This document shows, one piece after another, positions 1-64,000 of a stretch of 64,000 nt of DNA. The position numbers were made by a program, and so were the translations under genes. Below the pieces are notes generated by a model that did not search any database, was not told the DNA's origin, and was given only the letters and a program-made list of their open reading frames with translations. How positions within the stretch are numbered: position 1 is the stretch's first letter; each line of letters starts with the position of its first letter. This DNA is from Gammaproteobacteria bacterium (GTDB lineage Bacteria > Pseudomonadota > Gammaproteobacteria > Burkholderiales > Sulfuricellaceae), in contig JAHJGO010000012.1 of NCBI GenBank assembly GCA_018824405.1, positions 1-64,000 on the forward strand, read 5' to 3'.

Positions 1-1
1 A

Positions 2-193
2 AATCAAATAATCATCGGATGGGGAGAAGCAGATGGTCTACTGGAGCCGTCGCTTTCGTGGGAGCAGTTCCGCGAAGTCATTCGCTCCGTCTACTACACA
101 GATGAAAAAACGTTGCGCAAAGCTGGTGCAGCATCTGGGCATATGTGGCGTTTCGTCAGGGAAATGAATGTCGGCGATCTTGTTGTAATAATA
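2..193 (+). pseudogene. N-terminal fragment of a restriction-endonuclease-like protein, cut by a REP/RAYT unit
   Basis: The reading frame is open from base 2 and enters from outside the window. It encodes a segment with the pattern IIIGWGEADGLL, then WEQFREVIRSVYY, then HMWRFVREMNVGDLVVI. I recall this pattern from the N-terminal domain of many Mrr-type restriction endonuclease-like proteins, where it normally runs on into a short beta-rich domain and then the nuclease. Here homology stops after GDLVVI, where the REP repeat at 194 begins. The frame then runs into unrelated residues and stops at 316. No nuclease domain follows. I read it as a gene truncated by insertion or deletion at the RAYT unit. 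The family assignment is from memory of the motif and is moderate. Confidence 0.45.
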
Positions 194-993
194 GGGGACA
201 GACCACGGTTTCTGTTATGCTTTTCCCTATTCCCTGACCCAGGACGTAAAAATGCCCCGTCGTCCACGCTTGGCCCTGCCCAATGTCCCACTCCACATCA
301 TCCAGCGCGGCAATAACCGGCAGGCGTGTTTCTTTGCCGACGAGGATTACCGCTTTTACCTGGACTGGTTGCGAGAATACGCAGTCAAAACGGCTTGCCA
401 GGTACATGCCTACGTCTTGATGACCAATCACGTGCATCTGCTACTCTCCGCTGAGCGATCCGAGGCGCCCGGTGCCCTGATGAAAGCGTTGGGGCAGCGT
501 TATGTCCAGTATGTGAACCGGACCTACCACCGCAGCGGTACACTCTGGGAGGGGCGATACCGCTCCTGTCTGACCCAGGAGGAAAGTTATCTGCTCTCAT
601 GTCAGCGCTACATCGAACTTAACCCGGTGCGAGCCGACATGGTTACCCACCCGGCTGATTATCGCTGGTCGAGCTACCGAGCAAACGCGCATGGCGAGAC
701 AGATGCCCTGCTGAAACCACATCCGCTGTACGATGCCCTTGGCCTCGAAGCAGCAAGCCGCCAGGCTGCCTACCGAGAGCTGTTTCGATATGAACTGGAA
801 CCCGGCTTACTCGATGAAATCCGACATGCGACCAATGGCAATTTCGTGCTGGGAAATGAACGCTTCGCCACACAAATCGCGGCGACTCTGGGACGACGCG
901 TAGTGCCAGGCAAATCGGGGCGTCCACGTAGCGAGGGGACACTGGAAGCGGGGGGAGTATTTGATGCATAGGGACAATCCGTGGTCTGTCCCC
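194..993 (+). mobile_element. RAYT transposase unit flanked by inverted REP-type repeats
   Basis: A 15-base sequence GGGGACAGACCACGG at 194-208 recurs as its exact reverse complement at 979-993. The two copies bracket a single REP-associated tyrosine transposase gene. Such flanking REP copies are characteristic of RAYT genes, which are thought to mobilise or maintain REP sequences. The left copy abuts a broken gene. The right copy lies only about 30 bases before the cytochrome gene, so the unit sits in its promoter region. Confidence 0.8.
252..971 (+). CDS. REP-associated tyrosine transposase (RAYT, Y1 family)
   Basis: This 239-residue protein belongs to the IS200/IS605-like Y1 transposase family. 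These single-strand DNA transposases use an HUH motif and one catalytic tyrosine. HVH is visible at about residues 60-62 (TNHVHLLL). The conserved helix with the tyrosine is at about 80-95 (QRYVQYVNRTY), followed by the family pattern SGTLWEGRYRS. A short C-terminal extension of about 70 residues is usual for RAYTs. The gene lies inside inverted 15-bp REP copies, which confirms the subtype over a true insertion sequence. All expected motifs are present, so it may be active. The ATG at 252 starts MPRRPRL, a typical RAYT N-terminus. Confidence 0.93.
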   Translation: MPRRPRLALPNVPLHIIQRGNNRQACFFADEDYRFYLDWLREYAVKTACQVHAYVLMTNHVHLLLSAERSEAPGALMKALGQRYVQYVNRTYHRSGTLWEGRYRSCLTQEESYLLSCQRYIELNPVRADMVTHPADYRWSSYRANAHGETDALLKPHPLYDALGLEAASRQAAYRELFRYELEPGLLDEIRHATNGNFVLGNERFATQIAATLGRRVVPGKSGRPRSEGTLEAGGVFDA

Positions 994-1023
994 TGTTTAA
1001 TATGATATGAAGGAGTTAACTAA

Positions 1024-1488
1024 ATGACTATTCGTTTTTCATCCTATTCCATTGTTTTGATTGCCTCATTGTTTGCTCAGACGGCACAGGCAGAATTGTC
1101 TGGTTCCGGCAACCTGAAAAGTGGCGAACAGGTCTACAACGATGTGTGTTCTGCCTGTCATGGCACCGGTGTAGCTCATGCTCCGAAATTCAAGGACAAG
1201 GAGGCCTGGGCGCCCTTGATTGCCGAAGGGCAAGACGTTTTAACCAGCCATGCCTGGGTGGGGGTTCGTGCCATGCCTGCACGTGGGGGCAACCCGGAGC
1301 TTAAGTTTGTAGAGTTTGCTCGTGCTACCGCTTATATGGCTTCTAATGCTGGCGGCGACTGGAAAGACCCCGATAGCACAATGATGCGTAAAATCATGCG
1401 AGAAGCTGAAAAACGCCTCGACAAATCCATCAACGATGCAAAAGCCATGAAAAAAGAACTACACCGCCTCATTCAATCCACTCGCTAA
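1024..1488 (+). CDS. Periplasmic c-type cytochrome, c5-like
   Basis: This 154-residue protein has an N-terminal signal peptide with likely cleavage after AQA (about residue 23). It has one heme-attachment motif CSACH at residues 42-46. A methionine at about 84 (VRAMPARGG) fits the sixth heme ligand of the cytochrome c5/c551-like class. The last 45 residues are highly charged and helical, longer than in a plain c5. It should carry electrons in the periplasm. The start is well supported by AAGGAG about 8 bases upstream. It stands alone, just downstream of the RAYT unit. The redox partner cannot be told from context. Confidence 0.85.
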   Translation: MTIRFSSYSIVLIASLFAQTAQAELSGSGNLKSGEQVYNDVCSACHGTGVAHAPKFKDKEAWAPLIAEGQDVLTSHAWVGVRAMPARGGNPELKFVEFARATAYMASNAGGDWKDPDSTMMRKIMREAEKRLDKSINDAKAMKKELHRLIQSTR

Positions 1489-1627
1489 TGTGATGAACGT
1501 CCACAGACACGGATTGAACAACGAGGGCGCTATACACTTTTAAAAGCACCCATGAACATGATGAGGTTTGATCTGCTCAATGCTGCGTTTCGCTCATCCT
1601 GCGCGTGTTAAATAAGAGGTGCAAAAT

Positions 1628-1720
1628 ATGAGGGCTAGCCTCCCACTCAAGCGGACCGCCATCGGAACAGCGGCTTCTCGTCGTGTGGACGCCATGAAAC
1701 GCCAAGGACACTGCCCATGA
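1628..1720 (+). CDS. Possible 30-residue leader ORF coupled to the SLC13 permease
   Basis: A short frame starts at ATG 1628 after an AAGAGG-like ribosome site and ends with a TGA at 1718-1720. That stop overlaps the ATG (1717) of the permease in the ATGA arrangement typical of translational coupling. The peptide is basic (MRASLPLKRTAIG and so on) with no recognisable domain. It could be a leader that sets translation of the permease, or chance. Nothing in its sequence suggests a function of its own. Confidence 0.3.
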   Translation: MRASLPLKRTAIGTAASRRVDAMKRQGHCP

Positions 1721-4065
1721 CCCTGGAAATCGCCCTCACCCTCGGCATCCTCGTCGCCGCGCTGGTCCTGTTCGTCACCGATTGGCTGCGCATGGACCTG
1801 GTGGCGCTGCTGGTGCTGTCCAGCCTTGCCCTGCTGGGACTGGTGTCGCCTGCCGAAGCGGTCAGCGGTTTCAGCAACCCGGCGGTGATCACCGTCTGGG
1901 CGATGTTCATCATCAGCGAGGGTCTCACGCGCACCGGTATCGCAGAGCAGATCGGTCGCCAGGTGACGCGCGTGGCCGGGCGTAGCGAGCTGCGCATGAT
2001 CACGATCTTCATGCTTGTCGCCGGCGTGATGTCGGCATTCATGAACAACATCGGCGTGGCCGCGCTGCTGCTGCCGGTGGCCATGGAAGTGGCGCGCCGC
2101 GGCGGGGTGGCGCCCTCGCGGGTACTGATGCCGCTGGCCTACGGCACTCTGGTGGGCGGCATGATGACGCTGATCGGCACCCCGCCCAATCTGCTGGTGA
2201 GCAACGCATTGCGCGAGTCCCGTGGTGAGGGCTTCGGCTTCTTCGATTTCGCCTGGATCGGCGTGCCGGTCCTGCTGACCGTCACGGCCTTCATGGCGCT
2301 GGTCGGACGCCATATGCTGACTCGCACCGACACCACGCAATCCTCGGCCAGCCAGCACGAGTTACGAACGCTGTATGGTCTGCAGGAGCGCATCGTCGCG
2401 CTGCGCGTGCCGGACGACGCGCTCTTGTCCGGCCGCACCCTGGCCGACTCGGCGTTGGCCTCGGCGGCCGGGTTGATGGTGATCGCGCTGACGCGGGACA
2501 ACCGTACCGAGGCCTTGCCCTCGGGCAAGACCATGCTGCGGGGCGGCGACGTGCTGCTCGCCCAGGGCCGGCTCGACCGCTTCGAGCTGCTGCGCCGCTG
2601 GAGTTCTCTGAGCATCGAACGCGAGGCGCCGATGTTGCACGAGCGCCTGTGGGCGCAGACCGCACTGGCCGAACTGGTGCTGGCCGAGGATTCGCCGCTG
2701 GTCGGCCAACCGCTGCGCCACCTCGAGTTCCGCGAACAGCATGCGGCCAACGTACTGGCACTGCGTCACAGCGGCAGCGTACACCGCACGCATCTGGCCG
2801 AGCAGCGGCTGGCCGCCGGCGACCGGCTGCTGGTGCAATGCAGCAATGAGGCTCTCGAGGCGCTTCACAAGGTGCCGGGGTTCGAGGCCGTGGCGCTGGT
2901 CTCTGAGGATGAGCGCCGCAAGGTCTGGCGCCTGGATGAGCGTCTGTTCGTGCTGCGCGTGCCCCAGGATTCCACAATGGCCGGCAGCACCCTGGGCGAA
3001 AACCGCATCGGCGATGCCTTCGATTTTCGTCTGCTGGGCGTTTTCCGTGGCGGGGCGCTGCGCGATGCAGCCGCGTCCGAGGATGTGGTGGAGGCAGGCG
3101 ATCTGCTGCTGGTCCAGGGCCGCGAGGAGGACCTGGATGTGCTGCGTGGCCTGCAGCAGATGGAGATACTGGAAGACGCTACGCCCTATCTCCGCGTGTT
3201 CGACGAAGGGCAGCTCGAGATGGTCGAGGCTACGCTGCACCCACATGTGCGCATTGACGGCAAGACGGTGGCCGGTCTTGAACTTGGCGAGCGTTATCAG
3301 GTCGCGGTGGCGGCGGTCTGGCGCAACGGGATGGCGCTGCGCTCGGGCGTCGGCGCGCTGACCCTGCAGCGTGGCGACGCACTGCTCGTGGTCGGCCCGC
3401 GCGAGCGGCTGGCGGCACTGGGTACCGACGAGGACCTGATCGTGCTCAACCCGATTCAGGTGCAGCCGGTGGACGTGAGCAAGGCGCCGCTGGCGGGCGG
3501 CCTGATGGCGCTGACCATCGGCACGGTGCTGGCCGGCTGGCTGCATATCTCGATCGCTGCGGTGGCTAGCGCCACGCTGATGGTGCTGACACGCTGCCTG
3601 AGCATGGAGCAAGCCTACCGCGCCATTGACTGGCGCTCGATCTTCCTGATCGCCGGCATGCTGCCGCTGGGCATCGCGATGCACAGCAGCGGCGCGGCGG
3701 AATTCCTTGCCGGCGGTGTGATCGCGGTGCTGGGGCCTTACGGTCCATGGCCGGTGATCGCGGGACTGTATGCCTGTACGGCCCTCGCCACGCTGATCAT
3801 GCCCAACGCGGCGCTGGTGCTGCTAATGGCCCCGATTGCGTTGTCGGCCGCAGCCGACCTGGGTATCTCGCCGATCGCGCCAGTGATGGCAATCGCGATC
3901 GCGGCGGCGGCCAGCTTCGCCAGCCCGGTAGCGCACCCGGCCAACGTGCTGGTAATGGGTCCGGGCGGCTACCGCTTCGTGGACTATGTGAAGCTCGGCC
4001 TGCCGCTGACGCTGCTGGTGTTCGCAGTGGCGATGCTGCTGCTGCCGGTGGTTTGGCCGCTGTGA
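1717..4065 (+). CDS. SLC13-family (DASS-type) permease with four RCK_C-like domains
   Basis: This 782-residue inner-membrane transporter has two halves of the SLC13 fold, at about residues 1-210 and 585-782. Hallmarks include the hairpin and motif region MSAFMNNIGVAALLLP and the loop LIGTPPNLLVSNALRE. SLC13/DASS proteins move sulfate, dicarboxylates or related anions, usually with sodium. Between the halves lie about 370 residues that I read as four successive TrkA-C (RCK_C) type domains, at about 220-290, 305-390, 405-490 and 500-575. Each carries a variant of the pattern G..L..GD.LLVQG. Family members usually carry two. The substrate is not evident. The gene is noticeably more GC-rich than the cytochrome upstream. 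Confidence 0.85.
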   Translation: MTLEIALTLGILVAALVLFVTDWLRMDLVALLVLSSLALLGLVSPAEAVSGFSNPAVITVWAMFIISEGLTRTGIAEQIGRQVTRVAGRSELRMITIFMLVAGVMSAFMNNIGVAALLLPVAMEVARRGGVAPSRVLMPLAYGTLVGGMMTLIGTPPNLLVSNALRESRGEGFGFFDFAWIGVPVLLTVTAFMALVGRHMLTRTDTTQSSASQHELRTLYGLQERIVALRVPDDALLSGRTLADSALASAAGLMVIALTRDNRTEALPSGKTMLRGGDVLLAQGRLDRFELLRRWSSLSIEREAPMLHERLWAQTALAELVLAEDSPLVGQPLRHLEFREQHAANVLALRHSGSVHRTHLAEQRLAAGDRLLVQCSNEALEALHKVPGFEAVALVSEDERRKVWRLDERLFVLRVPQDSTMAGSTLGENRIGDAFDFRLLGVFRGGALRDAAASEDVVEAGDLLLVQGREEDLDVLRGLQQMEILEDATPYLRVFDEGQLEMVEATLHPHVRIDGKTVAGLELGERYQVAVAAVWRNGMALRSGVGALTLQRGDALLVVGPRERLAALGTDEDLIVLNPIQVQPVDVSKAPLAGGLMALTIGTVLAGWLHISIAAVASATLMVLTRCLSMEQAYRAIDWRSIFLIAGMLPLGIAMHSSGAAEFLAGGVIAVLGPYGPWPVIAGLYACTALATLIMPNAALVLLMAPIALSAAADLGISPIAPVMAIAIAAAASFASPVAHPANVLVMGPGGYRFVDYVKLGLPLTLLVFAVAMLLLPVVWPL

Positions 4066-4090
4066 GTGACCGTCGGTTGAACAATATGGG

Positions 4091-5382
4091 GTGGATTCAC
4101 TTTCCAAGATCACCGTCTATTTCCATTGAGGCGGTCTCAACCTGCACCCGGCTGTGGTGGCCCACACTATAGTCGGCCGAACCATGAGTCTCCCATGACA
4201 CATACATCGCACATGAAATACGACGACGCCGAAACCTATTTGTTAAATTGCGAGACCGAGATTCCCGACGCCGAAGAAGCTTGTGGAACACATATAGGCA
4301 TCTATCTGGCCTGGATCGTGAACAATGCAATGGCATCCGATAGCCTCAGTGTCAATGCCGAGCCTGTGAGGCAACGGATATCGAGCGGGCGCACACTGCT
4401 GTTTGAACGGTGTGACGGAAAACTGATGTCATACGACTTGAACGAACGTGGCAATGCGTTTACTCAGGCGTATTACGAATTCAGGTACTTCAAGGACTAC
4501 GAGGAAACTCTTGGCCTCGACGCAGAGGATCCCGAGGCACTTCTCAGAGTCGAGAACACTTGGTCCAACTATGACAAGGTGGCGCAACGACTGGATGCGC
4601 GTTTGCGAGAATGGCAGGTAGTCTCGGCACTGCCAAGTAGAGCGGAGCTGCTGCGGATATTGGAAACGGAGTTTGTCCCCTGGCTTGATCAAATGGGCTT
4701 CATCCGAAACCCCCATTCATTTTCGGATGACCGCGGACATTACATCAAGACCGAATCTTGGGGGATGCACTCTATCACCCTGTGTGCGATTGACGATCGG
4801 CCGAATTTTTACGGAATGGGCATCGAAGTAAGCAGCAGGCTGACCACGCTCGCACAGGCTGTCCACGATGACTTGGCGATTGACAATCCCCGTCAATCGA
4901 GTGAGTTGCCGACCACCTTCTACGAACCCACGCTCAAGTGGCTGGGGAATTGGCCGGTGCCGCTACATGCCTTTCGCGGAGGACCCATGCTCGCAATTCC
5001 GATCACCGACAGGGCCCAAATTCAACCGGTCATCGCGATGGTGCGCAAGCGGGCGGCAAGTGTGTTGCCAGGTCTGCTGCGAACGCTCGAAACACTGGAG
5101 GGCTATGACAGACTTTATTGCACCGAACCACTTAGCGCTTCGCCCTACTTCAGGGGACACCGCACCTATATCAGTTGTGCTCGAATATTATGCGCCGAAC
5201 TGGCCGAAAATCCACGCCTGCTCGCGATCTGCGACGAAATTGAGCAAGCACTTGACACGTTGCCGGAACTGAAAAAGCCGGGGCTTGGGCTTGAGGTGAA
5301 AGAGATGCGTGGTCGCCTGCAGCGGGTTCGCGAAAGATCATTGTCGAAGTGAGAGGGTGGGACACTTGGAAAGTGAATCCAC
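4091..5382. mobile_element. Candidate single-gene cassette bounded by an 18-bp perfect inverted repeat
   Basis: GTGGATTCACTTTCCAAG at 4091-4108 is repeated as an exact reverse complement at 5365-5382. The pair encloses one gene of unknown function and nothing else. No transposase is encoded inside. Sequence outside and immediately inside the repeats does not match between ends beyond these 18 bases. The arrangement resembles a non-autonomous transposon carrying a passenger gene, or a gene caught between two opposing copies of a dispersed repeat. The element family is not identified. Confidence 0.45.
4195..5352 (+). CDS. Hypothetical protein, DUF7832-like N-terminus
   Basis: The frame opens at a TTG at 4126, but the ATG at 4195 (MTHTSHMKYDDAE) is preferred because conserved sequence begins at KYDDAE. 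The predicted protein has about 385 residues. The first 120 or so contain a GTHIGIYLAWIVNN segment that I associate with a domain of unknown function found in cytosolic bacterial proteins, possibly DUF7832. The second half (EFVPWLDQMGF, HYIKTESWG, NFYGMGIEVSSR) looks like a separate alpha/beta domain. No signal peptide or membrane segment is seen. It is the only gene between the two 18-bp inverted repeats, which suggests it travels as a passenger. Function is unknown. Confidence 0.6.
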   Translation: MTHTSHMKYDDAETYLLNCETEIPDAEEACGTHIGIYLAWIVNNAMASDSLSVNAEPVRQRISSGRTLLFERCDGKLMSYDLNERGNAFTQAYYEFRYFKDYEETLGLDAEDPEALLRVENTWSNYDKVAQRLDARLREWQVVSALPSRAELLRILETEFVPWLDQMGFIRNPHSFSDDRGHYIKTESWGMHSITLCAIDDRPNFYGMGIEVSSRLTTLAQAVHDDLAIDNPRQSSELPTTFYEPTLKWLGNWPVPLHAFRGGPMLAIPITDRAQIQPVIAMVRKRAASVLPGLLRTLETLEGYDRLYCTEPLSASPYFRGHRTYISCARILCAELAENPRLLAICDEIEQALDTLPELKKPGLGLEVKEMRGRLQRVRERSLSK

Positions 5383-5447
5383 TGTTGACCTGAGACACTC
5401 GCCGGGCAGAATACACTCGTCGCAGCATTACATCAGCCCTGCCCTTT

Positions 5448-5473
5448 TTATATCTCTTATATAAGAGATATAA
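5448..5473. promoter_or_regulatory. 26-bp perfect palindrome upstream of apbE-rseC-rnf
   Basis: The sequence is a perfect palindrome centred between 5460 and 5461, with core half-site ATAAGAGATATAA. It lies about 45 bases before the apbE start. It is AT-rich, has no loop and is not followed by a T run, so it fits a dimeric-repressor operator or overlapping promoter better than a terminator. The cognate regulator is not recognisable from the site alone. It would be placed to control the whole apbE-rseC-rnf block. Confidence 0.55.
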
Positions 5474-5517
5474 TACAGAAATGGCTTAAACCATGAATCT
5501 TGTCGAGGTCGCATATT

Positions 5518-6516
5518 ATGCCTGTCGCCATGTCTCGCCGCCGTTTCATCACCATCGCCGCCGCAGCTGTCGGCCTGCCGTTGCTGCTGAGGGCAGGAGG
5601 CTCACTGGCCAGGCCGGTGCGCTGGGAAGGCACTGCGCTAGGAGCGCCGGCCTCCATCCAGCTTTACCACAGCGACGAAGCACAGGCACGCGCGGCCATC
5701 ACTGCCGGACTGGACGAACTGAAGCGGCTGGAAGCGATTTTCAGCGTCTACCGTGCCGACAGTGCCATCACCGCGCTTAACCGCGATGGCGTGCTGGAGA
5801 ATGCGCCGGTCGACTTCATTGCCCTGCTGACGCATGCCCTTTCGCTGGCCAGGATCAGCGACGGCATCTACGACCCCACTGTGCAACCGCTGTGGCAGAC
5901 CTATTTTCGCCACTTCACCGCTTCAAGCCCCGACCCCGCCGGGCCTGCTTCGCACGACTTGGCCGCAGCGCTCGCCCTGGTGAATTGGCGCGCGGTCGAG
6001 GTGGACGCAAGCCGCCAGCGCATCGCCTTCGCGCATCCCGGCATGGGCCTGACGCTTAACAGCGGCGCACAGGGCTATATCACCGACCGCGTCGCCGACG
6101 TGCTGCGTGCCCACGGCTTCGAGCACATGCTGGTGGATATGGGCGAGCCGCGCGCCTTGTCGTCCAAACCTGACGGCTCAGCCTGGCGCATTGGCATCGC
6201 CAATCCCGCAGACCCCAGCAGCACGGTGGCCACCCTGGAAGTAGTGGATCAGTGCGTATCCACTTCGGGTGGCTATGGCACCCTGTTCGACTCCGCCGGC
6301 GCCTTCACCCACCTGATCGACACCCGCACCGGACGCACCGCGCCCGCGCTGCTGGGAGTGTCGGTCATAGCCAAAACCGGCACTATTGCCGACGGCCTCT
6401 CGGCAGCCATGCTGATGGCGCCGGTCGAGCGCCGTCAGGCTATCCTCCGGGCGGCTGGCGGCACGAAGGCCATCTATGTCAACCCCGAAGGCGTGACTTC
6501 CACCGTGACGACCTGA
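5518..6516 (+). CDS. apbE: FAD:protein FMN transferase ApbE
   Basis: ApbE enzymes transfer FMN from FAD onto a threonine of flavoproteins such as RnfG, RnfD and NqrB/C. The N-terminus (MPVAMSRRRFI followed by a hydrophobic stretch) is a twin-arginine or lipoprotein-like export signal, matching the periplasmic location of the target threonines. The family motifs GAQGYITDRVAD, VDMGEPRAL and HLIDTRTGR are present in order. The central glycine-rich motif reads DMGEP rather than the more common GG form. Length (about 332 residues) is normal. Starts at TTG 5500 or ATG 5530 are also possible. It directly precedes rseC and rnf, which supplies its likely substrates. Confidence 0.9.
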   Translation: MPVAMSRRRFITIAAAAVGLPLLLRAGGSLARPVRWEGTALGAPASIQLYHSDEAQARAAITAGLDELKRLEAIFSVYRADSAITALNRDGVLENAPVDFIALLTHALSLARISDGIYDPTVQPLWQTYFRHFTASSPDPAGPASHDLAAALALVNWRAVEVDASRQRIAFAHPGMGLTLNSGAQGYITDRVADVLRAHGFEHMLVDMGEPRALSSKPDGSAWRIGIANPADPSSTVATLEVVDQCVSTSGGYGTLFDSAGAFTHLIDTRTGRTAPALLGVSVIAKTGTIADGLSAAMLMAPVERRQAILRAAGGTKAIYVNPEGVTSTVTT

Positions 6517-6518
6517 CC

Positions 6519-7025
6519 ATGAACTCCACCGAAGAAAGCCAGAGGGATTTCAGCGCCCCCGACATAGTCGAGGGCATTGCCCATGTGGTTGCGGTGGAAG
6601 GCACCATGGTCTGGCTGGAACCCGAACAGACCACCAGTTGCGGCAGTTGCGCCTCGTCCTCGGCCTGCGGCGCCAAGGGGGGTATCGGCACCACAGCCAA
6701 CCGGCTCGAGGCGCGCCGCTTCGCGCTCGAAAATCATCCCGGTCTGGTTGTCGGTGAACGCGTGGTGGTCGGCATCCGCGAGAATGCGCTGATCAAGGCT
6801 TCGCTCACCGCCTATGCCATTCCGCTCGCCACCATGCTGGGCGCAGGCGCAATGGCGCAATGGGCCGCCGGCAGCGATGGCATCACCATGGCGGCCATGG
6901 TCGCCGGGCTGGCTATCGGTCTCGGCATCTCGCGCCTGAGCGCCGGCCATATGTTTTCCCGAGGCGATCTCGCCCCCCGCTTCATTCGCCGCGCCAATAC
7001 AGGCGTCGTCTGTAAAATAACCTAG
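6519..7025 (+). CDS. rseC: RseC/SoxR-reducing-system-like membrane protein
   Basis: This protein has about 168 residues. An N-terminal soluble beta-domain contains a cysteine cluster CGSCASSSACG at about residues 43-53, followed by GERVVVGIRENALIKAS. Two transmembrane helices come next, at about residues 91-130. This is the RseC layout. RseC-like proteins co-occur with rnf/rsx operons and take part in reducing SoxR in enterobacteria. The gene starts just after the apbE stop and ends 10 bases before rnfA, so the three are likely co-transcribed. The ATG at 6519 is chosen because the frame upstream overlaps apbE. Confidence 0.85.
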   Translation: MNSTEESQRDFSAPDIVEGIAHVVAVEGTMVWLEPEQTTSCGSCASSSACGAKGGIGTTANRLEARRFALENHPGLVVGERVVVGIRENALIKASLTAYAIPLATMLGAGAMAQWAAGSDGITMAAMVAGLAIGLGISRLSAGHMFSRGDLAPRFIRRANTGVVCKIT

Positions 7026-7035
7026 AGGCCGAGGC

Positions 7036-7620
7036 ATGAAAGAATACATCCTTCTGATGGTAAGCGCGGCGCTGGTCAACAACGTCATCCTGGCCCGCTT
7101 TCTCGGCCTGTGCTCGTTCATGGGCGTCACCACGCGTATCGACACCGCGGTCGGCATGGGCCTGGCAACCACCTTTGTGATCACCGTCTCGTCGATGGTC
7201 AACTGGGCAGTCGGAGCCTACCTGCTGGAACCCTATAACCTGTGGTACCTGCGCACGGTGACCTTCATCATGGTGATCGCCGCCGCCGTGCAGTTTACCG
7301 AACTGACGGTAAAAAAGGTATCGCCGCAACTGTTCCAGATGCTGGGCATCTACCTGCCGCTGATTACCACCAACTGCGCGGTGCTGGGTATCGCCATCCT
7401 GCTGGTTGAGGGCAGGATGAGCTTCATCGGCGCCACGCTGTTCGCCTTTGCTTCCTCCATCGGCTATAGCCTGGTGATGGTCATTTTCGCCGGGCTGCGC
7501 GAACGCATGGCACTGGCCGATATCCCGCGCCTGTTCGCCGGCCCGCCGATCGGCTTTATCGTCGCCAGCCTGCTGGCACTGGCGTTCATGGGTTTTTCCG
7601 GCATGAGCACGACGGGGTGA
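7036..7620 (+). CDS. rnfA: Rnf complex membrane subunit RnfA
   Basis: This integral inner-membrane protein of 194 residues has about six helices. It contains the conserved half-channel sequence ALVNNVILARFLGLCSFMGV near the N-terminus and the matching inverted segment PLITTNCAVLGIAILL in the middle. RnfA and RnfE form a pseudo-symmetric pair that binds an iron-sulfur centre within the membrane. Length and motifs are full. It begins the order A-B-C-D-G-E-H typical of proteobacterial rnf/rsx operons, in which ferredoxin oxidation is coupled to NAD reduction and ion transport, or the reverse. Confidence 0.95.
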   Translation: MKEYILLMVSAALVNNVILARFLGLCSFMGVTTRIDTAVGMGLATTFVITVSSMVNWAVGAYLLEPYNLWYLRTVTFIMVIAAAVQFTELTVKKVSPQLFQMLGIYLPLITTNCAVLGIAILLVEGRMSFIGATLFAFASSIGYSLVMVIFAGLRERMALADIPRLFAGPPIGFIVASLLALAFMGFSGMSTTG

Positions 7621-7696
7621 GACGTGAAGAACAAACCCTTGGCGCATCACTCATTCCACACCTCTCATCACCATTTATTGGTCCAGGAGTCTGGTC

Positions 7697-8236
7697 ATGT
7701 TATTAGCAGTTAGCAGTCTCACAATAATGGGCGTCACCCTCGGTAGCATACTCGGCGCTGCGGCGTATTTTCTCGCAGTGGAAGAAGATCCGCTGGAGGA
7801 AGAATTGAAAGCCATGCTGCCCGGCTCGCAATGCGGCCAGTGCGGCTATGTAGGCTGCAGCCAGTACGCGGTAGCGCTGGCGAAGGACGAGGCGCCGATA
7901 ACCCTGTGCACGCCCGGCGGCAAGGCAGTGATCGAAGTGCTTGCCAAGAAAATGGGTGTCACCGCCGACCTGTCCGAGCACGAGGAAAAGGTGCCGGAAT
8001 ACGCCTTCATCATCGAGGACCTCTGCATCGGCTGCACGCGCTGCATCAAGGAGTGCTCGGTGGACGCGATCATGGGTGCCAACAAGCTGATGCATACGGT
8101 GATCGCCGAGGCCTGCCACGGCTGCGAAAAATGCATCCAGGTCTGCCCCACCGACGCGATCGTGATGCACCCGGTCCCGCTGACGCTTAGCAGCTGGCAT
8201 TGGGCCAAGCCCGAAGACCAGCATGTCGTGCATTAA
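7697..8236 (+). CDS. rnfB: Rnf complex ferredoxin-like subunit RnfB
   Basis: This 179-residue protein has an N-terminal membrane anchor, then a cluster-binding domain with CGQCGYVGC and a later cysteine (TLCTPGG). Two ferredoxin-type motifs follow, CIGCTRCIKECSVDA and CHGCEKCIQVCPTDA. It accepts electrons from, or donates them to, soluble ferredoxin. It is slightly shorter than many RnfB proteins but has every cluster ligand. The rnfA-rnfB gap is 76 bases, the largest in the operon. A ribosome site (CAGGAG) precedes the chosen ATG. Confidence 0.95.
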   Translation: MLLAVSSLTIMGVTLGSILGAAAYFLAVEEDPLEEELKAMLPGSQCGQCGYVGCSQYAVALAKDEAPITLCTPGGKAVIEVLAKKMGVTADLSEHEEKVPEYAFIIEDLCIGCTRCIKECSVDAIMGANKLMHTVIAEACHGCEKCIQVCPTDAIVMHPVPLTLSSWHWAKPEDQHVVH

Positions 8237-8251
8237 AGAGGGGGATTAAAG

Positions 8252-9727
8252 ATGAAACTTTTCCCCATTCGCGGCGGCATCCATCCCGACTACCGCAAGG
8301 AACTGAGCAGCGAAAAGGTCATCGTCGCCCTACCCCTGCCAGCCGCGCTTTACATTCCCCTGCAGCAGCACATCGGCGTGCCGTCCGAAGTGCTGGTGAA
8401 CGTGGGCGACTTGGTCAAAAAAGGGCAGATGATCGCACGCAGCGGCGGCACGCTGTCGGCGCCCCAGCACGCGCCCACCTCGGGCCACATCCGGTCCATC
8501 ACCGATATCCCGGCTCCCCACCCCTCAGGGCTGGCGCAGACCACCATCGTCCTCGAACCCGACGGCAAGGACGAGTGGGGCGAGCTCCCCGCACCCATCG
8601 TCGATCCTTTCACGGCAGATCCGCACACCATCAACGAGCGCGTTGCCGCTTCAGGCATTGTCGGCATGGGTGGCGCCGCCTTCCCGTCGGCGATCAAGCT
8701 GAACCTCGGCACCCAGAAAAAACTGGAAATCCTGCTCCTCAACGGTGCCGAATGCGAACCCTACCTGACCTGCGACGACCGGGTGATGCGCGAGCACGCC
8801 GACGAGGTCATCGACGGCGCGCGTATCATGGCCCATGCGCTGGGCGTGCACAGGGTGGTGGTCGCCATCGAGCAGAACAAGCCCCAGGCAATCGATGCCA
8901 TGACACGGGCCGCCTCCGCCTTTTCCGAGGTCGAGGTAGTGGGCGTGCCGGTGCAATATCCAATGGGCTCCGAGCGCCATCTGGTGCAGGCCATCACCGG
9001 GCGCGAAACGCCAGCGAAGAAGCTCACCGCCGATATCGGCGTGCTGGTGCATAACGTCGCTACCGCTCGCGCCGTGCATCATGCCGTGCGCTTTGGCCGC
9101 CCACTCATTTCTCGCGTGGTGACAGTGAGCGGCAAGGCAGTGCGCGAACCGAACAATATCGAGGTGCCGATCGGCGCCCGGGTGGCTGATTTGATCGCCT
9201 TCTGCGGCGGATTCTCCGTCGAACCCGAAAGCCTGGTCAACGGCGGGCCGATGATGGGTCAACCGCTGCCCGGGCTGGACGTGCCGGTGGTCAAGGGCAT
9301 GTCAGGCATACTGGCGCTCACCGCCGCAGAGATCAACCAGCAGCCGGCCAGCAGTTGCATCCGCTGTGGCGTCTGCGTGACGATCTGCCCGTGCGGGCTG
9401 AGTCCGGTAGACATGGCTGCATTCATCCGCAAGGACAATTTCGAGACCGCCGCCAAGCTCGGGGTAATGGACTGCGTTTCCTGCGGCAGTTGCTCCTGGC
9501 TGTGCCCGTCGCACATCCCGCTGGTGCACTATTTCAACTACGCCAAGGGCATGATCAACGCTCAGGATCGCGAACAGCGCAAGATCGAACAGACCAGGAT
9601 GCTGGCCGAAGCACATGCCCTGCGCGTGGAAAAAGCCGCTGCGGAAAAAGCCGCCTTCCTGGCCGCTAAAAAAGCCCAGGCTGCCGCCGCTAGCGCCGCC
9701 AAAGAAAAGGATGGAACCCCAGCATGA
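8252..9727 (+). CDS. rnfC: Rnf complex NADH-binding subunit RnfC
   Basis: This 491-residue peripheral subunit is homologous to Nqo1/NuoF. The flavin and NADH-binding region includes GIVGMGGAAFPSAIKLN and LLLNGAECEPYLTCDDRVM. The C-terminal half has two four-cysteine motifs, CIRCGVCVTICPCGLSP and CVSCGSCSWLCPSHIPL, which bind two 4Fe-4S clusters. The tail is an alanine- and lysine-rich coiled region of variable length, as in enterobacterial RsxC, but short here. It overlaps rnfD by four bases (ATGA), indicating translational coupling. Confidence 0.95.
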   Translation: MKLFPIRGGIHPDYRKELSSEKVIVALPLPAALYIPLQQHIGVPSEVLVNVGDLVKKGQMIARSGGTLSAPQHAPTSGHIRSITDIPAPHPSGLAQTTIVLEPDGKDEWGELPAPIVDPFTADPHTINERVAASGIVGMGGAAFPSAIKLNLGTQKKLEILLLNGAECEPYLTCDDRVMREHADEVIDGARIMAHALGVHRVVVAIEQNKPQAIDAMTRAASAFSEVEVVGVPVQYPMGSERHLVQAITGRETPAKKLTADIGVLVHNVATARAVHHAVRFGRPLISRVVTVSGKAVREPNNIEVPIGARVADLIAFCGGFSVEPESLVNGGPMMGQPLPGLDVPVVKGMSGILALTAAEINQQPASSCIRCGVCVTICPCGLSPVDMAAFIRKDNFETAAKLGVMDCVSCGSCSWLCPSHIPLVHYFNYAKGMINAQDREQRKIEQTRMLAEAHALRVEKAAAEKAAFLAAKKAQAAAASAAKEKDGTPA

Positions 9728-10803
9728 GCTTCAGATCCATCAGCCACAGCGCGCCGTTCACCCACCAGGCCAGCAGCGTTCAAAAAATCATGTTCACGGT
9801 GCTGCTGGCGCTGATACCGGCCACCGCTTTCAATCTCTACCTGTTCGGCTGGCCTGCGATCCTGCTGTTCAGCGTCACGGTCGGCTCCTGCGTGATAGTG
9901 GAGGCGGGCTGCCTGGCACTGGCAGGCCGACCGGTGAGGGCGACGCTTGGCGACTACTCGGCGGTGCTGACCGGCTGGCTGCTGGCGATGAGCCTGCCGC
10001 CGTGGGCGCCCTGGTGGATCGGCTTTCTGGGGGCGATTTTCGCCATCGCCCTGGCCAAACATCCCTTTGGCGGCATCGGCCAGAATGTATTCAACCCCGC
10101 CATGGTGGCGCGCGTCGCCCTGCTGATCTCATTCCCCGTGGCGATGACCGTCTGGGTGATGCCGCATCCGCTGTTCTCGGCTGGCGCGCCGGGGTTTTTC
10201 GACGCCATCGCCATCACCTTCGGCGGCCAGATGCCCGACGCGGTGAGCGCGGCTTCGGCGCTGGGCCATGTCAAGACCGAGCTGACGCGCGGCATTCCGG
10301 TTTCGCAATCAATGGTGCAGGCGCCCGACCTGATGGACATGATGATGGGCTACCGCGCCGGCAGCCTGGGCGAGACCTCGGCGATACTGATCCTTGCCGG
10401 CGGCCTGTTCCTGATGGCAAAGCGCATTATTTCATGGCACATTCCGTTGAGCGTAATGGGCGGGGTATTCCTGATGGGTGCGATTTTCCACGCTGTCGAT
10501 CCAGCCCGCTTTGCCTCCGGCACCTTCCACCTGCTATCCGGCGCCACCTTTCTGGGGGCATTCTTCATCGCCACCGACTACGTCACTTCGCCGGTATCGA
10601 AAAAGGGGCAATTGATATTCGGCCTTGGCTGCGGCGTGCTGATCTGGCTCATCCGGACCTTCGCCGGCTACCCCGAAGGCGTGGCTTTCGCGGTACTGCT
10701 GATGAATGCGCTGGTACCCATTATCGATCAATACACCCGCCCGCGCGCGTTCGGGCGCAACCGCAAAGGCGAGCCTCTGCCGCTGGGCGAGGAAAAACCA
10801 TGA
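9724..10803 (+). CDS. rnfD: Rnf complex membrane flavoprotein RnfD
   Basis: This polytopic membrane protein of 359 residues is homologous to NqrB. The motif LLSGATFLGAFFIATDYVTSP near residue 275 contains the S-G-A-T threonine to which ApbE attaches FMN. KHPFGGIGQNVFNPAMVARV is the family signature in the middle. Both neighbours overlap it by four bases. With rnfG it is a likely substrate of the apbE product encoded at the start of the cluster. Confidence 0.95.
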   Translation: MSFRSISHSAPFTHQASSVQKIMFTVLLALIPATAFNLYLFGWPAILLFSVTVGSCVIVEAGCLALAGRPVRATLGDYSAVLTGWLLAMSLPPWAPWWIGFLGAIFAIALAKHPFGGIGQNVFNPAMVARVALLISFPVAMTVWVMPHPLFSAGAPGFFDAIAITFGGQMPDAVSAASALGHVKTELTRGIPVSQSMVQAPDLMDMMMGYRAGSLGETSAILILAGGLFLMAKRIISWHIPLSVMGGVFLMGAIFHAVDPARFASGTFHLLSGATFLGAFFIATDYVTSPVSKKGQLIFGLGCGVLIWLIRTFAGYPEGVAFAVLLMNALVPIIDQYTRPRAFGRNRKGEPLPLGEEKP

Positions 10804-11432
10804 AAGCACAGCACGTGTTGCGCCATGGAATGATACTGGGCACCTTTTGCCTGGGTTTCGGGGTTGTGCTCGCCATTAGCGACAGCATTACCGTGGACGA
10901 TATCGCCGCGCGCGCGCTGGAAGACCGGCTGAATTCGCTCAGCCAGGTGATCCCGGCCAGCATCCACGACAATAATCTGGTCGCGGATGCCATCACCATG
11001 AAAAACGAGCTCGACAAGGAAATCACCGTCTATCGCGCCACCAGGGAAGGCCAGGTAACCGGCGTAGCCTACGAGATATTCGGCACGGGCTATGCCGGCC
11101 AGATGAAGCTGATGATGGGTGTGGACACCCAGGGCAAGATCCTTGGCGTGCGCGTCCTCGCGCATAAGGAAACCGCCGGCCTGGGCGACAAGATGGAAGT
11201 AAAAAAGGGCGACTGGATACTGCGCTTCACCGACCTGAGCCTCGGCAACCCGCCGCCCGACAAATGGAAGGTAAAGAAGGACGGCGGCCAGTTCGACCAG
11301 TTTACCGGTGCCACAATTACGCCCCGGGGCGTAATCGACGCCATCCGCAGAGGGCTTGAACTGTTCGCCGCCCACAAGGAACAAATGATGGACATCTCCA
11401 CCAGTAAAGCACCCAGGAAGGAGGCTAGTTAA
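10800..11432 (+). CDS. rnfG: Rnf complex periplasmic flavoprotein RnfG
   Basis: The protein has about 210 residues, with one N-terminal membrane anchor and a periplasmic FMN-binding domain (residues about 60-190). The covalent FMN motif reads QFTGATITPRGV; the threonine of GAT is the predicted attachment site. LAHKETAGLGDKM is another family signature. The open frame extends far upstream through rnfD, but the ATG at 10800 is the true start because it begins the anchor and overlaps the rnfD stop in an ATGA. rnfE follows without a gap. Confidence 0.95.
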   Translation: MKAQHVLRHGMILGTFCLGFGVVLAISDSITVDDIAARALEDRLNSLSQVIPASIHDNNLVADAITMKNELDKEITVYRATREGQVTGVAYEIFGTGYAGQMKLMMGVDTQGKILGVRVLAHKETAGLGDKMEVKKGDWILRFTDLSLGNPPPDKWKVKKDGGQFDQFTGATITPRGVIDAIRRGLELFAAHKEQMMDISTSKAPRKEAS

Positions 11433-12107
11433 ATGACGACACCCTACAAAACCATCGTCCGCGACGGCCTGTGGGAAAATAACGGCGTACTCGCCATGCT
11501 GCTCGGCCTGTGCCCGGCCATGGCCATGACCACCAGCGCCACCAACGCGCTGGGCATGGGGCTGGCAACGGCAGCGGTGATGGCCGCATCGAGCATGCTG
11601 GTGGGCATGTTCCGCAGCCGCATCACCCAGGAAGTGCGCATCCCGGTGTTCATCCTGGTCATCGCTTCCATGGTGACCCTGGTGGACCTCTTCATGAATG
11701 CCTGGATGCACGAGCTTTACAAGGTGCTGGGCATGTTCATTCCGCTGATTGTGTCCAACTGCTTGCCGCTTGCCCGCCTTGAAGCTTTCGCCGGCAAGAA
11801 CTCGACCTTGCCCTCGCTGGTAGACGGCCTGTTCATGGGGCTCGGCTTCACCATCGCGCTTACCCTGATCGGTGCAGTGCGAGAAGTCGTTGGCATGGGT
11901 ACCCTGTTCGCTGATGCTTCGCTGCTGTTTGGACCCGCCTTCAAGTTCATGGAGATACGCCTGTTGCCAGACGACACTGGCATATTGATGATGGTTTTGC
12001 CACCCGGCGGATTCCTGGCGCTCGGCCTGCTGGTAGTAGCCAAACGCATGCTGGACCTGCGCGCCGGCAAGGCCATCCAGATGGGTGGCGCCCACAGCGC
12101 CGCATGA
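11433..12107 (+). CDS. rnfE: Rnf complex membrane subunit RnfE
   Basis: This 224-residue, six-helix protein is the partner of RnfA. It contains the paired motifs VLAMLLGLCPAMAMTTSATNALGMG and FIPLIVSNCLPLARLEAF (both abbreviated here to their conserved cores), including the cysteines expected to ligate the intramembrane iron-sulfur centre. The ATG immediately follows the rnfG TAA. Length is typical. Confidence 0.95.
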   Translation: MTTPYKTIVRDGLWENNGVLAMLLGLCPAMAMTTSATNALGMGLATAAVMAASSMLVGMFRSRITQEVRIPVFILVIASMVTLVDLFMNAWMHELYKVLGMFIPLIVSNCLPLARLEAFAGKNSTLPSLVDGLFMGLGFTIALTLIGAVREVVGMGTLFADASLLFGPAFKFMEIRLLPDDTGILMMVLPPGGFLALGLLVVAKRMLDLRAGKAIQMGGAHSAA

Positions 12108-12117
12108 GGAAGGAGCG

Positions 12118-12405
12118 ATGAAAGTCAGAATCGCCTACGCATCGCCAACCCGCCAGGCCTGGCTCAGCGTCGAAGTGCCCGATGGCGCCACCGTCAAGGA
12201 TGCCATCGAGCGTTCTGGCATTGTCCAGCAGTTTCCCGAAATCGACCTGGAGCAGCAGAAAGTCGGCATTTTCAGCAAGCTCACCAAGCTCGACGCCGAG
12301 CTTGCGGATGGCGACCGCATCGAAATTTACCGCCCCATCACCTGCGACCCGAAAGCCGTGAAGCGCCGGCCGAAGAGCGATGAGGCATCCGAGCCCGAAA
12401 GTTAA
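12118..12405 (+). CDS. rnfH: RnfH family ubiquitin-fold protein
   Basis: This protein of about 95 residues has a beta-grasp fold and begins MKVRIAYASP. The family pattern GIFSKLTKLDAELADGDRIE is followed by the signature YRPITCDPKAVKRRR-like tail (here KAVKRRPK). RnfH-like proteins are encoded at the end of some rnf operons and also beside ratA/smpB. Their role is unclear. A good ribosome site (GAGGAAGGAG) precedes ATG 12118, so this start is preferred over an upstream in-frame ATG at 12085 inside rnfE. Confidence 0.9.
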   Translation: MKVRIAYASPTRQAWLSVEVPDGATVKDAIERSGIVQQFPEIDLEQQKVGIFSKLTKLDAELADGDRIEIYRPITCDPKAVKRRPKSDEASEPES

Positions 12406-12453
12406 CCCCATAAGCACGAGGTTCCAGGCTGAATCAGAGGAGATTCCAAAATC

Positions 12454-12894
12454 ATGACAGACAAAATCCATCCCGATCCGGATCTGATCAAAACCCGCAG
12501 GATTTCTTTTGCTGGACTGACCGCCGATGATATCTGTATTGTCGTGGATATTCTCAGCGAACTGGAACATGTCGAGGCCTTGCCGGGCGAGGACGGCTGC
12601 AGCATGGTGGTGACCTATAGCATTGTCGAGCACAAGCTGGATGAGCTGGAGGGTGTGCTGTCCGCCCAGGGTTACCGACTCGACATCAATTTGCTGGAAC
12701 GAATCCGGCTCAGCCTGATTCATTTCACCGAAGAAATTCAGCAAGACAACCTGCACACGCCATTGCACTCCCTTACGCGTGACGACCGCCTGCACGCGAT
12801 CTACGCCAATGCCCACGAACGGCATCTGGACGAAAGCGCTTCCCTGTCGCCCGAAGATCTGCGCAACGAGGGGCAATTAGGGGACACCCCTTAG
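12454..12894 (+). CDS. Unrecognised 146-residue protein downstream of rnfH
   Basis: This cytosolic-looking acidic protein has no signal or membrane segment. Residues 15-90 alternate short strands and helices (ISFAGLTADDICIVVDILSEL, then CSMVVTYSIVEHKLDELEGVL, conserved cores only). This could be a ferredoxin-like alpha/beta fold such as that of metal-binding HMA domains, but no CxxC is present. A clear ribosome site (AGAGGAG) precedes the ATG, 48 bases after rnfH, so it is probably part of the rnf transcript. The last few codons (GQLGDTP) fall inside a palindromic repeat, so the original C-terminus may have been altered. Function unknown. Confidence 0.6.
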   Translation: MTDKIHPDPDLIKTRRISFAGLTADDICIVVDILSELEHVEALPGEDGCSMVVTYSIVEHKLDELEGVLSAQGYRLDINLLERIRLSLIHFTEEIQQDNLHTPLHSLTRDDRLHAIYANAHERHLDESASLSPEDLRNEGQLGDTP

Positions 12895-12903
12895 CCTGCC
12901 CCT
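12869..12903. repeat. Nested palindrome, REP-like or terminator
   Basis: AGGGGCA (12869-12875) pairs with TGCCCCT (12897-12903). Inside it, AGGGG and CCCCT (12879-12891) form a second hairpin with loop ACA. The GGGGACA core resembles the REP sequence around the RAYT gene at the left end of the window. There is no T run. It overlaps the last codons of the preceding gene and could still act to stop or stabilise the rnf transcript. Confidence 0.45.
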
Positions 12904-13031
12904 GTCAACATGGAACCTGCTCACGGTACGCCAGCGGCATACAACATTATCGGCTTCGAGCCGAGCTAATGCGCACCTCTTCGAATGGGGGAGGTGCGCA
13001 GGCAGAGACAATCGTGGCGGGTCTGGATCTG

Positions 13032-14313
13032 CTACTGAAGTATGACTGTCAGGCTCCCCCCGTAGGTTCCATCGAAAATGCCGTCACGATTATTATCCAC
13101 AGCAAAATGTACTTGATAATTACCAGCGGGCAGGACTGAGTCGGCAACCGGGTAGCTGGGCAGATCGAACAGCGGCCCGTCATAGGCTCGAATTGGCGCG
13201 TCACTTCTTACCCAACCCTGGTCTAGTGTGAACCAGTAGCGGCCAAACGGCGTATCCGCCCAGGCCCACCAGTCTGCTGCGATACCATTCATATTGTTGG
13301 GGCTGAGTGCCGCCGTCACCTGAACCGGCAAACTTGCGGCCACCGTAACCGTACCTTCGGCGCCATTTGCGCGCAGGGAGGGCATGGGACTCCAGCCCGC
13401 CATGCCGAGTTTCCAGCGGTTGTAATAGTAGTTGAGGAGAGGCACGAATTCGCCGGTTGCTTTCCGGTTGCCGGCGCTGTTGGGATGGTCATCGTCGCTC
13501 GGGTATTCAAGCGTATTGGGAGATAGGTCGTCATCGCCAGTGTCGACATGCTGAACCGCATTATTGTACCAGCGGTGGTGGTTGCCACTGCTTTGGCCCA
13601 GATCGTTAGTGCTGATGTTTCCGCCATTGCTAGTCATGACATTGAAAAAATCAAACACCGCCACGTTGGAATAGGGGTAGTACCGCAAGCCATTGGTTGA
13701 AGGCACGGGCATTTGCCGCATAGGTGGGATCCTGTTGTGGCGGTGCGGTGATGACAATGAACAGTTTGTCCTGTCTGGTGCGGAAATATTCCAGCAAGTC
13801 GTTATATATGCCTTTTGCATTAGCAACAGTATGGTGTTCCGAGCCGCTGCCTTCTCCACGCAGAGGGTTGCTACCGATGGCTGGAACAGGGTCGGCCGGG
13901 TTGCCCTGGAGACTGCTGTTGGGGAAGCAGGATTTGAAAAGGATCACTTCATTTTCGCCCACTGGGCCGCTTGACAGGCGCGAATAGCCGGCATGCTGGG
14001 CATTTTCCTGATACAGGCTGGATAGGTAGGCACCGCTATCAGGGCCACGAAACCACAGCCACCATTGGCCGATATCGGTGCTGTCGCCAATCTGGTTGGG
14101 TCCCCAGCCATAATTGGTGTCGCTGACGAAATAGTTGTTGTCCCTGAGAGAAGCACCCAGGCCGCCATTGTCGTCCGCCAGCCAGTTTTCGCCGACGGAG
14201 TGATGTATGAAGATCAGGCGGGCAGTCGATGAGGGTGGGGCTGTGTTGGCGGATACTGATCCGATTTGTCCCGTGAGCAGGAAAATTCCCAGAATAAACA
14301 GAATGGAGCGCAT
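13032..14313 (-). pseudogene. Exported SGNH-hydrolase-like protein, split by a +1 frameshift
   Basis: The 5' part starts at ATG 14313 (ribosome site TTAGGAG) with a signal peptide ending VSA. It continues LIFIHHSVGENWLADDNGG, the start of a family of exported SGNH/GDSL-like proteins with a serine in FIHHSVG. At about 13687 one extra T (CTTGCGG where CTGCGG would read through) shifts the frame. The first frame stops at 13651, while conserved sequence (LRYYPYSNVAVFDFFN and onward) resumes in the next frame and runs to 13032. The C-terminal 100 residues form a beta-sandwich module (WWAWADTPFGRYWF, PAGNYQVHFAVDNNRDG) seen at the ends of many betaproteobacterial exported proteins. It is either a true pseudogene or a sequencing error. 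Confidence 0.7.
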
Positions 14314-14585
14314 GATAACTCTCCTAAGCGATTGATTGGCCAGTTGAGGCGAGAATGCGAGGTGGATAAGGACCACCATTCAAGATAGACAAGTCCTCTT
14401 TGATAATTTATACCCAATGGCAAAAAGGATGCAAGTCATCCATGGTAAAAATTATAATTGGCAAACGAGTCGCCCACGGCAAATAGCCCAGCTCACGCAA
14501 ACGCTGAAGCAATGACGCAAACAGCCTGAGCAGGATGACGTGTAGCGTTACCCATACTGAATGAACCTGCTATAAGACTTACGAT

Positions 14586-15065
14586 ATGACCATGAACCTG
14601 AGCATACAAAGAGCAAGCACAAGCGATGCACATGAAATAGCGCTTATGGTTGGTGAATTGCTGAATGAAATCATGACCACGATTGGAATACCGGCCTTCA
14701 ATTTCAGTCTTGATGAAACAACGGCCAGGCTCAAGGATTTCATCGAGCGGGAGAAATACTTCGTGTTTGTAGCCCAAAGCAGTAATGCAGGTCCGGTTGG
14801 CTTCATTGCGCTTTCCGAAAGCCATGCCCTGTATGCCGAAGGCACTTTTGGCACCATTCCGGAGTTTTTTGTCCGGCCAGCTTTTCGCTCGCAGAACGTG
14901 GGGCTGCGCCTTGTGGAGCAGGCAAAGGTTTTCGGCCGCTCGCGCGGCTGGAAGCGCCTGGAAGTGACCACACCGCCACTCCCGCAGTTCGACAAAACAT
15001 TGGCATTTTACGAGCGCGAGGGTTTCGCCATTACGGGTGGCCGCAAACTGAAAGTGGTGCTGTGA
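14586..15065 (+). CDS. GNAT-family N-acetyltransferase
   Basis: This 159-residue single-domain protein has the GNAT fold. Strand and CoA-binding regions appear in order: YFVFVAQSS and GPVGFIALSES, then IPEFFVRPAFRSQNVGLRL as the pyrophosphate-binding motif A (R-x-x-x-[GN]-x-[GA]-like, here RSQNVG), then the C-terminal FYEREGFAITGGRK. The acetyl acceptor cannot be inferred. It overlaps the patatin gene downstream by four bases (GTGA), so the two are translationally coupled. Confidence 0.8.
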   Translation: MTMNLSIQRASTSDAHEIALMVGELLNEIMTTIGIPAFNFSLDETTARLKDFIEREKYFVFVAQSSNAGPVGFIALSESHALYAEGTFGTIPEFFVRPAFRSQNVGLRLVEQAKVFGRSRGWKRLEVTTPPLPQFDKTLAFYEREGFAITGGRKLKVVL

Positions 15066-15994
15066 GCGAAAAGACTAATATTTCAGCAGGCTCAAATCAC
15101 AGGCCGCGCATCGGACTCGCGCTGGGCAGTGGCTCGGCCCGCGGCTGGGCGCATGTGGGCGTGATCCGCACCCTGGAGCAAGCCGGGATCCGGCCAGACC
15201 TGGTGTGCGGAACCTCGATCGGCGCGCTGGTCGGTGCCGCCTATGCTGCGGGCGAACTTGATCGCTTCGAGCAGTGGCTGCTTGGGCTGGGCATTACGGA
15301 TGTGCTGTCGCTCATGGATGTGCACCTGAATGGCGGAGTGATCAAGGGCGAGCGACTGATGGCGTTCTTTCGTCATAATTTCATCGACCGCCCGGTTGAT
15401 GAGCTGAACATGCCCTTTGCCGCAGTGGCCACTGCGCTGCATAGCGGAGCAGAGGTATGGCTGCGCGAGGGCTCGACCATCGAGGCGGTGCGCGCATCCA
15501 TTGCGCTGCCCGTTCTGTTTTCACCGGTGGTGCACGAAGGCCGGATGCTGGTGGACGGCGGCCTGGTCAACCCTGTGCCGGTCTCGCTGGCACGCGCGAT
15601 GGGCGCCGATGTGGTGATCGCAGTCGACCTCAGTTTCGACATCCTGGGCCGACATCTGCATGAGGAGCGCAAACCTGAAATTCCCGCCAATGAAGCCAGC
15701 GAATGGATGCGAAAACTGCAGGAGAACCTGAGCGTATTCATGCCCGCGCGGCCGGAGGCCGAGTCCCGCGTGCCCTCCATGCTCGATGTGGTGGCATCCA
15801 GCATCAACATCATGCAGGTACGCATCAGCCGCAGCCGCATGGCAGGCGACCCGCCAGACCTGATCGTGACGCCGCGCCTGTCCCACCTCGGTCTGCTTGA
15901 TTTTCACCGCGCACAGGAAGCGATGGACGAGGGCCGGCGCGCCGTGGAAGCAGCACTGCCGAACCTGCATCTACTCCTTGACGAGTTTCAATGA
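15062..15994 (+). CDS. Patatin-like phospholipase, RssA/NTE type
   Basis: This 310-residue protein has the patatin catalytic apparatus. The oxyanion-hole motif is GLALGSGSARGWAHVG (near residue 20), the nucleophile elbow GTSIGALVGAAYA contains the serine (near residue 50), and the dyad aspartate is in LVDGGLVNPVPV (near residue 170). Such proteins hydrolyse phospholipids or lysophospholipids. Bacterial RssA-type members are cytosolic or membrane-associated, and no signal peptide is seen here. The start is GTG 15062 overlapping the acetyltransferase stop. Physiological substrate unknown. Confidence 0.88.
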   Translation: MSEKTNISAGSNHRPRIGLALGSGSARGWAHVGVIRTLEQAGIRPDLVCGTSIGALVGAAYAAGELDRFEQWLLGLGITDVLSLMDVHLNGGVIKGERLMAFFRHNFIDRPVDELNMPFAAVATALHSGAEVWLREGSTIEAVRASIALPVLFSPVVHEGRMLVDGGLVNPVPVSLARAMGADVVIAVDLSFDILGRHLHEERKPEIPANEASEWMRKLQENLSVFMPARPEAESRVPSMLDVVASSINIMQVRISRSRMAGDPPDLIVTPRLSHLGLLDFHRAQEAMDEGRRAVEAALPNLHLLLDEFQ

Positions 15995-16171
15995 ACGAAG
16001 AACCCGTGTTTCCCGGCTGCTCTGGCTGGGAGCAATTCAGCGTAATGCCGGGTTACGGCGCGCCCCACCCAACCTGAGCAAGCTCGGAAGCAGGCGTTTC
16101 GCCAAGAACACCCTCCCTTATGCGCCCAATGCCTCTATAATTGGCCCTTGACCCAACTATCATCTTCAGCC

Positions 16172-17026
16172 ATGAAAAACACTGCGACCCTGCTCATCAG
16201 TTGCCCCGACCGCAAAGGCCTGGTGGCGACCATCGCCGAATTCCTCTATCGCCATAACGCCAACATCCTGCATGCCGACCAGCATCAGGACGGCGAAAAC
16301 AAGCTGTTCCTGATGCGGGTGGAGTGGGATCTGGAAGAGTTCAATCTGGAAATTTCGGATTTCGAACGGCTGTTTGCGCCCATTGCCGCCCAGTTCGAAA
16401 TGCAGTGGCGGCTGGCACTTTCCACCCACCGCCCCAAGGTGGCGATTTTCGTCTCGCGTTACGACCACTGCCTGGCGGACCTGCTCTACCGCCATCAGGC
16501 AGGCGAACTGCACTGCGACATTCCCCTCATCATCAGCAATCACGCCGACAACAAGTGGCTGGCGGAAGCCTACCGCATTCCCTTCCAGCACATCGAGGTG
16601 CTCAAGGACGCCAAGGCGGAGGCCGAGAAAACCCAACTTGCGCTGCTGCGCCACCACCATGTGGAACTGGTGATCCTGGCGCGTTACATGCAGGTCTTGT
16701 CACATGACTTCATTCGCCACTATCCCAACCGCATCATCAACATCCACCACTCCTTCCTGCCCGCCTTCAACGGCGCCAAGCCCTACCACCGGGCGTTCGA
16801 GCGGGGCGTGAAACTGATCGGGGCTACCAGCCATTACGTGACGGAAGTGCTGGACGACGGCCCGATCATCGAGCAGGACGTGGCGCGCATTTCGCACCGC
16901 GACTCGCTCGACCACCTGATCCGCAAAGGCGCGGACCTGGAGAAGATCGTGCTCTCGCGCGCCGTGCGCTGGCATATTGAAAACCGCGTGCTGGTGTACG
17001 CCAACAAAACCGTGGTGTTCGACTAA
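16172..17026 (+). CDS. purU: Formyltetrahydrofolate deformylase PurU
   Basis: PurU hydrolyses 10-formyl-THF to formate and THF, which balances one-carbon pools and feeds formate to purine synthesis. The protein has about 284 residues. An N-terminal ACT domain (TLLISCPDRKGLVATIAEFLY, conserved core) is followed by a formyltransferase domain with VAIFVSRYDHCLADLLYR, then the catalytic region NIHHSFLPAF and a later DDGPIIEQDV. Asn, His and Asp of the formyltransferase active site are all present. ATG 16172 is preferred over TTG 16148. A TATAAT hexamer at 16136-16141 could be its promoter. Confidence 0.93.
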   Translation: MKNTATLLISCPDRKGLVATIAEFLYRHNANILHADQHQDGENKLFLMRVEWDLEEFNLEISDFERLFAPIAAQFEMQWRLALSTHRPKVAIFVSRYDHCLADLLYRHQAGELHCDIPLIISNHADNKWLAEAYRIPFQHIEVLKDAKAEAEKTQLALLRHHHVELVILARYMQVLSHDFIRHYPNRIINIHHSFLPAFNGAKPYHRAFERGVKLIGATSHYVTEVLDDGPIIEQDVARISHRDSLDHLIRKGADLEKIVLSRAVRWHIENRVLVYANKTVVFD

Positions 17027-17027
17027 A

Positions 17028-17086
17028 TAGCGGTCAGCTTTCAGTAAAACCGGGTACCGACGCAGATTTCTGACAGCTGACCGCTA
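17028..17086. repeat. Imperfect 17-bp inverted repeat between convergent purU and ampD
   Basis: TAGCGGTCAGCTTTCAG at 17028-17044 and CTGACAGCTGACCGCTA at 17070-17086 pair with one mismatch. The repeat fills the whole gap between two convergent genes and overlaps the ampD stop. It may serve as a bidirectional terminator, but it lacks a strong T run and the loop is 25 bases. A dispersed palindromic repeat is equally possible. Confidence 0.6.
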
Positions 17087-17623
17087 ACTACCAACCGCTT
17101 CCAGATACCGCTCCCAAGCGAAAAGCGGCCCCGGATCGGTCTTGCGGTCCGGTGCGATGTTGTGGTGGCCGGTGATATCCTCGATCGGGTAAGCCTTTTT
17201 CAGCGCCAGCGTCAGTTCCGCCAGTTTCTCGTACTGGATATCCTCATAGGGATCGAAGTCGCTGCCTTCCAGCTCGATGCCGATGGAGAAGTCATTGCAG
17301 CGCTCGCGCTCCTTCCATCTCGAAATCCCCGCATGCCAGGCACGCAGGTTGCAATTCACGAACTGGATGATTTCGCCATCGCGGCGAATGAAAAAATGGC
17401 TGGACACTTTCAGGTCTGAAATTGCGCGGTAATAGTCATGTGCAGCAGGATCGAGCCGGTTGGTGAAAAACTCGATCACGCCATCCCCGCCATATTCGCG
17501 CGGCGGCAGGCTGATGTTGTGAATCACCAGCAGGTTGATCGGCTCGTCTGGCGTACGTTCATCGAAGTTGGGGGAAGGGATGAAACGCACCCCTTTCAAA
17601 AAACCTGACTGATCTATTTCCAC
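17084..17623 (-). CDS. ampD: 1,6-anhydro-N-acetylmuramyl-L-alanine amidase AmpD
   Basis: This 179-residue cytosolic zinc amidase of the N-acetylmuramoyl-L-alanine amidase family cleaves the peptide from anhydro-MurNAc during cell-wall recycling. Zinc ligands are visible as the first His in LLVIHNISLPP (near residue 34) and the GHHNIAPDRKTDPGP motif near the C-terminus. VSSHFFIRRDGEIIQFV is the family core. There is no signal peptide, as expected for AmpD rather than AmiD. The start is GTG. It follows the thioredoxin-like gene by 14 bases and is probably co-transcribed. Confidence 0.93.
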   Translation of the reverse strand: MEIDQSGFLKGVRFIPSPNFDERTPDEPINLLVIHNISLPPREYGGDGVIEFFTNRLDPAAHDYYRAISDLKVSSHFFIRRDGEIIQFVNCNLRAWHAGISRWKERERCNDFSIGIELEGSDFDPYEDIQYEKLAELTLALKKAYPIEDITGHHNIAPDRKTDPGPLFAWERYLEAVGS

Positions 17624-17637
17624 TATTCACACCCTTT

Positions 17638-17979
17638 CTAAGGTTCATCCTGCGGCGGAGCGGCCAGTGCCTGTTCCAGTGCCTGCTGCATTTTCACCGC
17701 CGTCACTTCGCTTTCGATAGCCGCATGGTAGCGCCCATCCACAAACAGAAACAGCGCGGGCAGGTGAAACACCTCGTAGGCCCGCGCCAGCCCCATGCTC
17801 TGTTGCACGTCCACCTTGTAGAGGCCGGTCACCAGACCCGCCACGGCCTGGGGCAACAGCTTCTCCACCTTGCGGCAGGTGCCGCAACCGGGCGCACCGA
17901 ACATCACCAGCACCGGGCCGGTGCTCGCTGCCAGTTCGTGATGGAAATCGGATTCGGCCAGGGAATTGAAGCACAGCAT
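17638..17979 (-). CDS. Thioredoxin-fold protein
   Basis: This 113-residue protein has a redox motif CGTC at about residue 30 (FGAPGCGTCRKVEKL) and the cis-proline region FHLPALFLFVDGRY. There is no signal peptide, so it should act in the cytosol as a small thioredoxin-like reductase. It differs from housekeeping thioredoxin (WCGPC). It lies directly upstream of ampD on the same strand. A second, more typical thioredoxin is encoded at 57303. Confidence 0.8.
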   Translation of the reverse strand: MLCFNSLAESDFHHELAASTGPVLVMFGAPGCGTCRKVEKLLPQAVAGLVTGLYKVDVQQSMGLARAYEVFHLPALFLFVDGRYHAAIESEVTAVKMQQALEQALAAPPQDEP

Positions 17980-18083
17980 AGCCGGTCACTTTAATGGATA
18001 CCGATGGGGAGCGGCAAGCACCATCTGGCTCGCTGCCATGTAATTGCGAACACAGCAAAACGCGCTGCTCACAATGGAGGTAT

Positions 18084-18190
18084 TTTGCACCGGAGCTGTA
18101 TCTGCCGGTTCTGGCCGGGTTGCTCGAATTGACTCCGCCGAACGCCTGAGGCTGGGCCATCATCCTCGGCTTTTCGCTGGTCCCGCTGGC
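18084..18190 (+). pseudogene. Relic of a P-type cation ATPase C-terminus
   Basis: One frame reads FAPELYLPVLAGLLELTPPNA, a stop, then GWAIILGFSLVPLALG. This resembles the last two transmembrane helices of calcium-type P-ATPases, with a tryptophan codon changed to TGA. No upstream ATPase sequence is left. The rest of 17980-18290 holds nothing else coding. The relic lies just before a calcium-type antiporter gene. The assignment rests on pattern resemblance over about 35 residues and is weak. Confidence 0.3.
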
Positions 18191-18251
18191 GCTAGGCAGT
18201 TCTACCTTTGGAGCAGGTGCCACACGAGTGCCATGCAAAACAAGTACTGAA

Positions 18252-18260
18252 TGCTATAAT
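18252..18260 (+). promoter_or_regulatory. Extended -10 promoter for the antiporter gene
   Basis: TGCTATAAT is a consensus extended -10 element about 30 bases before the ATG at 18291. No good -35 is seen, which is normal for extended -10 promoters. The mRNA leader would be about 23 bases. Confidence 0.45.
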
Positions 18261-18290
18261 CGCCGCCTTTCCAGCCTCTGAAGCACTCCC

Positions 18291-19292
18291 ATGATTTTCG
18301 CCGAACTCTTTCTCATGCTCATCATCATCCTGGTTGCTGCGGAGGTGTTTACCAATGCGCTCGAGCACCTGGGCGAAAAGCTGAAAATTTCCGAAGGCGT
18401 CACCGGCTCGCTGTTCGCCGCGGTGGGTACCGCCCTGCCGGAAACCCTGGTGCCCTTGCTGGCGATTTTTGCCGGCACCGCCAACGCTCACGTCAACGAG
18501 GAAATCGGCGTCGGTGCGATTCTAGGCGCCCCGCTGATGCTCTCCACCCTTTCCATTTTCCTCATGGCCATGGCGGTGCTGAAAAAACGCGGCTGGCAGG
18601 GGCATCTCACGCCGGAGCACACCGGCCTGACGCGCGATCTGAATTTCTTTCTTGCGGCTTTCTCGCTTTCCGCCGTCGCCCTCTTCATTCCTCATGAAAC
18701 CCCGCTGTTCCGCACCCTGCTGGCCTTTGCCATGGTGATGATCTATTTCTTCTACATCATGCTCACGCTGCGTGCCTCGGCGCATCTGGTGAAGGATGGC
18801 CATGGCACAGAGGCAGAAGGCAAGATGATGCTGTGCAAGTTCGGCCTGCCGGAACACATGGCTGTCATCATGATCCAGCTCGTGCTGGGGCTGGGGCTGC
18901 TGGTGGCGGGCGCCAAGGGCTTCATTCATGGCGTGGATGGCGCCTCGCAAATCATGGGCATTTCGCCCCTGCTGCTGTCGCTGCTGATCATTCCGATTGC
19001 CACCGAGCTGCCGGAAAAGGTCAACAGCATTCTGTGGATCCGCCGCCACAAAGACACCCTGGCTTTCGGCAACATCACCGGCGCGATGGTATTCCAGGGC
19101 ACGCTGCTGCCCGCCATCGGCATCATGCTTACGCCCTGGACGCCACAGCGTGAAGTGCTGGCCGGCATCATCATCACCCTGGTGGCGGCCACCTGGCTGC
19201 GCTGGATGTCCTCGCGCGGGCAACTGCGGGTCTGGCATCTGGCCTTCAATGGCGCACTGTATGCGACTTATCTTGCTATCGTTCTGATCTAG
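18291..19292 (+). CDS. Sodium/calcium-type cation antiporter (CaCA superfamily)
   Basis: This 333-residue membrane protein of about ten helices is arranged as two inverted halves. Each half carries an alpha-repeat motif of the CaCA family: GSLFAAVGTALPETLVPLLA (residues about 40-60) and SLLIIPIATELPEKVNSIL (about 235-255). The acidic residue of each motif (TALPE, TELPE) would coordinate the cation. It should export calcium or another divalent cation in exchange for sodium or protons. It stands alone with its own promoter. The substrate is not resolved by sequence. Confidence 0.88.
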   Translation: MIFAELFLMLIIILVAAEVFTNALEHLGEKLKISEGVTGSLFAAVGTALPETLVPLLAIFAGTANAHVNEEIGVGAILGAPLMLSTLSIFLMAMAVLKKRGWQGHLTPEHTGLTRDLNFFLAAFSLSAVALFIPHETPLFRTLLAFAMVMIYFFYIMLTLRASAHLVKDGHGTEAEGKMMLCKFGLPEHMAVIMIQLVLGLGLLVAGAKGFIHGVDGASQIMGISPLLLSLLIIPIATELPEKVNSILWIRRHKDTLAFGNITGAMVFQGTLLPAIGIMLTPWTPQREVLAGIIITLVAATWLRWMSSRGQLRVWHLAFNGALYATYLAIVLI

Positions 19293-19379
19293 GCTGGCGC
19301 CTGCGCCAGGGCGCCCCGGCGCTTTACCTCCGCGCCCGCAAACGCTATGCTGGCACATCGCTCCCAAGGAGAATGTGCC

Positions 19380-21851
19380 GTGCCCAAAAAGTCCCAGCTT
19401 CACGACGAACACGCCCCGCTCAATCTCAGCCTGAACTCAGTCAAGCAGTCCCTTACAGACCACCTTATTTTTTCCATCGGCAAGGACCCCATCACCGCCA
19501 CCGAGCGCGACTGGTTCTTCACTCTGGCCAACGTGGTGCGCGACCGCCTGATCGAGGGCTGGATGGAAACCATGCGGCGCTACTATAACCACGATGCCAA
19601 GCGCGTGTATTACCTGTCGATGGAATTTCTCATCGGACGCAGCCTGATGAACAGCGTGCTGAATATCGGCTTTATCGACGAAGTCCGTCGTGCCTGCATC
19701 GATGCGGGGGTCCAGCTCGACAAGGTGCAGGAACTGGAATTCGATGCGGCGCTGGGTAACGGTGGCCTGGGCCGGCTGGCAGCGTGTTTTCTGGATTCCA
19801 TGGCAACCATCGGTCTGCCCGGTTACGGCATGGGCATCCGCTACGAATACGGCATGTTCAACCAGAAAATCGAGAGCGGCTGGCAGGTCGAGCACCCGGA
19901 CAACTGGCTGCGCTATGGCAACCCCTGGGAATTTCCCCGCCCCGAAGTACTCTACCCGGTCAAGTTCGGCGGGCGGGTAGTGGAATACTGCGATGAAAAC
20001 GGTCGTGCCTGCCACCACTGGGTCGATACCGACGAAGTGATGGCGATGGCCTATGACACGCCCACACCGGGCTTTGGCGCAAAAACGGTCAACAACATGC
20101 GCCTGTGGTCAGCCAAGGCATCGCGCGATTTCGACCTCAAGTATTTCAACGAGGGCAATTACATCAAGGCGGTTGAGGACAAGAATGAGTCGGAAAACCT
20201 CTCCAAGGTGCTCTACCCCAACGACACCACCGCCATGGGGCGCGAACTGCGCCTGAAACAGCAGTATTTCTTTGTCTGCGCCTCGCTGCAGGACATCCTC
20301 TACCGCTTTCTCAAACACCACGATTCCTTTGACGATCTGCCGGACAAGGTGGCAATTCAGCTCAACGACACCCATCCCTCCATCGCCATTCCGGAAATGA
20401 TGCGGCTGCTGATGGATACCTACCACCTGGACTGGGACCATGCCTGGAGCATTACCACCCGCACCTTTGCCTACACCAATCACACGCTGATGCCGGAAGC
20501 GCTGGAAACCTGGCCGGTAAGCATGTTTGAAGCCCTTTTGCCGCGCCATCTGCAAATCATTTACGAAATCAATCAGCGTTTCCTGCAGGACGTCATCCAC
20601 CGTTTCCCCGGCGACACCGAACAACTGCGGCGCATGTCCATCATCGACGAAACCCATGGACGACGCGTGCGCATGGCCCATCTCGCGATTGTCGGCAGCC
20701 ACCACGTCAACGGTGTGGCGCAAATACATTCCGAGCTGATGAAGGCCACCATCTTCGCCGATTTCGAGCGCTGCTACCCCGGCAAGCTAATCAATATCAC
20801 CAACGGCATCACCCCGCGCCTGTGGCTGAACCAGGCCAACCCGAGGCTGGCGCAACTGATCACCAACCGTATCGGCAAGGGCTGGATCACCGATCTGGCG
20901 CAACTGCGAAAGCTGGCCCCGCTTGCCGACGACCCCGTTTTTCAGGCTGAATTCCTCGCCGTAAAGCGCGCCAACAAGGAAAAACTTGCCGCTATCCTGG
21001 CCAACAAACTCAAGCTCGAAGTCTCTCCCGACAGCCTGTTCGACATCCAGGTCAAACGCATCCACGAATACAAACGACAACTTCTTAACGTATTGCATGT
21101 CATCACGCTATACAACCGCATCCGCTCCAATCCGGGCCTGGAAGTGGTGCCGCGCACCGTGATCATTGCAGGTAAGGCGGCGCCAGGTTACGCCATGGCA
21201 AAGCTGACCATCAAACTGATCAACGACGCTGCCGATATCATCAACAACGATCCGGCTACACGCGGCCTGCTCAAACTTGCCTTCCTGCCCAATTACGATG
21301 TCTCGTCCGCGAGTGAAATCATCCCCGCAGCCGATCTTTCGGAACAGATTTCCACGGCCGGCACCGAAGCCTCCGGCACCGGCAACATGAAGCTTGCACT
21401 CAACGGCGCGCTCACCATTGGCACACTGGATGGGGCAAATATCGAAATCATGGAAGAAGTGGGCAGGGATAACATTTTCATCTTCGGCCTCAGTACCGAG
21501 GAAGTCACGAACCTGAGAAATTCCGGCTATGATCCCTGGGGACATTACCATGGCAATGAGGAGCTGAAATGGGCACTGGACATGATCGCTTCGGGCTACT
21601 TCTCACCCGACCAGGCCGACCGCTTCCAGCCGATAGTCCATGCCCTGACCCGTAGCGGCGACCGCTACCTGCTGCTGGCAGACTATGCCGCCTACATTGC
21701 GGCACAGGAACAAGTGGACGCCCTCTATCGCGACCCGCAGCAGTGGACGCGACGCGCCATCTTCAACGTGGCGGGCATGGGGAAGTTTTCCAGCGACCGT
21801 ACCATTGGTGAATATGCTGAAAAAATCTGGGATGCGAAGCCTGTCCTGTAG
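19380..21851 (+). CDS. glgP: Glycogen phosphorylase
   Basis: This protein of about 823 residues belongs to the GT35 family and releases glucose-1-phosphate from glycogen or maltodextrin. Conserved blocks include YYLSMEFLIGRSL, LGNGGLGRLAACFLDSMA, QLNDTHPSIAIPEMMRLL and the PLP-lysine region EASGTGNMKLALNGALTIG followed by LDGANIEI. Length is normal for the GlgP/MalP class. GTG 19380 is preferred over ATG 19347 because AAGGAG lies 10 bases before it. It is monocistronic here, without other glycogen genes nearby. Confidence 0.95.
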   Translation: MPKKSQLHDEHAPLNLSLNSVKQSLTDHLIFSIGKDPITATERDWFFTLANVVRDRLIEGWMETMRRYYNHDAKRVYYLSMEFLIGRSLMNSVLNIGFIDEVRRACIDAGVQLDKVQELEFDAALGNGGLGRLAACFLDSMATIGLPGYGMGIRYEYGMFNQKIESGWQVEHPDNWLRYGNPWEFPRPEVLYPVKFGGRVVEYCDENGRACHHWVDTDEVMAMAYDTPTPGFGAKTVNNMRLWSAKASRDFDLKYFNEGNYIKAVEDKNESENLSKVLYPNDTTAMGRELRLKQQYFFVCASLQDILYRFLKHHDSFDDLPDKVAIQLNDTHPSIAIPEMMRLLMDTYHLDWDHAWSITTRTFAYTNHTLMPEALETWPVSMFEALLPRHLQIIYEINQRFLQDVIHRFPGDTEQLRRMSIIDETHGRRVRMAHLAIVGSHHVNGVAQIHSELMKATIFADFERCYPGKLINITNGITPRLWLNQANPRLAQLITNRIGKGWITDLAQLRKLAPLADDPVFQAEFLAVKRANKEKLAAILANKLKLEVSPDSLFDIQVKRIHEYKRQLLNVLHVITLYNRIRSNPGLEVVPRTVIIAGKAAPGYAMAKLTIKLINDAADIINNDPATRGLLKLAFLPNYDVSSASEIIPAADLSEQISTAGTEASGTGNMKLALNGALTIGTLDGANIEIMEEVGRDNIFIFGLSTEEVTNLRNSGYDPWGHYHGNEELKWALDMIASGYFSPDQADRFQPIVHALTRSGDRYLLLADYAAYIAAQEQVDALYRDPQQWTRRAIFNVAGMGKFSSDRTIGEYAEKIWDAKPVL

Positions 21852-21898
21852 GCCTTATCCGACATCATTTTGAGCTGCGTATAAGCTAAACTCTTCGA

Positions 21899-23899
21899 AT
21901 GAAAATAAACAATATTTTATGTTTCACGCTGACACTGTCTTTCACCCAGATCGCGGTGGCAGAGGATATCACTTCGAGCTATCTGCTTGACGATCTGGGT
22001 GACCAGACCACCATTGCCACACGCACAAAGCTGCGGGTCGATTATGCACCGGGCACCATCAATATCCTCCAGAGCGACGACCTGATGACTCAGGGCGCCC
22101 GCACGGTATGGGAAGCGCTTGCGCTGGTGCCGGGTTTCGAAGAATCCATCGATGAAACCGGCACGCGCCAGATCGTCGTGCGAGGCGTGGGAAAATCCTA
22201 TTCCTCCGGCGCCATCAAGATGATGGTGAACGATATCGCCCTCAATTCTGAACTGATGAGCCTTGCTAACCCCGTGCTCAACATGGTGATGGAACAAGTT
22301 GAGCGCATTGAAGTCATCCGCGGCCCCGGGTCTGCCATTTATGGCGAATCCGCTTATATGGGTGTGGTCAACGTCATCACCCGCAAGCACGGACAACGTC
22401 TGTTTGCGGCGACAGGCAACTATGGGGTACTGGCTGGCGGGGGGATGATGTCTTACGACAATGCGGAAACCGGCCTCAGCTACAACCTCAACCTGGCTGG
22501 CTGGAAAGCCGATGGCGGCGGCCAGGCGGGGCAGGACCAGCTCTTTCTGGACGGCATGGGAAACTTGTCCAACGCACCGGGGCCTGTCAACGACAAGCTG
22601 GATTACCGTTCCGCCCTGTTCGGTTTGAATTACCGGAAAACCACCCTCTCCGCCCTGTGGCTGGAGGATGGCGCTGGCGACCACTACGGCATCAACAACA
22701 TTCTCCCGCCGGACGAGAAACGCATTGTCACCCGCCACCGCCACCGCGCACTGGAAATCAAACAGGGAGTGGAGTTTACCCCGGCGTTACAGGCCGAGTT
22801 CAAGCTCGGCTGGCAGGATTTCACGCACACTCGCGACCGCCTCTATCTTGCGCCGGGTGACAGCTATGATCCGGCCATCGACGGCCCGGTGTGGCTGAGC
22901 CGCGATTACAAGGAAAATCGTCTCACCGCCGGCGCCGATCTGGCCTGGGAGCAAGGCCGGCATACTCTGTTGCTGGGCTGGGCTTTCAACCAGAGCAGCA
23001 TCGACTCGGCCAACTGGAACTGGAATTATCCCTACTACGACATCGGTCCGAGTTTTATCCGTACCAGCATGGAACGCACTATCAACAGCTTCACCGCTCA
23101 GGACGAGTTCCGCGTCAATCCGTCTTTCACCCTGACGGCCGGCCTGCGCCACGACCATTACGACGACATCGGCAACAGCACCACTCCCCGTCTGGCGGCA
23201 GTCTGGCAGATGATACCCAGGCACATTATCAAGGCCCAATACGCCGAGGCTTTTCGCGCGCCGACTTTCTATGAGCTGCACAACGGCGGTCAGCCAGCCG
23301 ACATCCGCCCCGAAACCGTCGCCACCAGCGAACTGGGTTATATCTACAAAGGGGACAGCAGTCGTGCCGGCATCACCCTGTTCCATTCTGCGCTCAAGAA
23401 CCTGATCATATTTGTGGACACAGATAGCTACATCGGCTACAGCAACAGCAGCGGCGCCATTTCCCAGGGAGTGGAACTGGAGGGCGAACACTGGGTGACC
23501 AGAAACCTGAAATTCTCCGGCAACCTGACCTGGCTGGAAACCCGCGACAAAACCACGAACCAGCCCATTTCCGGCGCAGGCCACTGGCTTGCCAATGCCG
23601 GTTTGGAATATCGCGCCAGCAAGGATCTGGCTTTCGGCATCAGGCTACGTGAAGTGGGGGACCGAAGCCGGGAAGCGGGCGATCTCCGCCCTACCCTCGG
23701 CGGCTACAATGTGACCGATATTTCCGCACGTTTGTTCAATCTCGCGAACACCCGTGGGCTGACCCTGCGCGCGGGCATTCGCAACGTGTTCGAGCAGGAT
23801 GTGCGCTATCCTGCGACGAGCATACATAACGGGATTTACCCCGACGACTATCCGCGCGGGTCGAGACAATGGTGGGCGATGCTGAGTTACAGTTTCTAG
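21899..23899 (+). CDS. TonB-dependent outer-membrane receptor
   Basis: This 666-residue outer-membrane protein has a signal peptide (cleavage after about AVA, residue 22). The plug domain (residues about 50-165) contains GARTVWEALALVPGFEE, QIVVRGVG and VERIEVIRGPGSAIYGESAYMGVVNVI. A 22-strand barrel follows, ending in GSRQWWAMLSYSF with the terminal phenylalanine used for barrel assembly. It resembles CirA/BtuB-type receptors, taking up ferric siderophores, cobalamin or another large ligand with TonB. No transport or regulator genes are adjacent, so the ligand cannot be assigned. Confidence 0.9.
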   Translation: MKINNILCFTLTLSFTQIAVAEDITSSYLLDDLGDQTTIATRTKLRVDYAPGTINILQSDDLMTQGARTVWEALALVPGFEESIDETGTRQIVVRGVGKSYSSGAIKMMVNDIALNSELMSLANPVLNMVMEQVERIEVIRGPGSAIYGESAYMGVVNVITRKHGQRLFAATGNYGVLAGGGMMSYDNAETGLSYNLNLAGWKADGGGQAGQDQLFLDGMGNLSNAPGPVNDKLDYRSALFGLNYRKTTLSALWLEDGAGDHYGINNILPPDEKRIVTRHRHRALEIKQGVEFTPALQAEFKLGWQDFTHTRDRLYLAPGDSYDPAIDGPVWLSRDYKENRLTAGADLAWEQGRHTLLLGWAFNQSSIDSANWNWNYPYYDIGPSFIRTSMERTINSFTAQDEFRVNPSFTLTAGLRHDHYDDIGNSTTPRLAAVWQMIPRHIIKAQYAEAFRAPTFYELHNGGQPADIRPETVATSELGYIYKGDSSRAGITLFHSALKNLIIFVDTDSYIGYSNSSGAISQGVELEGEHWVTRNLKFSGNLTWLETRDKTTNQPISGAGHWLANAGLEYRASKDLAFGIRLREVGDRSREAGDLRPTLGGYNVTDISARLFNLANTRGLTLRAGIRNVFEQDVRYPATSIHNGIYPDDYPRGSRQWWAMLSYSF

Positions 23900-23905
23900 G
23901 GAACC

Positions 23906-23946
23906 CCCGAACAAATCAAACATGGTCCACGTTTGACTTGTTCGGG
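23906..23946. terminator. Strong hairpin between the convergent receptor and pilR genes
   Basis: A 16-base stem (CCCGAACAAATCAAAC with GTTTGACTTGTTCGGG, one mismatch) encloses a 9-base loop, starting 7 bases after the receptor stop. It lies between convergent genes and probably terminates both. A U tract is short on either side. Confidence 0.75.
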
Positions 23947-23968
23947 AGCATTCCTTAAGCAGCTGGCC

Positions 23969-25327
23969 TTAGTCGATGCCCAGTCGTGCCAGGCGATATC
24001 TCAACGCGCGGAAGGTAATCCCCAGCAACTTGGCTGCGGCCGTCTTGTTGTAGCGGGTTTTCTCCAGCGCTTCCTGCAGCGCTTCCTTCTCCACCCGGTC
24101 GAGATAATCAGGCAGCGGCCATTTTGCGCCCGGTTCATGGCTGGCGGGGTCATCGTCCTCCGCAGGCCCGGTCAGGTAGAGATCATCCTTGTGAATCCGG
24201 GCGCCGCCGCACAAGGCCAGCGCACGCTCGAGAATATTCTCCAGTTCGCGCACGTTGCCGGGATAATCATAGTGCTGCAATGCCTCGATCGCATCCTGCG
24301 CCAATTCGGGTGCTGCGCCCCCGGCCAGGCGCGAAAGCCGGGCCAGGATACTCGCCGCGATCAGGGGCACATCGTCGCTCATTTCGCGCAAAGCCGGCAT
24401 CTTGAGTTCGATCACATTGAGCCGGTAGAAAAGATCCTGGCGAAAATTCCCGCTCGTCACGCAATCCGCCAGCTTCTGATGCGTGGCGCTGATGATCCTG
24501 ACATCCACCGGGTCTTCCTGGGTGGCGCCAACCTTGCGCGCCTTTTTTTCCTGGATCGCACGCAACAGCTTGACCTGCATGGGCAGCGGCAGGTCGGCCA
24601 CCTCATCCAGAAACAGGGTGCCGCCGCTGGCGGCCTGGAAAAAACCATCGCGATCCTGGTCTGCTCCGGTAAAGGCGCCTTTGCGGTAGCCAAAAAACTC
24701 GCTTTCCATCAGATTCTCAGGAATCGCGCCACAGTTCACTGGCACAAAGGGCTTTTCCCGGCGCGCGCTCTTCTCGTGAATCAGGCGTGCGGCAAGCTCC
24801 TTGCCGCTGCCCGATTCACCCGTGACATACACTGGCGCCTGACTGCGTGCGAGCTTCTCGATCAGCTCGCTGACCTGCTGAATGGCAGCGGACTGCCCCA
24901 GCAATGCGTAGCCTTCCGGCGCAGAGGGCACGGCTGCAGCAGGCAGCTTGAGCGCGGACTTGACCACGGCGCGCAACTGATCGAGCGCAACCGGCTTGGA
25001 CAGATAATCGAATGCCCCGGCTTTAAGCGCCGCCACCGCGTTCTCGGTGCTGCCGTGGGCAGTAATCACGGCCACCGGCAGATCGGGACAGTTAGCCCCG
25101 ATATAACGCACGATCTCGAGCCCTTCGCCATCCGGCAGACGCATATCGGTCAGGCACAGATCGAATTCCTGTTCCTGCACTTTCTGCAAGGCAGCCTTCA
25201 CTGTGGATGCACGCTCAACCTGCAGCCCCATTTTCAGCAGTGTCAGCTCCAGCAACTCGAGAATATCGGCTTCATCATCCACGATCAGGGCAAGAAAATT
25301 TGCCGCATTGGCTCTGGAACGTTTCAA
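23969..25327 (-). CDS. pilR: Sigma-54-dependent response regulator PilR
   Basis: This 452-residue NtrC-type activator has a receiver domain (residues about 12-125) with phosphoacceptor Asp in LCLTDMRLPDG. The AAA+ domain has Walker A GESGSGKE, the sigma-54 contact loop GAFTGA and Walker B GGTLFLDEVADL. The C-terminal Fis-type HTH is NKTAAAKLLGITFRALRYRL. PilR activates pilin (pilA) transcription with RpoN. The start is TTG, preceded by AAGGGG, and overlaps the pilS stop (TTGA). Confidence 0.92.
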   Translation of the reverse strand: MKRSRANAANFLALIVDDEADILELLELTLLKMGLQVERASTVKAALQKVQEQEFDLCLTDMRLPDGEGLEIVRYIGANCPDLPVAVITAHGSTENAVAALKAGAFDYLSKPVALDQLRAVVKSALKLPAAAVPSAPEGYALLGQSAAIQQVSELIEKLARSQAPVYVTGESGSGKELAARLIHEKSARREKPFVPVNCGAIPENLMESEFFGYRKGAFTGADQDRDGFFQAASGGTLFLDEVADLPLPMQVKLLRAIQEKKARKVGATQEDPVDVRIISATHQKLADCVTSGNFRQDLFYRLNVIELKMPALREMSDDVPLIAASILARLSRLAGGAAPELAQDAIEALQHYDYPGNVRELENILERALALCGGARIHKDDLYLTGPAEDDDPASHEPGAKWPLPDYLDRVEKEALQEALEKTRYNKTAAAKLLGITFRALRYRLARLGID

Positions 25328-26946
25328 CAGGGACCCCCTTTACAACAAATCCTGAACTGCCCACCCGGCGCTACTTCAATATAATCCAGACTGGCATTAT
25401 TAGCCTCGCATATTTCACGGGCGATGTACAAGCCCAGCCCGGTACCGCTGCTGAAAGTGGTAAAGAACGGCTCGAACAACTGTCCGGCCAGCCCCTTGTC
25501 GACGCCGGGTCCATCGTCGATGACATCGATCTGAACCACATTGTCCAGATGCGCTGCGGAAACGTAAAGACGAATGCTGGCGTCAGACTGCTGGCTATGG
25601 CGCCATGCATTGCGGCACAGATTCCATAAAATTTGATGCAGGTGGGAGCGGTCGAAACAGACAATGGGGTGGGTGTCCATTTCCAGTGAAATAGCGGCGG
25701 CCGGAATTTTTTCCGCCAGACAGAACTGTTCGATAAAGCCGCCCAGAAAAATATCCAGGTTAAGCGTTTCGCGCTGCGCCCGGTCGCGCCGGTTGAGCTG
25801 CAGCACATCCTGCACCATGCGATCCAGACGCAGGGTATTGTCGCGGATAATCTGCAACAGGCGCGCTTCGGTTTTATCGTGCTCTTCTTCCTGCAACAGC
25901 TGTGTGGCATGGCCGATGGCAGAAAGCGGATTGCGGATTTCATGCGCGATATTGGCGGTCAAGCGGCCCAGCGCTGCCAGCTTGACCTGCTGCGACTGGG
26001 CCTGCTGCTGGCTGACATCCTCGAGAAAAACCACCGCCCCGGCCTCGGCACCGCTTTCAATCGGACTGAAGCGGGTGCTGATCTGCTTGCCAGTGGCCGA
26101 TACGCGCAGCGGAGGAAAGTGGAGCGTATGGTCGGAACGCCAGCGCGCCAGGCGTTCTGCTATAGCCGGGGCATAATCATAAAGACGCAGATCACGCCTG
26201 AAACGCGACGGAGTTCCCAGCAGGCGCTCGCACTGAGCGTTATGGCTGCGTACCCTCCCCTTGTCATCCACCACCATCACCCCGTCTTGCATGGACTGGA
26301 TCACCAGCGCGTTGACCTGCGACAGATTCTCCAGATCGATGCTTTTCTGCTCGGCCAGACGCTCGCTTTCGACCACCTGACGGGAGAGAAAATACCCCAT
26401 ACCCGCCGTGGCAAAGAAGCCCATGCTCAAGAGCGCCGCCTGGAAATAATCGTCCTCCACGCCGAGTACGAACAACTGATAACTCTGTTCCAGCAGCACG
26501 GCAATACTTGCCATAGCCGCATAGAACATCGCCTGCCGTCCCTTGCAGATCAGGCTGCTGGCGGCCAGCGCAACCACCAGCAAAAGTCCAAGACCGCTTT
26601 TTATGCCCCCACTGGCATGCATCAGGAGAACGATAAAAACCACATCACCAAGCGTATGCGCACTCAACTGGAGATTAAAGGCAGGCCAGCGTGTGCTGAT
26701 GGTCAAGGTCATGAGTGTGCTGAAAACCACGTACAGACTGCTGACTATCAGGAACATCCCCGCACTCTGCTCGCCGTAAACCGGCATCGCTCCGAAGAAA
26801 ACGAATATCGTAACGAACAGACCGGAGACGATTAGCCTGTAGAGATTGAAATAATGCAGCGACTTCCAGTAAGCATCCGGCGAAGGAGAGTAGCGCCTGA
26901 AGTAGGCCCAGACTGGATCAAGCTTTTGAAGCAAAGATGCGCTCAT
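25324..26946 (-). CDS. pilS: Membrane sensor histidine kinase PilS
   Basis: This protein of about 540 residues has an N-terminal block of six transmembrane helices (residues about 30-195), as in PilS. A PAS domain follows (VNALVIQSMQDGVMVVDDKGR), then a kinase core with the H-box ANIAHEIRNPLSAIGHA, the N-box LHQILWNLCRNAWRHS, and G-boxes DVIDDGPGVDKG and GTGLGLYIAREI. It is the cognate kinase of PilR and should control type IV pilin expression. ATG 26946 is used rather than the adjacent TTG. Other pilus genes occur separately at 51.5-54.5 kb. Confidence 0.92.
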   Translation of the reverse strand: MSASLLQKLDPVWAYFRRYSPSPDAYWKSLHYFNLYRLIVSGLFVTIFVFFGAMPVYGEQSAGMFLIVSSLYVVFSTLMTLTISTRWPAFNLQLSAHTLGDVVFIVLLMHASGGIKSGLGLLLVVALAASSLICKGRQAMFYAAMASIAVLLEQSYQLFVLGVEDDYFQAALLSMGFFATAGMGYFLSRQVVESERLAEQKSIDLENLSQVNALVIQSMQDGVMVVDDKGRVRSHNAQCERLLGTPSRFRRDLRLYDYAPAIAERLARWRSDHTLHFPPLRVSATGKQISTRFSPIESGAEAGAVVFLEDVSQQQAQSQQVKLAALGRLTANIAHEIRNPLSAIGHATQLLQEEEHDKTEARLLQIIRDNTLRLDRMVQDVLQLNRRDRAQRETLNLDIFLGGFIEQFCLAEKIPAAAISLEMDTHPIVCFDRSHLHQILWNLCRNAWRHSQQSDASIRLYVSAAHLDNVVQIDVIDDGPGVDKGLAGQLFEPFFTTFSSGTGLGLYIAREICEANNASLDYIEVAPGGQFRICCKGGPC

Positions 26947-26964
26947 CAAATCAGAACAAACAAA

Positions 26965-27195
26965 TCATTCTGGACGGTGCAGGCGGCGATGTTCGTCGCA
27001 GCAAAAGAAATCGCCACCGGACAGAATCGCTTCGCTGCGCGGCAAGTGGACGCCGCACTGCTCGCAGCGCACCATGTCTTCCTCAATCTGCGAGGGCGCA
27101 GCAGCCTCTTCATCCTTTTCCAGACTACGGCCATACTTTTTCAGCAGAGTGAAAATCAGCCAGACACCTACTGCCAGCAATAATATTTTGATCAA
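26965..27195 (-). CDS. PP0621-family small membrane protein
   Basis: This 76-residue protein has one N-terminal helix (MIKILLLAVGVWLIFTLL), then a charged linker and a zinc-ribbon-like part. The cysteines are arranged as CEQCGVHLPRSEA and then FFCCDEHRRLH. Proteins of this type (PP0621 family) are commonly found next to pilSR in betaproteobacteria. Function is unknown. It lies 18 bases upstream of pilS on the same strand and is likely in the same transcript. Confidence 0.8.
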   Translation of the reverse strand: MIKILLLAVGVWLIFTLLKKYGRSLEKDEEAAAPSQIEEDMVRCEQCGVHLPRSEAILSGGDFFCCDEHRRLHRPE

Positions 27196-27216
27196 GCGTT
27201 TCCCCGATTGATGCCT

Positions 27217-28512
27217 CTAATGGACTGGATTATCAGGCGGCTGATCCTGCTTGTCCACTTCACCAAGCTTGCGAAAGGAGCGCCACAGCGCCAGATCGTA
27301 AGCAATCTTGAGCAGACCGCAGGCAACCAGCGGGGCCGCCAGCCAGCCGCTGGCAAATAGCGCCCCGCCCAGAGAGGGGCTCAGCGCTGCAGCAAGGCTG
27401 CGCGGCACTGCCGTAAAACTGGCTGCTGCAGCCCGTTCGGGCGGCGTCACCACCGCCATGACATAAGCCGAACGAGTCGGCACGTCCATCTGCGACAAGG
27501 CTGCGCGCAGCAGCAACAGGCCCAGCACTAGCGGCAGGCTGGGTGCCAGTGCGGCCAGAATCAGGCAGATACTGGCTGGAATGTGGGTGAAGACCATGGT
27601 ATTGAGAAGGCCGATGCGCCTGGCCAGCAGCGGCGCGACCAACTGCGATGCGGCGGTCAGCAGCCCCGCCCAGAAAAAGAAAGCCCCGGCAGCGGAGAGT
27701 GACAGGCCAAAACGCTGAAACAGCCACAAGGCCAGCAACGAATTGACCACCAGACCACCGGCAAAGGCATCCACCGAGAATAACGCCGCGAGACGCAGCA
27801 CGATACCTCTCGAAGCGCCCAATGGCGCGGGCAGGGCAGGCAGTTCGTATGCCAGTGGCGCTGGCAGGCGCAGATAGATCACCCAGACCAGAACCCCGAC
27901 CACGGCGTAAAGCACAAACATGGCGCGCAGCGCGAGAAGCCGGTCAACCCCAAAAACCGACAAGCCATCCGGCACGGCAGCAGCAAGCGCCCCCAGCGCG
28001 GCAAACAGGGCGCCAGTCAGACTGTAGCACGCGAACAGGGAGGTACGCGCATCACCCTGGGCAGCCTCTGCCAGGCGGGCATGTTCCAGCGGCAGAAAAA
28101 CACTGACATCGCCCGAGCTGGGATTGAGGGTGCCGACAAAGGCGATCAGGAGCAGTGGCCAGAACGTCGAAGCACCGGCAAATCCGGCCCCGGTGGCCGC
28201 CATCAGCAATGCAGCGGCAAGCAGCAGACGACGGGATGAGAAGCGATGTCCCCAGGCACCCACCGCCAGTGTTGCAAATGCTGACCCCAGCAGTGTCGCG
28301 GTACTAAGCAGCCCGACTGTCCAGATATCCAGACCCAGCGCCAGCAAATAGGCGGGCAGAAGTACTGCCATATAGCCATCCGTGAAAGCGCGCAAGGCGC
28401 GGGCCGTCAGCAGAGGGAGCGCGGCACGATCCACACTTGCCGGCAGGATGGCTTCTGCGATCACTTCAGCCCCGGAAACCTCGCCGCTTTTTTCAGCGGA
28501 GTATCCGCTCAC
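27217..28512 (-). CDS. MFS transporter at the end of the chromate operon
   Basis: This 431-residue protein has 12 predicted transmembrane helices in two halves. The N-terminal half has ALRAFTDGYMAVLLPAYLLALG, and the loop between helices 2 and 3 ends GHRFSSRRLL, consistent with the major facilitator motif A region. Similar transporters occur in chromate-resistance operons. It starts with GTG overlapping the stop of the ChrB-like gene (GTGA), so it is coupled to the operon. The substrate is not known. Efflux of a chromate-reduction product is only a guess. Confidence 0.85.
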   Translation of the reverse strand: MSGYSAEKSGEVSGAEVIAEAILPASVDRAALPLLTARALRAFTDGYMAVLLPAYLLALGLDIWTVGLLSTATLLGSAFATLAVGAWGHRFSSRRLLLAAALLMAATGAGFAGASTFWPLLLIAFVGTLNPSSGDVSVFLPLEHARLAEAAQGDARTSLFACYSLTGALFAALGALAAAVPDGLSVFGVDRLLALRAMFVLYAVVGVLVWVIYLRLPAPLAYELPALPAPLGASRGIVLRLAALFSVDAFAGGLVVNSLLALWLFQRFGLSLSAAGAFFFWAGLLTAASQLVAPLLARRIGLLNTMVFTHIPASICLILAALAPSLPLVLGLLLLRAALSQMDVPTRSAYVMAVVTPPERAAAASFTAVPRSLAAALSPSLGGALFASGWLAAPLVACGLLKIAYDLALWRSFRKLGEVDKQDQPPDNPVH

Positions 28513-28916
28513 CAGGCATAGAGCGCATCATAGATCACCATGCCATGCTGGAGCATTTCGTGGTCGTCTACAAAGTTGAGCGACAGTCCTTTCGAGATCG
28601 CCAGCAATCCGGCGGCTTCCTTCGCCAGTTCCGGGCTACTGGCATCGGCAGCACGCACGATGCGCGCGAGCTTACCGAGCGCCGGATCCTGGAGCTGATA
28701 TTTTCCGATGAAAGCGTCGAAGCTGCATTCCGGACCATGATGGCCCAACTCAACGCCGGGTACGTCATAGGGCGTAGCGCCCAACTCGGCAGCCACTTTC
28801 ATCACCTCGCCACCGGGCACGTAAAGAAATTTTGGCGTTGCATCGATGAAGCGCGCGATCAGCCAGGGGCAGGCAATGCGGTCGATCTTGGGACGCTCGC
28901 GCGTGACCCATTTCAT
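28509..28916 (-). CDS. Stand-alone ChrB C-terminal-domain protein
   Basis: This 135-residue protein corresponds to the C-terminal Chrom_resist domain of ChrB. It starts WVTRERPKIDRIACPWLIARFID, followed by HHGPECSFDAFI, and matches in layout the region from about residue 195 of the full ChrB at 30584 (RKHLWVDRMASAWLIRRFID). The HGPEC and D-R-[IM]-A-[CS]-x-W-L-I-x-R-F-I-D cores are conserved. It overlaps the rhodanese gene (ATGA). The role of single-domain forms is not known, but they accompany chrA in many operons. Confidence 0.85.
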   Translation of the reverse strand: MKWVTRERPKIDRIACPWLIARFIDATPKFLYVPGGEVMKVAAELGATPYDVPGVELGHHGPECSFDAFIGKYQLQDPALGKLARIVRAADASSPELAKEAAGLLAISKGLSLNFVDDHEMLQHGMVIYDALYAW

Positions 28917-29227
28917 TTGGCAGCGACCTCGCCGCCCGCTGCCTTCCAACCCTCGATGCCGCCTTCGATATAGCGCGCCTTGAGGCCTTTGGCCTGCAAT
29001 GCATCCACCACGCCATTGCTGACCGATCCGCCGCGCACGCAGTAGAGCACGATGTCTCGGTCTTTCGGCAGACTGCCGGCCCATTGTTCCAGCTGCACGG
29101 GATCGTGCCAGCTTGCGCCGGGCACCTGCTCGCTGGAAGCATCCAGATCGGCTTTGCGGCGCACGTCGATGATGTGCGTTACGGACAGTTGCCGCTGCAG
29201 CATTTCGGACTTGATCGTGCGTTCCAT
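28913..29227 (-). CDS. Rhodanese-domain protein
   Basis: This 104-residue single rhodanese domain includes IIDVRRKADLDA, PGASWHDP, and the active-site loop YCVRGGSVSNGVVDAL with the catalytic cysteine. It ends ARYIEGGIEGWKAAGG. Rhodaneses transfer sulfane sulfur. There is no signal peptide. It lies between chrA (9-base gap) and the ChrB-like gene, a recurrent arrangement in proteobacterial chromate operons. The active-site loop C-V-R-G-G-S is longer-charged like GlpE or thiosulfate sulfurtransferases. A link to thiol redox stress from chromate is inference. Confidence 0.87.
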   Translation of the reverse strand: MERTIKSEMLQRQLSVTHIIDVRRKADLDASSEQVPGASWHDPVQLEQWAGSLPKDRDIVLYCVRGGSVSNGVVDALQAKGLKARYIEGGIEGWKAAGGEVAAK

Positions 29228-29236
29228 GATATTTCC

Positions 29237-30583
29237 TCACATAAACTGGCTATAGATCAGCCCCAGTAGGGCGCAAACACCGATTACCTTCATGATGTCG
29301 GCCTTGTATTTCCACAAGGCGACGAAGGAAGCAATAGCGATAACCACCGGCAGCCATTCGAAAGTACCGGAGAAAGGCGCTTCCGCCGTACCCTGCGGCC
29401 AGAATGAATGCCAGGCAAAAAACACTGCCAGGTTGACGATCACCCCCACCACGGCGGCGGTAATCCCAGTCAGCGGAGCGGAAAACTTTATCTCGCCACG
29501 TGTTGCCTCCACCACCGGCCCGCCCGCCAGAATGAACATGAAGGAAGGCAGGAAGGTGAAGAAAGTTGCCACTGCCGCACCGGCAAGGCCGCCGGCAATC
29601 GCATTGCCGCCGAAAGCATCCTTGGCGACGCCACCCAGATAGCCGACCCAGGTGACGATCATGATCAGCGGCCCCGGCGTGGTTTCGCCCAGTGCCAGTC
29701 CATCCATCATCTGCGGGCCAGTGAGCCAGCCGAAATGCTCCACTCCGCCCTGATACACATAGGGCAGAACAGCATAGGCACCGCCAATGGTGAGAAAGGC
29801 GGCCTTGGTGAAAAACTCGCCCATGTTGTAGAGATCGGGCACGCCCTGCAGCGCCAGCATGGCGCCCAGCCAGACCAGCACGAAAGCGCCGACTATGATA
29901 ACCAGCCTGACCCAGGTAAAACGGGCATGCGCGGGCGGAGGCGTGTCGTCGTCAATAATTGCCGGACCGTATTCCTTGCCGGCTGAGCCGTGCCCGCCAC
30001 CTGACTTGAATTTACCCGGCAGGAATTTACCGCCAATGGCGCCCAGAATCGCCGCAGCCAGCACAATCCACGGAAAAGCAATCTTGAAATACAGGATGCC
30101 GAAAAAAGCCAGCGCGGCCATCCCCCACAGCACCTCATTCCTGAGCGCGCGGCTGCCGATGCGCCAGGCAGCGAACAGCACCACTGCCACTACTGCAGGC
30201 TTGATTATGTAGAAAACCCCCTGCACCGCTGGCAGATTGCCATAATTGAGATACAAGCCCGCCAGCAGCGAAAGCAGCACAAATGCCGGCAAAAAAAACA
30301 GCACCCCGGCGACAATCGCGCCGCGCACCCCATGCATCAGCCAGCTGATGTAAATGGCCAGCTGAATGGCTTCCGGGCCTGGCAACAACATGCAGTAGTT
30401 GAGCGCATGCAGATAGCGGTGCTCTGAAATCCAGCGGCGCTTTTCCACCAGTTCCTGGTGCATCATGGAAATCTGCCCTGCCGGTCCGCCGAAGCTGATG
30501 AAACCGAGTTTCAGCCAGTATTTGAAAGCCTCGCCAAGCGACACTGGCGCAGGTGGAAGCAGGTTTTCCTTGTTTTCAGACAT
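29237..30583 (-). CDS. chrA: Chromate transporter ChrA (CHR family, bidomain)
   Basis: This 448-residue CHR-family membrane protein is made of two homologous halves. The N-terminal half has GFISFGGPAGQISMMHQELVE, RYLHALNYCMLLPGPEAIQLAIYISWLMHG. The C-terminal half has FFTKAAFLTIGGAYAVLPYVYQGG, LALGETTPGPLIMIVTWVGYLGG. Both halves carry the G-G-[PA] and PGP motifs. ChrA expels chromate using membrane potential. The upstream ChrB and downstream rhodanese support this role. Some CHR proteins in autotrophs have been reported to transport inorganic carbon, and this gene is divergent from a carbon-uptake cluster, so that alternative should be kept in mind. Confidence 0.9.
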   Translation of the reverse strand: MSENKENLLPPAPVSLGEAFKYWLKLGFISFGGPAGQISMMHQELVEKRRWISEHRYLHALNYCMLLPGPEAIQLAIYISWLMHGVRGAIVAGVLFFLPAFVLLSLLAGLYLNYGNLPAVQGVFYIIKPAVVAVVLFAAWRIGSRALRNEVLWGMAALAFFGILYFKIAFPWIVLAAAILGAIGGKFLPGKFKSGGGHGSAGKEYGPAIIDDDTPPPAHARFTWVRLVIIVGAFVLVWLGAMLALQGVPDLYNMGEFFTKAAFLTIGGAYAVLPYVYQGGVEHFGWLTGPQMMDGLALGETTPGPLIMIVTWVGYLGGVAKDAFGGNAIAGGLAGAAVATFFTFLPSFMFILAGGPVVEATRGEIKFSAPLTGITAAVVGVIVNLAVFFAWHSFWPQGTAEAPFSGTFEWLPVVIAIASFVALWKYKADIMKVIGVCALLGLIYSQFM

Positions 30584-31552
30584 TTATTTTCCCTCTTCTC
30601 CATAAACTGCATACAAATCGTCAAATATCTTTGAAGCATCGGCCAGCAGTGCATCGTCATCTGCGCAGCGCTTCCTTATGCCACCCAGAATCATTTCGAC
30701 CCCGGACGCCTCCATTACCGGCATGCCGCCAACATCCAGGTTATGCACCAGCGCCCCCAGTTTCGCCAAGGCAGGATCCCCTTCCAGGCCGAAGCTTGCC
30801 AACAGCACCTCGAACGACACCAAATTGCCGATATGGGTAAATTCCGCGCCATCAAAATCAAAACCCAAAGCCTCCGGCGGGCAATCATCGGGCTTTTCCA
30901 GCCACAGGAAACGGGCATCCCGATCAATGAAGCGGCGAATCAGCCAGGCGCTGGCCATGCGATCCACCCACAGATGCTTGCGCGTAGCCCACAAGCGCTG
31001 CTGGTATTCAGGCGCTTCACGCTGCCTCACCTCGCCACCTCCGGCTTGCGGCTCATCTGCGGCAAGACTGGCAAAAAATGCCGCCTCCGCCTGCGCCAGC
31101 ATGGCGTCGGCCTCCACCTTTCCGCTACTCGAAAAATAATCCAGCGTCACCAGCGCCTCAAAATCCCGCGACAAAACCTTGAGTTGACGCCGCCCTGCAG
31201 TGGCATCCAGCGCCCCGAGGGTGGCAATGAACTCGTTTATGCGCTCCATCAGTTTTTGATATTCGTCACTGCGATCGAACAAGCCCTGAAAATCGGTTTT
31301 TTCTTCAACAGAAGGATTGGCCACATTCAACAGGTAGGCATTACCGCCGCCCTGCTTGATTTCCTCCGCGTGCATGCGTAGCGCCTGACGCAACCCACGC
31401 CCGGCCGGCAGCAGGTAAACACCATCGCGCAATACAGCACATCCCAGCGCCCTGGTCGCACGCCAGATACGCATGCGCAAGGTTGCATTGGAAGCTGGCA
31501 GGCTGACCACCAGAACAAGCCATTTGTCTGCGCTATAAGAAGAAAACTTCAT
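30584..31552 (-). CDS. chrB: Chromate resistance protein ChrB
   Basis: This protein of about 322 residues has an N-terminal winged-helix-like ChrB_N region (WLVLVVSLPASNATLRMRIWRATRALG, conserved core) and a C-terminal Chrom_resist domain (KHLWVDRMASAWLIRRFIDRDA, then FDGAEFTHIG). ChrB is described as a chromate-responsive regulator of the chr operon. ATG 31552 is chosen over TTG 31561 because a GGGAG ribosome site lies about 9 bases upstream. It is the first gene of a five-gene minus-strand operon and abuts chrA without a gap. Confidence 0.9.
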   Translation of the reverse strand: MKFSSYSADKWLVLVVSLPASNATLRMRIWRATRALGCAVLRDGVYLLPAGRGLRQALRMHAEEIKQGGGNAYLLNVANPSVEEKTDFQGLFDRSDEYQKLMERINEFIATLGALDATAGRRQLKVLSRDFEALVTLDYFSSSGKVEADAMLAQAEAAFFASLAADEPQAGGGEVRQREAPEYQQRLWATRKHLWVDRMASAWLIRRFIDRDARFLWLEKPDDCPPEALGFDFDGAEFTHIGNLVSFEVLLASFGLEGDPALAKLGALVHNLDVGGMPVMEASGVEMILGGIRKRCADDDALLADASKIFDDLYAVYGEEGK

Positions 31553-31580
31553 GGTCGCCAACTCCCTTTATTTGCAAACA

Positions 31581-31604
31581 ATTGTTACATATAAATGTAG
31601 CAAT
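31581..31604. promoter_or_regulatory. Near-palindromic operator candidate in the chrB/sulP intergenic region
   Basis: ATTGTTACAT and ATGTAGCAAT flank a 4-base spacer and match as inverted repeats in 9 of 10 positions. It lies about 30 bases upstream of chrB, in the AT-rich 190-base gap between divergent chrB and sulP. A dimeric regulator such as ChrB itself is a natural candidate, though this is inference. Confidence 0.45.
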
Positions 31605-31742
31605 ATGAACAAATTTAAATCAATTCTCCTTTCATTGAAAGCATAAGCCCCTGTAAAATCAGCGCCCATATCAAAAATAAGTAAACTCTTATTTTCTGAG
31701 TATAAATATTTAGTCTTTTTCTAAAATTCTTTTGGATCCATC

Positions 31743-33533
31743 TTGGAAAACTGCCCTTCCTGCAAGCTTTGGCTCTTCCGCGTCTTTCCCTTCCTGCGCT
31801 GGTGGCCGATGGTCGACCGCGACTCCACAAAAGCAGACCTGATTTCCGGCATCACCGGGGCGATGATCGTATTGCCGCAAGGCGTTGCCTTCGCCACCAT
31901 CGCCGGCATGCCGCCCGAATACGGCCTTTACGCCGCCATGGTGCCGGCCATCATCGCCGCCCTGTTCGGCTCGAGCTGGCACCTGGTCTCCGGACCCACC
32001 ACCGCGATTTCAATTGCAGTCTTTGCTGCCGTTAATAATTTCGCCGAGCCCGGATCACCCCAGTTTGTCAGCATGGTATTGACGCTGACCTTTCTTACCG
32101 GCCTGTTTCAGCTCATTCTGGGTCTGGCGCGCATGGGCGTGCTGGTCAACTTCATTTCCCACACCGTGGTGATCGGCTTTACCGCCGGCGCGGCATTGCT
32201 CATCGCCGCGAGTCAGGTGAAAAGTTTTTTTGGCATAGCAATTGAGCGTGGAGCACATTTCCACGTCGTAATCGAACAACTGATTCTACAGATCGGCAAC
32301 ATCAATCCCTATGTCGCAACAGTGGGCACAGTCACCCTGGTGGTGGGCATATTGTCGAAACGTTTCATTCCCAAACTACCCTACATGATCGTGGCCATGG
32401 TGGTTGGCAGCATTCTGGCCTATCTGATGAATCTGGAATTCGGCGCCGCGGTCACCAAGATCAAGACCGTTGGTGCCCTCCCGTCCCACTTGCCGCCGCT
32501 TTCCATGCCTGATTTTTCCTATTCCACCATTCACAAGGTTCTGTTCCCCGCCCTGGTGGTTACCATGCTGGCCCTCACGGAAGCAGTATCCATTGGGCGC
32601 TCCATCGCGATCAAATCGGAGCAGCGCATTGACGGTAACCAGGAATTCATCGGACAGGGTTTATCCAATCTGATTGGCAGCTTCTTCTCGGGCTACGCTT
32701 CCGCCGGCTCCTTTAACCGCAGCGGCGTGAACTACTCTTCCGGTGCGAGAACGCCACTGGCCACGGTATTCGCCTCGGTTTTCCTGCTCCTGATTCTGCT
32801 GCTGGTAGCCCCACTCGCATCCTACCTGCCTACCGCCGCAATGGCCGGCATCCTGTTCCTGGTTGCGTGGGGACTGATCGACTTTCATCACATCGTTTCC
32901 ATTGGCAAAACCAGCAAAGCCGAAACCGTGGTGTTGTGGGTGACCCTGCTCGGCACTCTGGTTGACCTGGAGAAGGGAATTTTCTTTGGCATCCTGCTTT
33001 CCCTCACCCTCTATCTCTATCGCGTTTCCAGGCCAGCCATTGCCCCGGAAGTTCCAGCCAAAGAGGAAGGCGCATACCATCTCATGGATGCCCATGGCCA
33101 TCACGAATGCCCGCAATTCCGCATCGTGCGCATCAACGGTTCGATTTTCTTCGGCGCCGTCGATCACGTGCAGAGCAGCCTGATCCAGATCGATGAAGCC
33201 AATCCGGATCAGAAAACTGTGATGATCGTTGCCAGCGGCATCAATTTCATTGACGTGGCAGGTGCGGAAATGCTGGCCCAGGAGGCACGTCGCCGACGCA
33301 AGCTTGGCGGCGGTCTGTATTTCTACCGCTGCAAGGATTCCATCCGCAAATTCCTGCGAAAATCCGACAAGCTTGACGATATCGGCGAAGGCGGCTTCTT
33401 CCCCGCCATGTCGAACTGGATTCATCCAATTTACGACACGCTTAACCCTGAAATCTGCCGCAACTGCAAATACCGCATCTTCAGCACATGCCATGAGCGT
33501 CTGCCAGGTGGAGAACCGAGAACCGAACCATGA
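31743..33533 (+). CDS. SulP-family anion transporter with STAS domain
   Basis: This 596-residue transporter begins (TTG start; an in-frame TAA at 31722 limits extension) with a short tail containing CPSC. The 14-helix SulP domain includes GAMIVLPQGVAFATIAGMPPEYGLYAAMVP and LVSGPTTAISI. A C-terminal STAS domain follows (residues about 455-545: FRIVRINGSIFFGAVDHVQ, VASGINFIDVAGAEML). The extreme C-terminus has a cysteine set CRNCKYRIFSTC. SulP proteins carry sulfate, bicarbonate or other anions. Overlap (ATGA) with a carbonic anhydrase-like gene and the downstream DabA cluster make bicarbonate the favoured substrate. Confidence 0.9.
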   Translation: MENCPSCKLWLFRVFPFLRWWPMVDRDSTKADLISGITGAMIVLPQGVAFATIAGMPPEYGLYAAMVPAIIAALFGSSWHLVSGPTTAISIAVFAAVNNFAEPGSPQFVSMVLTLTFLTGLFQLILGLARMGVLVNFISHTVVIGFTAGAALLIAASQVKSFFGIAIERGAHFHVVIEQLILQIGNINPYVATVGTVTLVVGILSKRFIPKLPYMIVAMVVGSILAYLMNLEFGAAVTKIKTVGALPSHLPPLSMPDFSYSTIHKVLFPALVVTMLALTEAVSIGRSIAIKSEQRIDGNQEFIGQGLSNLIGSFFSGYASAGSFNRSGVNYSSGARTPLATVFASVFLLLILLLVAPLASYLPTAAMAGILFLVAWGLIDFHHIVSIGKTSKAETVVLWVTLLGTLVDLEKGIFFGILLSLTLYLYRVSRPAIAPEVPAKEEGAYHLMDAHGHHECPQFRIVRINGSIFFGAVDHVQSSLIQIDEANPDQKTVMIVASGINFIDVAGAEMLAQEARRRRKLGGGLYFYRCKDSIRKFLRKSDKLDDIGEGGFFPAMSNWIHPIYDTLNPEICRNCKYRIFSTCHERLPGGEPRTEP

Positions 33534-34090
33534 TCCGAAAAAACCCCAGCGGCGATTTGCCGCTCATCCACGAATCCGCTTATGTGGACAACACTGCCAT
33601 ACTCTGCGGCAAAATCATCGTGGAAGAAAACGTCTTTATCGGACCCTACGCAGTGATCCGGGCCGATGAAGTCAACGAAAATGGTGAGATGGACCCTATT
33701 ATCATCGGCGCCAACTCCAATATCCAGGATGGCGTGGTCATCCACTCCAAAGCGGGCGGCCTGGTCAAAATCGGGGCAAACACTTCCATTGCACACCGTT
33801 CCATCGTGCATGGCCCGTGCGTCGTAGGTGAGAATGTATTTATCGGCTTCAACTCGGTACTATTTGACTGCGTGGTCGGCAATGGCTCGGTGGTGCGGCA
33901 TAACTCGGTTGTGGAGCACTGCGAAGTCCCGGAAAGTTTCCATATCCCCTCCACCACCAATGTTCATTCCAATCAGGAGCTGAGCAACATCACCCAGGTT
34001 TCGGCACAGGCCAGCGATTTTTCCGAATCCGTGCTGAAAGCCAATCTCGAACTGGTAAAAGGGTACAAAAAATTGCAAAACGAGTTCTGA
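33530..34090 (+). CDS. Gamma-class carbonic anhydrase-like protein
   Basis: This 186-residue left-handed beta-helix (hexapeptide-repeat) protein has the residues of gamma carbonic anhydrases. Arg44 and Asp46 are in VIRADE, Gln in NIQDGVVIH, and the three zinc-ligand histidines are at about 72, 89 and 94 (VVIHSKAGG, SIAHRSIVHG). The 17-residue spacing between the first two histidines resembles the CamH subgroup, while a longer loop (EVNENGEMDP) follows the RAD motif. The C-terminal helix (residues 150-186) is typical. It would interconvert CO2 and bicarbonate in the cytosol. It is translationally coupled to the SulP gene. Confidence 0.87.
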   Translation: MIRKNPSGDLPLIHESAYVDNTAILCGKIIVEENVFIGPYAVIRADEVNENGEMDPIIIGANSNIQDGVVIHSKAGGLVKIGANTSIAHRSIVHGPCVVGENVFIGFNSVLFDCVVGNGSVVRHNSVVEHCEVPESFHIPSTTNVHSNQELSNITQVSAQASDFSESVLKANLELVKGYKKLQNEF

Positions 34091-34261
34091 TTTAACAGTT
34101 AGGCTTGCAGCGGATTTAACCTGGATTTAACGCTAAATTAACCATGCATATATCTTTATAAGGCGTTTCTATCCAATAAACCCATGCTCCCTGTTATTAT
34201 TACCGGCTTTATCTGTTTGCCAGAATCAGTTAAATAAACCGTCATTTCCGGGGTAAGCACC

Positions 34262-36376
34262 ATGAATCAAATCGCTCGTTTTCTGCCTTTCCTGAGCTGG
34301 TTTCCATCCAGCAGGGAAAATATCAAAGCAGACCTGATCGCGGGCCTCACCGTTGCACTGGTGCTTATCCCACAATCCATGGCTTATGCTCAGCTGGCCG
34401 GCTTGCCTGCCTACTACGGCCTGTACGCCGCGTTCCTGCCAGTCATGGTCGCCGCCATGTGGGGCTCCTCGGCCCAGCTTGCCACCGGTCCAGTGGCTGT
34501 GGTTTCGCTGCTGACCGCTTCGGCGCTGGCGCCTCTTGCCGCTGTCGGATCGGAGCAATTCGTTGCCCTGGCCATCCTGCTTGCCCTCCTGGTCGGCTGT
34601 ATTCAGCTTCTGCTCGGACTGTTCAAGCTCGGCGTGATCGTCAACTTTCTCTCCCATCCTGTCATCGTCGGCTTTACCAATGCTGCTGCCATCATTATCG
34701 GCCTGTCCCAGCTCAACAAGATTTTCGGCGTATCGATGGGGCGCAGCGAACATTTCATCAACGACATCTGGGGCGTTGTGCTACAGATCGGCGACACTCA
34801 CATCCCCACACTGATTATGGGCGTCTCGGCCTTCGCCATCATGTGGGGCCTGAAGAAATATCTGCCCAAGCTGCCGGGCGTGCTGATCGCCGTGGCCATT
34901 ACCACCGTGGTGAGCTTTGCCATCAGCTTCGAGCAGAACGCCAAGGTCAAAATTGACCAGTTGATGGACCCCGATGTACTCGACGTGGTCGAACGCGTTT
35001 CACAGACCGACGATCGGATCGTCAGCCTCAATAACCAGATCACAACCCGTTCCGCCCGCATCAAAACGCTGGAAAAAGAACCAGGTGACAATGACCGCCT
35101 GATCGCCGCCCTGCACTACGAAATCGAACTCTTGCAGGGAACGCAGGTTGATGTTGAAGACGAAAACCGCAAGGCGCAGCGCACGGCACGAAAATTCGTA
35201 CTGGAAATGGTCCCCGCCAGCACCACTGATTCTGCCAGGCTCTATCTGAAAAGCCACGTTCCGGATGGCGCGACAACAGACGGCCACCGCTGGCGCATCA
35301 AGAAAATCAAAGACGGCGAGCTCAAGCTTTCAGGCGGAGGCGAAGTGGTTGGCGGCATTCCCTCGGGCCTGCCCGAAATGGCAGTACCGAAACTGAACTG
35401 GGAGAACGTGATGACCCTGCTCAGTAGCGCCCTGGTGATCTCGCTGGTCGGCTTTATGGAAGCCATTTCCATCGCCAAGGCCATCGCTGCCAAGACCAAG
35501 CAGCGCCTCGACCCAAGCAAGGAACTGGTTGGCCAGGGCATTGCCAACATCGTCGGGAGTATGAGCCAGGCTTTCCCGACCTCAGGCTCGTTCTCGCGCT
35601 CGGCGGTCAACATGAACGCCGGCGCCAAGACCGGCATGTCCTCGGTTTTCACTGGCCTGATCGTACTGGTTACCTTGCTGTTCCTTACGCCGCTGCTGTA
35701 CCACCTGCCGCAGGCCGTGCTGGCCGCAGTAATCATGATGGCAGTGATCGGCCTGGTTAATTTCAAGGCCATCAAGCACGCCTGGCATGCGCACAAGCAT
35801 GATGGCGCTGCCGCCATTGTCACTTTCGTGGCCACTTTGGCCTTTGCGCCCCATCTCGACAACGGCATCATGGTCGGTGCCGGACTCGCCATCATTCTTT
35901 ACCTCTATCGCACCATGTCGCCGCGCGTTGCCATTCTTGGCCGCTACGAGGATGGCACCCTGCGCGACATCAGCGTGCACAAGGACCTGCCGACCGACGA
36001 AAACATCATCGTGTTGCGCTTCGACGGCTCACTGTATTTCGCCAACGTGCCGTTCTTCGAGGATGCCATTCTGGAAGCCGCCGCCAACAAGCCGAATGCG
36101 AAATACCTCGTAGTGGTGGGCGATGGCATCAACGAACTTGACGCCTCCGGCGAGGAAGTCATTCACCACCTGGTGGAGCGCCTTCACAGTATCGGCATGA
36201 TCATGGTATTCACTGGCCTGAAGAAACAGGTGCTCGACGTCATGCGCCACACCGGCCTGTTCGAACTGATCACCCAGAACAACATCTTTGCTACCGAAGC
36301 ACAGGCCTTTGAAGCCATTTACAACTGCCTGGGTACGAATGAAGGTGCGTTCTGCCAACTCCGCCGTCAGACATGA
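34262..36376 (+). CDS. SulP-family anion transporter with a coiled-coil insertion
   Basis: This 704-residue second SulP protein has transport motifs LTVALVLIPQSMAYAQLAGLP, YYGLYAAFLP and the C-terminal STAS domain (VLRFDGSLYFANVPFFEDA, VVGDGINELDASGEE). Unlike the first SulP it carries an extra soluble segment at about residues 222-363, inserted in the membrane domain. That segment includes a heptad-like stretch (VERVSQTDDRIVSLNNQI and following) and ends before the conserved helix ALVISLVGFMEAISIAKAI. It sits 43 bases before the antiporter/DabA block, in the same direction. Substrate is likely bicarbonate or sulfate. Confidence 0.88.
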   Translation: MNQIARFLPFLSWFPSSRENIKADLIAGLTVALVLIPQSMAYAQLAGLPAYYGLYAAFLPVMVAAMWGSSAQLATGPVAVVSLLTASALAPLAAVGSEQFVALAILLALLVGCIQLLLGLFKLGVIVNFLSHPVIVGFTNAAAIIIGLSQLNKIFGVSMGRSEHFINDIWGVVLQIGDTHIPTLIMGVSAFAIMWGLKKYLPKLPGVLIAVAITTVVSFAISFEQNAKVKIDQLMDPDVLDVVERVSQTDDRIVSLNNQITTRSARIKTLEKEPGDNDRLIAALHYEIELLQGTQVDVEDENRKAQRTARKFVLEMVPASTTDSARLYLKSHVPDGATTDGHRWRIKKIKDGELKLSGGGEVVGGIPSGLPEMAVPKLNWENVMTLLSSALVISLVGFMEAISIAKAIAAKTKQRLDPSKELVGQGIANIVGSMSQAFPTSGSFSRSAVNMNAGAKTGMSSVFTGLIVLVTLLFLTPLLYHLPQAVLAAVIMMAVIGLVNFKAIKHAWHAHKHDGAAAIVTFVATLAFAPHLDNGIMVGAGLAIILYLYRTMSPRVAILGRYEDGTLRDISVHKDLPTDENIIVLRFDGSLYFANVPFFEDAILEAAANKPNAKYLVVVGDGINELDASGEEVIHHLVERLHSIGMIMVFTGLKKQVLDVMRHTGLFELITQNNIFATEAQAFEAIYNCLGTNEGAFCQLRRQT

Positions 36377-36419
36377 TTTTCTTGCGGCCCATCTGAGCAA
36401 AGTTAAGCTTTAACCCCGC

Positions 36420-37871
36420 ATGTTAAGAGCGCTTTTCCTCCTCCCCATTGTGGGCGCGGTCATTATTGCCCTGCTACCGGGGAGCAATCCGCGCCTGATC
36501 CGTTTCGCCGCCTTGCTTGCGTCGGGTGCAGCCATGGGCTTGGCGTGGGGATTGCTGGGCGTGTTCGACCCTGCCCTAGCTGGCGTCCAGCTGTTCGAAA
36601 CCCATGTCTGGAACCCGCGCCTGGGCAGTGCATTCTCACTGGGCGTGGATGGTTTTTCCTTCCCCATGGTGCTGCTGGGAACCCTGCTCACCGTAGTCAC
36701 AATTCTTGCCTCCAATTGCATCACCAAGCGTGTCAAGGGCTATTACGCACTGATCCTGCTGCTGGAATCTGGCATGCTGGGCGTGTTCATGGCACGCGAC
36801 TGGTCTCTGTTCTACGTTTTCTGGGAACTGACCCTGATTCCGCTATTCTTCCTCATCGACCGCTGGGGTAGCGAAAACAAGCACCGGGCCGCACTCAATT
36901 TTGTGCTCTATACCATGGGCGGCTCGGTGTTCATGCTGGTCGCCCTGCTGCTGTTGTACGATGCCAATCCCGGCCACAGCTTCGATGTCGCCTCCATCGC
37001 CCAGGGAGCCCGGAGCCTGTCACAGGAAGCGCAAATTTTAATTTTCCTCGGTCTGCTGATCGGTTTCGGCGTCAAGGTTCCCATTTTTCCGCTTCACGGC
37101 TGGCTTCCCCTGGCCTATGTGGAAGCACCCAGCCCGATACCCATCCTGCTTTCCGGCATTCTCGCCAAGATGGGCAGCTACGGCCTGATCCGCGCCGCCG
37201 AAATGCTGCCCCTGGCGGTACAGGCGCTGCAAGGCTGGCTTGCCGCACTGGGCATGATCAGCATGATTTACGGCGGCGTGCTGGCATGGCACCAGCGCGA
37301 CCTGAAAAAGATGGTGGCTTATTCCTCCATGTCGCACATGGGTGTGGTATTGCTGGGCATTGCCACGCTGAATGAGGCCGGGCTCACCGGAGCAGTAATG
37401 CAGATGGTGGCGCACGGCCTGGTGGCCGGTTCACTGTTCCTGCTGATCGGACTCCTGTATGAACGCACGAATACCCGCGACATCGCGGAATTCAGCTCAC
37501 TGGTACAGGTCATGCCGCGCTTCGCTTTTTTTACCGTACTGGCACTGGTTGCAGCAGTAGGTTTCCCCGGTACGGCAGGCTTCATTGCGGAGGTTCACGT
37601 TCTGATCGGCGGCTTTGCGCGCTGGAGCGGCTGGGTCATCATTCTGTCCATGAGCGTGCTGATCAGCGCCGCATACGCTTTCAGGACCGTAGGACGCCTG
37701 TTCACCGGACCGGTACGCGAGGAAATGCGCCTGATTCCCGACCTCGGCCGTGCCGAATTTGCTGCAGTGAGTGTGCTGGCCAGCGGCATTCTGCTGGTGG
37801 GAATATTTCCTACCACCGTACTGGGACTGATTTCAGCTTCGGTCAGACAATTGAGCAAGGTGTTTGGCTGA
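36420..37871 (+). CDS. NuoM/MrpD-like proton-translocating subunit, first of three
   Basis: This 483-residue membrane protein of the complex I antiporter family (proton_antipo_M) has 14 predicted helices. The residues used for proton transfer are conserved: Glu in VFWELTLIPLF, Lys in FGVKVPIFPLHGWLP, Lys in GILAKMGSYGLIR and Glu in GFIAEVHVLIG. Complex I genes are absent nearby. One base separates its stop from the DabA start, so it is part of the DabA transcript. I infer that it adds an ion channel to a DabA-type inorganic-carbon pump rather than serving NADH oxidation. Confidence 0.88.
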   Translation: MLRALFLLPIVGAVIIALLPGSNPRLIRFAALLASGAAMGLAWGLLGVFDPALAGVQLFETHVWNPRLGSAFSLGVDGFSFPMVLLGTLLTVVTILASNCITKRVKGYYALILLLESGMLGVFMARDWSLFYVFWELTLIPLFFLIDRWGSENKHRAALNFVLYTMGGSVFMLVALLLLYDANPGHSFDVASIAQGARSLSQEAQILIFLGLLIGFGVKVPIFPLHGWLPLAYVEAPSPIPILLSGILAKMGSYGLIRAAEMLPLAVQALQGWLAALGMISMIYGGVLAWHQRDLKKMVAYSSMSHMGVVLLGIATLNEAGLTGAVMQMVAHGLVAGSLFLLIGLLYERTNTRDIAEFSSLVQVMPRFAFFTVLALVAAVGFPGTAGFIAEVHVLIGGFARWSGWVIILSMSVLISAAYAFRTVGRLFTGPVREEMRLIPDLGRAEFAAVSVLASGILLVGIFPTTVLGLISASVRQLSKVFG

Positions 37872-37872
37872 C

Positions 37873-40800
37873 ATGAACACAGACAATCACAGCAAGGACA
37901 TTCGCAGCCGCCTGCACGACCTGATTCATCATTTCGAACATGTCCTGCCGTCTCAGGGGCCAATCAAGGACTTCGTCCACCACAATACGCTCCATGGTTT
38001 CCAGCATTTACCCTTCGCACAAGCGCTTGCTACCGCACGCAAACTGACCGGTGCTCACGGCTATCTGCCGGAAGAGCGCTACCGTAGCTGGTTCGCCGAA
38101 GGGCGCATCAATCATGATGACCTGACAGCAGCACTGGACAGCATGGCGCAGATCGACGCAGCCGCTGTCGTAGTTGAAACGGCGCATGGCCCCCTGCACC
38201 GCAGGGACATACTCCTACCCGAACTGCTGCATTCTTTCAAACGCCTGTCGCGTAGCCAGCTCAAATGGCAAGTAGAGGAACTGCATGCCCTGGAATCTTT
38301 CCAGGCCACAGTCGAACAAAGTGCCCGAGCCCGCCTTCTTGCTACGGCCGGCACAAATGACGAAAAAATCGCCCTGGCTGAATTATGGTCTGCCTGCCTG
38401 GAAACCCTGGGGCTGGAACATGAGCTGCGCCATCCGGAAGAGTTGCTCAACCCCTCCCCTGACCATGTTGAAGCTCTGGCATCTCGAATTGCAGCCGAAA
38501 CCGGACAGGCCGATGAAGGCACTCTGGCCGCCCGACTGATCCGCAAGGATGCCGCACATCTGCTCGACACCCTGCTGGAGAAGGTCGGCAGTGAATGGAC
38601 GCTGCGCGGTCTGCTCATATCACTCACCGGAGAGGATCTGCTGGATGAAGTGAGGCCGCTGCTGATTCGCCATCTGGCTGCCCATCTCGATCAGGGCATG
38701 GCTGCCTGGCACAACCCGGGACAGAAGAAAGGCTTTTACGCCGCCTGGCGTGAAAGCGCAGGAAATGATCTGGCCTGGGTGCTGAACGATCTTTCCGACT
38801 GGCGCACGTTTGCCGAACGCCTGCCCGACGACCCGCTCGACACCATCATCCAGGAGTTGCGCCTGTTCGGCTTGCCGGAAGAGCGCTGGGAAGCTTATCT
38901 GGAACGGCTCGCACTGGAAATTCCCGGCTGGTCAGGGATGGCTCTGTGGCGGCATAACCATCCAGGCTACGGCGGCATGACCACCCCGGTGAACATGATG
39001 GATTATCTCGCGGTGCGACTGCTGCTTGAGCGCATCTTCGCCCAGCGCCTGTGCCGCCGCCACTGGCGCGTTGAAGCCACCCTTTCGGCGCTGCGCTGGT
39101 ATTTCCGTCATCTCCCGGCAGAGCTGGTAGTGCGCCACGCACTTTTTGAGGGCCGTTTGCCGGAATACCTCATCAGCTTCGCTGAACAACTCACGCGCGA
39201 AGCCCCCAACCGCAAGGAAAACATTCACGACGAAGGCTGGCAAACCATGGCCCAGCTTTTGTGGAGCTGGCAGCAGACCCCCGCTGCGGACAGGCGCGAT
39301 GGCGTCAGCGTATCGGGTTCGGCCTGGCCGCTATTTTGTCTCGCACAACATCTCGGGCTGGCGGGACGCGACATTTCGACGATGGGACGTTCTGGTGCAG
39401 ATGCATTGCTGCATTGCCTCAACCTGCTGGATAGCGACCAGCGTGGCCACATCTGGCTGCTGGCTTACGAACGCCATTACCGCGAGCAGATATTTACTGC
39501 ACTGAAGGCTAATCATGGCCGTGGGCCATGGATGACGCGAGACCCCCTGCCAGAAGCCCAGCTGGTTTTCTGCATGGATGATCGTGAAGAAGGATTGCGC
39601 CGTCACCTGGAAGAAATCAATCCACAGCTTGAGACCCTGGGAGCCGCAGCACATTTCGGCATTTTCATGAACTGGCGCGGGCTTGACGACGAGGAAGCCG
39701 GCCCGCTGTGCCCGGTCGTGCCGGTAGTCATCATCCCCGCCCACGAAGTCAGGGAAACCGAACAACCGGGGCAGGAACTACAGCGCAGCGAGCATGACCG
39801 GCGACATTCCCTGCGCATGCGATGGGTAAAACGACTGCACCAGAATACGCGCCGCGGCCTGATCGTGCCTGCACTGATCTCGGCCGCCGCAGCACCGGCG
39901 GCCCTCGCCGTGCTGGGCGGCAAACTGCTTGCCCCGGCACGCCTGGGACAATGGGCAAAGAAAATCAGCACCGCCTTTGAGCAGACGGTTTCAACCCAGG
40001 TGCTCATATCCGCTCCCGCCGACAGCCCTGCCGCAACACCGGAAGCACCACGTCTGGGCTTTACCGACAGCGAGCAGGTTGAACGAATTTATGGTTTTTT
40101 GCGCAACATCGGTCTGACTACAGGCTTTGCACCGCTGGTGGTCATCGCCGGCCACGGCTCCAATAGCCAGAACAACCCGCACCTGGCCGCATACGACTGC
40201 GGGGCCTGCTCAGGCCGCCACAGCGGCCCGAATGCCCGGGTGTTCTCTGCCATTGTAAATCGGAGTGAAATACGTGTCCTGCTTGCCGAACGCGGCATTA
40301 GCATCCCCGACACCACGTGGTTTGTTGCGGCAGAGCATAACACCTGCGACGACACTGTCATCTGGTATGACGAAGACCGTATTCCAGAAGCGTTGCAACC
40401 CGCTTTCAGCCAGCTCAAGCAGGAGGTTGCACAAGCCTCGCGCCAGCACGCCCAGGAACGCTGCCGCCGCTTCGCCTCCGCGCCAGACAATCCTGGCATC
40501 CAGAAAGCCTGGCGTCATATCCAGAACCGCCGCCACGATTTTTCCCAGGCACGCCCAGAACTGGGCCATGCCACCAATGCCTGCGCCTTTTTCGGGCGCC
40601 GCTCCATGAGTCGCGGGGCCTTTTTCGACCGGCGTGCATTCCTGATTTCATACGACACAACCATCGATCCGGAAGGCCTGATCCTGGAGCGCCATCTCCT
40701 GATCAACGGCCCGGTGGGCGCCGGCATCGCGCTGGAGTATTACTTCTCCATGGTGGATAACGACTACTATGGCTGCAGCACCAAGATCATGCACAATGTT

Positions 40801-41178
40801 TCCGGCCTGCTTGGCGTCATGGAGGGCGCGTCATCCGACCTGCGCACCGGGCTGCCACGCCAGATGATCGAAATCCATGAACCCATGCGCCTTCTGGTAG
40901 TGGTGGAAGCCAAAACCGAGCTGGTCACAGCCATTTACCAGCGCCAGCCGGCACTGCAGGAGCTGGTCGGAAAAGAATGGGTAGTCGTTGCCGCAAAGGA
41001 TCCGGACAGCGAGGACATTCAGCTCTTCGACCCTGTCCGGGGCTGCTGGCTGCCCTGGCAGGGTGGTGCGGAACCCCTGCCTACGGTTGAGCGTTCACTA
41101 GACTGGTTCAGCAACCAGCGTGAGCCATTACCACCAGCACTATTGCAGCGACCGGTTGCACTGGGGGACGGGGCATGA
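37873..41178 (+). CDS. dabA: DUF2309 protein, DabA-like inorganic-carbon uptake subunit
   Basis: This protein has about 1101 residues. DabA is the cytosolic, carbonic-anhydrase-like half of the two-component DAB inorganic carbon pump. The predicted zinc site is conserved: Cys567 and Asp569 in LVFCMDDREEG, His761 in IAGHGSNSQNNPH and Cys776 in YDCGACSG. The C-x-D and H-x14-C spacings match the family. It is longer than the roughly 800-residue DabA of Halothiobacillus, with a long N-terminal helical region starting HHFEHVLPSQGPIKDFVHHNTLHGF (conserved core HHNTLHGF). The ATG at 37873 is used; a TTG at 37864 overlaps the previous gene. It overlaps dabB by four bases. Confidence 0.92.
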   Translation: MNTDNHSKDIRSRLHDLIHHFEHVLPSQGPIKDFVHHNTLHGFQHLPFAQALATARKLTGAHGYLPEERYRSWFAEGRINHDDLTAALDSMAQIDAAAVVVETAHGPLHRRDILLPELLHSFKRLSRSQLKWQVEELHALESFQATVEQSARARLLATAGTNDEKIALAELWSACLETLGLEHELRHPEELLNPSPDHVEALASRIAAETGQADEGTLAARLIRKDAAHLLDTLLEKVGSEWTLRGLLISLTGEDLLDEVRPLLIRHLAAHLDQGMAAWHNPGQKKGFYAAWRESAGNDLAWVLNDLSDWRTFAERLPDDPLDTIIQELRLFGLPEERWEAYLERLALEIPGWSGMALWRHNHPGYGGMTTPVNMMDYLAVRLLLERIFAQRLCRRHWRVEATLSALRWYFRHLPAELVVRHALFEGRLPEYLISFAEQLTREAPNRKENIHDEGWQTMAQLLWSWQQTPAADRRDGVSVSGSAWPLFCLAQHLGLAGRDISTMGRSGADALLHCLNLLDSDQRGHIWLLAYERHYREQIFTALKANHGRGPWMTRDPLPEAQLVFCMDDREEGLRRHLEEINPQLETLGAAAHFGIFMNWRGLDDEEAGPLCPVVPVVIIPAHEVRETEQPGQELQRSEHDRRHSLRMRWVKRLHQNTRRGLIVPALISAAAAPAALAVLGGKLLAPARLGQWAKKISTAFEQTVSTQVLISAPADSPAATPEAPRLGFTDSEQVERIYGFLRNIGLTTGFAPLVVIAGHGSNSQNNPHLAAYDCGACSGRHSGPNARVFSAIVNRSEIRVLLAERGISIPDTTWFVAAEHNTCDDTVIWYDEDRIPEALQPAFSQLKQEVAQASRQHAQERCRRFASAPDNPGIQKAWRHIQNRRHDFSQARPELGHATNACAFFGRRSMSRGAFFDRRAFLISYDTTIDPEGLILERHLLINGPVGAGIALEYYFSMVDNDYYGCSTKIMHNVSGLLGVMEGASSDLRTGLPRQMIEIHEPMRLLVVVEAKTELVTAIYQRQPALQELVGKEWVVVAAKDPDSEDIQLFDPVRGCWLPWQGGAEPLPTVERSLDWFSNQREPLPPALLQRPVALGDGA

Positions 41179-42728
41179 ATGGCCTGCTCGAACTGGCTCC
41201 GCAACTGGCCTGGCTGATTCCTCTTCTGCCCTTGCTGGCCGCGGCCGGGATTGCGCTTCGCATCCTCAGCGGACACGACAAGGGGGATGGTGCAGAGCCG
41301 CCTAGTGCGCGTATCGCCATTTACTGCGCCGGTGCCGCCCTGTTGCTGCTGCTCGGCCTGGACGTACTTGCTCTTGGCTGGGGAGTGCCGGGTCAGGTGC
41401 GTAGCGGTATCTGGTTCACCAGTGGCGCCATCGTCCTGCCCATCAGCTTTACCCTTGATGCGCTGTCGCTATCCATCGCCACGCTGGTCGCCTTCATTGC
41501 CACCCTCACGCTGATTTTTTCACGCAACTATCTGCACCGCGAACTCGGTTTCCACCGCTTTTTCTTCGGAATGAGCCTGTTCACCGCCGGCATGCTGCTG
41601 ATCGTCCTGGCTGGCAATGTGGCGCTGACCTTTGTCGGCTGGGAGCTGGCGGGCGTCAGTTCCTGGATGCTGATCGGCTATGCCTATGAACGCCCAACCG
41701 CCACCAGCAATGCACTGCGCGCCATTGTCACCAACCGTATCGGTGACGCCGGTTTCATTCTCGGCATTTCACTGGCATTCATCTGGCTCGGCACCGTGGA
41801 ATGGCCCGCCCTGCTCCATGCCAACCGCCTTGGGACACTCTCCGCCGGTCTGCTTGCGCTGGGTTTCGTAGTGGCAGCACTGGCCAAGTCGGCACAAGTA
41901 CCGTTTTCACCCTGGATTGCCCGCGCGCTGGAAGGCCCGACCCCTTCCTCGGCGATTTTTTACGGCGCACTGATGGTTCATGCCGGAGTGTTTCTGCTGA
42001 TTCGCATGGAACCGCTTCTGCGACAGGCACCCGCGCTGATGTCGCTGATCGCAGTGCTCGGCCTGCTCACCGCACTCTATGGCTATTTCAGCGGGCTTAC
42101 CCAGACCGACGTAAAAAGTGCGTTGATGTTCGCCACCACCACTCAGGTCGGGCTGATGTTTATCGCCTGCGGGCTGGGCTGGTTCACGCTGGCAGCCTGG
42201 CATCTGGGATTGCACGCCAGCTGGCGCGCCTACCAGTTTCTTGCCTCGCCTTCCTACATGCACCTGATGGGCGGCCCCACCCGTGCCGCTCCGGCCTGGC
42301 TGCACAACAAACAACGACTTTACACCGCCGCACTGCAACGCTTCTGGCTGGAGCAATTAAGTGACTGGCTACTGGTACGACCCACTCAGCAACTGTCACG
42401 GGACATTCGCAATCTGGATGACAATGTGGTGAGCCGCCTGGTCGGCCTGCCTGACTCTGCAGTCGTTTCGGCCTTCATGGTGGCGAGCGGCGAAGAAAAA
42501 AACCAGGACAAGGTCGTCCGCGGCAGCGGTCTGGCGGGCGCTTTTCTGGAATGGCTCGCACTCAAGTTGCACCGTTTTGAATCGCGTCTCCTGTTCCAGG
42601 ATGGCGATAGCAGACTCGGACGCATTCTGGCAAGAATTGGCAGCTATCTGGTGGCGGTGGAAGGCCTGCTTTCGCAGCCGCGTTACCTGCTGCTGATAAT
42701 CATGGCAACCCTGGTGGTGATTCTGTAA
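41175..42728 (+). CDS. dabB: DabB-like NuoL-family membrane subunit
   Basis: This 517-residue NuoL/MrpA-type antiporter subunit is the usual membrane partner of DabA. It has Glu in FVGWELAGVSSWMLIGYAYE, Lys in VAALAKSAQVPFSPW and the histidine of FYGALMVHAGVFLLIRM, as in NuoL. The C-terminal region (residues about 340-517) lacks the long lateral helix of NuoL and has a segment WHLGLHASWRAYQFLASPSYMHLMGG (core SYMHLMGG) seen in DabB-like proteins. It overlaps genes on both sides, so it is translationally coupled to dabA and to the next NuoM-like subunit. Confidence 0.88.
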   Translation: MNGLLELAPQLAWLIPLLPLLAAAGIALRILSGHDKGDGAEPPSARIAIYCAGAALLLLLGLDVLALGWGVPGQVRSGIWFTSGAIVLPISFTLDALSLSIATLVAFIATLTLIFSRNYLHRELGFHRFFFGMSLFTAGMLLIVLAGNVALTFVGWELAGVSSWMLIGYAYERPTATSNALRAIVTNRIGDAGFILGISLAFIWLGTVEWPALLHANRLGTLSAGLLALGFVVAALAKSAQVPFSPWIARALEGPTPSSAIFYGALMVHAGVFLLIRMEPLLRQAPALMSLIAVLGLLTALYGYFSGLTQTDVKSALMFATTTQVGLMFIACGLGWFTLAAWHLGLHASWRAYQFLASPSYMHLMGGPTRAAPAWLHNKQRLYTAALQRFWLEQLSDWLLVRPTQQLSRDIRNLDDNVVSRLVGLPDSAVVSAFMVASGEEKNQDKVVRGSGLAGAFLEWLALKLHRFESRLLFQDGDSRLGRILARIGSYLVAVEGLLSQPRYLLLIIMATLVVIL

Positions 42729-44242
42729 TGATGGTGAACGAAATACACTGGACCCAGCAGGCAGCATATCCCATTCTCGGCATGCTGCAACTGGTTCCCC
42801 TGCTTGGCGCCGGACTGCTGCTGCTCCTTGGCGAAAGGCGCGACTCTGTTGTCATCGGCCGCGGTATTGCACTGATCGAACTGCTGCTGGCGATCGACCT
42901 GTTCCGCACTATCAAGGCCGATTCCCCCGCCCTGCAACTTTCCGAAAAGCTGGTCCTGCTCGACCCCTTTACCTACCATGCTGCGGCTGATGGCGTCACT
43001 GTGCTGTTTGTCCTGCTCACCGCGCTGGTGGTACTGCTGCTCACGATCTACAGCCTGGTGCGCGGGCTGGCCGAACCTGCGCGCCTGCTGGCAGTTATTC
43101 TGGCGGTAGAGGGTGTCCTGATGTCACAACTGGTGACCACCAACCTGCTTTGGTTCGCGCTCGCCTCTCTGCTGGAACTGGGCCTGGTCGGCTACCTGTT
43201 GTGGAACTGGGCTACTTCACCGGAAAAAGACACCATGCTGGCACGCTTTTACCAGTTCCAGGGTACCGGCCTGCTGCTGCTGGTCATGGGCACCATGCTG
43301 CTGGGCTGGTTCCATGCCGAGGCCACCGGGGGCAACTGGAGTTTTGACCTGGCTGACCTGAGCACCGTCCAGGTCGGCGGTGCAGTCGGCTCGGTGGTCT
43401 TTTTCTCGCTGCTTTACGGCATGGGCATCCGCACCCCGATCTTTCCACTGCACGGCTGGCTGCCCTTGGTGGCGCAGCACGGCAATGTCGCCATTGCCCC
43501 CGTTCTTCTGCTCGGCATCAAGGTCGGCATATACGGCCTGATCCGTTTCGTATTTCCCATCGTGCCGGGCGCGGTGGTGCAGTGGCACACCTTTGTCGTT
43601 GCGTTTGCAGCCGCGGGCGTATTCTATGCCGCCTTCCTGGCCTTTTTGCAAAGCGATTTGCGCCGCCTGATGGCTTTTGCCGTCGTGAGCCACACCAGCC
43701 TTTTGATTATTGGCCTGTTCTCCCTTCACGCCGAGGGCTTCCAGGGCAGCATCCTGCTGGCAGTCAATTTCGGTCTCGCCATGACGGTCATGCTGTTCAT
43801 TGTCGGCTTTGTCTATCGACGCACTCGCACCACCGTGCTCGACCAGCTGGGCGGCCTGTTCGACCGAATTCCTTTCATCGGCGCAAGCTTCCTGCTTGGC
43901 GGCCTGGCCATCGTGGGCATGCCCGGCACACCCGGCTTCGATGCCGCTCATCTGGTACTGGAAGCCTCCATCGAACGCCTTGGCGCCCTGCTTACCGTGG
44001 CCGTGGCGCTGGGCAACGTGGTGGCTGCAGGCTTCCTGCTGTGGGCCTTCCAGCGCGCCTTCCTTGCCCCGCGCAACGAAAGCTCCAGATTCGGCACCAT
44101 TGAGCGCACCCTGCCTATGGAATATCTGGTGGCCGGCAGCGCCGTGGCTGTTCTGCTCATCGCCGGTTTCTACCTCGAACCCTGGATGAAACTGATCGAA
44201 GCGCCACTCCATGTGCTTGCTGAGAGATTTGCACACCCATGA
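42728..44242 (+). CDS. Divergent NuoM-like subunit, second of three, with altered charged residues
   Basis: This 504-residue protein of about 14 helices is in the same antiporter family. The core GMGIRTPIFPLHGWLPLVAQHG aligns with the GVKVPIFPLHGWLPL core of the neighbours, but the key lysine is an arginine. Lys in LLGIKVGIYGLIR is kept. The helix-12 glutamate (GF[IP]AE in the other two) is replaced, reading GTPGFDAAHLVLEA. A glutamate in SLLELGLVGYL is present. The start ATG overlaps the dabB TAA by one base. It may be structural, or a channel with modified coupling. Confidence 0.85.
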   Translation: MMVNEIHWTQQAAYPILGMLQLVPLLGAGLLLLLGERRDSVVIGRGIALIELLLAIDLFRTIKADSPALQLSEKLVLLDPFTYHAAADGVTVLFVLLTALVVLLLTIYSLVRGLAEPARLLAVILAVEGVLMSQLVTTNLLWFALASLLELGLVGYLLWNWATSPEKDTMLARFYQFQGTGLLLLVMGTMLLGWFHAEATGGNWSFDLADLSTVQVGGAVGSVVFFSLLYGMGIRTPIFPLHGWLPLVAQHGNVAIAPVLLLGIKVGIYGLIRFVFPIVPGAVVQWHTFVVAFAAAGVFYAAFLAFLQSDLRRLMAFAVVSHTSLLIIGLFSLHAEGFQGSILLAVNFGLAMTVMLFIVGFVYRRTRTTVLDQLGGLFDRIPFIGASFLLGGLAIVGMPGTPGFDAAHLVLEASIERLGALLTVAVALGNVVAAGFLLWAFQRAFLAPRNESSRFGTIERTLPMEYLVAGSAVAVLLIAGFYLEPWMKLIEAPLHVLAERFAHP

Positions 44243-45717
44243 CAAACATGCCACTGCTCAGCCTGCTATTCCTCACCCTGCCGCTCGGCGCCGCACTCAC
44301 CTGGCTGCTGCCGCGTCCGGAATGGGCCAAGCGCATCGCCCTGGCTACGGCACTGCTCGACCTGTGTTTTGCCCTGGCGGTGATCTACAGGTTCGACCCC
44401 AGCCAGCCCGGCTTCCAACTGGTGGAACAGGCGCGCTGGATTCCCACCCTCAACATTCAGTACATGGTCGGAGTGGACGGCATTTCCCTGCTGTTTCTGC
44501 CTGCCACCATCCTGCTATTCATCGGCGTCATCCTGGCTTCCTGGAACAGCGTGACCAAGCTACCGCGCCTGTATTACAGCCTGCTGCTGGTACTGGAAAC
44601 GGCCACCCTGGGTATTTTCTGTTCTCTCGACACCATGCTGTTCTTCTTCTTCTGGGAACTGTCGCTGATTCCGATCTATTTTCTGGTCAGCCTGTGGGGT
44701 GTAGGGCCAAACCGACGCTATGCGGCTGTCAAATACATCCTGGTGATGGTCGCTGGCGGGATTCCATTGCTATTTGGCTTCATCCTGCTCGCCTTCACTC
44801 ATGCGACAAGCGGGGGGGGCCTGGTATTTGATCTACCCACTTTGCTGGCAACACCGGTCCCCGCCCGGATGCAACTTGCGATTTTTATCCTGCTGCTGTT
44901 GGGGTTTGCCGTCAAGATTCCGGTTTTTCCGCTTCACACCTGGCTGCCCCTGGTGGCAATGGAAGGACCAGCGGCGGTCATCGCACTGCTGGTCGGTATC
45001 AAACTCGGCGCCTACGGGCTGATTCGCTTTGCCATCCCGCTGGCGCCGCAAGCGGCGCAGCAGATGCATTGGCTACTGGTGGCACTGGGAACACTGGGGG
45101 TGATATACGGCGCGGTCGCCGCACTGGCCCAGACCAATCTGCGCCGTATGCTGGCCTATGCCAGCCTGTCGCATGTGGGCCTGGTGGTGCTTGGAATTGC
45201 CTCCTTCGACCTGCAGGGCTTGCAAGGTTCGGTACTGCAACTGCTCAATTTCACGCTAGCTGCAGGCGGTGGCTTCCTGCTTATCGGCGCCCTTCACCAC
45301 CGCATCGGCTCAACCGATCTTTTGAGCCTGGGTGGCGCAGCTCGCTCCATGCCATTGCTGGCAAGCTTTTTTCTGCTGTTTGGCTTCGCCGGCATGGGCA
45401 TGCCGGGAACCAGCGGCTTTCCAGCTGAATTGCTGATTCTGCTTTCGGCCTTCAAACACCATATCGGCGCAGGTCTTGCCGCACTGTTCGCCATGGTACT
45501 GGGTACAGCCTATTTTTTCAGTCTCTACCGCAAGGCCTTTTTTGGACCAGCCAACAATCCGGTAGTAGCCAGTGCCATGGACCTGCGACCACGTGAACTG
45601 GGTGTCGCCATAGTCTTTGCCTTCCTGATCCTGAGCGTTGGATTTTATCCATCAGCCGTGCTGGATGTGATCAAACCGGCTGGAGAAGCCTGGGTGACTC
45701 AGCTTCAGAAGCATTAA
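44239..45717 (+). CDS. NuoM-like proton-translocating subunit, third of three
   Basis: This 492-residue protein has the full NuoM set: Glu in FFFWELSLIPIYFLVSLWG, Lys in FAVKIPVFPLHTWLPLVAMEGP, Lys in LVGIKLGAYGLIRF, Glu in GTSGFPAELLILL. It closely resembles true NuoM. It overlaps the preceding gene by four bases (ATGA) and ends the operon, 41 bases before the convergent era stop. In this setting it is probably part of the carbon pump and not of complex I. Confidence 0.88.
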   Translation: MTNMPLLSLLFLTLPLGAALTWLLPRPEWAKRIALATALLDLCFALAVIYRFDPSQPGFQLVEQARWIPTLNIQYMVGVDGISLLFLPATILLFIGVILASWNSVTKLPRLYYSLLLVLETATLGIFCSLDTMLFFFFWELSLIPIYFLVSLWGVGPNRRYAAVKYILVMVAGGIPLLFGFILLAFTHATSGGGLVFDLPTLLATPVPARMQLAIFILLLLGFAVKIPVFPLHTWLPLVAMEGPAAVIALLVGIKLGAYGLIRFAIPLAPQAAQQMHWLLVALGTLGVIYGAVAALAQTNLRRMLAYASLSHVGLVVLGIASFDLQGLQGSVLQLLNFTLAAGGGFLLIGALHHRIGSTDLLSLGGAARSMPLLASFFLLFGFAGMGMPGTSGFPAELLILLSAFKHHIGAGLAALFAMVLGTAYFFSLYRKAFFGPANNPVVASAMDLRPRELGVAIVFAFLILSVGFYPSAVLDVIKPAGEAWVTQLQKH

Positions 45718-45740
45718 AACGAAACCAATATAATTTCGTT
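45718..45740. terminator. Weak hairpin between the DabA operon and era
   Basis: AACGAAA and TTTCGTT form a 7-base stem around a 9-base AT-rich loop, in the short gap between convergent operons. Low GC content makes it a doubtful intrinsic terminator. Confidence 0.3.
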
Positions 45741-45757
45741 CCAGGTCCTGTCAGGAA

Positions 45758-46654
45758 TTATTCATAACCCAGGCTTTTGAGCGCACGCTCATCGTCTGCC
45801 CAGCCGCCCTTGACCTTGACCCACACTTCCAGATAAACCTTGCTGTCAAACAGCTTCTCCATGTCCTTGCGGGCCTGGGTTCCAATTTCCTTGAGTCTCT
45901 CGCCCTTGTTGCCAATCAGGATCGGTTTCTGGCTTTCCCTGTCAACGATGACCGCAGCAAAAATGCGGCGCAGATTGCCGATGGTTTCAAATTTTTCAAT
46001 TTCAACGCTGACCGAATAAGGCACTTCGTCACCGGAAAGGCGAAATATTTTCTCGCGCACGATTTCAGCGGCCAGAAAGCGCTCGCTGCGGTCGGTGATT
46101 TCTTCATCGCCATATACCGCCGTCCCTTCCGGCAAATAGCGCCTGATTTCTGCCAGCAACTGATCCAGCTGCGAACCGCCCTTCCGGGCGCTGAGCGGCA
46201 CAGAAGCAGCAAAAGGAAATAGTGAAGACATTTTTTCAATAAATGGCAGCAGTTTTTCCTTGTCATTGACACGGTCGATTTTATTCAGCACCAGCAGCAC
46301 CGGTTGATCCCGAGGCAGCAGGGCCAGCACCTTCTCGTCACGCTCGTCGAAACGCAAGGCTTCAACCACGAACAGGACCACGTCCACATCCGACAGCGCC
46401 TGCGTCACGGTGCGGTTCATCACCCGGTTCAGTGCGCTTTGATGCTGCGTCTGAAAGCCTGGCGTATCCACAAAGATATACTGTGTCTCCGCATCGGTGC
46501 GGATGCCGGTAATGCGGTGGCGGGTAGTCTGTGCCTTGCGTGAGGTAATGCTGACTTTCTGGCCGATTAGATGATTCAGCAGCGTCGATTTGCCGACATT
46601 GGGGCGTCCCACAATGGCTATGTAACCAACTTTGACGGGAGGAGTTTCACTCAT
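45758..46654 (-). CDS. era: GTPase Era
   Basis: This 298-residue ribosome-assembly GTPase binds 16S rRNA near its 3' end. G motifs are [16 protein letters not shown] (G1), TTRHRITG (G2), FVDTPGFQT (G3) and LVLNKIDRV (G4). The C-terminal KH domain contains [14 protein letters not shown]. It overlaps rnc by eight bases and is last in the lepA-lepB-DUF4845-rnc-era series. The usual recO and pdxJ do not follow. Confidence 0.97.
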
Positions 46655-47321
46655 TTTTCATGGCCATTTGATAAGCATTAATTGCGGCATTCTGCTCGGC
46701 ACTGCGGCGACTGTGCCCGACACCCACAGTGCGGATATCGAGGCCGGGGATGATGCATTCCACCTCAAACTCCTGGTCATGGGCCTCGCCGCGGATATCC
46801 ACCACTTCATACTGAGGCAGGGCGTGCTTGCAGCTTTGCAGATACTCCTGCAACTGCGTTTTTGGGTCTTTCGCTATTTTCTTGGGATCGAGAGCTTGAA
46901 GCAACGGTTCGTACAAGGCGAGAATCATCATCTCGGCGGCGACAAAACCATCATCCAGGTAAGCCGCACCAATGATGGCCTCCAGCGCATCAGCCAGGAT
47001 AGAGGGACGGCGGAAACCGCCGCTTTTCAGTTCACCCTCGCCCAGCATGAGATGATCACCGAGCTTGAGCCGCCCGGCGATCTCTGCCAGCGTCGACTCC
47101 TTCACCAGCGCCGCGCGCATGCGGCTCAGGTCCCCTTCAGGCAAGCGCGGGTAGAGCTGGTACAAACGGGCCGCAATGACGCAATTCAGGATGCTGTCGC
47201 CGAGAAATTCCAGGCGCTCGTTATTGGGTGAACCGTAGCTGCGGTGTGTCAACGCTTGCTGCAACAACTCGGGCCGCGAAAAATCACGCCCGAGCAGACG
47301 ACAGAGTATCTGAAGCTTCAT
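46647..47321 (-). CDS. rnc: Ribonuclease III
   Basis: This 224-residue protein cleaves double-stranded RNA in rRNA processing and RNA decay. The catalytic signature is [17 protein letters not shown] near residue 35. A second acidic motif in [15 protein letters not shown] completes the metal site. A C-terminal dsRNA-binding domain ([22 protein letters not shown], conserved core) ends the protein. Gene order with lepB and era is conserved across proteobacteria. Confidence 0.97.
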
Positions 47322-47353
47322 CGAAGCCGGGAAATTTGTAAGAATTGATGCAC

Positions 47354-47719
47354 CTACTTGCCGTCTTGAGTGGAGGTCTGAAACTCGATCAAGGCACTCA
47401 AATTGGCTACAATCGGCACAACTACCGAGTAGTTGGCTGAAACCACGACTTCACCACGATCCTTTCCGATCTCCAGGTCTTTACCCTTGATTACTGTCAC
47501 AGTGTCGATGTTAGCGCGTTTGTCGAATGATGATCTGATTTCACTTGGCGTCATGCTTGGCAGTGCCGAATCCTTGGCAATTACACCAATAATCTTCTGC
47601 ACAGACCAGAATTCAAGGTAGGGAGGAATCAGTTTCATCATCAGAATAGCTCCTAATACAATCGCCATACCGACAAACATCACTCCAAAAAAAGTCATCC
47701 CCTGCTGATTTTTTTTCAT
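47354..47719 (-). CDS. DUF4845 single-pass membrane protein
   Basis: This 121-residue protein has an N-terminal pilin-like hydrophobic segment ([20 protein letters not shown]). A soluble domain of about 85 residues contains [12 protein letters not shown] and [12 protein letters not shown]-like (here [12 protein letters not shown]) motifs. DUF4845 proteins are regularly encoded between lepB and rnc in beta- and gammaproteobacteria. Function is not established. It lies 9 bases after lepB and 32 before rnc. Confidence 0.88.
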
Positions 47720-47728
47720 TCCCGCCTC

Positions 47729-48535
47729 CTAGTTGATTGCCTGGCCAATACGCTTGAAGTCGCCAAAATTCCACCAGATCATGAATGCCTTGCCTACGAT
47801 GTTGCGATCCGGCACAAAGCCCCAGTAACGGCTATCGTTACTGTCGTCCCGGTTATCGCCCATCATGAAATAGTGCCCTTCAGGCACGGTACAACTGAAA
47901 CCCGCCTCATTGTAATCACAGTTGGCCCGAGACTGGAAGGATTTGACGTCACCCAGACGCACAGGCGGCAAATCCGGCAGGACCAGCACCGCATGCTGGT
48001 GACTACCGAGTTGCTCGTAAGCATGTTTGGCTGTGACATAGTTCAAGCCGCTCTTGACGTAATTGAACTGCTCGCCGCGATCTTCCATCGCCACTGCCTT
48101 GTCATTAATGAACAGGCGTTTCTCGCGATACGCCACACGGTCGCCGGGCAGCCCCACCACCCTTTTGATGTAGTCCAGCGAGGTATCTTCCGGGTAGCGG
48201 AAAACCATCACGTCACCGCGTTCTGGCTGATTGATATCGATGATCTTGGCATTGATCACCGGCAGGCGGATGCCGTAAGTGTATTTGTTGACGAGGATGA
48301 AGTCGCCTACCAGCAGCGTCGGCAGCATCGAACCGGAAGGGATCTTGAACGGCTCCACCAGAAACGAGCGCAGCAGGAATACCGCCAGAATGACCGGGAA
48401 GAAACTCCTGGCGTATTCCACCAGCACCGGTTCCTTGGCTTCCTTTGCACGGCGCGGCTTGCCCAGATAGATATCGAATAGCCAGATGGTGCCGGTAACC
48501 AGCAGCGCGATCAGCATGATGAGAGCGAAATTCAT
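47729..48535 (-). CDS. lepB: Signal peptidase I
   Basis: This 268-residue inner-membrane serine protease removes signal peptides. It has two N-terminal membrane helices, with the catalytic serine in KIPSGSMLPTLLVGDFILVNKY (core SGSMLPTLL). The catalytic lysine is in DYIKRVVGLPGDRV. The C-terminal signature is GDNRDDSNDSRYWG. Length is normal. It is downstream of lepA in the classic lep operon. Confidence 0.96.
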   Translation of the reverse strand: MNFALIMLIALLVTGTIWLFDIYLGKPRRAKEAKEPVLVEYARSFFPVILAVFLLRSFLVEPFKIPSGSMLPTLLVGDFILVNKYTYGIRLPVINAKIIDINQPERGDVMVFRYPEDTSLDYIKRVVGLPGDRVAYREKRLFINDKAVAMEDRGEQFNYVKSGLNYVTAKHAYEQLGSHQHAVLVLPDLPPVRLGDVKSFQSRANCDYNEAGFSCTVPEGHYFMMGDNRDDSNDSRYWGFVPDRNIVGKAFMIWWNFGDFKRIGQAIN

Positions 48536-48617
48536 TTGTTTCCTTGGTAATGGATAATAGGGAATGGGTGATGAGAGAGTTTGCCTTTACCCATCCCTTC
48601 TCACCCATTCCCCATGA

Positions 48618-50411
48618 CTATTTATTGTCCACCTGCAGAATGGCGAGGAAGGCCTCCTGTGGAATCTCCACATTGCCTACCTGCTTCATGCGTTTCTTGC
48701 CGGCCTTCTGCTTTTCCAGCAGTTTGCGTTTACGTGAAATATCACCGCCGTAACACTTGGCCAGCACGTTCTTGCGCAACGCCTTGACGTTCTCGCGCGC
48801 CAGAATCTGCGAACCGATGGCTGCCTGCACTGCCACATCGAACATCTGACGCGGAATCAGCTGGCGCATCTTGGCAGCCAGTTCGCGCCCGCGATAAATC
48901 GAATTGGCGCGGTGCACGATCACCGAAAGCGCATCCACCTTTTCGTTGTTGATCAGGATATCCACCTTGACCAGGTCGGCTGCGCGGAATTCCTTGAACT
49001 CGTAATCCAGCGAGGCATAACCGCGGCTGGTGGACTTGAGCTTGTCGAACAGGTCCATCACCACTTCGTTCATGGGCATGTCGTAGGTCAGCATCACTTG
49101 CCGCCCCATGTACTGCATGTTGGTCTGCGAACCGCGCTTCTGGGTGCACAAGGTGATCACGGCACCGACATATTCCTGCGGCACCAGAATAGTGGCGGTG
49201 ATGATCGGCTCGCGGATTTCCTCGATTTTCGACAGATCCGGCAGTTTGGAAGGATTCTCAATTTCCAGCATGGTGCCGTCGCGCATCACGATTTCATAGA
49301 TCACCGTCGGTGCGGTGGTAATGAGATCCATGTCGTACTCGCGCTCCAGACGCTCCTGTACGATCTCAAGATGGAGCAGGCCGAGGAAGCCGCAGCGGAA
49401 GCCGAAGCCCAGCGCCTGGGAAGTTTCCGGCTCGTATTGCAGCGAAGCGTCGTTGAGTTTGAGCTTTTCCAGCGCGTCGCGCAGTGCTTCGTAGTCGTGC
49501 GATTCCACCGGATACAGGCCGGCGAACACTTGCGGCCTGATTTCCTTGAAGCCGGGCAAAGCCTCGCTGGCGGGATTGTTCGCCAGTGTCACGGTATCGC
49601 CCACCTTGGCGGATTTCAGTTCCTTGATACCGGCAATGATGAAACCCACCCCGCCAGCCGAAAGCTGCGGCCGGATCAGAGACTTGGGCGTGAACACGCC
49701 GACCTGCTCGCACAGGTGCACATCGCCGGTAGCCATGAGGCGAATCTTGTCCTTGGGCTTGAGCACGCCGTCCACGACCCGCACCAGCATCACCACGCCG
49801 ACGTAGTTATCAAACCAGGAATCGATGATCAGCGCCTTGAGCGGCCCATCGGGGTTACCCTTGGGCGGAGGGATGCGCGCGATCACCGCTTCCAGTGCAT
49901 CCTGAACACCAAAGCCGGTCTTGGCGCTGGTGAGCACCGCATCCTTGGCGTCGATGCCGATGATGTCCTCGATTTCCTTGATCACCCGCTCCGGCTCGGC
50001 GCTGGGTAGGTCGATCTTGTTGAGCACCGGTACCACTTCCACACCCTGCTCGATGGCGGTATAGCAGTTGGCCACGCTCTGGGCTTCCACGCCTTGGGAG
50101 GCGTCCACCACCAGCAGCGCGCCCTCGCAGGCAGCGAGCGAACGGCTGACTTCGTAGGAAAAATCCACGTGACCGGGGGTATCAATCAGGTTGATCTGGT
50201 AGACCTGGCCATCGCGCGCCTTGTATTCCAGAGCTGCGGTCTGCGCCTTGATGGTGATGCCGCGCTCGCGCTCGATATCCATGGAGTCGAGCACCTGGGC
50301 TTCCATTTCGCGGTCCGAAAGGCCGCCGCAAAGATGGATGATACGATCCGCCAGAGTGGACTTGCCATGGTCAATATGGGCGATAATAGAGAAGTTGCGT
50401 ATCTGGTTCAT
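48618..50411 (-). CDS. lepA: Elongation factor 4 (LepA)
   Basis: This 597-residue translational GTPase has G1 [14 protein letters not shown], the G3 region [19 protein letters not shown] (core DTPGHVDF) and [13 protein letters not shown]. The LepA-specific C-terminal domain includes [21 protein letters not shown] (core [10 protein letters not shown]) and [25 protein letters not shown] (core [13 protein letters not shown]). It promotes correct translation under stress and ribosome biogenesis. It is first gene of the lep operon, starting just downstream of a strong terminator. Confidence 0.97.
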
Positions 50412-50426
50412 ACTTTGTATGCAGCA

Positions 50427-50452
50427 AAAAGGGCACGGTGATGTGCCCTTTT
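50427..50452 (-). terminator. Rho-independent terminator upstream of lepA
   Basis: AAAAGGGCAC (50427-50436) and GTGCCCTTTT (50443-50452) make a perfect 10-base stem with a 6-base loop. Read on the minus strand the stem is followed by a T run. It lies after the stop of the gene at 50526 and 15 bases before the lepA start codon, so it ends the upstream transcript and lepA must use its own promoter or readthrough. Confidence 0.85.
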
Positions 50453-50525
50453 CTGGTTAGGAAAGTTGAATTCTAACGGATTTTGATCCCGGACGCATTA
50501 GTAACACGCCCCTCCCAGCAGCAGC

Positions 50526-51332
50526 CTACTGCGGACCGGCTTCCTGCTCGAGGATGCTGATCAGAAACATGACTTCGCGGAAGGCATCTTCGTTAAATCC
50601 GGTACGCTCTCCGCTCCGGTTGTCCTTCATCAAAGATTGCAGGTAATTCAGACTGGCGGAAGACCCCCAGCAATCCGAAATCCGGGCCAGTAAATGCGGG
50701 AAGTGTTCCAGACCATGACGCCCTTCTGCCTGTAGCGTGCAGTCCTCCCAGGAGGGAAGGGCAACATTGAAACGCACATGAATACTGTTCGCCAGTTTTT
50801 CAAAGTTGGCGCTGTCACCCCTGGCGTAGTATATATCCAGCAGCTTGAACCAGACTCTGGGGTCGCCATCGCCTTCTATCCCAATGCGGTCCAGAAGCAT
50901 ACTGATCGCCACGTCATGGCGCCCCAGCAGGAGAAACAGATCAACCTGCTCGACGATACTGGACAACTCTTCCACCGTCACGGTGGTGGTTTCATCCAGC
51001 GGCGTCAGATACTCCGAAATATTTTCATCTTTTTCGCCACTCCCGACGGGGCCGGCACTTTTCGCAGGTTTTGCCGATGCGGGCTTGGGAACGAAAGCTG
51101 ATGGCGCATCAATACGACGAACGGAGCGCCGCCCCAGCCAGTACGAAATCGAACCCCAGCCTAGCGCACCGACCAGCATCCAGATCAGATTATTCAAATC
51201 AAAAACGAATCCGTTCCAATCATCTGCATGAGCCAGAAACATGGGGGCTGTAGCAGAAAAAGATACCAGCACACGAATAGGGAAGGAGAAAAAAGCAGTA
51301 AAAACCATAGGCAGGGAAAATAACATCTTCAT
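50526..51332 (-). CDS. FimV-like membrane protein with C-terminal TPR-like domain
   Basis: This protein of 268 residues has a hydrophobic N-terminus and a second membrane helix (NNLIWMLVGALGWGSISYWLG). A proline/alanine/serine-rich linker and a helical domain (residues about 130-265) follow. The domain reads VDLFLLLGRHDVAISMLLDRI and DPRVWFKLLDIYYARGDSANFEKLA. This pattern is that of the short tetratricopeptide segments of FimV and related polar or pilus-assembly proteins. It lies upstream of, and separate from, lepA. A role in pilus or polar assembly is inferred from similarity and the pilus ATPases next door. Confidence 0.65.
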   Translation of the reverse strand: MKMLFSLPMVFTAFFSFPIRVLVSFSATAPMFLAHADDWNGFVFDLNNLIWMLVGALGWGSISYWLGRRSVRRIDAPSAFVPKPASAKPAKSAGPVGSGEKDENISEYLTPLDETTTVTVEELSSIVEQVDLFLLLGRHDVAISMLLDRIGIEGDGDPRVWFKLLDIYYARGDSANFEKLANSIHVRFNVALPSWEDCTLQAEGRHGLEHFPHLLARISDCWGSSASLNYLQSLMKDNRSGERTGFNEDAFREVMFLISILEQEAGPQ

Positions 51333-51522
51333 GGAGCAATTTTAACTCATTTAGGGGATTTCGCCGCCTTTCATGAGGACATTTCAGCAGGTTTAAGCAG
51401 CACCAAGCCAGCTCACACCCAAGGACCCGCAAGCACTAACTTGAAGCCCGCATTCGGCCCATTTCAACGCAAAAACGGGTTTCTACACCATTGAAACCGC
51501 GACTCAAACACTGTGCCGCAAA

Positions 51523-53292
51523 TCACAACACCTCCAGGCAGACCCGATAAACCTCGGCCAGCGAAGTTTCCCTGCTGCGCGCCCGTTCAATTGCATTGGC
51601 GGTCAGGGTAACCATCCCTTCCTGAACTGCCAGTTTGCGCAATTCATTTCCAGCGATACCGGGCATGATTTGGCTGCGGATGTTTTCGTTGACCACCAGT
51701 AGCTCATAGGCCGCCAGACGGCCAAGATAACCAGTGCGATTGCAGCGCTCGCAACCCTGCCCGCGGTAGAACACTTCACTTTCTGACACACCCAGACTGG
51801 CGCGCACAAAAGGATCAACCTCCTCTTCGGCTACACAGTGAGGACAATTGCGCCGAATCAGACGCTGCGCAATGACGCCGATGACCGCAGATTTGAGCAG
51901 ATAGGGTTCGACGCCCATTTCGATCAGGCGGGTAATGGCGCCTGGCGCATCGTTGGTGTGCAGAGTGGAAAGTACGAGATGCCCGGTCAGCGCACTTTCC
52001 ACCGCGATCTTGGCCGTTTCCTCATCGCGGATCTCGCCGATCATGATCACATCCGGATCGTGACGCAGAATATGCCTGAGCGCCTGGGGAAAGCCGAAAT
52101 GGATTTGCGGCAGGATATGGATCTGCCGCATCCCTTCAAACTCATACTCCACCGGGTCTTCGACTGTAACGATGTTGAGGCTGTGCCTGGCCACTTCGCG
52201 CATTGCTGCATACAGGGTAGTCGTCTTGCCAGAACCGGTCGGCCCGGTCACCAGCAGGATACCGAAGCTCTTGTTGATCAGGTGAGTGAAAAGCGTTTCA
52301 TCCCGCTCGCTGAAACCGATGTCCTTGACCGAGCGCAGTCCCTCGCCCTTGTTGAGGAGACGAATCACGACACTCTCGCCGAACTGGCAGGGAATGGTGG
52401 AAATGCGCATATCTACGATATTCTTGCCATCCTGCATGCGCGAGCTTCCGTCCTGCGGCAGGCGGTGCTCGGCAATATTGAGCCGGCAGATAATCTTGAT
52501 CCGGCTCACGATCGCCGGCAGCAGACCTTTCTGTATCTCGCGTTTATGCACCAATGTGCCGTCGATGCGGTAAAGGAGATCCACTTTCTTGCTGCCGGGC
52601 CGGATATGGATATCCGAAGCCCGCTGGTGAATAGCCGCCAGAATGAGATTATCCACCAGCTTGACCACCGGCGTTTCGTTGGCGAGGCGTTCGGCTTCCC
52701 TCCAGACCTCCTGGTCATCCTCGTAATAAAAATCGGATAGCTCAAGCCGGTCCAGCTCTCGTTCCTGTTCCTGCAGATCGTAGTATTTGTTGATCGCATT
52801 CCTGATTTCATCACGCGGAGCGAAAACCGGCTCGATGGCACGCTGGGTGATGAAGCTGATCGCGTGGATTGCATCGGTATCAAGCAGGTCTTCCATAGCG
52901 ATCACCAGCCGCTCGCCATGGAACATCAGGGGAATCAGATAGTGGTCACGCACCAGGTCGGGCGTGACCATGGCAAGTGCCTTGTGATCAAAATCGAAAC
53001 CGCTGAGGCAGACGATGGGCGATCCCAGCGAACGGGCCACGGCAAGACAAATCTGGGGCACAGTAGCAGCGCCTTTCTCTGCCAGTATCACCCCCAGTTT
53101 TTTGTCCGGATGCCTGCTCTGATAATCAAGCGCATCATCCAGTTGAGTCTGGGTGATGATTTTTTCCTGCACCAGCAGACTGCCCAGGGAAGCATGGCGG
53201 AATTGCTGCCGTCCATCCAGCATGCCATCCAGTTCGCTGGCATTCAGGACAACCGGGTGGCGCCTGGTTTCAATGCTTTGCGTATCTTGCAT
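51523..53292 (-). CDS. GspE/PilB-type secretion ATPase
   Basis: This 589-residue cytosolic assembly ATPase has an N-terminal MshEN-type domain (residues about 30-170: LGSLLVQEKIITQTQLDDAL, core). The ATPase domain has Walker A GPTGSGKTTTLYAAM, Walker B region VIMIGEIRDEETAKIAVESA and His box LSTLHTNDAPGAITRL. The zinc tetracysteine motif is CPHC, then C-x2-C in GQGCERCNRTGY. Such ATPases drive pilin polymerisation or type II secretion. It follows pilU by 28 bases. It could be PilB-like or a second GspE; context favours type IV pili. Confidence 0.85.
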   Translation of the reverse strand: MQDTQSIETRRHPVVLNASELDGMLDGRQQFRHASLGSLLVQEKIITQTQLDDALDYQSRHPDKKLGVILAEKGAATVPQICLAVARSLGSPIVCLSGFDFDHKALAMVTPDLVRDHYLIPLMFHGERLVIAMEDLLDTDAIHAISFITQRAIEPVFAPRDEIRNAINKYYDLQEQERELDRLELSDFYYEDDQEVWREAERLANETPVVKLVDNLILAAIHQRASDIHIRPGSKKVDLLYRIDGTLVHKREIQKGLLPAIVSRIKIICRLNIAEHRLPQDGSSRMQDGKNIVDMRISTIPCQFGESVVIRLLNKGEGLRSVKDIGFSERDETLFTHLINKSFGILLVTGPTGSGKTTTLYAAMREVARHSLNIVTVEDPVEYEFEGMRQIHILPQIHFGFPQALRHILRHDPDVIMIGEIRDEETAKIAVESALTGHLVLSTLHTNDAPGAITRLIEMGVEPYLLKSAVIGVIAQRLIRRNCPHCVAEEEVDPFVRASLGVSESEVFYRGQGCERCNRTGYLGRLAAYELLVVNENIRSQIMPGIAGNELRKLAVQEGMVTLTANAIERARSRETSLAEVYRVCLEVL

Positions 53293-53320
53293 GAAGGTTT
53301 AAACCCCGGAGCAGCCCGCT

Positions 53321-54529
53321 TTAGCGCTTCGGAAACCCCGGGGATGAAGAGCCGATCTGATCCAGAAATTCCGGGTTGATGGTGAATCCTTCGAGGCTCT
53401 CCCCGACGCTTTCCTGGGCAGCATGGATATCGACCTGGGTATTGCCACGCGTCCCGCCTTTGCCCTTTTCCTGAGAAACATTGCTGATCAGCCATTCCAT
53501 ATCGGTGCGCGAATCAGCATTAACCAGCGCTTCTTCACGGGTAATCCTGCCTGTGGCATAAAGCTCCAGCAGAGAGCGCTCGAAGGTCCTGGAGCCAGCG
53601 TTCAAACTCTGCTCGATGGCATCCTTGAGCTTGTCCACCTCGCCTTTCTGGATCAATTCGGAAACATAGAAGGTATTGAGCAGAACCTCCACCGCAGCGA
53701 CCCGCTTGCCGTCCACACCTTTTACCAGACGCTGGGAAATAATGCCTTTCAGGGTCATGGACAGATCGAGCAGCAGGGAGTCGCGTTCATCTTCCGGAAA
53801 AAAACTCACGATACGGTTGATGGCATGGTAAGCATTATTGGCGTGCAGGGTTCCGAGGCATAAATGACCGGTCTGGGTAATGATCAACGCCTGCTTCATG
53901 GTGGCGGTATCGCGGATCTCGCCGATCAGCAGCACATCCGGCGCCTCGCGCAGTGAGTTGACCAGTGCCGAGGCATAGGTTTCGGTATCAATCCCGACTT
54001 CACGCTGATTCACCAGCGACTTGTTGTGCTTGTGCACGAATTCGATCGGGTCCTCGATGGTGAGGATATGCCCCGTCTTGTTGGCATTTCGGTGATCGAT
54101 CATGGAAGCCAGCGTGGTGGATTTGCCCGAGCCGGTAGCGCCCACCACCAGGATCAGACCGCGCTTCTCCAGCACCAGGTCTTTCAGCACCGGCGGAAGG
54201 CCGTTTTTCTCCAGCGATGGTATCTGGTTGGTGATGTAACGCGCTACCATGGCCACGCTGCCGCGCTGGCGAAACACATTGATGCGGAAGCGCCCGGCAT
54301 CCGGCACCGAGAGTCCGAAATTCAACTCTGAATTAAGCTCGAAAGTCTGTATCTGTACCTCTGTCATGAGACCGTAAATGGCCTTCTTGACCATGGCCAC
54401 GTCCAGCACCTGGGCGTTGATAGCGCGCAACTCCCCTTCCATCTTGATGTACACAGGAGCACCGGCGGAAATGAACAGATCGGAGGCCTGTTTCTCCGCC
54501 ATGAATTTGAAAACCGGGGAAAGATCCAC
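53321..54529 (-). CDS. pilU: Type IV pilus retraction ATPase PilU
   Basis: This 402-residue PilT-family ATPase has Walker A VGATGSGKSTTLASMID, Asp box LTIEDPIEFVHKHNKSLVNQREVG (core EDPIEFVH), Walker B APDVLLIGEIRDTATMKQAL and His box GHLCLGTLHANNAYHAINRI (core LGTLHANNA). The FVHKHNKS form and the extended C-terminus after DMEWLISNVSQ point to PilU rather than PilT. It assists PilT in pilus retraction. GTG start. It is preceded by an unknown gene (10-base gap) and followed by the GspE-type ATPase. Confidence 0.88.
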   Translation of the reverse strand: MDLSPVFKFMAEKQASDLFISAGAPVYIKMEGELRAINAQVLDVAMVKKAIYGLMTEVQIQTFELNSELNFGLSVPDAGRFRINVFRQRGSVAMVARYITNQIPSLEKNGLPPVLKDLVLEKRGLILVVGATGSGKSTTLASMIDHRNANKTGHILTIEDPIEFVHKHNKSLVNQREVGIDTETYASALVNSLREAPDVLLIGEIRDTATMKQALIITQTGHLCLGTLHANNAYHAINRIVSFFPEDERDSLLLDLSMTLKGIISQRLVKGVDGKRVAAVEVLLNTFYVSELIQKGEVDKLKDAIEQSLNAGSRTFERSLLELYATGRITREEALVNADSRTDMEWLISNVSQEKGKGGTRGNTQVDIHAAQESVGESLEGFTINPEFLDQIGSSSPGFPKR

Positions 54530-54539
54530 TTAATGTCAC

Positions 54540-55370
54540 CTATTCTTTGGAAAGCAGGGATTTTAGAGAACCAAACAGGCCTTTCTTGCGTTCCTTGGGC
54601 GAGCCATCCGCTTCTGTATCCAGTTTGGCGGCATGCGCGGAATCAAGCTTGGCGTAGGCCGGCTCCGCGCTCACCCGCCGAGCGGCCACCTTCTGCTTCA
54701 GTGCTTGCTGGTGGCGCCCAAGTCCCATGAAAACGCTCGGTTTACCGACCAGATATTTGGCAAATTCATCCAGCAGGTTTTCATCGATTTCGTCGGCATC
54801 ATAGGTGAACTCGTTGACGGTCAGGCCGTTGAAATTCTTCATCGAAAGAAAAACCCTGGCCTGCTCGAAATCGGCGGCAAACTTGATATGCACCGGGATT
54901 TCATTTACCACATTGAAGGTCGCGCGATCCACCAGACCTTTTGTGTTCTTGAACTCGGTGCACTGAAACTTGAGGTTGGCCTGCCACAGATACTGGCGCT
55001 GCATTTCTATCATGGAAGGAACGTTTTTTTCGATGACGATTTCCTGCTCCGTCTTGCAGGCAAAACGCAGCAGGATAATCTTGATGAATTCCTTCTGATC
55101 GATGCTGATGCGATCGGTATTCACCACGTATTTTTCGGGACGAAAATCATCAATCGTGCCAAAACCATCTATATAGTAAGTCTTGGTGGGCGCCATCGGC
55201 ACCATGTTGAGGTTGTTGACCAGCTCCTGCAAATAGAGCAGGATCATTTTGAGCTTGGACTGAACCAGCAAAAAGCTTTGCGTCACCTCCAGCGCACGCG
55301 CCTGGGTCAGGTTATGCTCCTGCTCCTTGAGCGCCTCCGCCTCTTTCTTCAGCTCATCCAGAAAAGCCAT
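54540..55370 (-). CDS. Unknown protein co-transcribed with pilU
   Basis: This cytosolic protein has about 276 residues and no signal or membrane helix. It opens with a coiled-coil (AFLDELKKEAEALKEQEHN), then a mixed domain with NLNMVPMAPTKTYYIDGFG, IEKNVPSMIEMQRQYLW and NFNGLTVNEFTYDADEIDE. It ends in a basic tail ERKKGLFGSLKSLLSKE that could be amphipathic. ATG 55370 is used rather than an upstream GTG/ATT-type extension. The 10-base distance to pilU suggests a related role in twitching or pilus control, but no family function is known to me. Confidence 0.65.
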   Translation of the reverse strand: MAFLDELKKEAEALKEQEHNLTQARALEVTQSFLLVQSKLKMILLYLQELVNNLNMVPMAPTKTYYIDGFGTIDDFRPEKYVVNTDRISIDQKEFIKIILLRFACKTEQEIVIEKNVPSMIEMQRQYLWQANLKFQCTEFKNTKGLVDRATFNVVNEIPVHIKFAADFEQARVFLSMKNFNGLTVNEFTYDADEIDENLLDEFAKYLVGKPSVFMGLGRHQQALKQKVAARRVSAEPAYAKLDSAHAAKLDTEADGSPKERKKGLFGSLKSLLSKE

Positions 55371-55484
55371 ACATCCCGCCCCGATCTTTGCATAATTCGC
55401 TTCATTGTATGCCAAAAAACGAGAAGGGTTAACAGGCGTTATCAAGTATAATTCTTCGCTAATATTCGCTTTTCATGAACCTTG

Positions 55485-57287
55485 ATGCGCCCCACCCAAA
55501 ACGGCACGACCCCCCAGCAAAACCGCAACGACTGGAAAACCATCCGCACCCTGCTGCCCTATCTGTGGGAATTCAAGGGCAGGGTGATTCTTGCGGTTTT
55601 GTTGCTGATTCTTGCCAAAGTCGCCAGTGTGGCAGTGCCCCTGGTACTCAAGGATATTGTCGACGCCCTAGACCAGCCGCGCGCCATGCTGGCCCTGCCG
55701 GTTTTCCTGCTGGTGGCTTATGGCGCGCTGCGCTTCATGTCCACGCTGTTTGGCGAGCTGCGCGATGCGGTGTTTGCCAAGGCTGCACAGCGCTCCGTCC
55801 GGCGCGTGGCCCTCAAGGTTTTCCGCCACCTGCATGAACTGGCGCTGCGCTTTCACCTGGAGCGGCAAACTGGCGGCATTTCGCGCGACATCGAGCGCGG
55901 CACGCGCGGCATTGGTTTCCTGCTCAACTTCATGCTTTTCAACATTCTGCCCACCATTGTGGAAATCGGCCTGATCGCCGCGATCCTGCTGGCCAAGTAC
56001 GACATCTGGTTCTCCATCATCACCTTCACCACCCTGGTGGCTTACATCGCCTTTACCCTGGTCATCACCGAATGGCGCATGGTGTTCCGCCGCACCATGA
56101 ACGACATGGACTCCAAGGCCAACAGTCGCGCCATCGACAGCCTGCTGAACTACGAAACTGTAAAATACTTCAGCAACGAGGAATTCGAGACCCGGCGCTA
56201 CGACGAGAATCTGCAAGTGTGGGAACAAGCTGCAATCCGCAACACCACCTCGCTCGCCGCCCTCAATGCCGGGCAGAGCCTCATCATCGCCATCGGCGTC
56301 ACAGCGCTGATGCTGCTGGCCGGGCAGGGCGTGGTGGATGGCACAATGACGCTGGGCGATCTGGTTCTGGTCAACGCCTACATGATCCAGATCTACATTC
56401 CATTGCACTTTCTCGGCTTCGTCTACCGCGAGATCAAGCACTCGCTTGCCGACATGGAAAAAATGTTCAGCCTCGTGGAACAGAATGCCGAGGTGCAGGA
56501 TCAGCCCGACGCACCGGATCTGAAGCTGGAGCAGGGCGCCATCCGTTTCGAGGATGTCCATTTCCACTACGATGAAAAACGCCATATTCTGCATGGTCTC
56601 AGCTTCGACGTGCCGGCAGGGCAGACTGTGGCCGTGGTGGGTGCTTCCGGCGCGGGCAAATCCACCTTGTCGCGCCTGCTATTCCGCTTCTACGACGTGA
56701 CCGCCGGGCGCATCCTGATCGACGGCCAGGATATCCGCGCGGTGACGCAAAAGTCCCTGCGTCAGGCCATCGGCATCGTGCCGCAGGATACCGTGCTGTT
56801 CAACGACAGCATTTACTACAACATCGCCTATGGACGCCCGGATGCGACGCGCAAGGAAATCATCCAGGCCGCGCGCCACGCGCACATTCACGACTTCATT
56901 GAATCCCTGCCGGAACAATACGAATCCCTGGTGGGCGAGCGCGGGTTGAAACTCTCAGGCGGCGAAAAGCAGCGCGTCGCCATCGCCCGCGCCATTCTCA
57001 AAAACCCACGCATCCTGATCTTCGACGAAGCCACCTCGGCGCTCGATTCCAAATCGGAGAAGGCCATCCAGGCCGAGCTGAAGCAGATCGCCCGGAACCG
57101 CACCACACTGGTGATCGCCCACCGCCTTTCCACTATTGTGGAAGCCAACCAGATCCTGGTGATGGACAATGGCCGCATCATCGAGCGCGGCCCCCACCAT
57201 GAACTGCTGACGCAGAACGGCGCCTACGCCCACATGTGGGCGCTGCAGCAACAAGAAGAATCCAAGCAAACCCTCAACGCCAATTAA
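55485..57287 (+). CDS. ABC exporter of the Atm1/HMT type (fused permease-ATPase)
   Basis: The protein has 600 residues. A six-helix exporter domain (about 20-310) contains FHLERQTGGISRDIERGTRGIGFLL (core QTGGISRDIERGTRG), typical of the Atm1 class. The ATPase domain has Walker A GASGAGKSTLSRLLFRF, Q-loop IGIVPQDTVLFNDS, signature LSGGEKQRVAIARAIL, Walker B ILIFDEATSALD and H-loop VIAHRLSTI. Atm1-like exporters carry glutathione-linked sulfur or metal compounds. It is followed 15 bases later by a thioredoxin gene. The ATG at 55485 begins MRPTQNG. Substrate is inferred only from family. Confidence 0.9.
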   Translation: MRPTQNGTTPQQNRNDWKTIRTLLPYLWEFKGRVILAVLLLILAKVASVAVPLVLKDIVDALDQPRAMLALPVFLLVAYGALRFMSTLFGELRDAVFAKAAQRSVRRVALKVFRHLHELALRFHLERQTGGISRDIERGTRGIGFLLNFMLFNILPTIVEIGLIAAILLAKYDIWFSIITFTTLVAYIAFTLVITEWRMVFRRTMNDMDSKANSRAIDSLLNYETVKYFSNEEFETRRYDENLQVWEQAAIRNTTSLAALNAGQSLIIAIGVTALMLLAGQGVVDGTMTLGDLVLVNAYMIQIYIPLHFLGFVYREIKHSLADMEKMFSLVEQNAEVQDQPDAPDLKLEQGAIRFEDVHFHYDEKRHILHGLSFDVPAGQTVAVVGASGAGKSTLSRLLFRFYDVTAGRILIDGQDIRAVTQKSLRQAIGIVPQDTVLFNDSIYYNIAYGRPDATRKEIIQAARHAHIHDFIESLPEQYESLVGERGLKLSGGEKQRVAIARAILKNPRILIFDEATSALDSKSEKAIQAELKQIARNRTTLVIAHRLSTIVEANQILVMDNGRIIERGPHHELLTQNGAYAHMWALQQQEESKQTLNAN

Positions 57288-57302
57288 CCACAGGAGATCA
57301 CC

Positions 57303-57674
57303 ATGGCTACCGTAGAACTCAACAAAGACAATTTTTCCGAAATCATCACCGGCAACGACGTGGTCGTAGTGGATTTCTGGGCGCCATGGTGCGGCCCGTG
57401 CAAATCCTTTGCCCCGACTTATGAGGCGGTTTCGGAAAAAATCCCCGGCGTGGTGTTTGCCAAGGTCAATACCGAAGAAGAACAAGAACTGGCGCATCAT
57501 TTCCAGATCCGCTCCATTCCCACCCTGATGATTTTCCGCGAGCAGGTCATCATCTTCTCCGAGCCAGGCGCGCTACCTGGACCAGCGCTGGAAGGAATTC
57601 TGGAGCAGGCACAGGGACTGGACATGACCGAAGTACACAAACAAATCGCCGAAGAAGCCCAACAGCAGGACTAA
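57303..57674 (+). CDS. Thioredoxin
   Basis: This 123-residue cytosolic thioredoxin has the classic active site WAPWCGPCKSFAP (Cys at about 33 and 36) and cis-proline IRSIPTLMIF. An unusual C-terminal extension after about residue 100 is Q- and E-rich (HKQIAEEAQQQD). A strong ribosome site (CAGGAGATCACC) precedes the ATG. It is probably co-transcribed with the ABC exporter and may supply thiols to it, which is inference. It is convergent with the truncated arfB. Confidence 0.9.
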   Translation: MATVELNKDNFSEIITGNDVVVVDFWAPWCGPCKSFAPTYEAVSEKIPGVVFAKVNTEEEQELAHHFQIRSIPTLMIFREQVIIFSEPGALPGPALEGILEQAQGLDMTEVHKQIAEEAQQQD

Positions 57675-57703
57675 GACCCAAGTTCAGCCGGCAGCACCGG
57701 TAG

Positions 57704-58033
57704 CTATTCGCTCACGGTTCCACGCCCGCGCTTGATTTCGCCGCGTTGTTTTTTCGCAGTCAGGCGGCGTTTTTTCGATGCCAGGGTGGGCCGGGTGGCC
57801 ACGCGCGGCTTGGGCTTTTCGGTGGCACGGCGAATCAGCTCCACCAGGCGACCGATCGCGTCCTCACGGTTGCGTTCCTGGGAACGGAAGCGTTTCGCCT
57901 CGATCACCAGTTCGCCCTCGGTCGTCAGGCGGCTGCCCGCCAGGCGCATCAACCGGGCACGCACATCCTCGGGCAGATTGGGCGAACGGGCCACGTCGAA
58001 GCGCAACTGTACCGCCGTCGCCACCTTGTTTAA
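57704..58033 (-). pseudogene. arfB: arfB, 5' part missing, cut next to the GGQ codons
   Basis: The frame encodes the C-terminal three-quarters of ArfB (YaeJ), the ribosome-rescue peptidyl-tRNA hydrolase. It reads NKVATAVQLRFDVARSPNLP, then RLTTEGELVIEAKRFRSQERNREDA, and ends in the basic tail KKRRLTAKKQRGEIKRGRG that binds the ribosome. Full ArfB has the catalytic GGQ directly before NKV. Here the sequence upstream of NKV (MFIMIHDRRYVRNL) is unrelated and belongs to the island. The break lies at about 58027-58033, 40 bases from the recombinase start. Without GGQ the fragment should be inactive. The missing 5' part is expected at the other end of the island, beyond the window. Confidence 0.85.
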
Positions 58034-58070
58034 GTTCCGTACGTATCGCCGGTCATGTATCATTATAAAC

Positions 58071-59717
58071 ATGACACCACGCGCTTACTCATATATACGA
58101 TTTTCCAGCAAGGCCCAAGAGGGAGGTGACTCTCTTCGTCGACAGGTCGAAAAGGCACAGAAATGGGCGGCCAAGCAAGGCATGGAGCTTGACGACAGAA
58201 CATATAGAGATTTAGGGATTTCTGGCTACGATCGGTCTAATGTCGAGCGTGGTGCTCTCGCGATTTTTTTGTCTGCGGTCAAGACTGGAAAGGTGCGACG
58301 GGGAGACTATCTGCTAATAGAAGCCATGGACAGATTAACCCGTGATCAAGTTTTCCACGCACAAAGGTTACTGTCGGACTTAGTGCAGGCGGGCATTGTT
58401 GTTGTAACACTTGTGGATGGCCGCGTCTGGACGATTGAGACGCTAAATGACCCCATGATGATTATGTATTCTGTCATGCTTATGTCGCGAAGCCACGAGG
58501 AGAGCGAACGCAAGAGCGTGCTTCTAAAAGAAAGACGCGCAGAGGAGCGCCGACTTGCGAGAGAAACAGGGCGAATTCTTACCAAGCAATGTCCGCGCTG
58601 GCTGCGTCCTGTGGACGGTAGATTTGAGATTATCGACGACATCGCGGACTCCGTCCGGCGGGTCTTTGAACTGCGCATCGCAGGGATGGGATATGGTGCA
58701 ATCGCAAGTCGCGCTAATGAGGAAAAGTGGCCGGCTCCGTCGCTCTCTGGCACATGGCACAAATCACAGGTCGTGTTACTCATTAATGGCCGAGCAGTAC
58801 GTGGCGAGCATCAGCCATACACTAAAGAACTGGAACAAAACCCAGAGCAGAGGTCGCGGCGAGTTCGGCGACCGGAGGGTGATCCAATTATTGGTTATTA
58901 CCCAGAACTCGTTAGTGAGGACACGTGGCAAAGAGCACAGGCCGTCTTGTTGCGAAAACGACCTTTCCCTGGTCGACGGGACACCTTGTGCCGGAATATC
59001 CTGCAAGGCTTAGCGCGATGCTCGTGCGGCGGCACCCTCACCCGAAAAAACTACGGTAGCGGCGCGGTCAAGTACCTATGCACTCATCGGGCTAGAGGCT
59101 TGACAAAATGCCCTTTGGCGCTGGCAGACAGCGTGGAGGATGCTGTCCTCCAGGCTGCCATATATATACGCCCCGGCTTGATGGCAGACAAGTCTCAAGC
59201 AGAGGCTCTAGCAACCAGGCACGACCTCGCAACTTCGCGGCACGCCGAAATCAGTAGCAGGCTTGACAGACTAGTAGGGTCAATCGCGGACGATGCAGAT
59301 GCCCCCCGTACAATTGTTGCCGCGGTTCGTGCGGCAGAGAAGGAGCTTGAGGTAGCGGAAAAAGAGCTAGCGATAGTTGCAGCTTTGGCAGCGGACCAGG
59401 CGGTGGGTGAGACGTGGTTGAACACGCTGCGAGGTGCCTATGACGTTCTGGATAGCGGAAATAGCGAGAGATTGAGCGCAGTCCGTGAATCCCTCGCCCG
59501 CATCATTGAGACACTGGTAATCAACACAACAGAAAAGACCGCGCAAATCGTTTTTTACGGTTTTCCGAGGCCTGTTCGTGTCACCCTAAGTGAGGTACCC
59601 AACCTGATGAGGCATAAGCCAACTGCGCATCATGAAACGGTTTCGGAGGGAAATTGGCTCACACTAGACACTCAAGGACTAGCGGTCGACGACTTTTACT
59701 CCAAGGCTTGCCAATAG
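58071..59717 (+). CDS. Large serine recombinase (integrase)
   Basis: The protein has about 548 residues. The N-terminal resolvase domain has catalytic serine about 12 in YSYIRFSSKAQEGGDSLRRQ and EAMDRLTRDQVFHAQRLL. A recombinase domain follows (RRVFELRIAGMGYGAIASRANEEKW, core GMGYGAIASRAN). A zinc ribbon (ARCSCGGTLTRKNYGSG ... CTHRARGLTKCPLAL) and a long coiled-coil (residues about 395-500) come next. This architecture is that of phage or island integrases. Its gene begins 40 bases from the arfB breakpoint, so it likely catalysed insertion there. ATG 58071 is chosen because the open frame upstream runs antisense through arfB. The expected attachment site lies between 58026 and 58070. Confidence 0.92.
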   Translation: MTPRAYSYIRFSSKAQEGGDSLRRQVEKAQKWAAKQGMELDDRTYRDLGISGYDRSNVERGALAIFLSAVKTGKVRRGDYLLIEAMDRLTRDQVFHAQRLLSDLVQAGIVVVTLVDGRVWTIETLNDPMMIMYSVMLMSRSHEESERKSVLLKERRAEERRLARETGRILTKQCPRWLRPVDGRFEIIDDIADSVRRVFELRIAGMGYGAIASRANEEKWPAPSLSGTWHKSQVVLLINGRAVRGEHQPYTKELEQNPEQRSRRVRRPEGDPIIGYYPELVSEDTWQRAQAVLLRKRPFPGRRDTLCRNILQGLARCSCGGTLTRKNYGSGAVKYLCTHRARGLTKCPLALADSVEDAVLQAAIYIRPGLMADKSQAEALATRHDLATSRHAEISSRLDRLVGSIADDADAPRTIVAAVRAAEKELEVAEKELAIVAALAADQAVGETWLNTLRGAYDVLDSGNSERLSAVRESLARIIETLVINTTEKTAQIVFYGFPRPVRVTLSEVPNLMRHKPTAHHETVSEGNWLTLDTQGLAVDDFYSKACQ

Positions 59718-60466
59718 GCAATTAATACCCAACCCTCGAAAACGCAACAATTAGCTCTAGAGGGCAAGCTGTCCAACTACACGAAACAGACGATTAATCA
59801 TGTTTGGCGAAGAGGGAGAGATACTCTGCTATATAATCTTATACATTAATAATCAATAACATATAAAATATCCATAATTGCATTTTGTACCAGTTATTTG
59901 TACCGACCATAGATTAGCCTGACATCATATTGTCAAAGTCAAATTCCATTATCAACACAACAAACCGACCTTGCCAAATTGGTCGTTCAGAAAACCGCAA
60001 GTTATCAGACAGCAGTTCGGCCATAGCTGCCGTAGGAAGGAGCAGCAGGCTTCGTCTGCTAATGGTTAGTTATCGGCCGTGAGCGAGTAAGAATATTGAC
60101 ATGAGCTAAGTCGCGCAGTTTGCGCCCCTCCCCATTCTATCTACGCCGGATAAGCTTCATACTGTGAATATAACAGTTACTGCGAACGGTCAAGTCTTGC
60201 CTTTTGCCTCTGATCGCATGGTAAATGGCAAATGGCAAGACTTGACCCCGGTGATTGCGCGTTAGCGGCTTTATAAAGTTTTATAAAGATGATCGCGGGG
60301 CATCCGGGACGGGCAAGGCGTCAAGACTTGAACCACACGTTACCCAAATTATTAGGGAATCCCTGATGTTTCCCCGCGAAAGATTCCTGTACGTTTCTCC
60401 CGACTGCTCGTTGGGGTGAGGCAATACGACGAGTCTAAAGCCCAATCTTGCAAGGAATAAGATCAG
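59718..60466. other. Non-coding, AT-rich island interval
   Basis: No convincing gene lies in these 749 bases. About 59810-59960 is very AT-rich, with TTGTACC repeated twice in a short stretch (near 59886-59902). A stem-like GC-rich segment near 60030-60060 (GGAGCAGCAGGCTTCGTCTGCT) resembles REP or attachment-type palindromes. The REP hairpin at 60188-60247 is listed separately. It may include the promoter of the next gene and remnants of mobile DNA. Confidence 0.5.
60188..60247. repeat. REP/MITE-like hairpin, 21-bp arms
   Basis: The arm GGTCAAGTCTTGCCTTTTGC plus one base at 60188-60208 pairs with 60227-60247 with a single mismatch, leaving an 18-base loop. The outer GCAAGACTTGACC core is a form seen in RAYT-associated REPs. 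A further partial copy (GTCAAGACTTGAACC) follows at about 60318-60332. No transposase is adjacent, so it would be mobilised in trans. Confidence 0.7.
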
Positions 60467-61393
60467 ATGCCTGGTGGTTACACTCATATTACAGTTGCAC
60501 AGCTTGCCATCGAGGAGGGGCGTTCCAAAAGGAAAGGCCTGCTGCACGACGACGCAAAGCGCGCGCTCGCGAAATGGAAGAAATTTGTCATCGTCGGCGC
60601 GGTGTGCCCGGACTATCCTTATCTGAACCTTCTGAGCGGGGAATCGGAAGACTGGGCGAACGCCATGCACAAGGGGAATGCCGTTGATATGCTGCGCGAG
60701 GCCGTAAAGGGCGTTCGCGCCATACCCGACAACAACACCCGCCAGAAATGCCTCGCGTGGCTGTTCGGCTTCGCGTCACACGTCGCCACCGACGGCACCA
60801 TCCATCCGGTGGTCAATCTCAAAGTCGGCGAGTACGAAACCCACAAACTCGAGCACCGCACCTGCGAGATGTCCCAGGACGTGTTTATCCACGACCCGCT
60901 CAAACTGGGTACCATCGAAGTCAATAAGCAGATTTCCACCAACGTCCAACAGGTGTCCGACCCCAACAACCCCGATCGCATGGATCCCGACATCGCCCGG
61001 TTGTGGCAGGATTCGTTGAACGTCGCATACCGAGGTCACCAGCCGGCCCTCCCTTCGCCCGACGTCCACGCCTGGCACCGTGCCATGCGACAAATGATAC
61101 GGATTGCGGAAAGCGGCAATATGCTGTTCCCCTTCGCCCGCCACATGGTTGCGGAAAATGGCATCGTTTACCCGGCGAGTCCGGATCAGCAATACATTCA
61201 GAATCTGGAAGTTCCCAGCGGTGCAAGGATGGATTTCAAGCCCATCTTCGACAAGGCGCTCGAAAACGTTCTCGAACTATGGGGCTGGCTTTCCTTGTCC
61301 CTGCAAGGCCAGCCCTCGCCACTGGACACCGTGGCGAACTGGAGCCTGGACACTGGCATCGACGAAAACGACCACATGGTCTACTGGAGCTGA
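60467..61393 (+). CDS. Zinc-dependent phospholipase C-like protein
   Basis: This 308-residue protein begins MPGGYTHITVAQLAIEE and contains FVIVGAVCPDYPYLNLLSG, WLFGFASHVATDGTIHPVVN and HRTCEMSQDVFIHD. The G-x-x-x-PD and GxxxHxxxDxxxHP patterns match the Zn_dep_PLPC domain family, whose members hydrolyse phospholipids or act as uncharacterised metal hydrolases. No signal peptide is visible, so it may be cytosolic. A plain ATG start follows AAGGAATAAGATC (weak ribosome site). It is four bases from the next gene and lies in the island. Confidence 0.75.
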   Translation: MPGGYTHITVAQLAIEEGRSKRKGLLHDDAKRALAKWKKFVIVGAVCPDYPYLNLLSGESEDWANAMHKGNAVDMLREAVKGVRAIPDNNTRQKCLAWLFGFASHVATDGTIHPVVNLKVGEYETHKLEHRTCEMSQDVFIHDPLKLGTIEVNKQISTNVQQVSDPNNPDRMDPDIARLWQDSLNVAYRGHQPALPSPDVHAWHRAMRQMIRIAESGNMLFPFARHMVAENGIVYPASPDQQYIQNLEVPSGARMDFKPIFDKALENVLELWGWLSLSLQGQPSPLDTVANWSLDTGIDENDHMVYWS

Positions 61394-61397
61394 CCGA

Positions 61398-61832
61398 ATG
61401 AACATCCGCACCCTCTACGTCGTTACCCTGGCGTTCCTGCTCGGCGCGTGCGCCACGCCCATGTCCACGACACTGCCGGACTCAGCCAAGCGGGGCCACC
61501 TGTCCACCTTGATGGTCAACCTGAGTTCCGCCGTGGACGGCTACTTCGCCGACCTTCCGCAGGCACCCACCGACCCGGACGATGTCATTCTGAAGAAAGC
61601 CACGGAACACGATCCGAGTCTACTGGCACCGGAATTCAGTCGGTACGAGGTGAAAACGCAATACCAGAACCCCTTTGCGGTGCTCTTGCTGTGCACCAAG
61701 GACGGCAAGCAGGCGATCATGGAAGATGCCGGCTGCTCGGCCCGGTTGGATCGGAAGGTAACCCGACCCGCAGAGTGCAAGTTCACCTTGCGCGTCAAAG
61801 AGGGCTGCGTGGTGGAGGGTGGTGAGCAATGA
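61398..61832 (+). CDS. Predicted lipoprotein, unknown function
   Basis: This 144-residue protein has a lipoprotein signal ending in the lipobox LLGAC (Cys about 17), preceded by MNIRTLYVVTLAF. The mature part has four other cysteines (LLLCTKDG, DAGCSARL, AECKFTL, EGCVVEG), probably two disulfides. The true start is ATG 61398; the open frame extends upstream through the previous gene. It forms an apparent operon with the phospholipase C-like gene (4-base gap) and overlaps the next small lipoprotein gene (ATGA). Confidence 0.65.
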   Translation: MNIRTLYVVTLAFLLGACATPMSTTLPDSAKRGHLSTLMVNLSSAVDGYFADLPQAPTDPDDVILKKATEHDPSLLAPEFSRYEVKTQYQNPFAVLLLCTKDGKQAIMEDAGCSARLDRKVTRPAECKFTLRVKEGCVVEGGEQ

Positions 61833-62017
61833 TAGCGTCCTTCCCCACACACAAAAGCCACTCGGCAAGAGTCTTGCTTTCGGTCATCGCTCTCATGCTA
61901 TCCGCGTGTGTAGCCACCGTACCTCGCTCCGCGGCTTTGTCCTGCGTCATCACCAATCGATCAGACCTTGGCGCGTGTTTAAACAAGCTACTTTCCATAA
62001 TCGGCGACTATGCATAA
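61829..62017 (+). CDS. Small predicted lipoprotein
   Basis: This 62-residue protein starts at ATG 61829, overlapping the previous stop. It has a basic N-terminus (TKSHSARV-like), a hydrophobic stretch and a lipobox ALMLSAC (Cys about 27). The short mature part has two more cysteines (SCVITNRSDLGACL). Overlap with the upstream gene and the lipobox argue that it is real despite its size. No family recognised. Confidence 0.5.
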   Translation: MIASFPTHKSHSARVLLSVIALMLSACVATVPRSAALSCVITNRSDLGACLNKLLSIIGDYA

Positions 62018-62247
62018 TCGGCCATTGCCGCCGGTGGCCGATCGGTCTGTGTCGGGCAGCAATGTGACGTCAAGCAGCCCTTTAGTGGCTGCATGGCTCG
62101 AACGTCAGCTTCTCAATCTGGCGAATTCACCCTATCGACCCATTTCAGCCGGTCATGGCTTGCTCTCCGAGAGTCCGTTCAACCAGCGAAAGAGGTCGTT
62201 CAATCTTTGAACTCAGGCTGCGGCCTGCCAGTGACGTCGCGCCTGCA

Positions 62248-62271
62248 GCGAATTGCGAGCTCGCTCCTACG
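62248..62271. repeat. REP-like palindromic sequence
   Basis: GCGAATTGCGAGCTCGCTCC and the following TACG contain the palindrome GCGAGCTCGC. The unit resembles the GTAGGAGCGAGCTTGC class of REP elements well known in Pseudomonas. The surrounding 62018-62266 contains no convincing gene. It lies just beyond the stop of the HEPN gene and could also help terminate it. Confidence 0.4.
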
Positions 62272-62758
62272 AAACAACCAGATCCATGATCTCAACGATC
62301 CGTTTTGCGTGACCGAAATACTGGATTACATCCGTAAGAGAGGTGGTTGGGTTACCTCCATGCGCAAACTCATTTCTCGCATTGACCAACGACTGAAGTG
62401 AGGTAATAAGGGCAGACCTGTTTGGCTCAGCATTAAGCTGGCGCTTAAATGTGTCCTGCCAATCTTTGTCAAAATCCAACAGGAACTTGTTCATATTCTC
62501 GATCGTTGGATTCGCTGAACCATCTCTAATGCGCCGATCTATAAACCGCTTAACCTGCTTTATGCTCCTATGGGAAGAGTAGTCAGCGATAACGGCCTTG
62601 AATGATGTCTCAATGGAACCGCAGGCTCGAACCACTGCGTATTTCGTGAGGTAAGGCACAACGGCACTTGTAACGCCGAGATTTGCAATAATCTCCTGAA
62701 CTTGCACAAGCTCAGCATCACAAGCTGACAGGACCTGGGCAACATCAGGGTTGTTCAT
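62267..62758 (-). CDS. HEPN-domain protein, candidate RNase toxin/effector
   Basis: This 163-residue all-helical protein is of the RiboL-PSP-HEPN / MAE_28990 type. The motif R-x4-H is present near residue 130 in NARNEFAHGG, the composite active site of HEPN ribonucleases. FVVRACGSIETSFK-like helix (here YAVVRACGSIETSFKAVI, core) is also typical. Its start overlaps the DUF262 gene by 14 bases, so the two are co-translated. HEPN RNases act in toxin-antitoxin, abortive infection and CRISPR systems. Pairing with a DUF262 protein suggests phage defence. Confidence 0.8.
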   Translation of the reverse strand: MNNPDVAQVLSACDAELVQVQEIIANLGVTSAVVPYLTKYAVVRACGSIETSFKAVIADYSSHRSIKQVKRFIDRRIRDGSANPTIENMNKFLLDFDKDWQDTFKRQLNAEPNRSALITSLQSLVNARNEFAHGGNPTTSLTDVIQYFGHAKRIVEIMDLVVS

Positions 62759-63881
62759 AGTTGATGCCGAACAGATGCTGGCAAGCCATCGAGATGCGCT
62801 TGTAAATGCTGTCGCGCTTCATCGTCTCTTGGCTGATCGCCAAGCGATATTCCGGATCTAATAGAAGCTCTCTCCTCGCCTCTCCAGGATTTTGCGGAGG
62901 CGTTATGCCCCCTACGCGCAATGCGTAGTCGGCGGCAATTAGCGTTGAGTCGAATATTGTCGGGCTGAACTTTGGAACAAATCTCGTAGAATCAGTTGGC
63001 GATACGTTATGGAACGCATTTCCGCCAAACGAGCTCATTACAAGGTCTATTGCAGATATAAACCGCTGGCGCATTTCATCGATCTGATTCTGCGGGATAT
63101 TTGCGTTAGCTTTCATATACAGGTCCAAGAATCTCCGGAGAGATATTTTTTCTCTTGTGTCTGTACGATATGCCTCTGAAGTTAGTGCATAGAAACGGAG
63201 GATAAACTCCATGTCCCGCATTCTTGCATCGGGCTCATTCAGGCCAAACAGCGCTCTCCATGGCCCATAGTCGTTCAGCGAAAATAGCAAACTATTGAAG
63301 TTGCCTTGGGCAACGCAGTTACGTATTTCCTGAGAAAGCAGCGTCCTACCAGACGTATTTATCCTTTCAAATACTTGGAAAAGACTGGTGTCATCCTGTG
63401 ACGGCTGCTGCTGAGCAAAAATGATTGCGTGGATAGTCGTATTTCGGACTCGTCGCTGCTCGGTATCACTTAACTCTAGGAAGTTCTTGCCACGCCACCG
63501 AGAGTTTATTTTTTCAGACCTAGATAGGGAAAACGATTTCCCATCTCTTGAAAAGATCCCATTTACATAGTCATATACCGTCATAATGCGCTGATAACCA
63601 TCGATTATCAGAAGCTTTTCATCCTGCGTCTGTGCAAGAAAGATGCTCGGAACGGGCAATCCGAGAAGCAATGAATCGATGAAACGAGAGGCTTCTGCGC
63701 GGTCCCAGACGTACTTTCTTTGTAGCTCTGGTTTGACCAACTCATCATCGTCATAGCGCTGTATGAGTTCACGAAACGAAAGATCAGCACCCCATGGCTT
63801 GATGTTAAAAAGACTGTCATCTGAGTAGGCATCGTTATCTTCATCGCGGATGTGTTGAATAACATCCTTTGTAGTTGCCAT
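62745..63881 (-). CDS. DUF262 (ParB-like NTPase/nuclease) protein
   Basis: This protein has about 378 residues. The DUF262 core motif appears as LLIIDGYQRIMTVYDYVNG (DGxQR form, residues about 100-118). It is preceded by PELQRKYVWDRAEASRFIDSLLLGLPVPSIFLAQ (core QRKYVWDRAEASRF) and followed by QVFERINTSGRTLLSQEIRN (core FERINTSGRTLL). This domain forms the N-terminus of GmrSD and related type IV restriction and BREX-like proteins. No C-terminal DUF1524 HNH nuclease is present. ATG 63881 is used, 10 bases after GGAGAG; upstream ATG 63941 lacks support. It lies upstream of and overlaps the HEPN gene. Confidence 0.87.
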   Translation of the reverse strand: MATTKDVIQHIRDEDNDAYSDDSLFNIKPWGADLSFRELIQRYDDDELVKPELQRKYVWDRAEASRFIDSLLLGLPVPSIFLAQTQDEKLLIIDGYQRIMTVYDYVNGIFSRDGKSFSLSRSEKINSRWRGKNFLELSDTEQRRVRNTTIHAIIFAQQQPSQDDTSLFQVFERINTSGRTLLSQEIRNCVAQGNFNSLLFSLNDYGPWRALFGLNEPDARMRDMEFILRFYALTSEAYRTDTREKISLRRFLDLYMKANANIPQNQIDEMRQRFISAIDLVMSSFGGNAFHNVSPTDSTRFVPKFSPTIFDSTLIAADYALRVGGITPPQNPGEARRELLLDPEYRLAISQETMKRDSIYKRISMACQHLFGINYEQP

Positions 63882-64000
63882 TGGTTCTCTCCTTTCCTTA
63901 AGTGAGGTGGCTAGTATAGATGCCAACATCTTCCAAGTCATTTTGGCTACTAATATGCCCTGGATAGGGCTCGCTATCGTTTCTTCAGTTCCTGATTGAT

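Follow-up and report, generated by a model that had tools for sequence, protein, structure and literature searches.

Within the window, the 64,000-nucleotide stretch of DNA analysed here, positions 36420-45717 of the plus strand hold a packed five-gene cassette in the order M1-DabA-L-M2-M3, coding in turn for a NuoM-like protein, DabA, a NuoL-like protein and two more NuoM-like proteins. From its sequence we favour, with fair confidence, the reading that the cassette encodes one five-subunit complex of the DAB/DAC kind, a vectorial carbonic anhydrase whose CO2 hydration would be coupled to the proton motive force. With four antiporter-type membrane proteins apparently coupled to DabA in place of the usual one, the carbon-fixing host and many relatives probably spend membrane energy on CO2 uptake otherwise than the structurally solved pump does. 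As far as we found, the picture of a proton-driven, one-way carbonic anhydrase rests on a single two-subunit structure, that of DAB2. The cassette has kept the zinc site, lost the finger acid in most sampled members, lost part of the DabB-like channel and added three antiporters. With it one could test directly where the protons go and whether subunit number sets stoichiometry, a question shared with complex I. The cassette may also be relevant to how major chemolithotrophs are supplied with carbon and to the engineering of bicarbonate uptake.

Layout of the locus

The eight plus-strand genes of the preliminary description are confirmed between 31743 and 45717: all eight ORFs open at the positions noted, and their Pfam families agree.

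31743..33533, plus strand: SulP1, SulP-family anion transporter with STAS domain, 596 aa (PF00916, E 4e-96; PF01740; TIGR00815)
33530..34090, plus strand: gamma-carbonic-anhydrase-like hexapeptide protein, 186 aa (PF00132; NF053794 (CcmM), sub-cut-off)
34262..36376, plus strand: SulP2, second SulP-family transporter, 704 aa (PF00916 in two stretches; STAS)
36420..37871, plus strand: M1, NuoM-like antiporter subunit (PF00361, TIGR01972)
37873..41178, plus strand: DabA, long class, about 1100 aa (PF10070, E 9e-238)
41175..42728, plus strand: L, NuoL-type subunit at the DabB position (PF00361; hhalign to NuoL)
42728..44242, plus strand: M2, divergent NuoM-like subunit (PF00361)
44239..45717, plus strand: M3, NuoM-like antiporter subunit (PF00361, TIGR01972)

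The last base of M1 is 37871, and a 1-base gap follows if DabA starts, as is likelier, at ATG 37873; the longest DabA ORF opens at TTG 37864, from which DabA residues are numbered here. The remaining junctions overlap by 4 bases (DabA/L), 1 base (L/M2) and 4 bases (M2/M3), so that the packing first described, with 1- to 4-base overlaps or a 1-base gap, is seen at all four. Pfam Proton_antipo_M (PF00361) matches the genes at 36420, 41175, 42728 and 44239. Against the NCBIfam NuoM subfamily model TIGR01972, M1 and M3 exceed the cut-off and M2 scores 254.7 bits (cut-off 263.8); L has a NuoL-type NCBIfam match under cut-off. The window junctions leave no space between the five genes for further complex I or Mrp genes, including the small subunits MrpB, C, E, F and G that stand beside A and D in an Mrp system, and the locus carries none of the NADH-module, Q-module or small membrane subunit genes that accompany a complex I. 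The earlier label 'Mrp-like' holds for the several antiporter subunits and for nothing else. An MrpA/D-like pair, assigned by similarity and length only, lies on contig C3 of the host.

Upstream of the cassette, SulP1 is over the cut-off of TIGR00815 and far under that of the BicA model (NCBIfam), and the SulP domain of SulP2 is interrupted at about 231-359 by a stretch of coiled-coil appearance. The gamma-CA-like protein finds its best NCBIfam match in CcmM (NF053794, 125.9 bits against a cut-off of 550) and carries a His and a His-x4-His motif, which we take to be the ligand motif. SulP, gamma-CA and DabA share one locus in the window. Elsewhere a gamma-CA (above 150 bits, in the fetched flanks) occurs in 3 of 77 cassette regions, on which ground it was rejected as part of the general complex. 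SulP is often a neighbour: of the 65 regions that could be tested, 19 have a same-strand SulP within 1.5 kb directly upstream of M1.

Recurrence of the cassette

All five genes were present in 82 of 131 fetched regions, on the same strand and in the same order in all 82; the regions were picked by likeness to the window DabA, with DabB-first loci added deliberately as a contrast, and counts from such a similarity-chosen sample are not prevalences. Because it recurs in 82 regions, the order M1-DabA-L-M2-M3 is beyond chance. The search for multi-antiporter DUF2309 (DabA) loci proposed in the preliminary description has thus found them, and its view of DabA and four antiporter-type subunits as a unit is upheld. 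By a first filter, 52 of the 80 loci from the genome collection counted as complete; the later rule was run over all 131, giving 82 complete loci, 31 with a long DabA not counted complete and 18 without a long DabA. Removal of five duplicate loci leaves 77 cassettes, to which counts over 78 rows add the window. The four junctions are at most 30 bp in 71, 71, 69 and 66 of the 77. The hosts are beta- and gammaproteobacteria and Magnetococcales, and confinement of the cassette to the window's lineage was rejected. Judged by their record titles, the hosts presumably include oxidisers of ammonia, of nitrite and of sulfur as well as methanotrophs, the last represented by records titled Methylobacter, Methylomicrobium and Crenothrix.

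The 31 non-complete loci divide as follows. Three hold all five genes and failed the coverage rule (L151, L170, L185), one has the full set but with L joined to M2 in a fusion (L177), one has a tandem duplicate and an M3 truncated at the end (L171), one has just 1.2 kb upstream (L180), and 18 others are cut by a contig end. The other seven (L137, L164, L167, L181, L188, L190, L194) are without some neighbours despite some room. Antiporter genes are absent within 8-9 kb either side of the long DabA in L188 and L194; M1 is the sole neighbour in L167; L181 is without M1 and M3, and L190 without M3; L, M2 and M3 are absent from the 2.7 kb downstream of DabA in L164; and DabA stands by itself in L137, with flanks of 4.1 and 2.9 kb. 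A whole cassette near every long DabA does not hold, and this counts against the five-subunit reading.

DabA and its probable partner L

The window DabA, a PF10070 protein, has the Cys2His zinc site and Asp-Arg dyad by which a DAB/DAC is recognised, together with an adjacent PF00361 membrane subunit, L at 41175, plus three more. Its zinc-site residues C570, D572, R574, H764 and C779 align with C351, D353, R355, H524 and C539 of DabA2 (9rd0_A), and among the long DabAs C570, H764 and C779 are kept in 78/78, D572 in 77/78 and R574 in 76/78. According to the available part of PMC13144422, the matching DAB2 residues are needed, and DAB2 also depends on an acidic finger residue, Glu444. This finger acid, an element of a DAB2-type proton path, is missing from the window: its finger is an acid-free hydrophobic hairpin (about 663-691) with A674 at the Glu444 place. 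A finger Glu occurs in 15/15 DabB-first DabAs; among the long DabAs the acid is absent from 60/78, window included, and Asp is kept in 18/78, so its loss was rejected as a rule for the whole long class. Segments 95-142, 162-175, 187-229, 415-461, 466-481, 517-526 and 1078-1103 of the window protein are missing in more than 70% of the compared shorter-class DabAs. The predicted DabA model (pLDDT 82.7) gave no Foldseek match to a solved structure in the PDB (best E 0.18); the 9rd0 chains were absent among the best 50 matches listed, and the PDB copy may omit 9rd0. Foldseek gave no independent confirmation of the DabA fold, and we make no fold claim from it.

L is homologous to NuoL over NuoL residues 1-368 (hhalign E 3e-65), and the likeness resumes, weakly, at 557-610 (E 0.002). 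The roughly 190 aa between NuoL 368 and 557 that L is without correspond, in our own labelling, to TM12-15, and past L residue 343 hydropathy finds just two hydrophobic segments (418-436 and 497-517). The DabB TM12-15 that surround the finger in a DAB2-type path are, in other words, lacking here. The TM5 Glu of L is kept in 78/78. For the predicted L model (pLDDT 86.4) the best Foldseek match is NuoL; DabB2 chains were absent among the best 50 matches listed, which leaves NuoL and DabB unseparated.

The NuoM-like subunits and gene fusions

The full proton-path set is kept in M1 (E136, K219, K250 and E391 in 77, 77, 78 and 77 of 78) and in M3 (E140, K226, K255 and E397 in 78, 78, 78 and 77 of 78). 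By their residues both look like complete channels, and both probably carry protons. M2 has an altered set: 0/78 have Glu at either the TM5 or the TM12 place, R235 at the TM7 Lys place and the TM8 Lys K265 each stand in 78/78, and, near the TM12 place, D405 in 77/78 and H408 in 78/78. The suggestion in the preliminary description of more ion channels per cycle is therefore tentative: M1 and M3 look complete, but M2 is short of conserved channel residues and L of the TM12-15 region. Each antiporter slot forms its own clade, separate from complex I, with SH-aLRT of 98-100 in a quick tree with 17 rows per slot.

L and M2 form a single polypeptide in three of the 131 loci and in a fourth genome, G836; three of the four fusion genomes are titled Competibacteraceae or Contendobacter. 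Because they are fused in four genomes, L and M2 are probably in physical contact. Two of these loci, L181 and L190, have incomplete cassettes, which slightly lowers our confidence in the five-subunit reading, and a transposase-type gene separates DabA from L in L181. One M1-DabA fusion was seen among the 131 loci, where the region also contains duplicated DabA fragments.

Proposed mechanism and alternatives

We envision, from the conserved residues, that CO2 would be bound and hydrated at a zinc site of DabA on the cytoplasmic face, and that L, from its homology and gene position, would serve as a DabB-like docking partner. M1, M2 and M3 would be NuoM-type subunits within the complex, with L beside M2 as the fusions suggest. 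Of the antiporter fold, L has kept the N-terminal half and lost the TM12-15 region; M2 has lost N-half residues and retained the TM8 Lys and an altered TM12. Because the window finger acid and L TM12-15 are absent and the M2 set is altered, the proton route at DabA/L must differ from the DAB2 route, and a neighbouring M subunit probably completes it. A specific and tentative form of this is a complex-I-like carbonic anhydrase in which DabA would work on a membrane arm of four antiporters: L and M2 would share a single split path, with the half-channel on the cytoplasmic side from L and the one on the periplasmic side from M2, and M1 and M3 would be two complete channels, giving about 3 protons per CO2 against about 1 in DAB2. 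Our guess for the complex in general is two to four protons per CO2. The product would be bicarbonate in the cytoplasm of a host that has two RuBisCO large-subunit genes and in which searches for Pro_CA (beta-CA) and BMC shell genes, each with a working control, found none.

An alternative that we consider unlikely is that DabA and L form an ordinary two-subunit DAB, with M1-M3 a separate, co-transcribed Mrp-like antiporter serving, for example, pH/Na+ balance during bicarbonate build-up. The complete residue sets of M1 and M3 would suit it, as would the few long DabA loci without nearby M genes and the sufficiency of two proteins for DAB2 (PMC13144422, available part). Against it stand the natural L-M2 fusions, the placing of M1 before DabA and of M2/M3 after L in 82/82 complete cassettes, and the missing space for small Mrp subunits; moreover, a stand-alone DAB2-type path would be incomplete, since L is without TM12-15 and the window finger is acid-free.

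Less likely still, and in our judgement very improbable, is operation in reverse, with bicarbonate dehydration or another exergonic DabA reaction driving outward ion pumping. Cassettes in the presumed methanotrophs named above would fit such a role, whereas the window host carries RuBisCO. Outward pumping was proposed in 2017 (PMC5700660, available part), when DabA function was not yet known, but DIC accumulation is described for DAB relatives, and DAB2 has been interpreted as a vectorial CO2-hydrating system (PMC13144422, available part). That the NuoM-like proteins are spare or alternative respiratory complex I subunits, which the preliminary description had named as a possible refutation, is very unlikely: M1 and M3 do exceed the NuoM subfamily cut-off, but M1, M2 and M3 lie next to DabA and fall outside the complex I NuoM clade, each in a clade of its own. 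A separate set of complex I L, M and N genes, each exceeding NCBIfam cut-offs, lies on a different contig of the host, and a three-gene complex-I-type PF00361 cluster lies elsewhere in 6/6 other cassette genomes tested (G063 checked by family).

Comparison with known systems

The favoured five-subunit complex shares with DAB2 of Halothiobacillus neapolitanus (DabA2-DabB2, PDB 9rd0) the DabA family, the zinc-site residues and a NuoL-superclade partner adjoining DabA, and differs in having five subunits instead of two (PMC13144422, available part). DabB precedes DabA in the compared DabB-first loci, whereas DabA precedes L in the cassette. Finger Glu444 of DAB2 is Ala674 in the window; DabB2 has 15 TM helices, with TM12-14 around the finger (same source, available part), a stretch that L is without; and the counterpart of the L TM5 Glu is DabB2 Ile151, an equivalence that rests on aligning L with the NuoL of the host. 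The three-subunit DACs, among them DAB1 of H. neapolitanus, resemble the proposed complex in taking up CO2 by means of DabA and more than two proteins, but in the sources available in part the third of these is no antiporter like the M subunits; it is a hypothetical membrane protein of small size.

The layout in outline is already known, as is the idea, put forward as a hypothesis, that membrane subunit number sets ion number: both are in the COGNAT study of 2017 (PMC5700660, available part), whose 'clade C' operons have a nuoL homologue downstream of ybcC (DabA), in many cases accompanied by SulP and NuoM-type genes. There the function was not yet known and outward ion pumping was proposed, in contrast to the uptake suggested here, and the available part does not give NuoM gene number or order, slot orthology, fusions, the finger residue or the L deletion. 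The earlier statement that no functional description is known stands to this extent: a literature search thin on subscription journals found no functional study of the five-gene cassette, but the outline had been in print.

Like the membrane arm of respiratory complex I, the cassette combines one NuoL-type with several NuoM-type subunits, and the L segment resembling NuoL 557-610 precedes the last helix; unlike complex I, the cassette is without redox modules or other membrane-arm genes, and the place of the peripheral arm is taken by DabA. In cyanobacteria, the CO2-hydrating NDH-1 complexes are driven by electron transfer and have unrelated Cup proteins. The cassette, unlike them, is without electron-transfer subunits. 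What it has in common with NDH-1 is CO2 hydration tied to an NADH-dehydrogenase-type membrane complex (PMC10880623, available part).

A conserved five-gene cassette

The preliminary description placed eight plus-strand genes in a dissolved-carbon cluster (31743-45717), and all eight are borne out there by open frames and by Pfam and NCBIfam matches. Its claim of tight packing at 36420-45717, with 1- to 4-base overlaps or a 1-base gap, likewise holds at the junction coordinates: a 1-base gap, then overlaps of 4, 1 and 4 bases. The cassette reads M1-DabA-L-M2-M3, where M1-M3 are NuoM-like subunits and L is a NuoL-type subunit in the place of DabB. The window is contig C18 of a 3.03-Mb, 99% complete genome. 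On the other strand, era-like and RNase III genes lie downstream of the cluster, and chromate-type genes upstream:

28509-31561, minus strand, chromate-transporter gene (PF02417) and two ChrB_C genes, divergent from and adjoining the dissolved-carbon cluster

Bicarbonate carriage is reported for a Chr-family protein in the available text of PMC10880623; because of the ChrB neighbours, we favour chromate as the substrate here. The product of the second SulP gene (34262-36376, plus strand) has a SulP domain that contains, at about residues 231-359, a stretch of about 130 residues with a coiled-coil look.

Among 399 order-level genomes, 89 have a DabA match (E 1e-8 or better), as do 68 of 398 genomes at phylum level; the long form of about 1100 residues (at least 44% identity, over almost the whole length or in pieces) accounts for 17 and 36 of these, respectively, as read from the match tables. 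The same order also has DabB-first loci, mostly with a shorter DabA. A scan of the species-genome collection gave at least 552 relatives among 595 stretches, and the best 80 loci kept from these include records titled Nitrosomonas, Nitrosospira, Nitrotoga, Thiobacillus, Thiodiazotropha, Competibacter, Methylobacter, Thiothrix and Magnetococcales. A search for DUF2309 genes with three or more antiporter neighbours had been suggested. In 131 loci picked by similarity (L027-L040 and L102-L218, with DabB-first loci added as contrast), all five genes passed the rule in 82, every one with the order M1-DabA-L-M2-M3 on one strand. Dropping five duplicates left 77 cassettes. All five genes were present in 15 of 16 long-DabA regions from phylum-level genomes outside the class, the exception (G563, locus L137) having DabA only. 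Another 31 loci have a long DabA but did not count as complete. A contig end truncates 18 of them, and three hold all five genes yet failed the coverage rule. L177 has the full set, its L and M2 being fused; L171 carries a tandem duplicate in which M3 is cut; L180 has only 1.2 kb upstream; and in seven, neighbours are missing although there is some room for them (L137, L164, L167, L181, L188, L190 and L194). In the samples seen, the cassette is real, conserved and widespread.

Two of these loci, L188 and L194, carry a solitary long DabA with no antiporter gene within the fetched flanks. L171 (Thiothrix sp.) has, at 7481-21151, one cassette in which a pair of long DabA genes and a pair of L genes stand in a row.

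Subunit phylogeny and gene fusions

A maximum-likelihood tree built quickly from 115 antiporter proteins (per slot, the window and 16 of the 77 cassettes) places M1, L, M2 and M3 each in one clade (SH-aLRT 100, 99, 100 and 98, respectively). M1-M3 group with complex I NuoM (99), with M2 beside M3 (94), and L joins its counterparts from other DabA-first loci (100), separate from both the DabB clade (96) and NuoL (100). Branching inside the slots looks similar by eye, as would be expected for a unit inherited together. Contig C12 of the host carries L, M and N genes of complex I, all of which score above the NCBIfam cut-offs, and a three-gene cluster of complex I type lies away from the cassette in all six of the other cassette genomes tested (G063, G107, G319, G229, G322 and G443; the G063 cluster was checked by family).

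L and M2 are joined in a single open frame at L177, L181 and L190, whose records bear the titles Contendobacter or Competibacteraceae, and in G836, where a 1045-residue ORF matches both; G960 and the L181 genome are one and the same (100% identical). Since M3 is missing nearby in L181 and L190, and M1 also in L181, L177 is the only otherwise complete cassette of the three; L181 has a transposase-type gene between DabA and L. An M1-DabA fusion occurs once, in L164 (Competibacter phosphatis), where duplicated fragments of DabA lie alongside; it carries little weight as evidence of association.

Catalytic site and proton path

The zinc ligands C351, H524 and C539 and the D353-R355 dyad, described for the two-subunit H. 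neapolitanus pump DAB2 in the available text of PMC13144422, align with C570, H764, C779, D572 and R574 of the window DabA (numbered from 37864), conserved in 78, 78, 78, 77 and 76 of 78 long DabAs. The same text describes a DabA finger helix inserting into DabB, where changing Glu444 abolishes function. This Glu is present in all 15 DabB-first DabAs (13 two-gene loci, plus the second of the two DabAs at L117 and at L118, each after an extra small ORF or gap) and absent from all four other DabA-first loci (L114, L115, L116 and the second DabA of L199). Window position 674 is Ala, and among the long DabAs it is non-acidic in 60 of 78 (the window being one of these) and Asp in 18, the latter including records titled Nitrosomonas, Nitrosospira, Nitrotoga and methanotroph genera. 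L117 and L118 each hold two DabA genes of different type, with their own DabB-like partners, within 12 kb.

L matches NuoL over 1-368 (E 3e-65) and resumes at 557-610 (E 0.002), skipping about 190 residues; an independent, weak phmmer segment against NdhF agrees (361-426 to 553-616). Past residue 343, hydrophobic segments occur only at 418-436 and 497-517, and the predicted model (pLDDT 86.4, low confidence at 428-451) shows a helix of 31 residues spanning 392-422, followed by more helices to the end. The TM5, TM7, TM8 and TM12 positions compared are ones with roles in complex I. L keeps the TM5 Glu (78/78) and TM7 Lys (77/78) and has His at the TM8 position (78/78); in M1 and M3, the Glu of TM5 and of TM12 and the Lys of TM7 and of TM8 are all kept, each in 77 or 78 of the 78 sequences. 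M2 never has Glu at the TM5 or TM12 place; it has Arg for the TM7 Lys (78/78), the TM8 Lys (78/78) and, near the TM12 place, D405 (77/78) and H408 (78/78).

The sequences show the gene unit, the residue patterns and the fusions; we infer that the five proteins probably form one complex, in which DabA would hydrate CO2, protons would flow through M1 and M3, and L and M2 may provide a common proton path. This split path is attractive because the losses are complementary (L without the C-terminal half, M2 without the N-half residues) and because L and M2 can be fused; we nevertheless hold it as a doubtful hypothesis. Other DabA-first loci in the same taxonomic order are built differently: L115 (7592-12075) and L116 (5571-10005) have a single longer NuoL-type partner (627-630 residues) and Gln in place of the finger Glu, and L114 (G120:C13, 110-5716) has a 995-residue DabA, a 440-residue L and a very divergent antiporter-like protein of 433 residues (PF00361, E 5e-8), which may complete the channel in a different manner.

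Since the host has two genes for the RuBisCO large subunit, each scoring above the NCBIfam cut-off, and neither Pro_CA nor a BMC shell gene was found in its genome with working controls, the cassette and the gamma-CA-like gene (33530) may be important bicarbonate sources.

Comparison with known DAB systems

The literature searched, which covered few subscription journals, yielded no functional work on any DabA complex that contains three NuoM-type members. Complexes of one to three subunits were reportedly tested by Schmid in 2021. In outline the layout is already in print: the available text of PMC5700660 (2017) gives operons with ybcC upstream of nuoL plus NuoM and SulP genes, and ties subunit number to ion number. 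A five-subunit DAB is absent from the accessible portions of PMC10880623, PMC12628692, PMC9080137 and PMC7784846; that of PMC13144422 describes DAB2 and mentions a three-subunit DAB1. The cassette is a variant of the DAB kind, and its proton path must be a different one from that solved.
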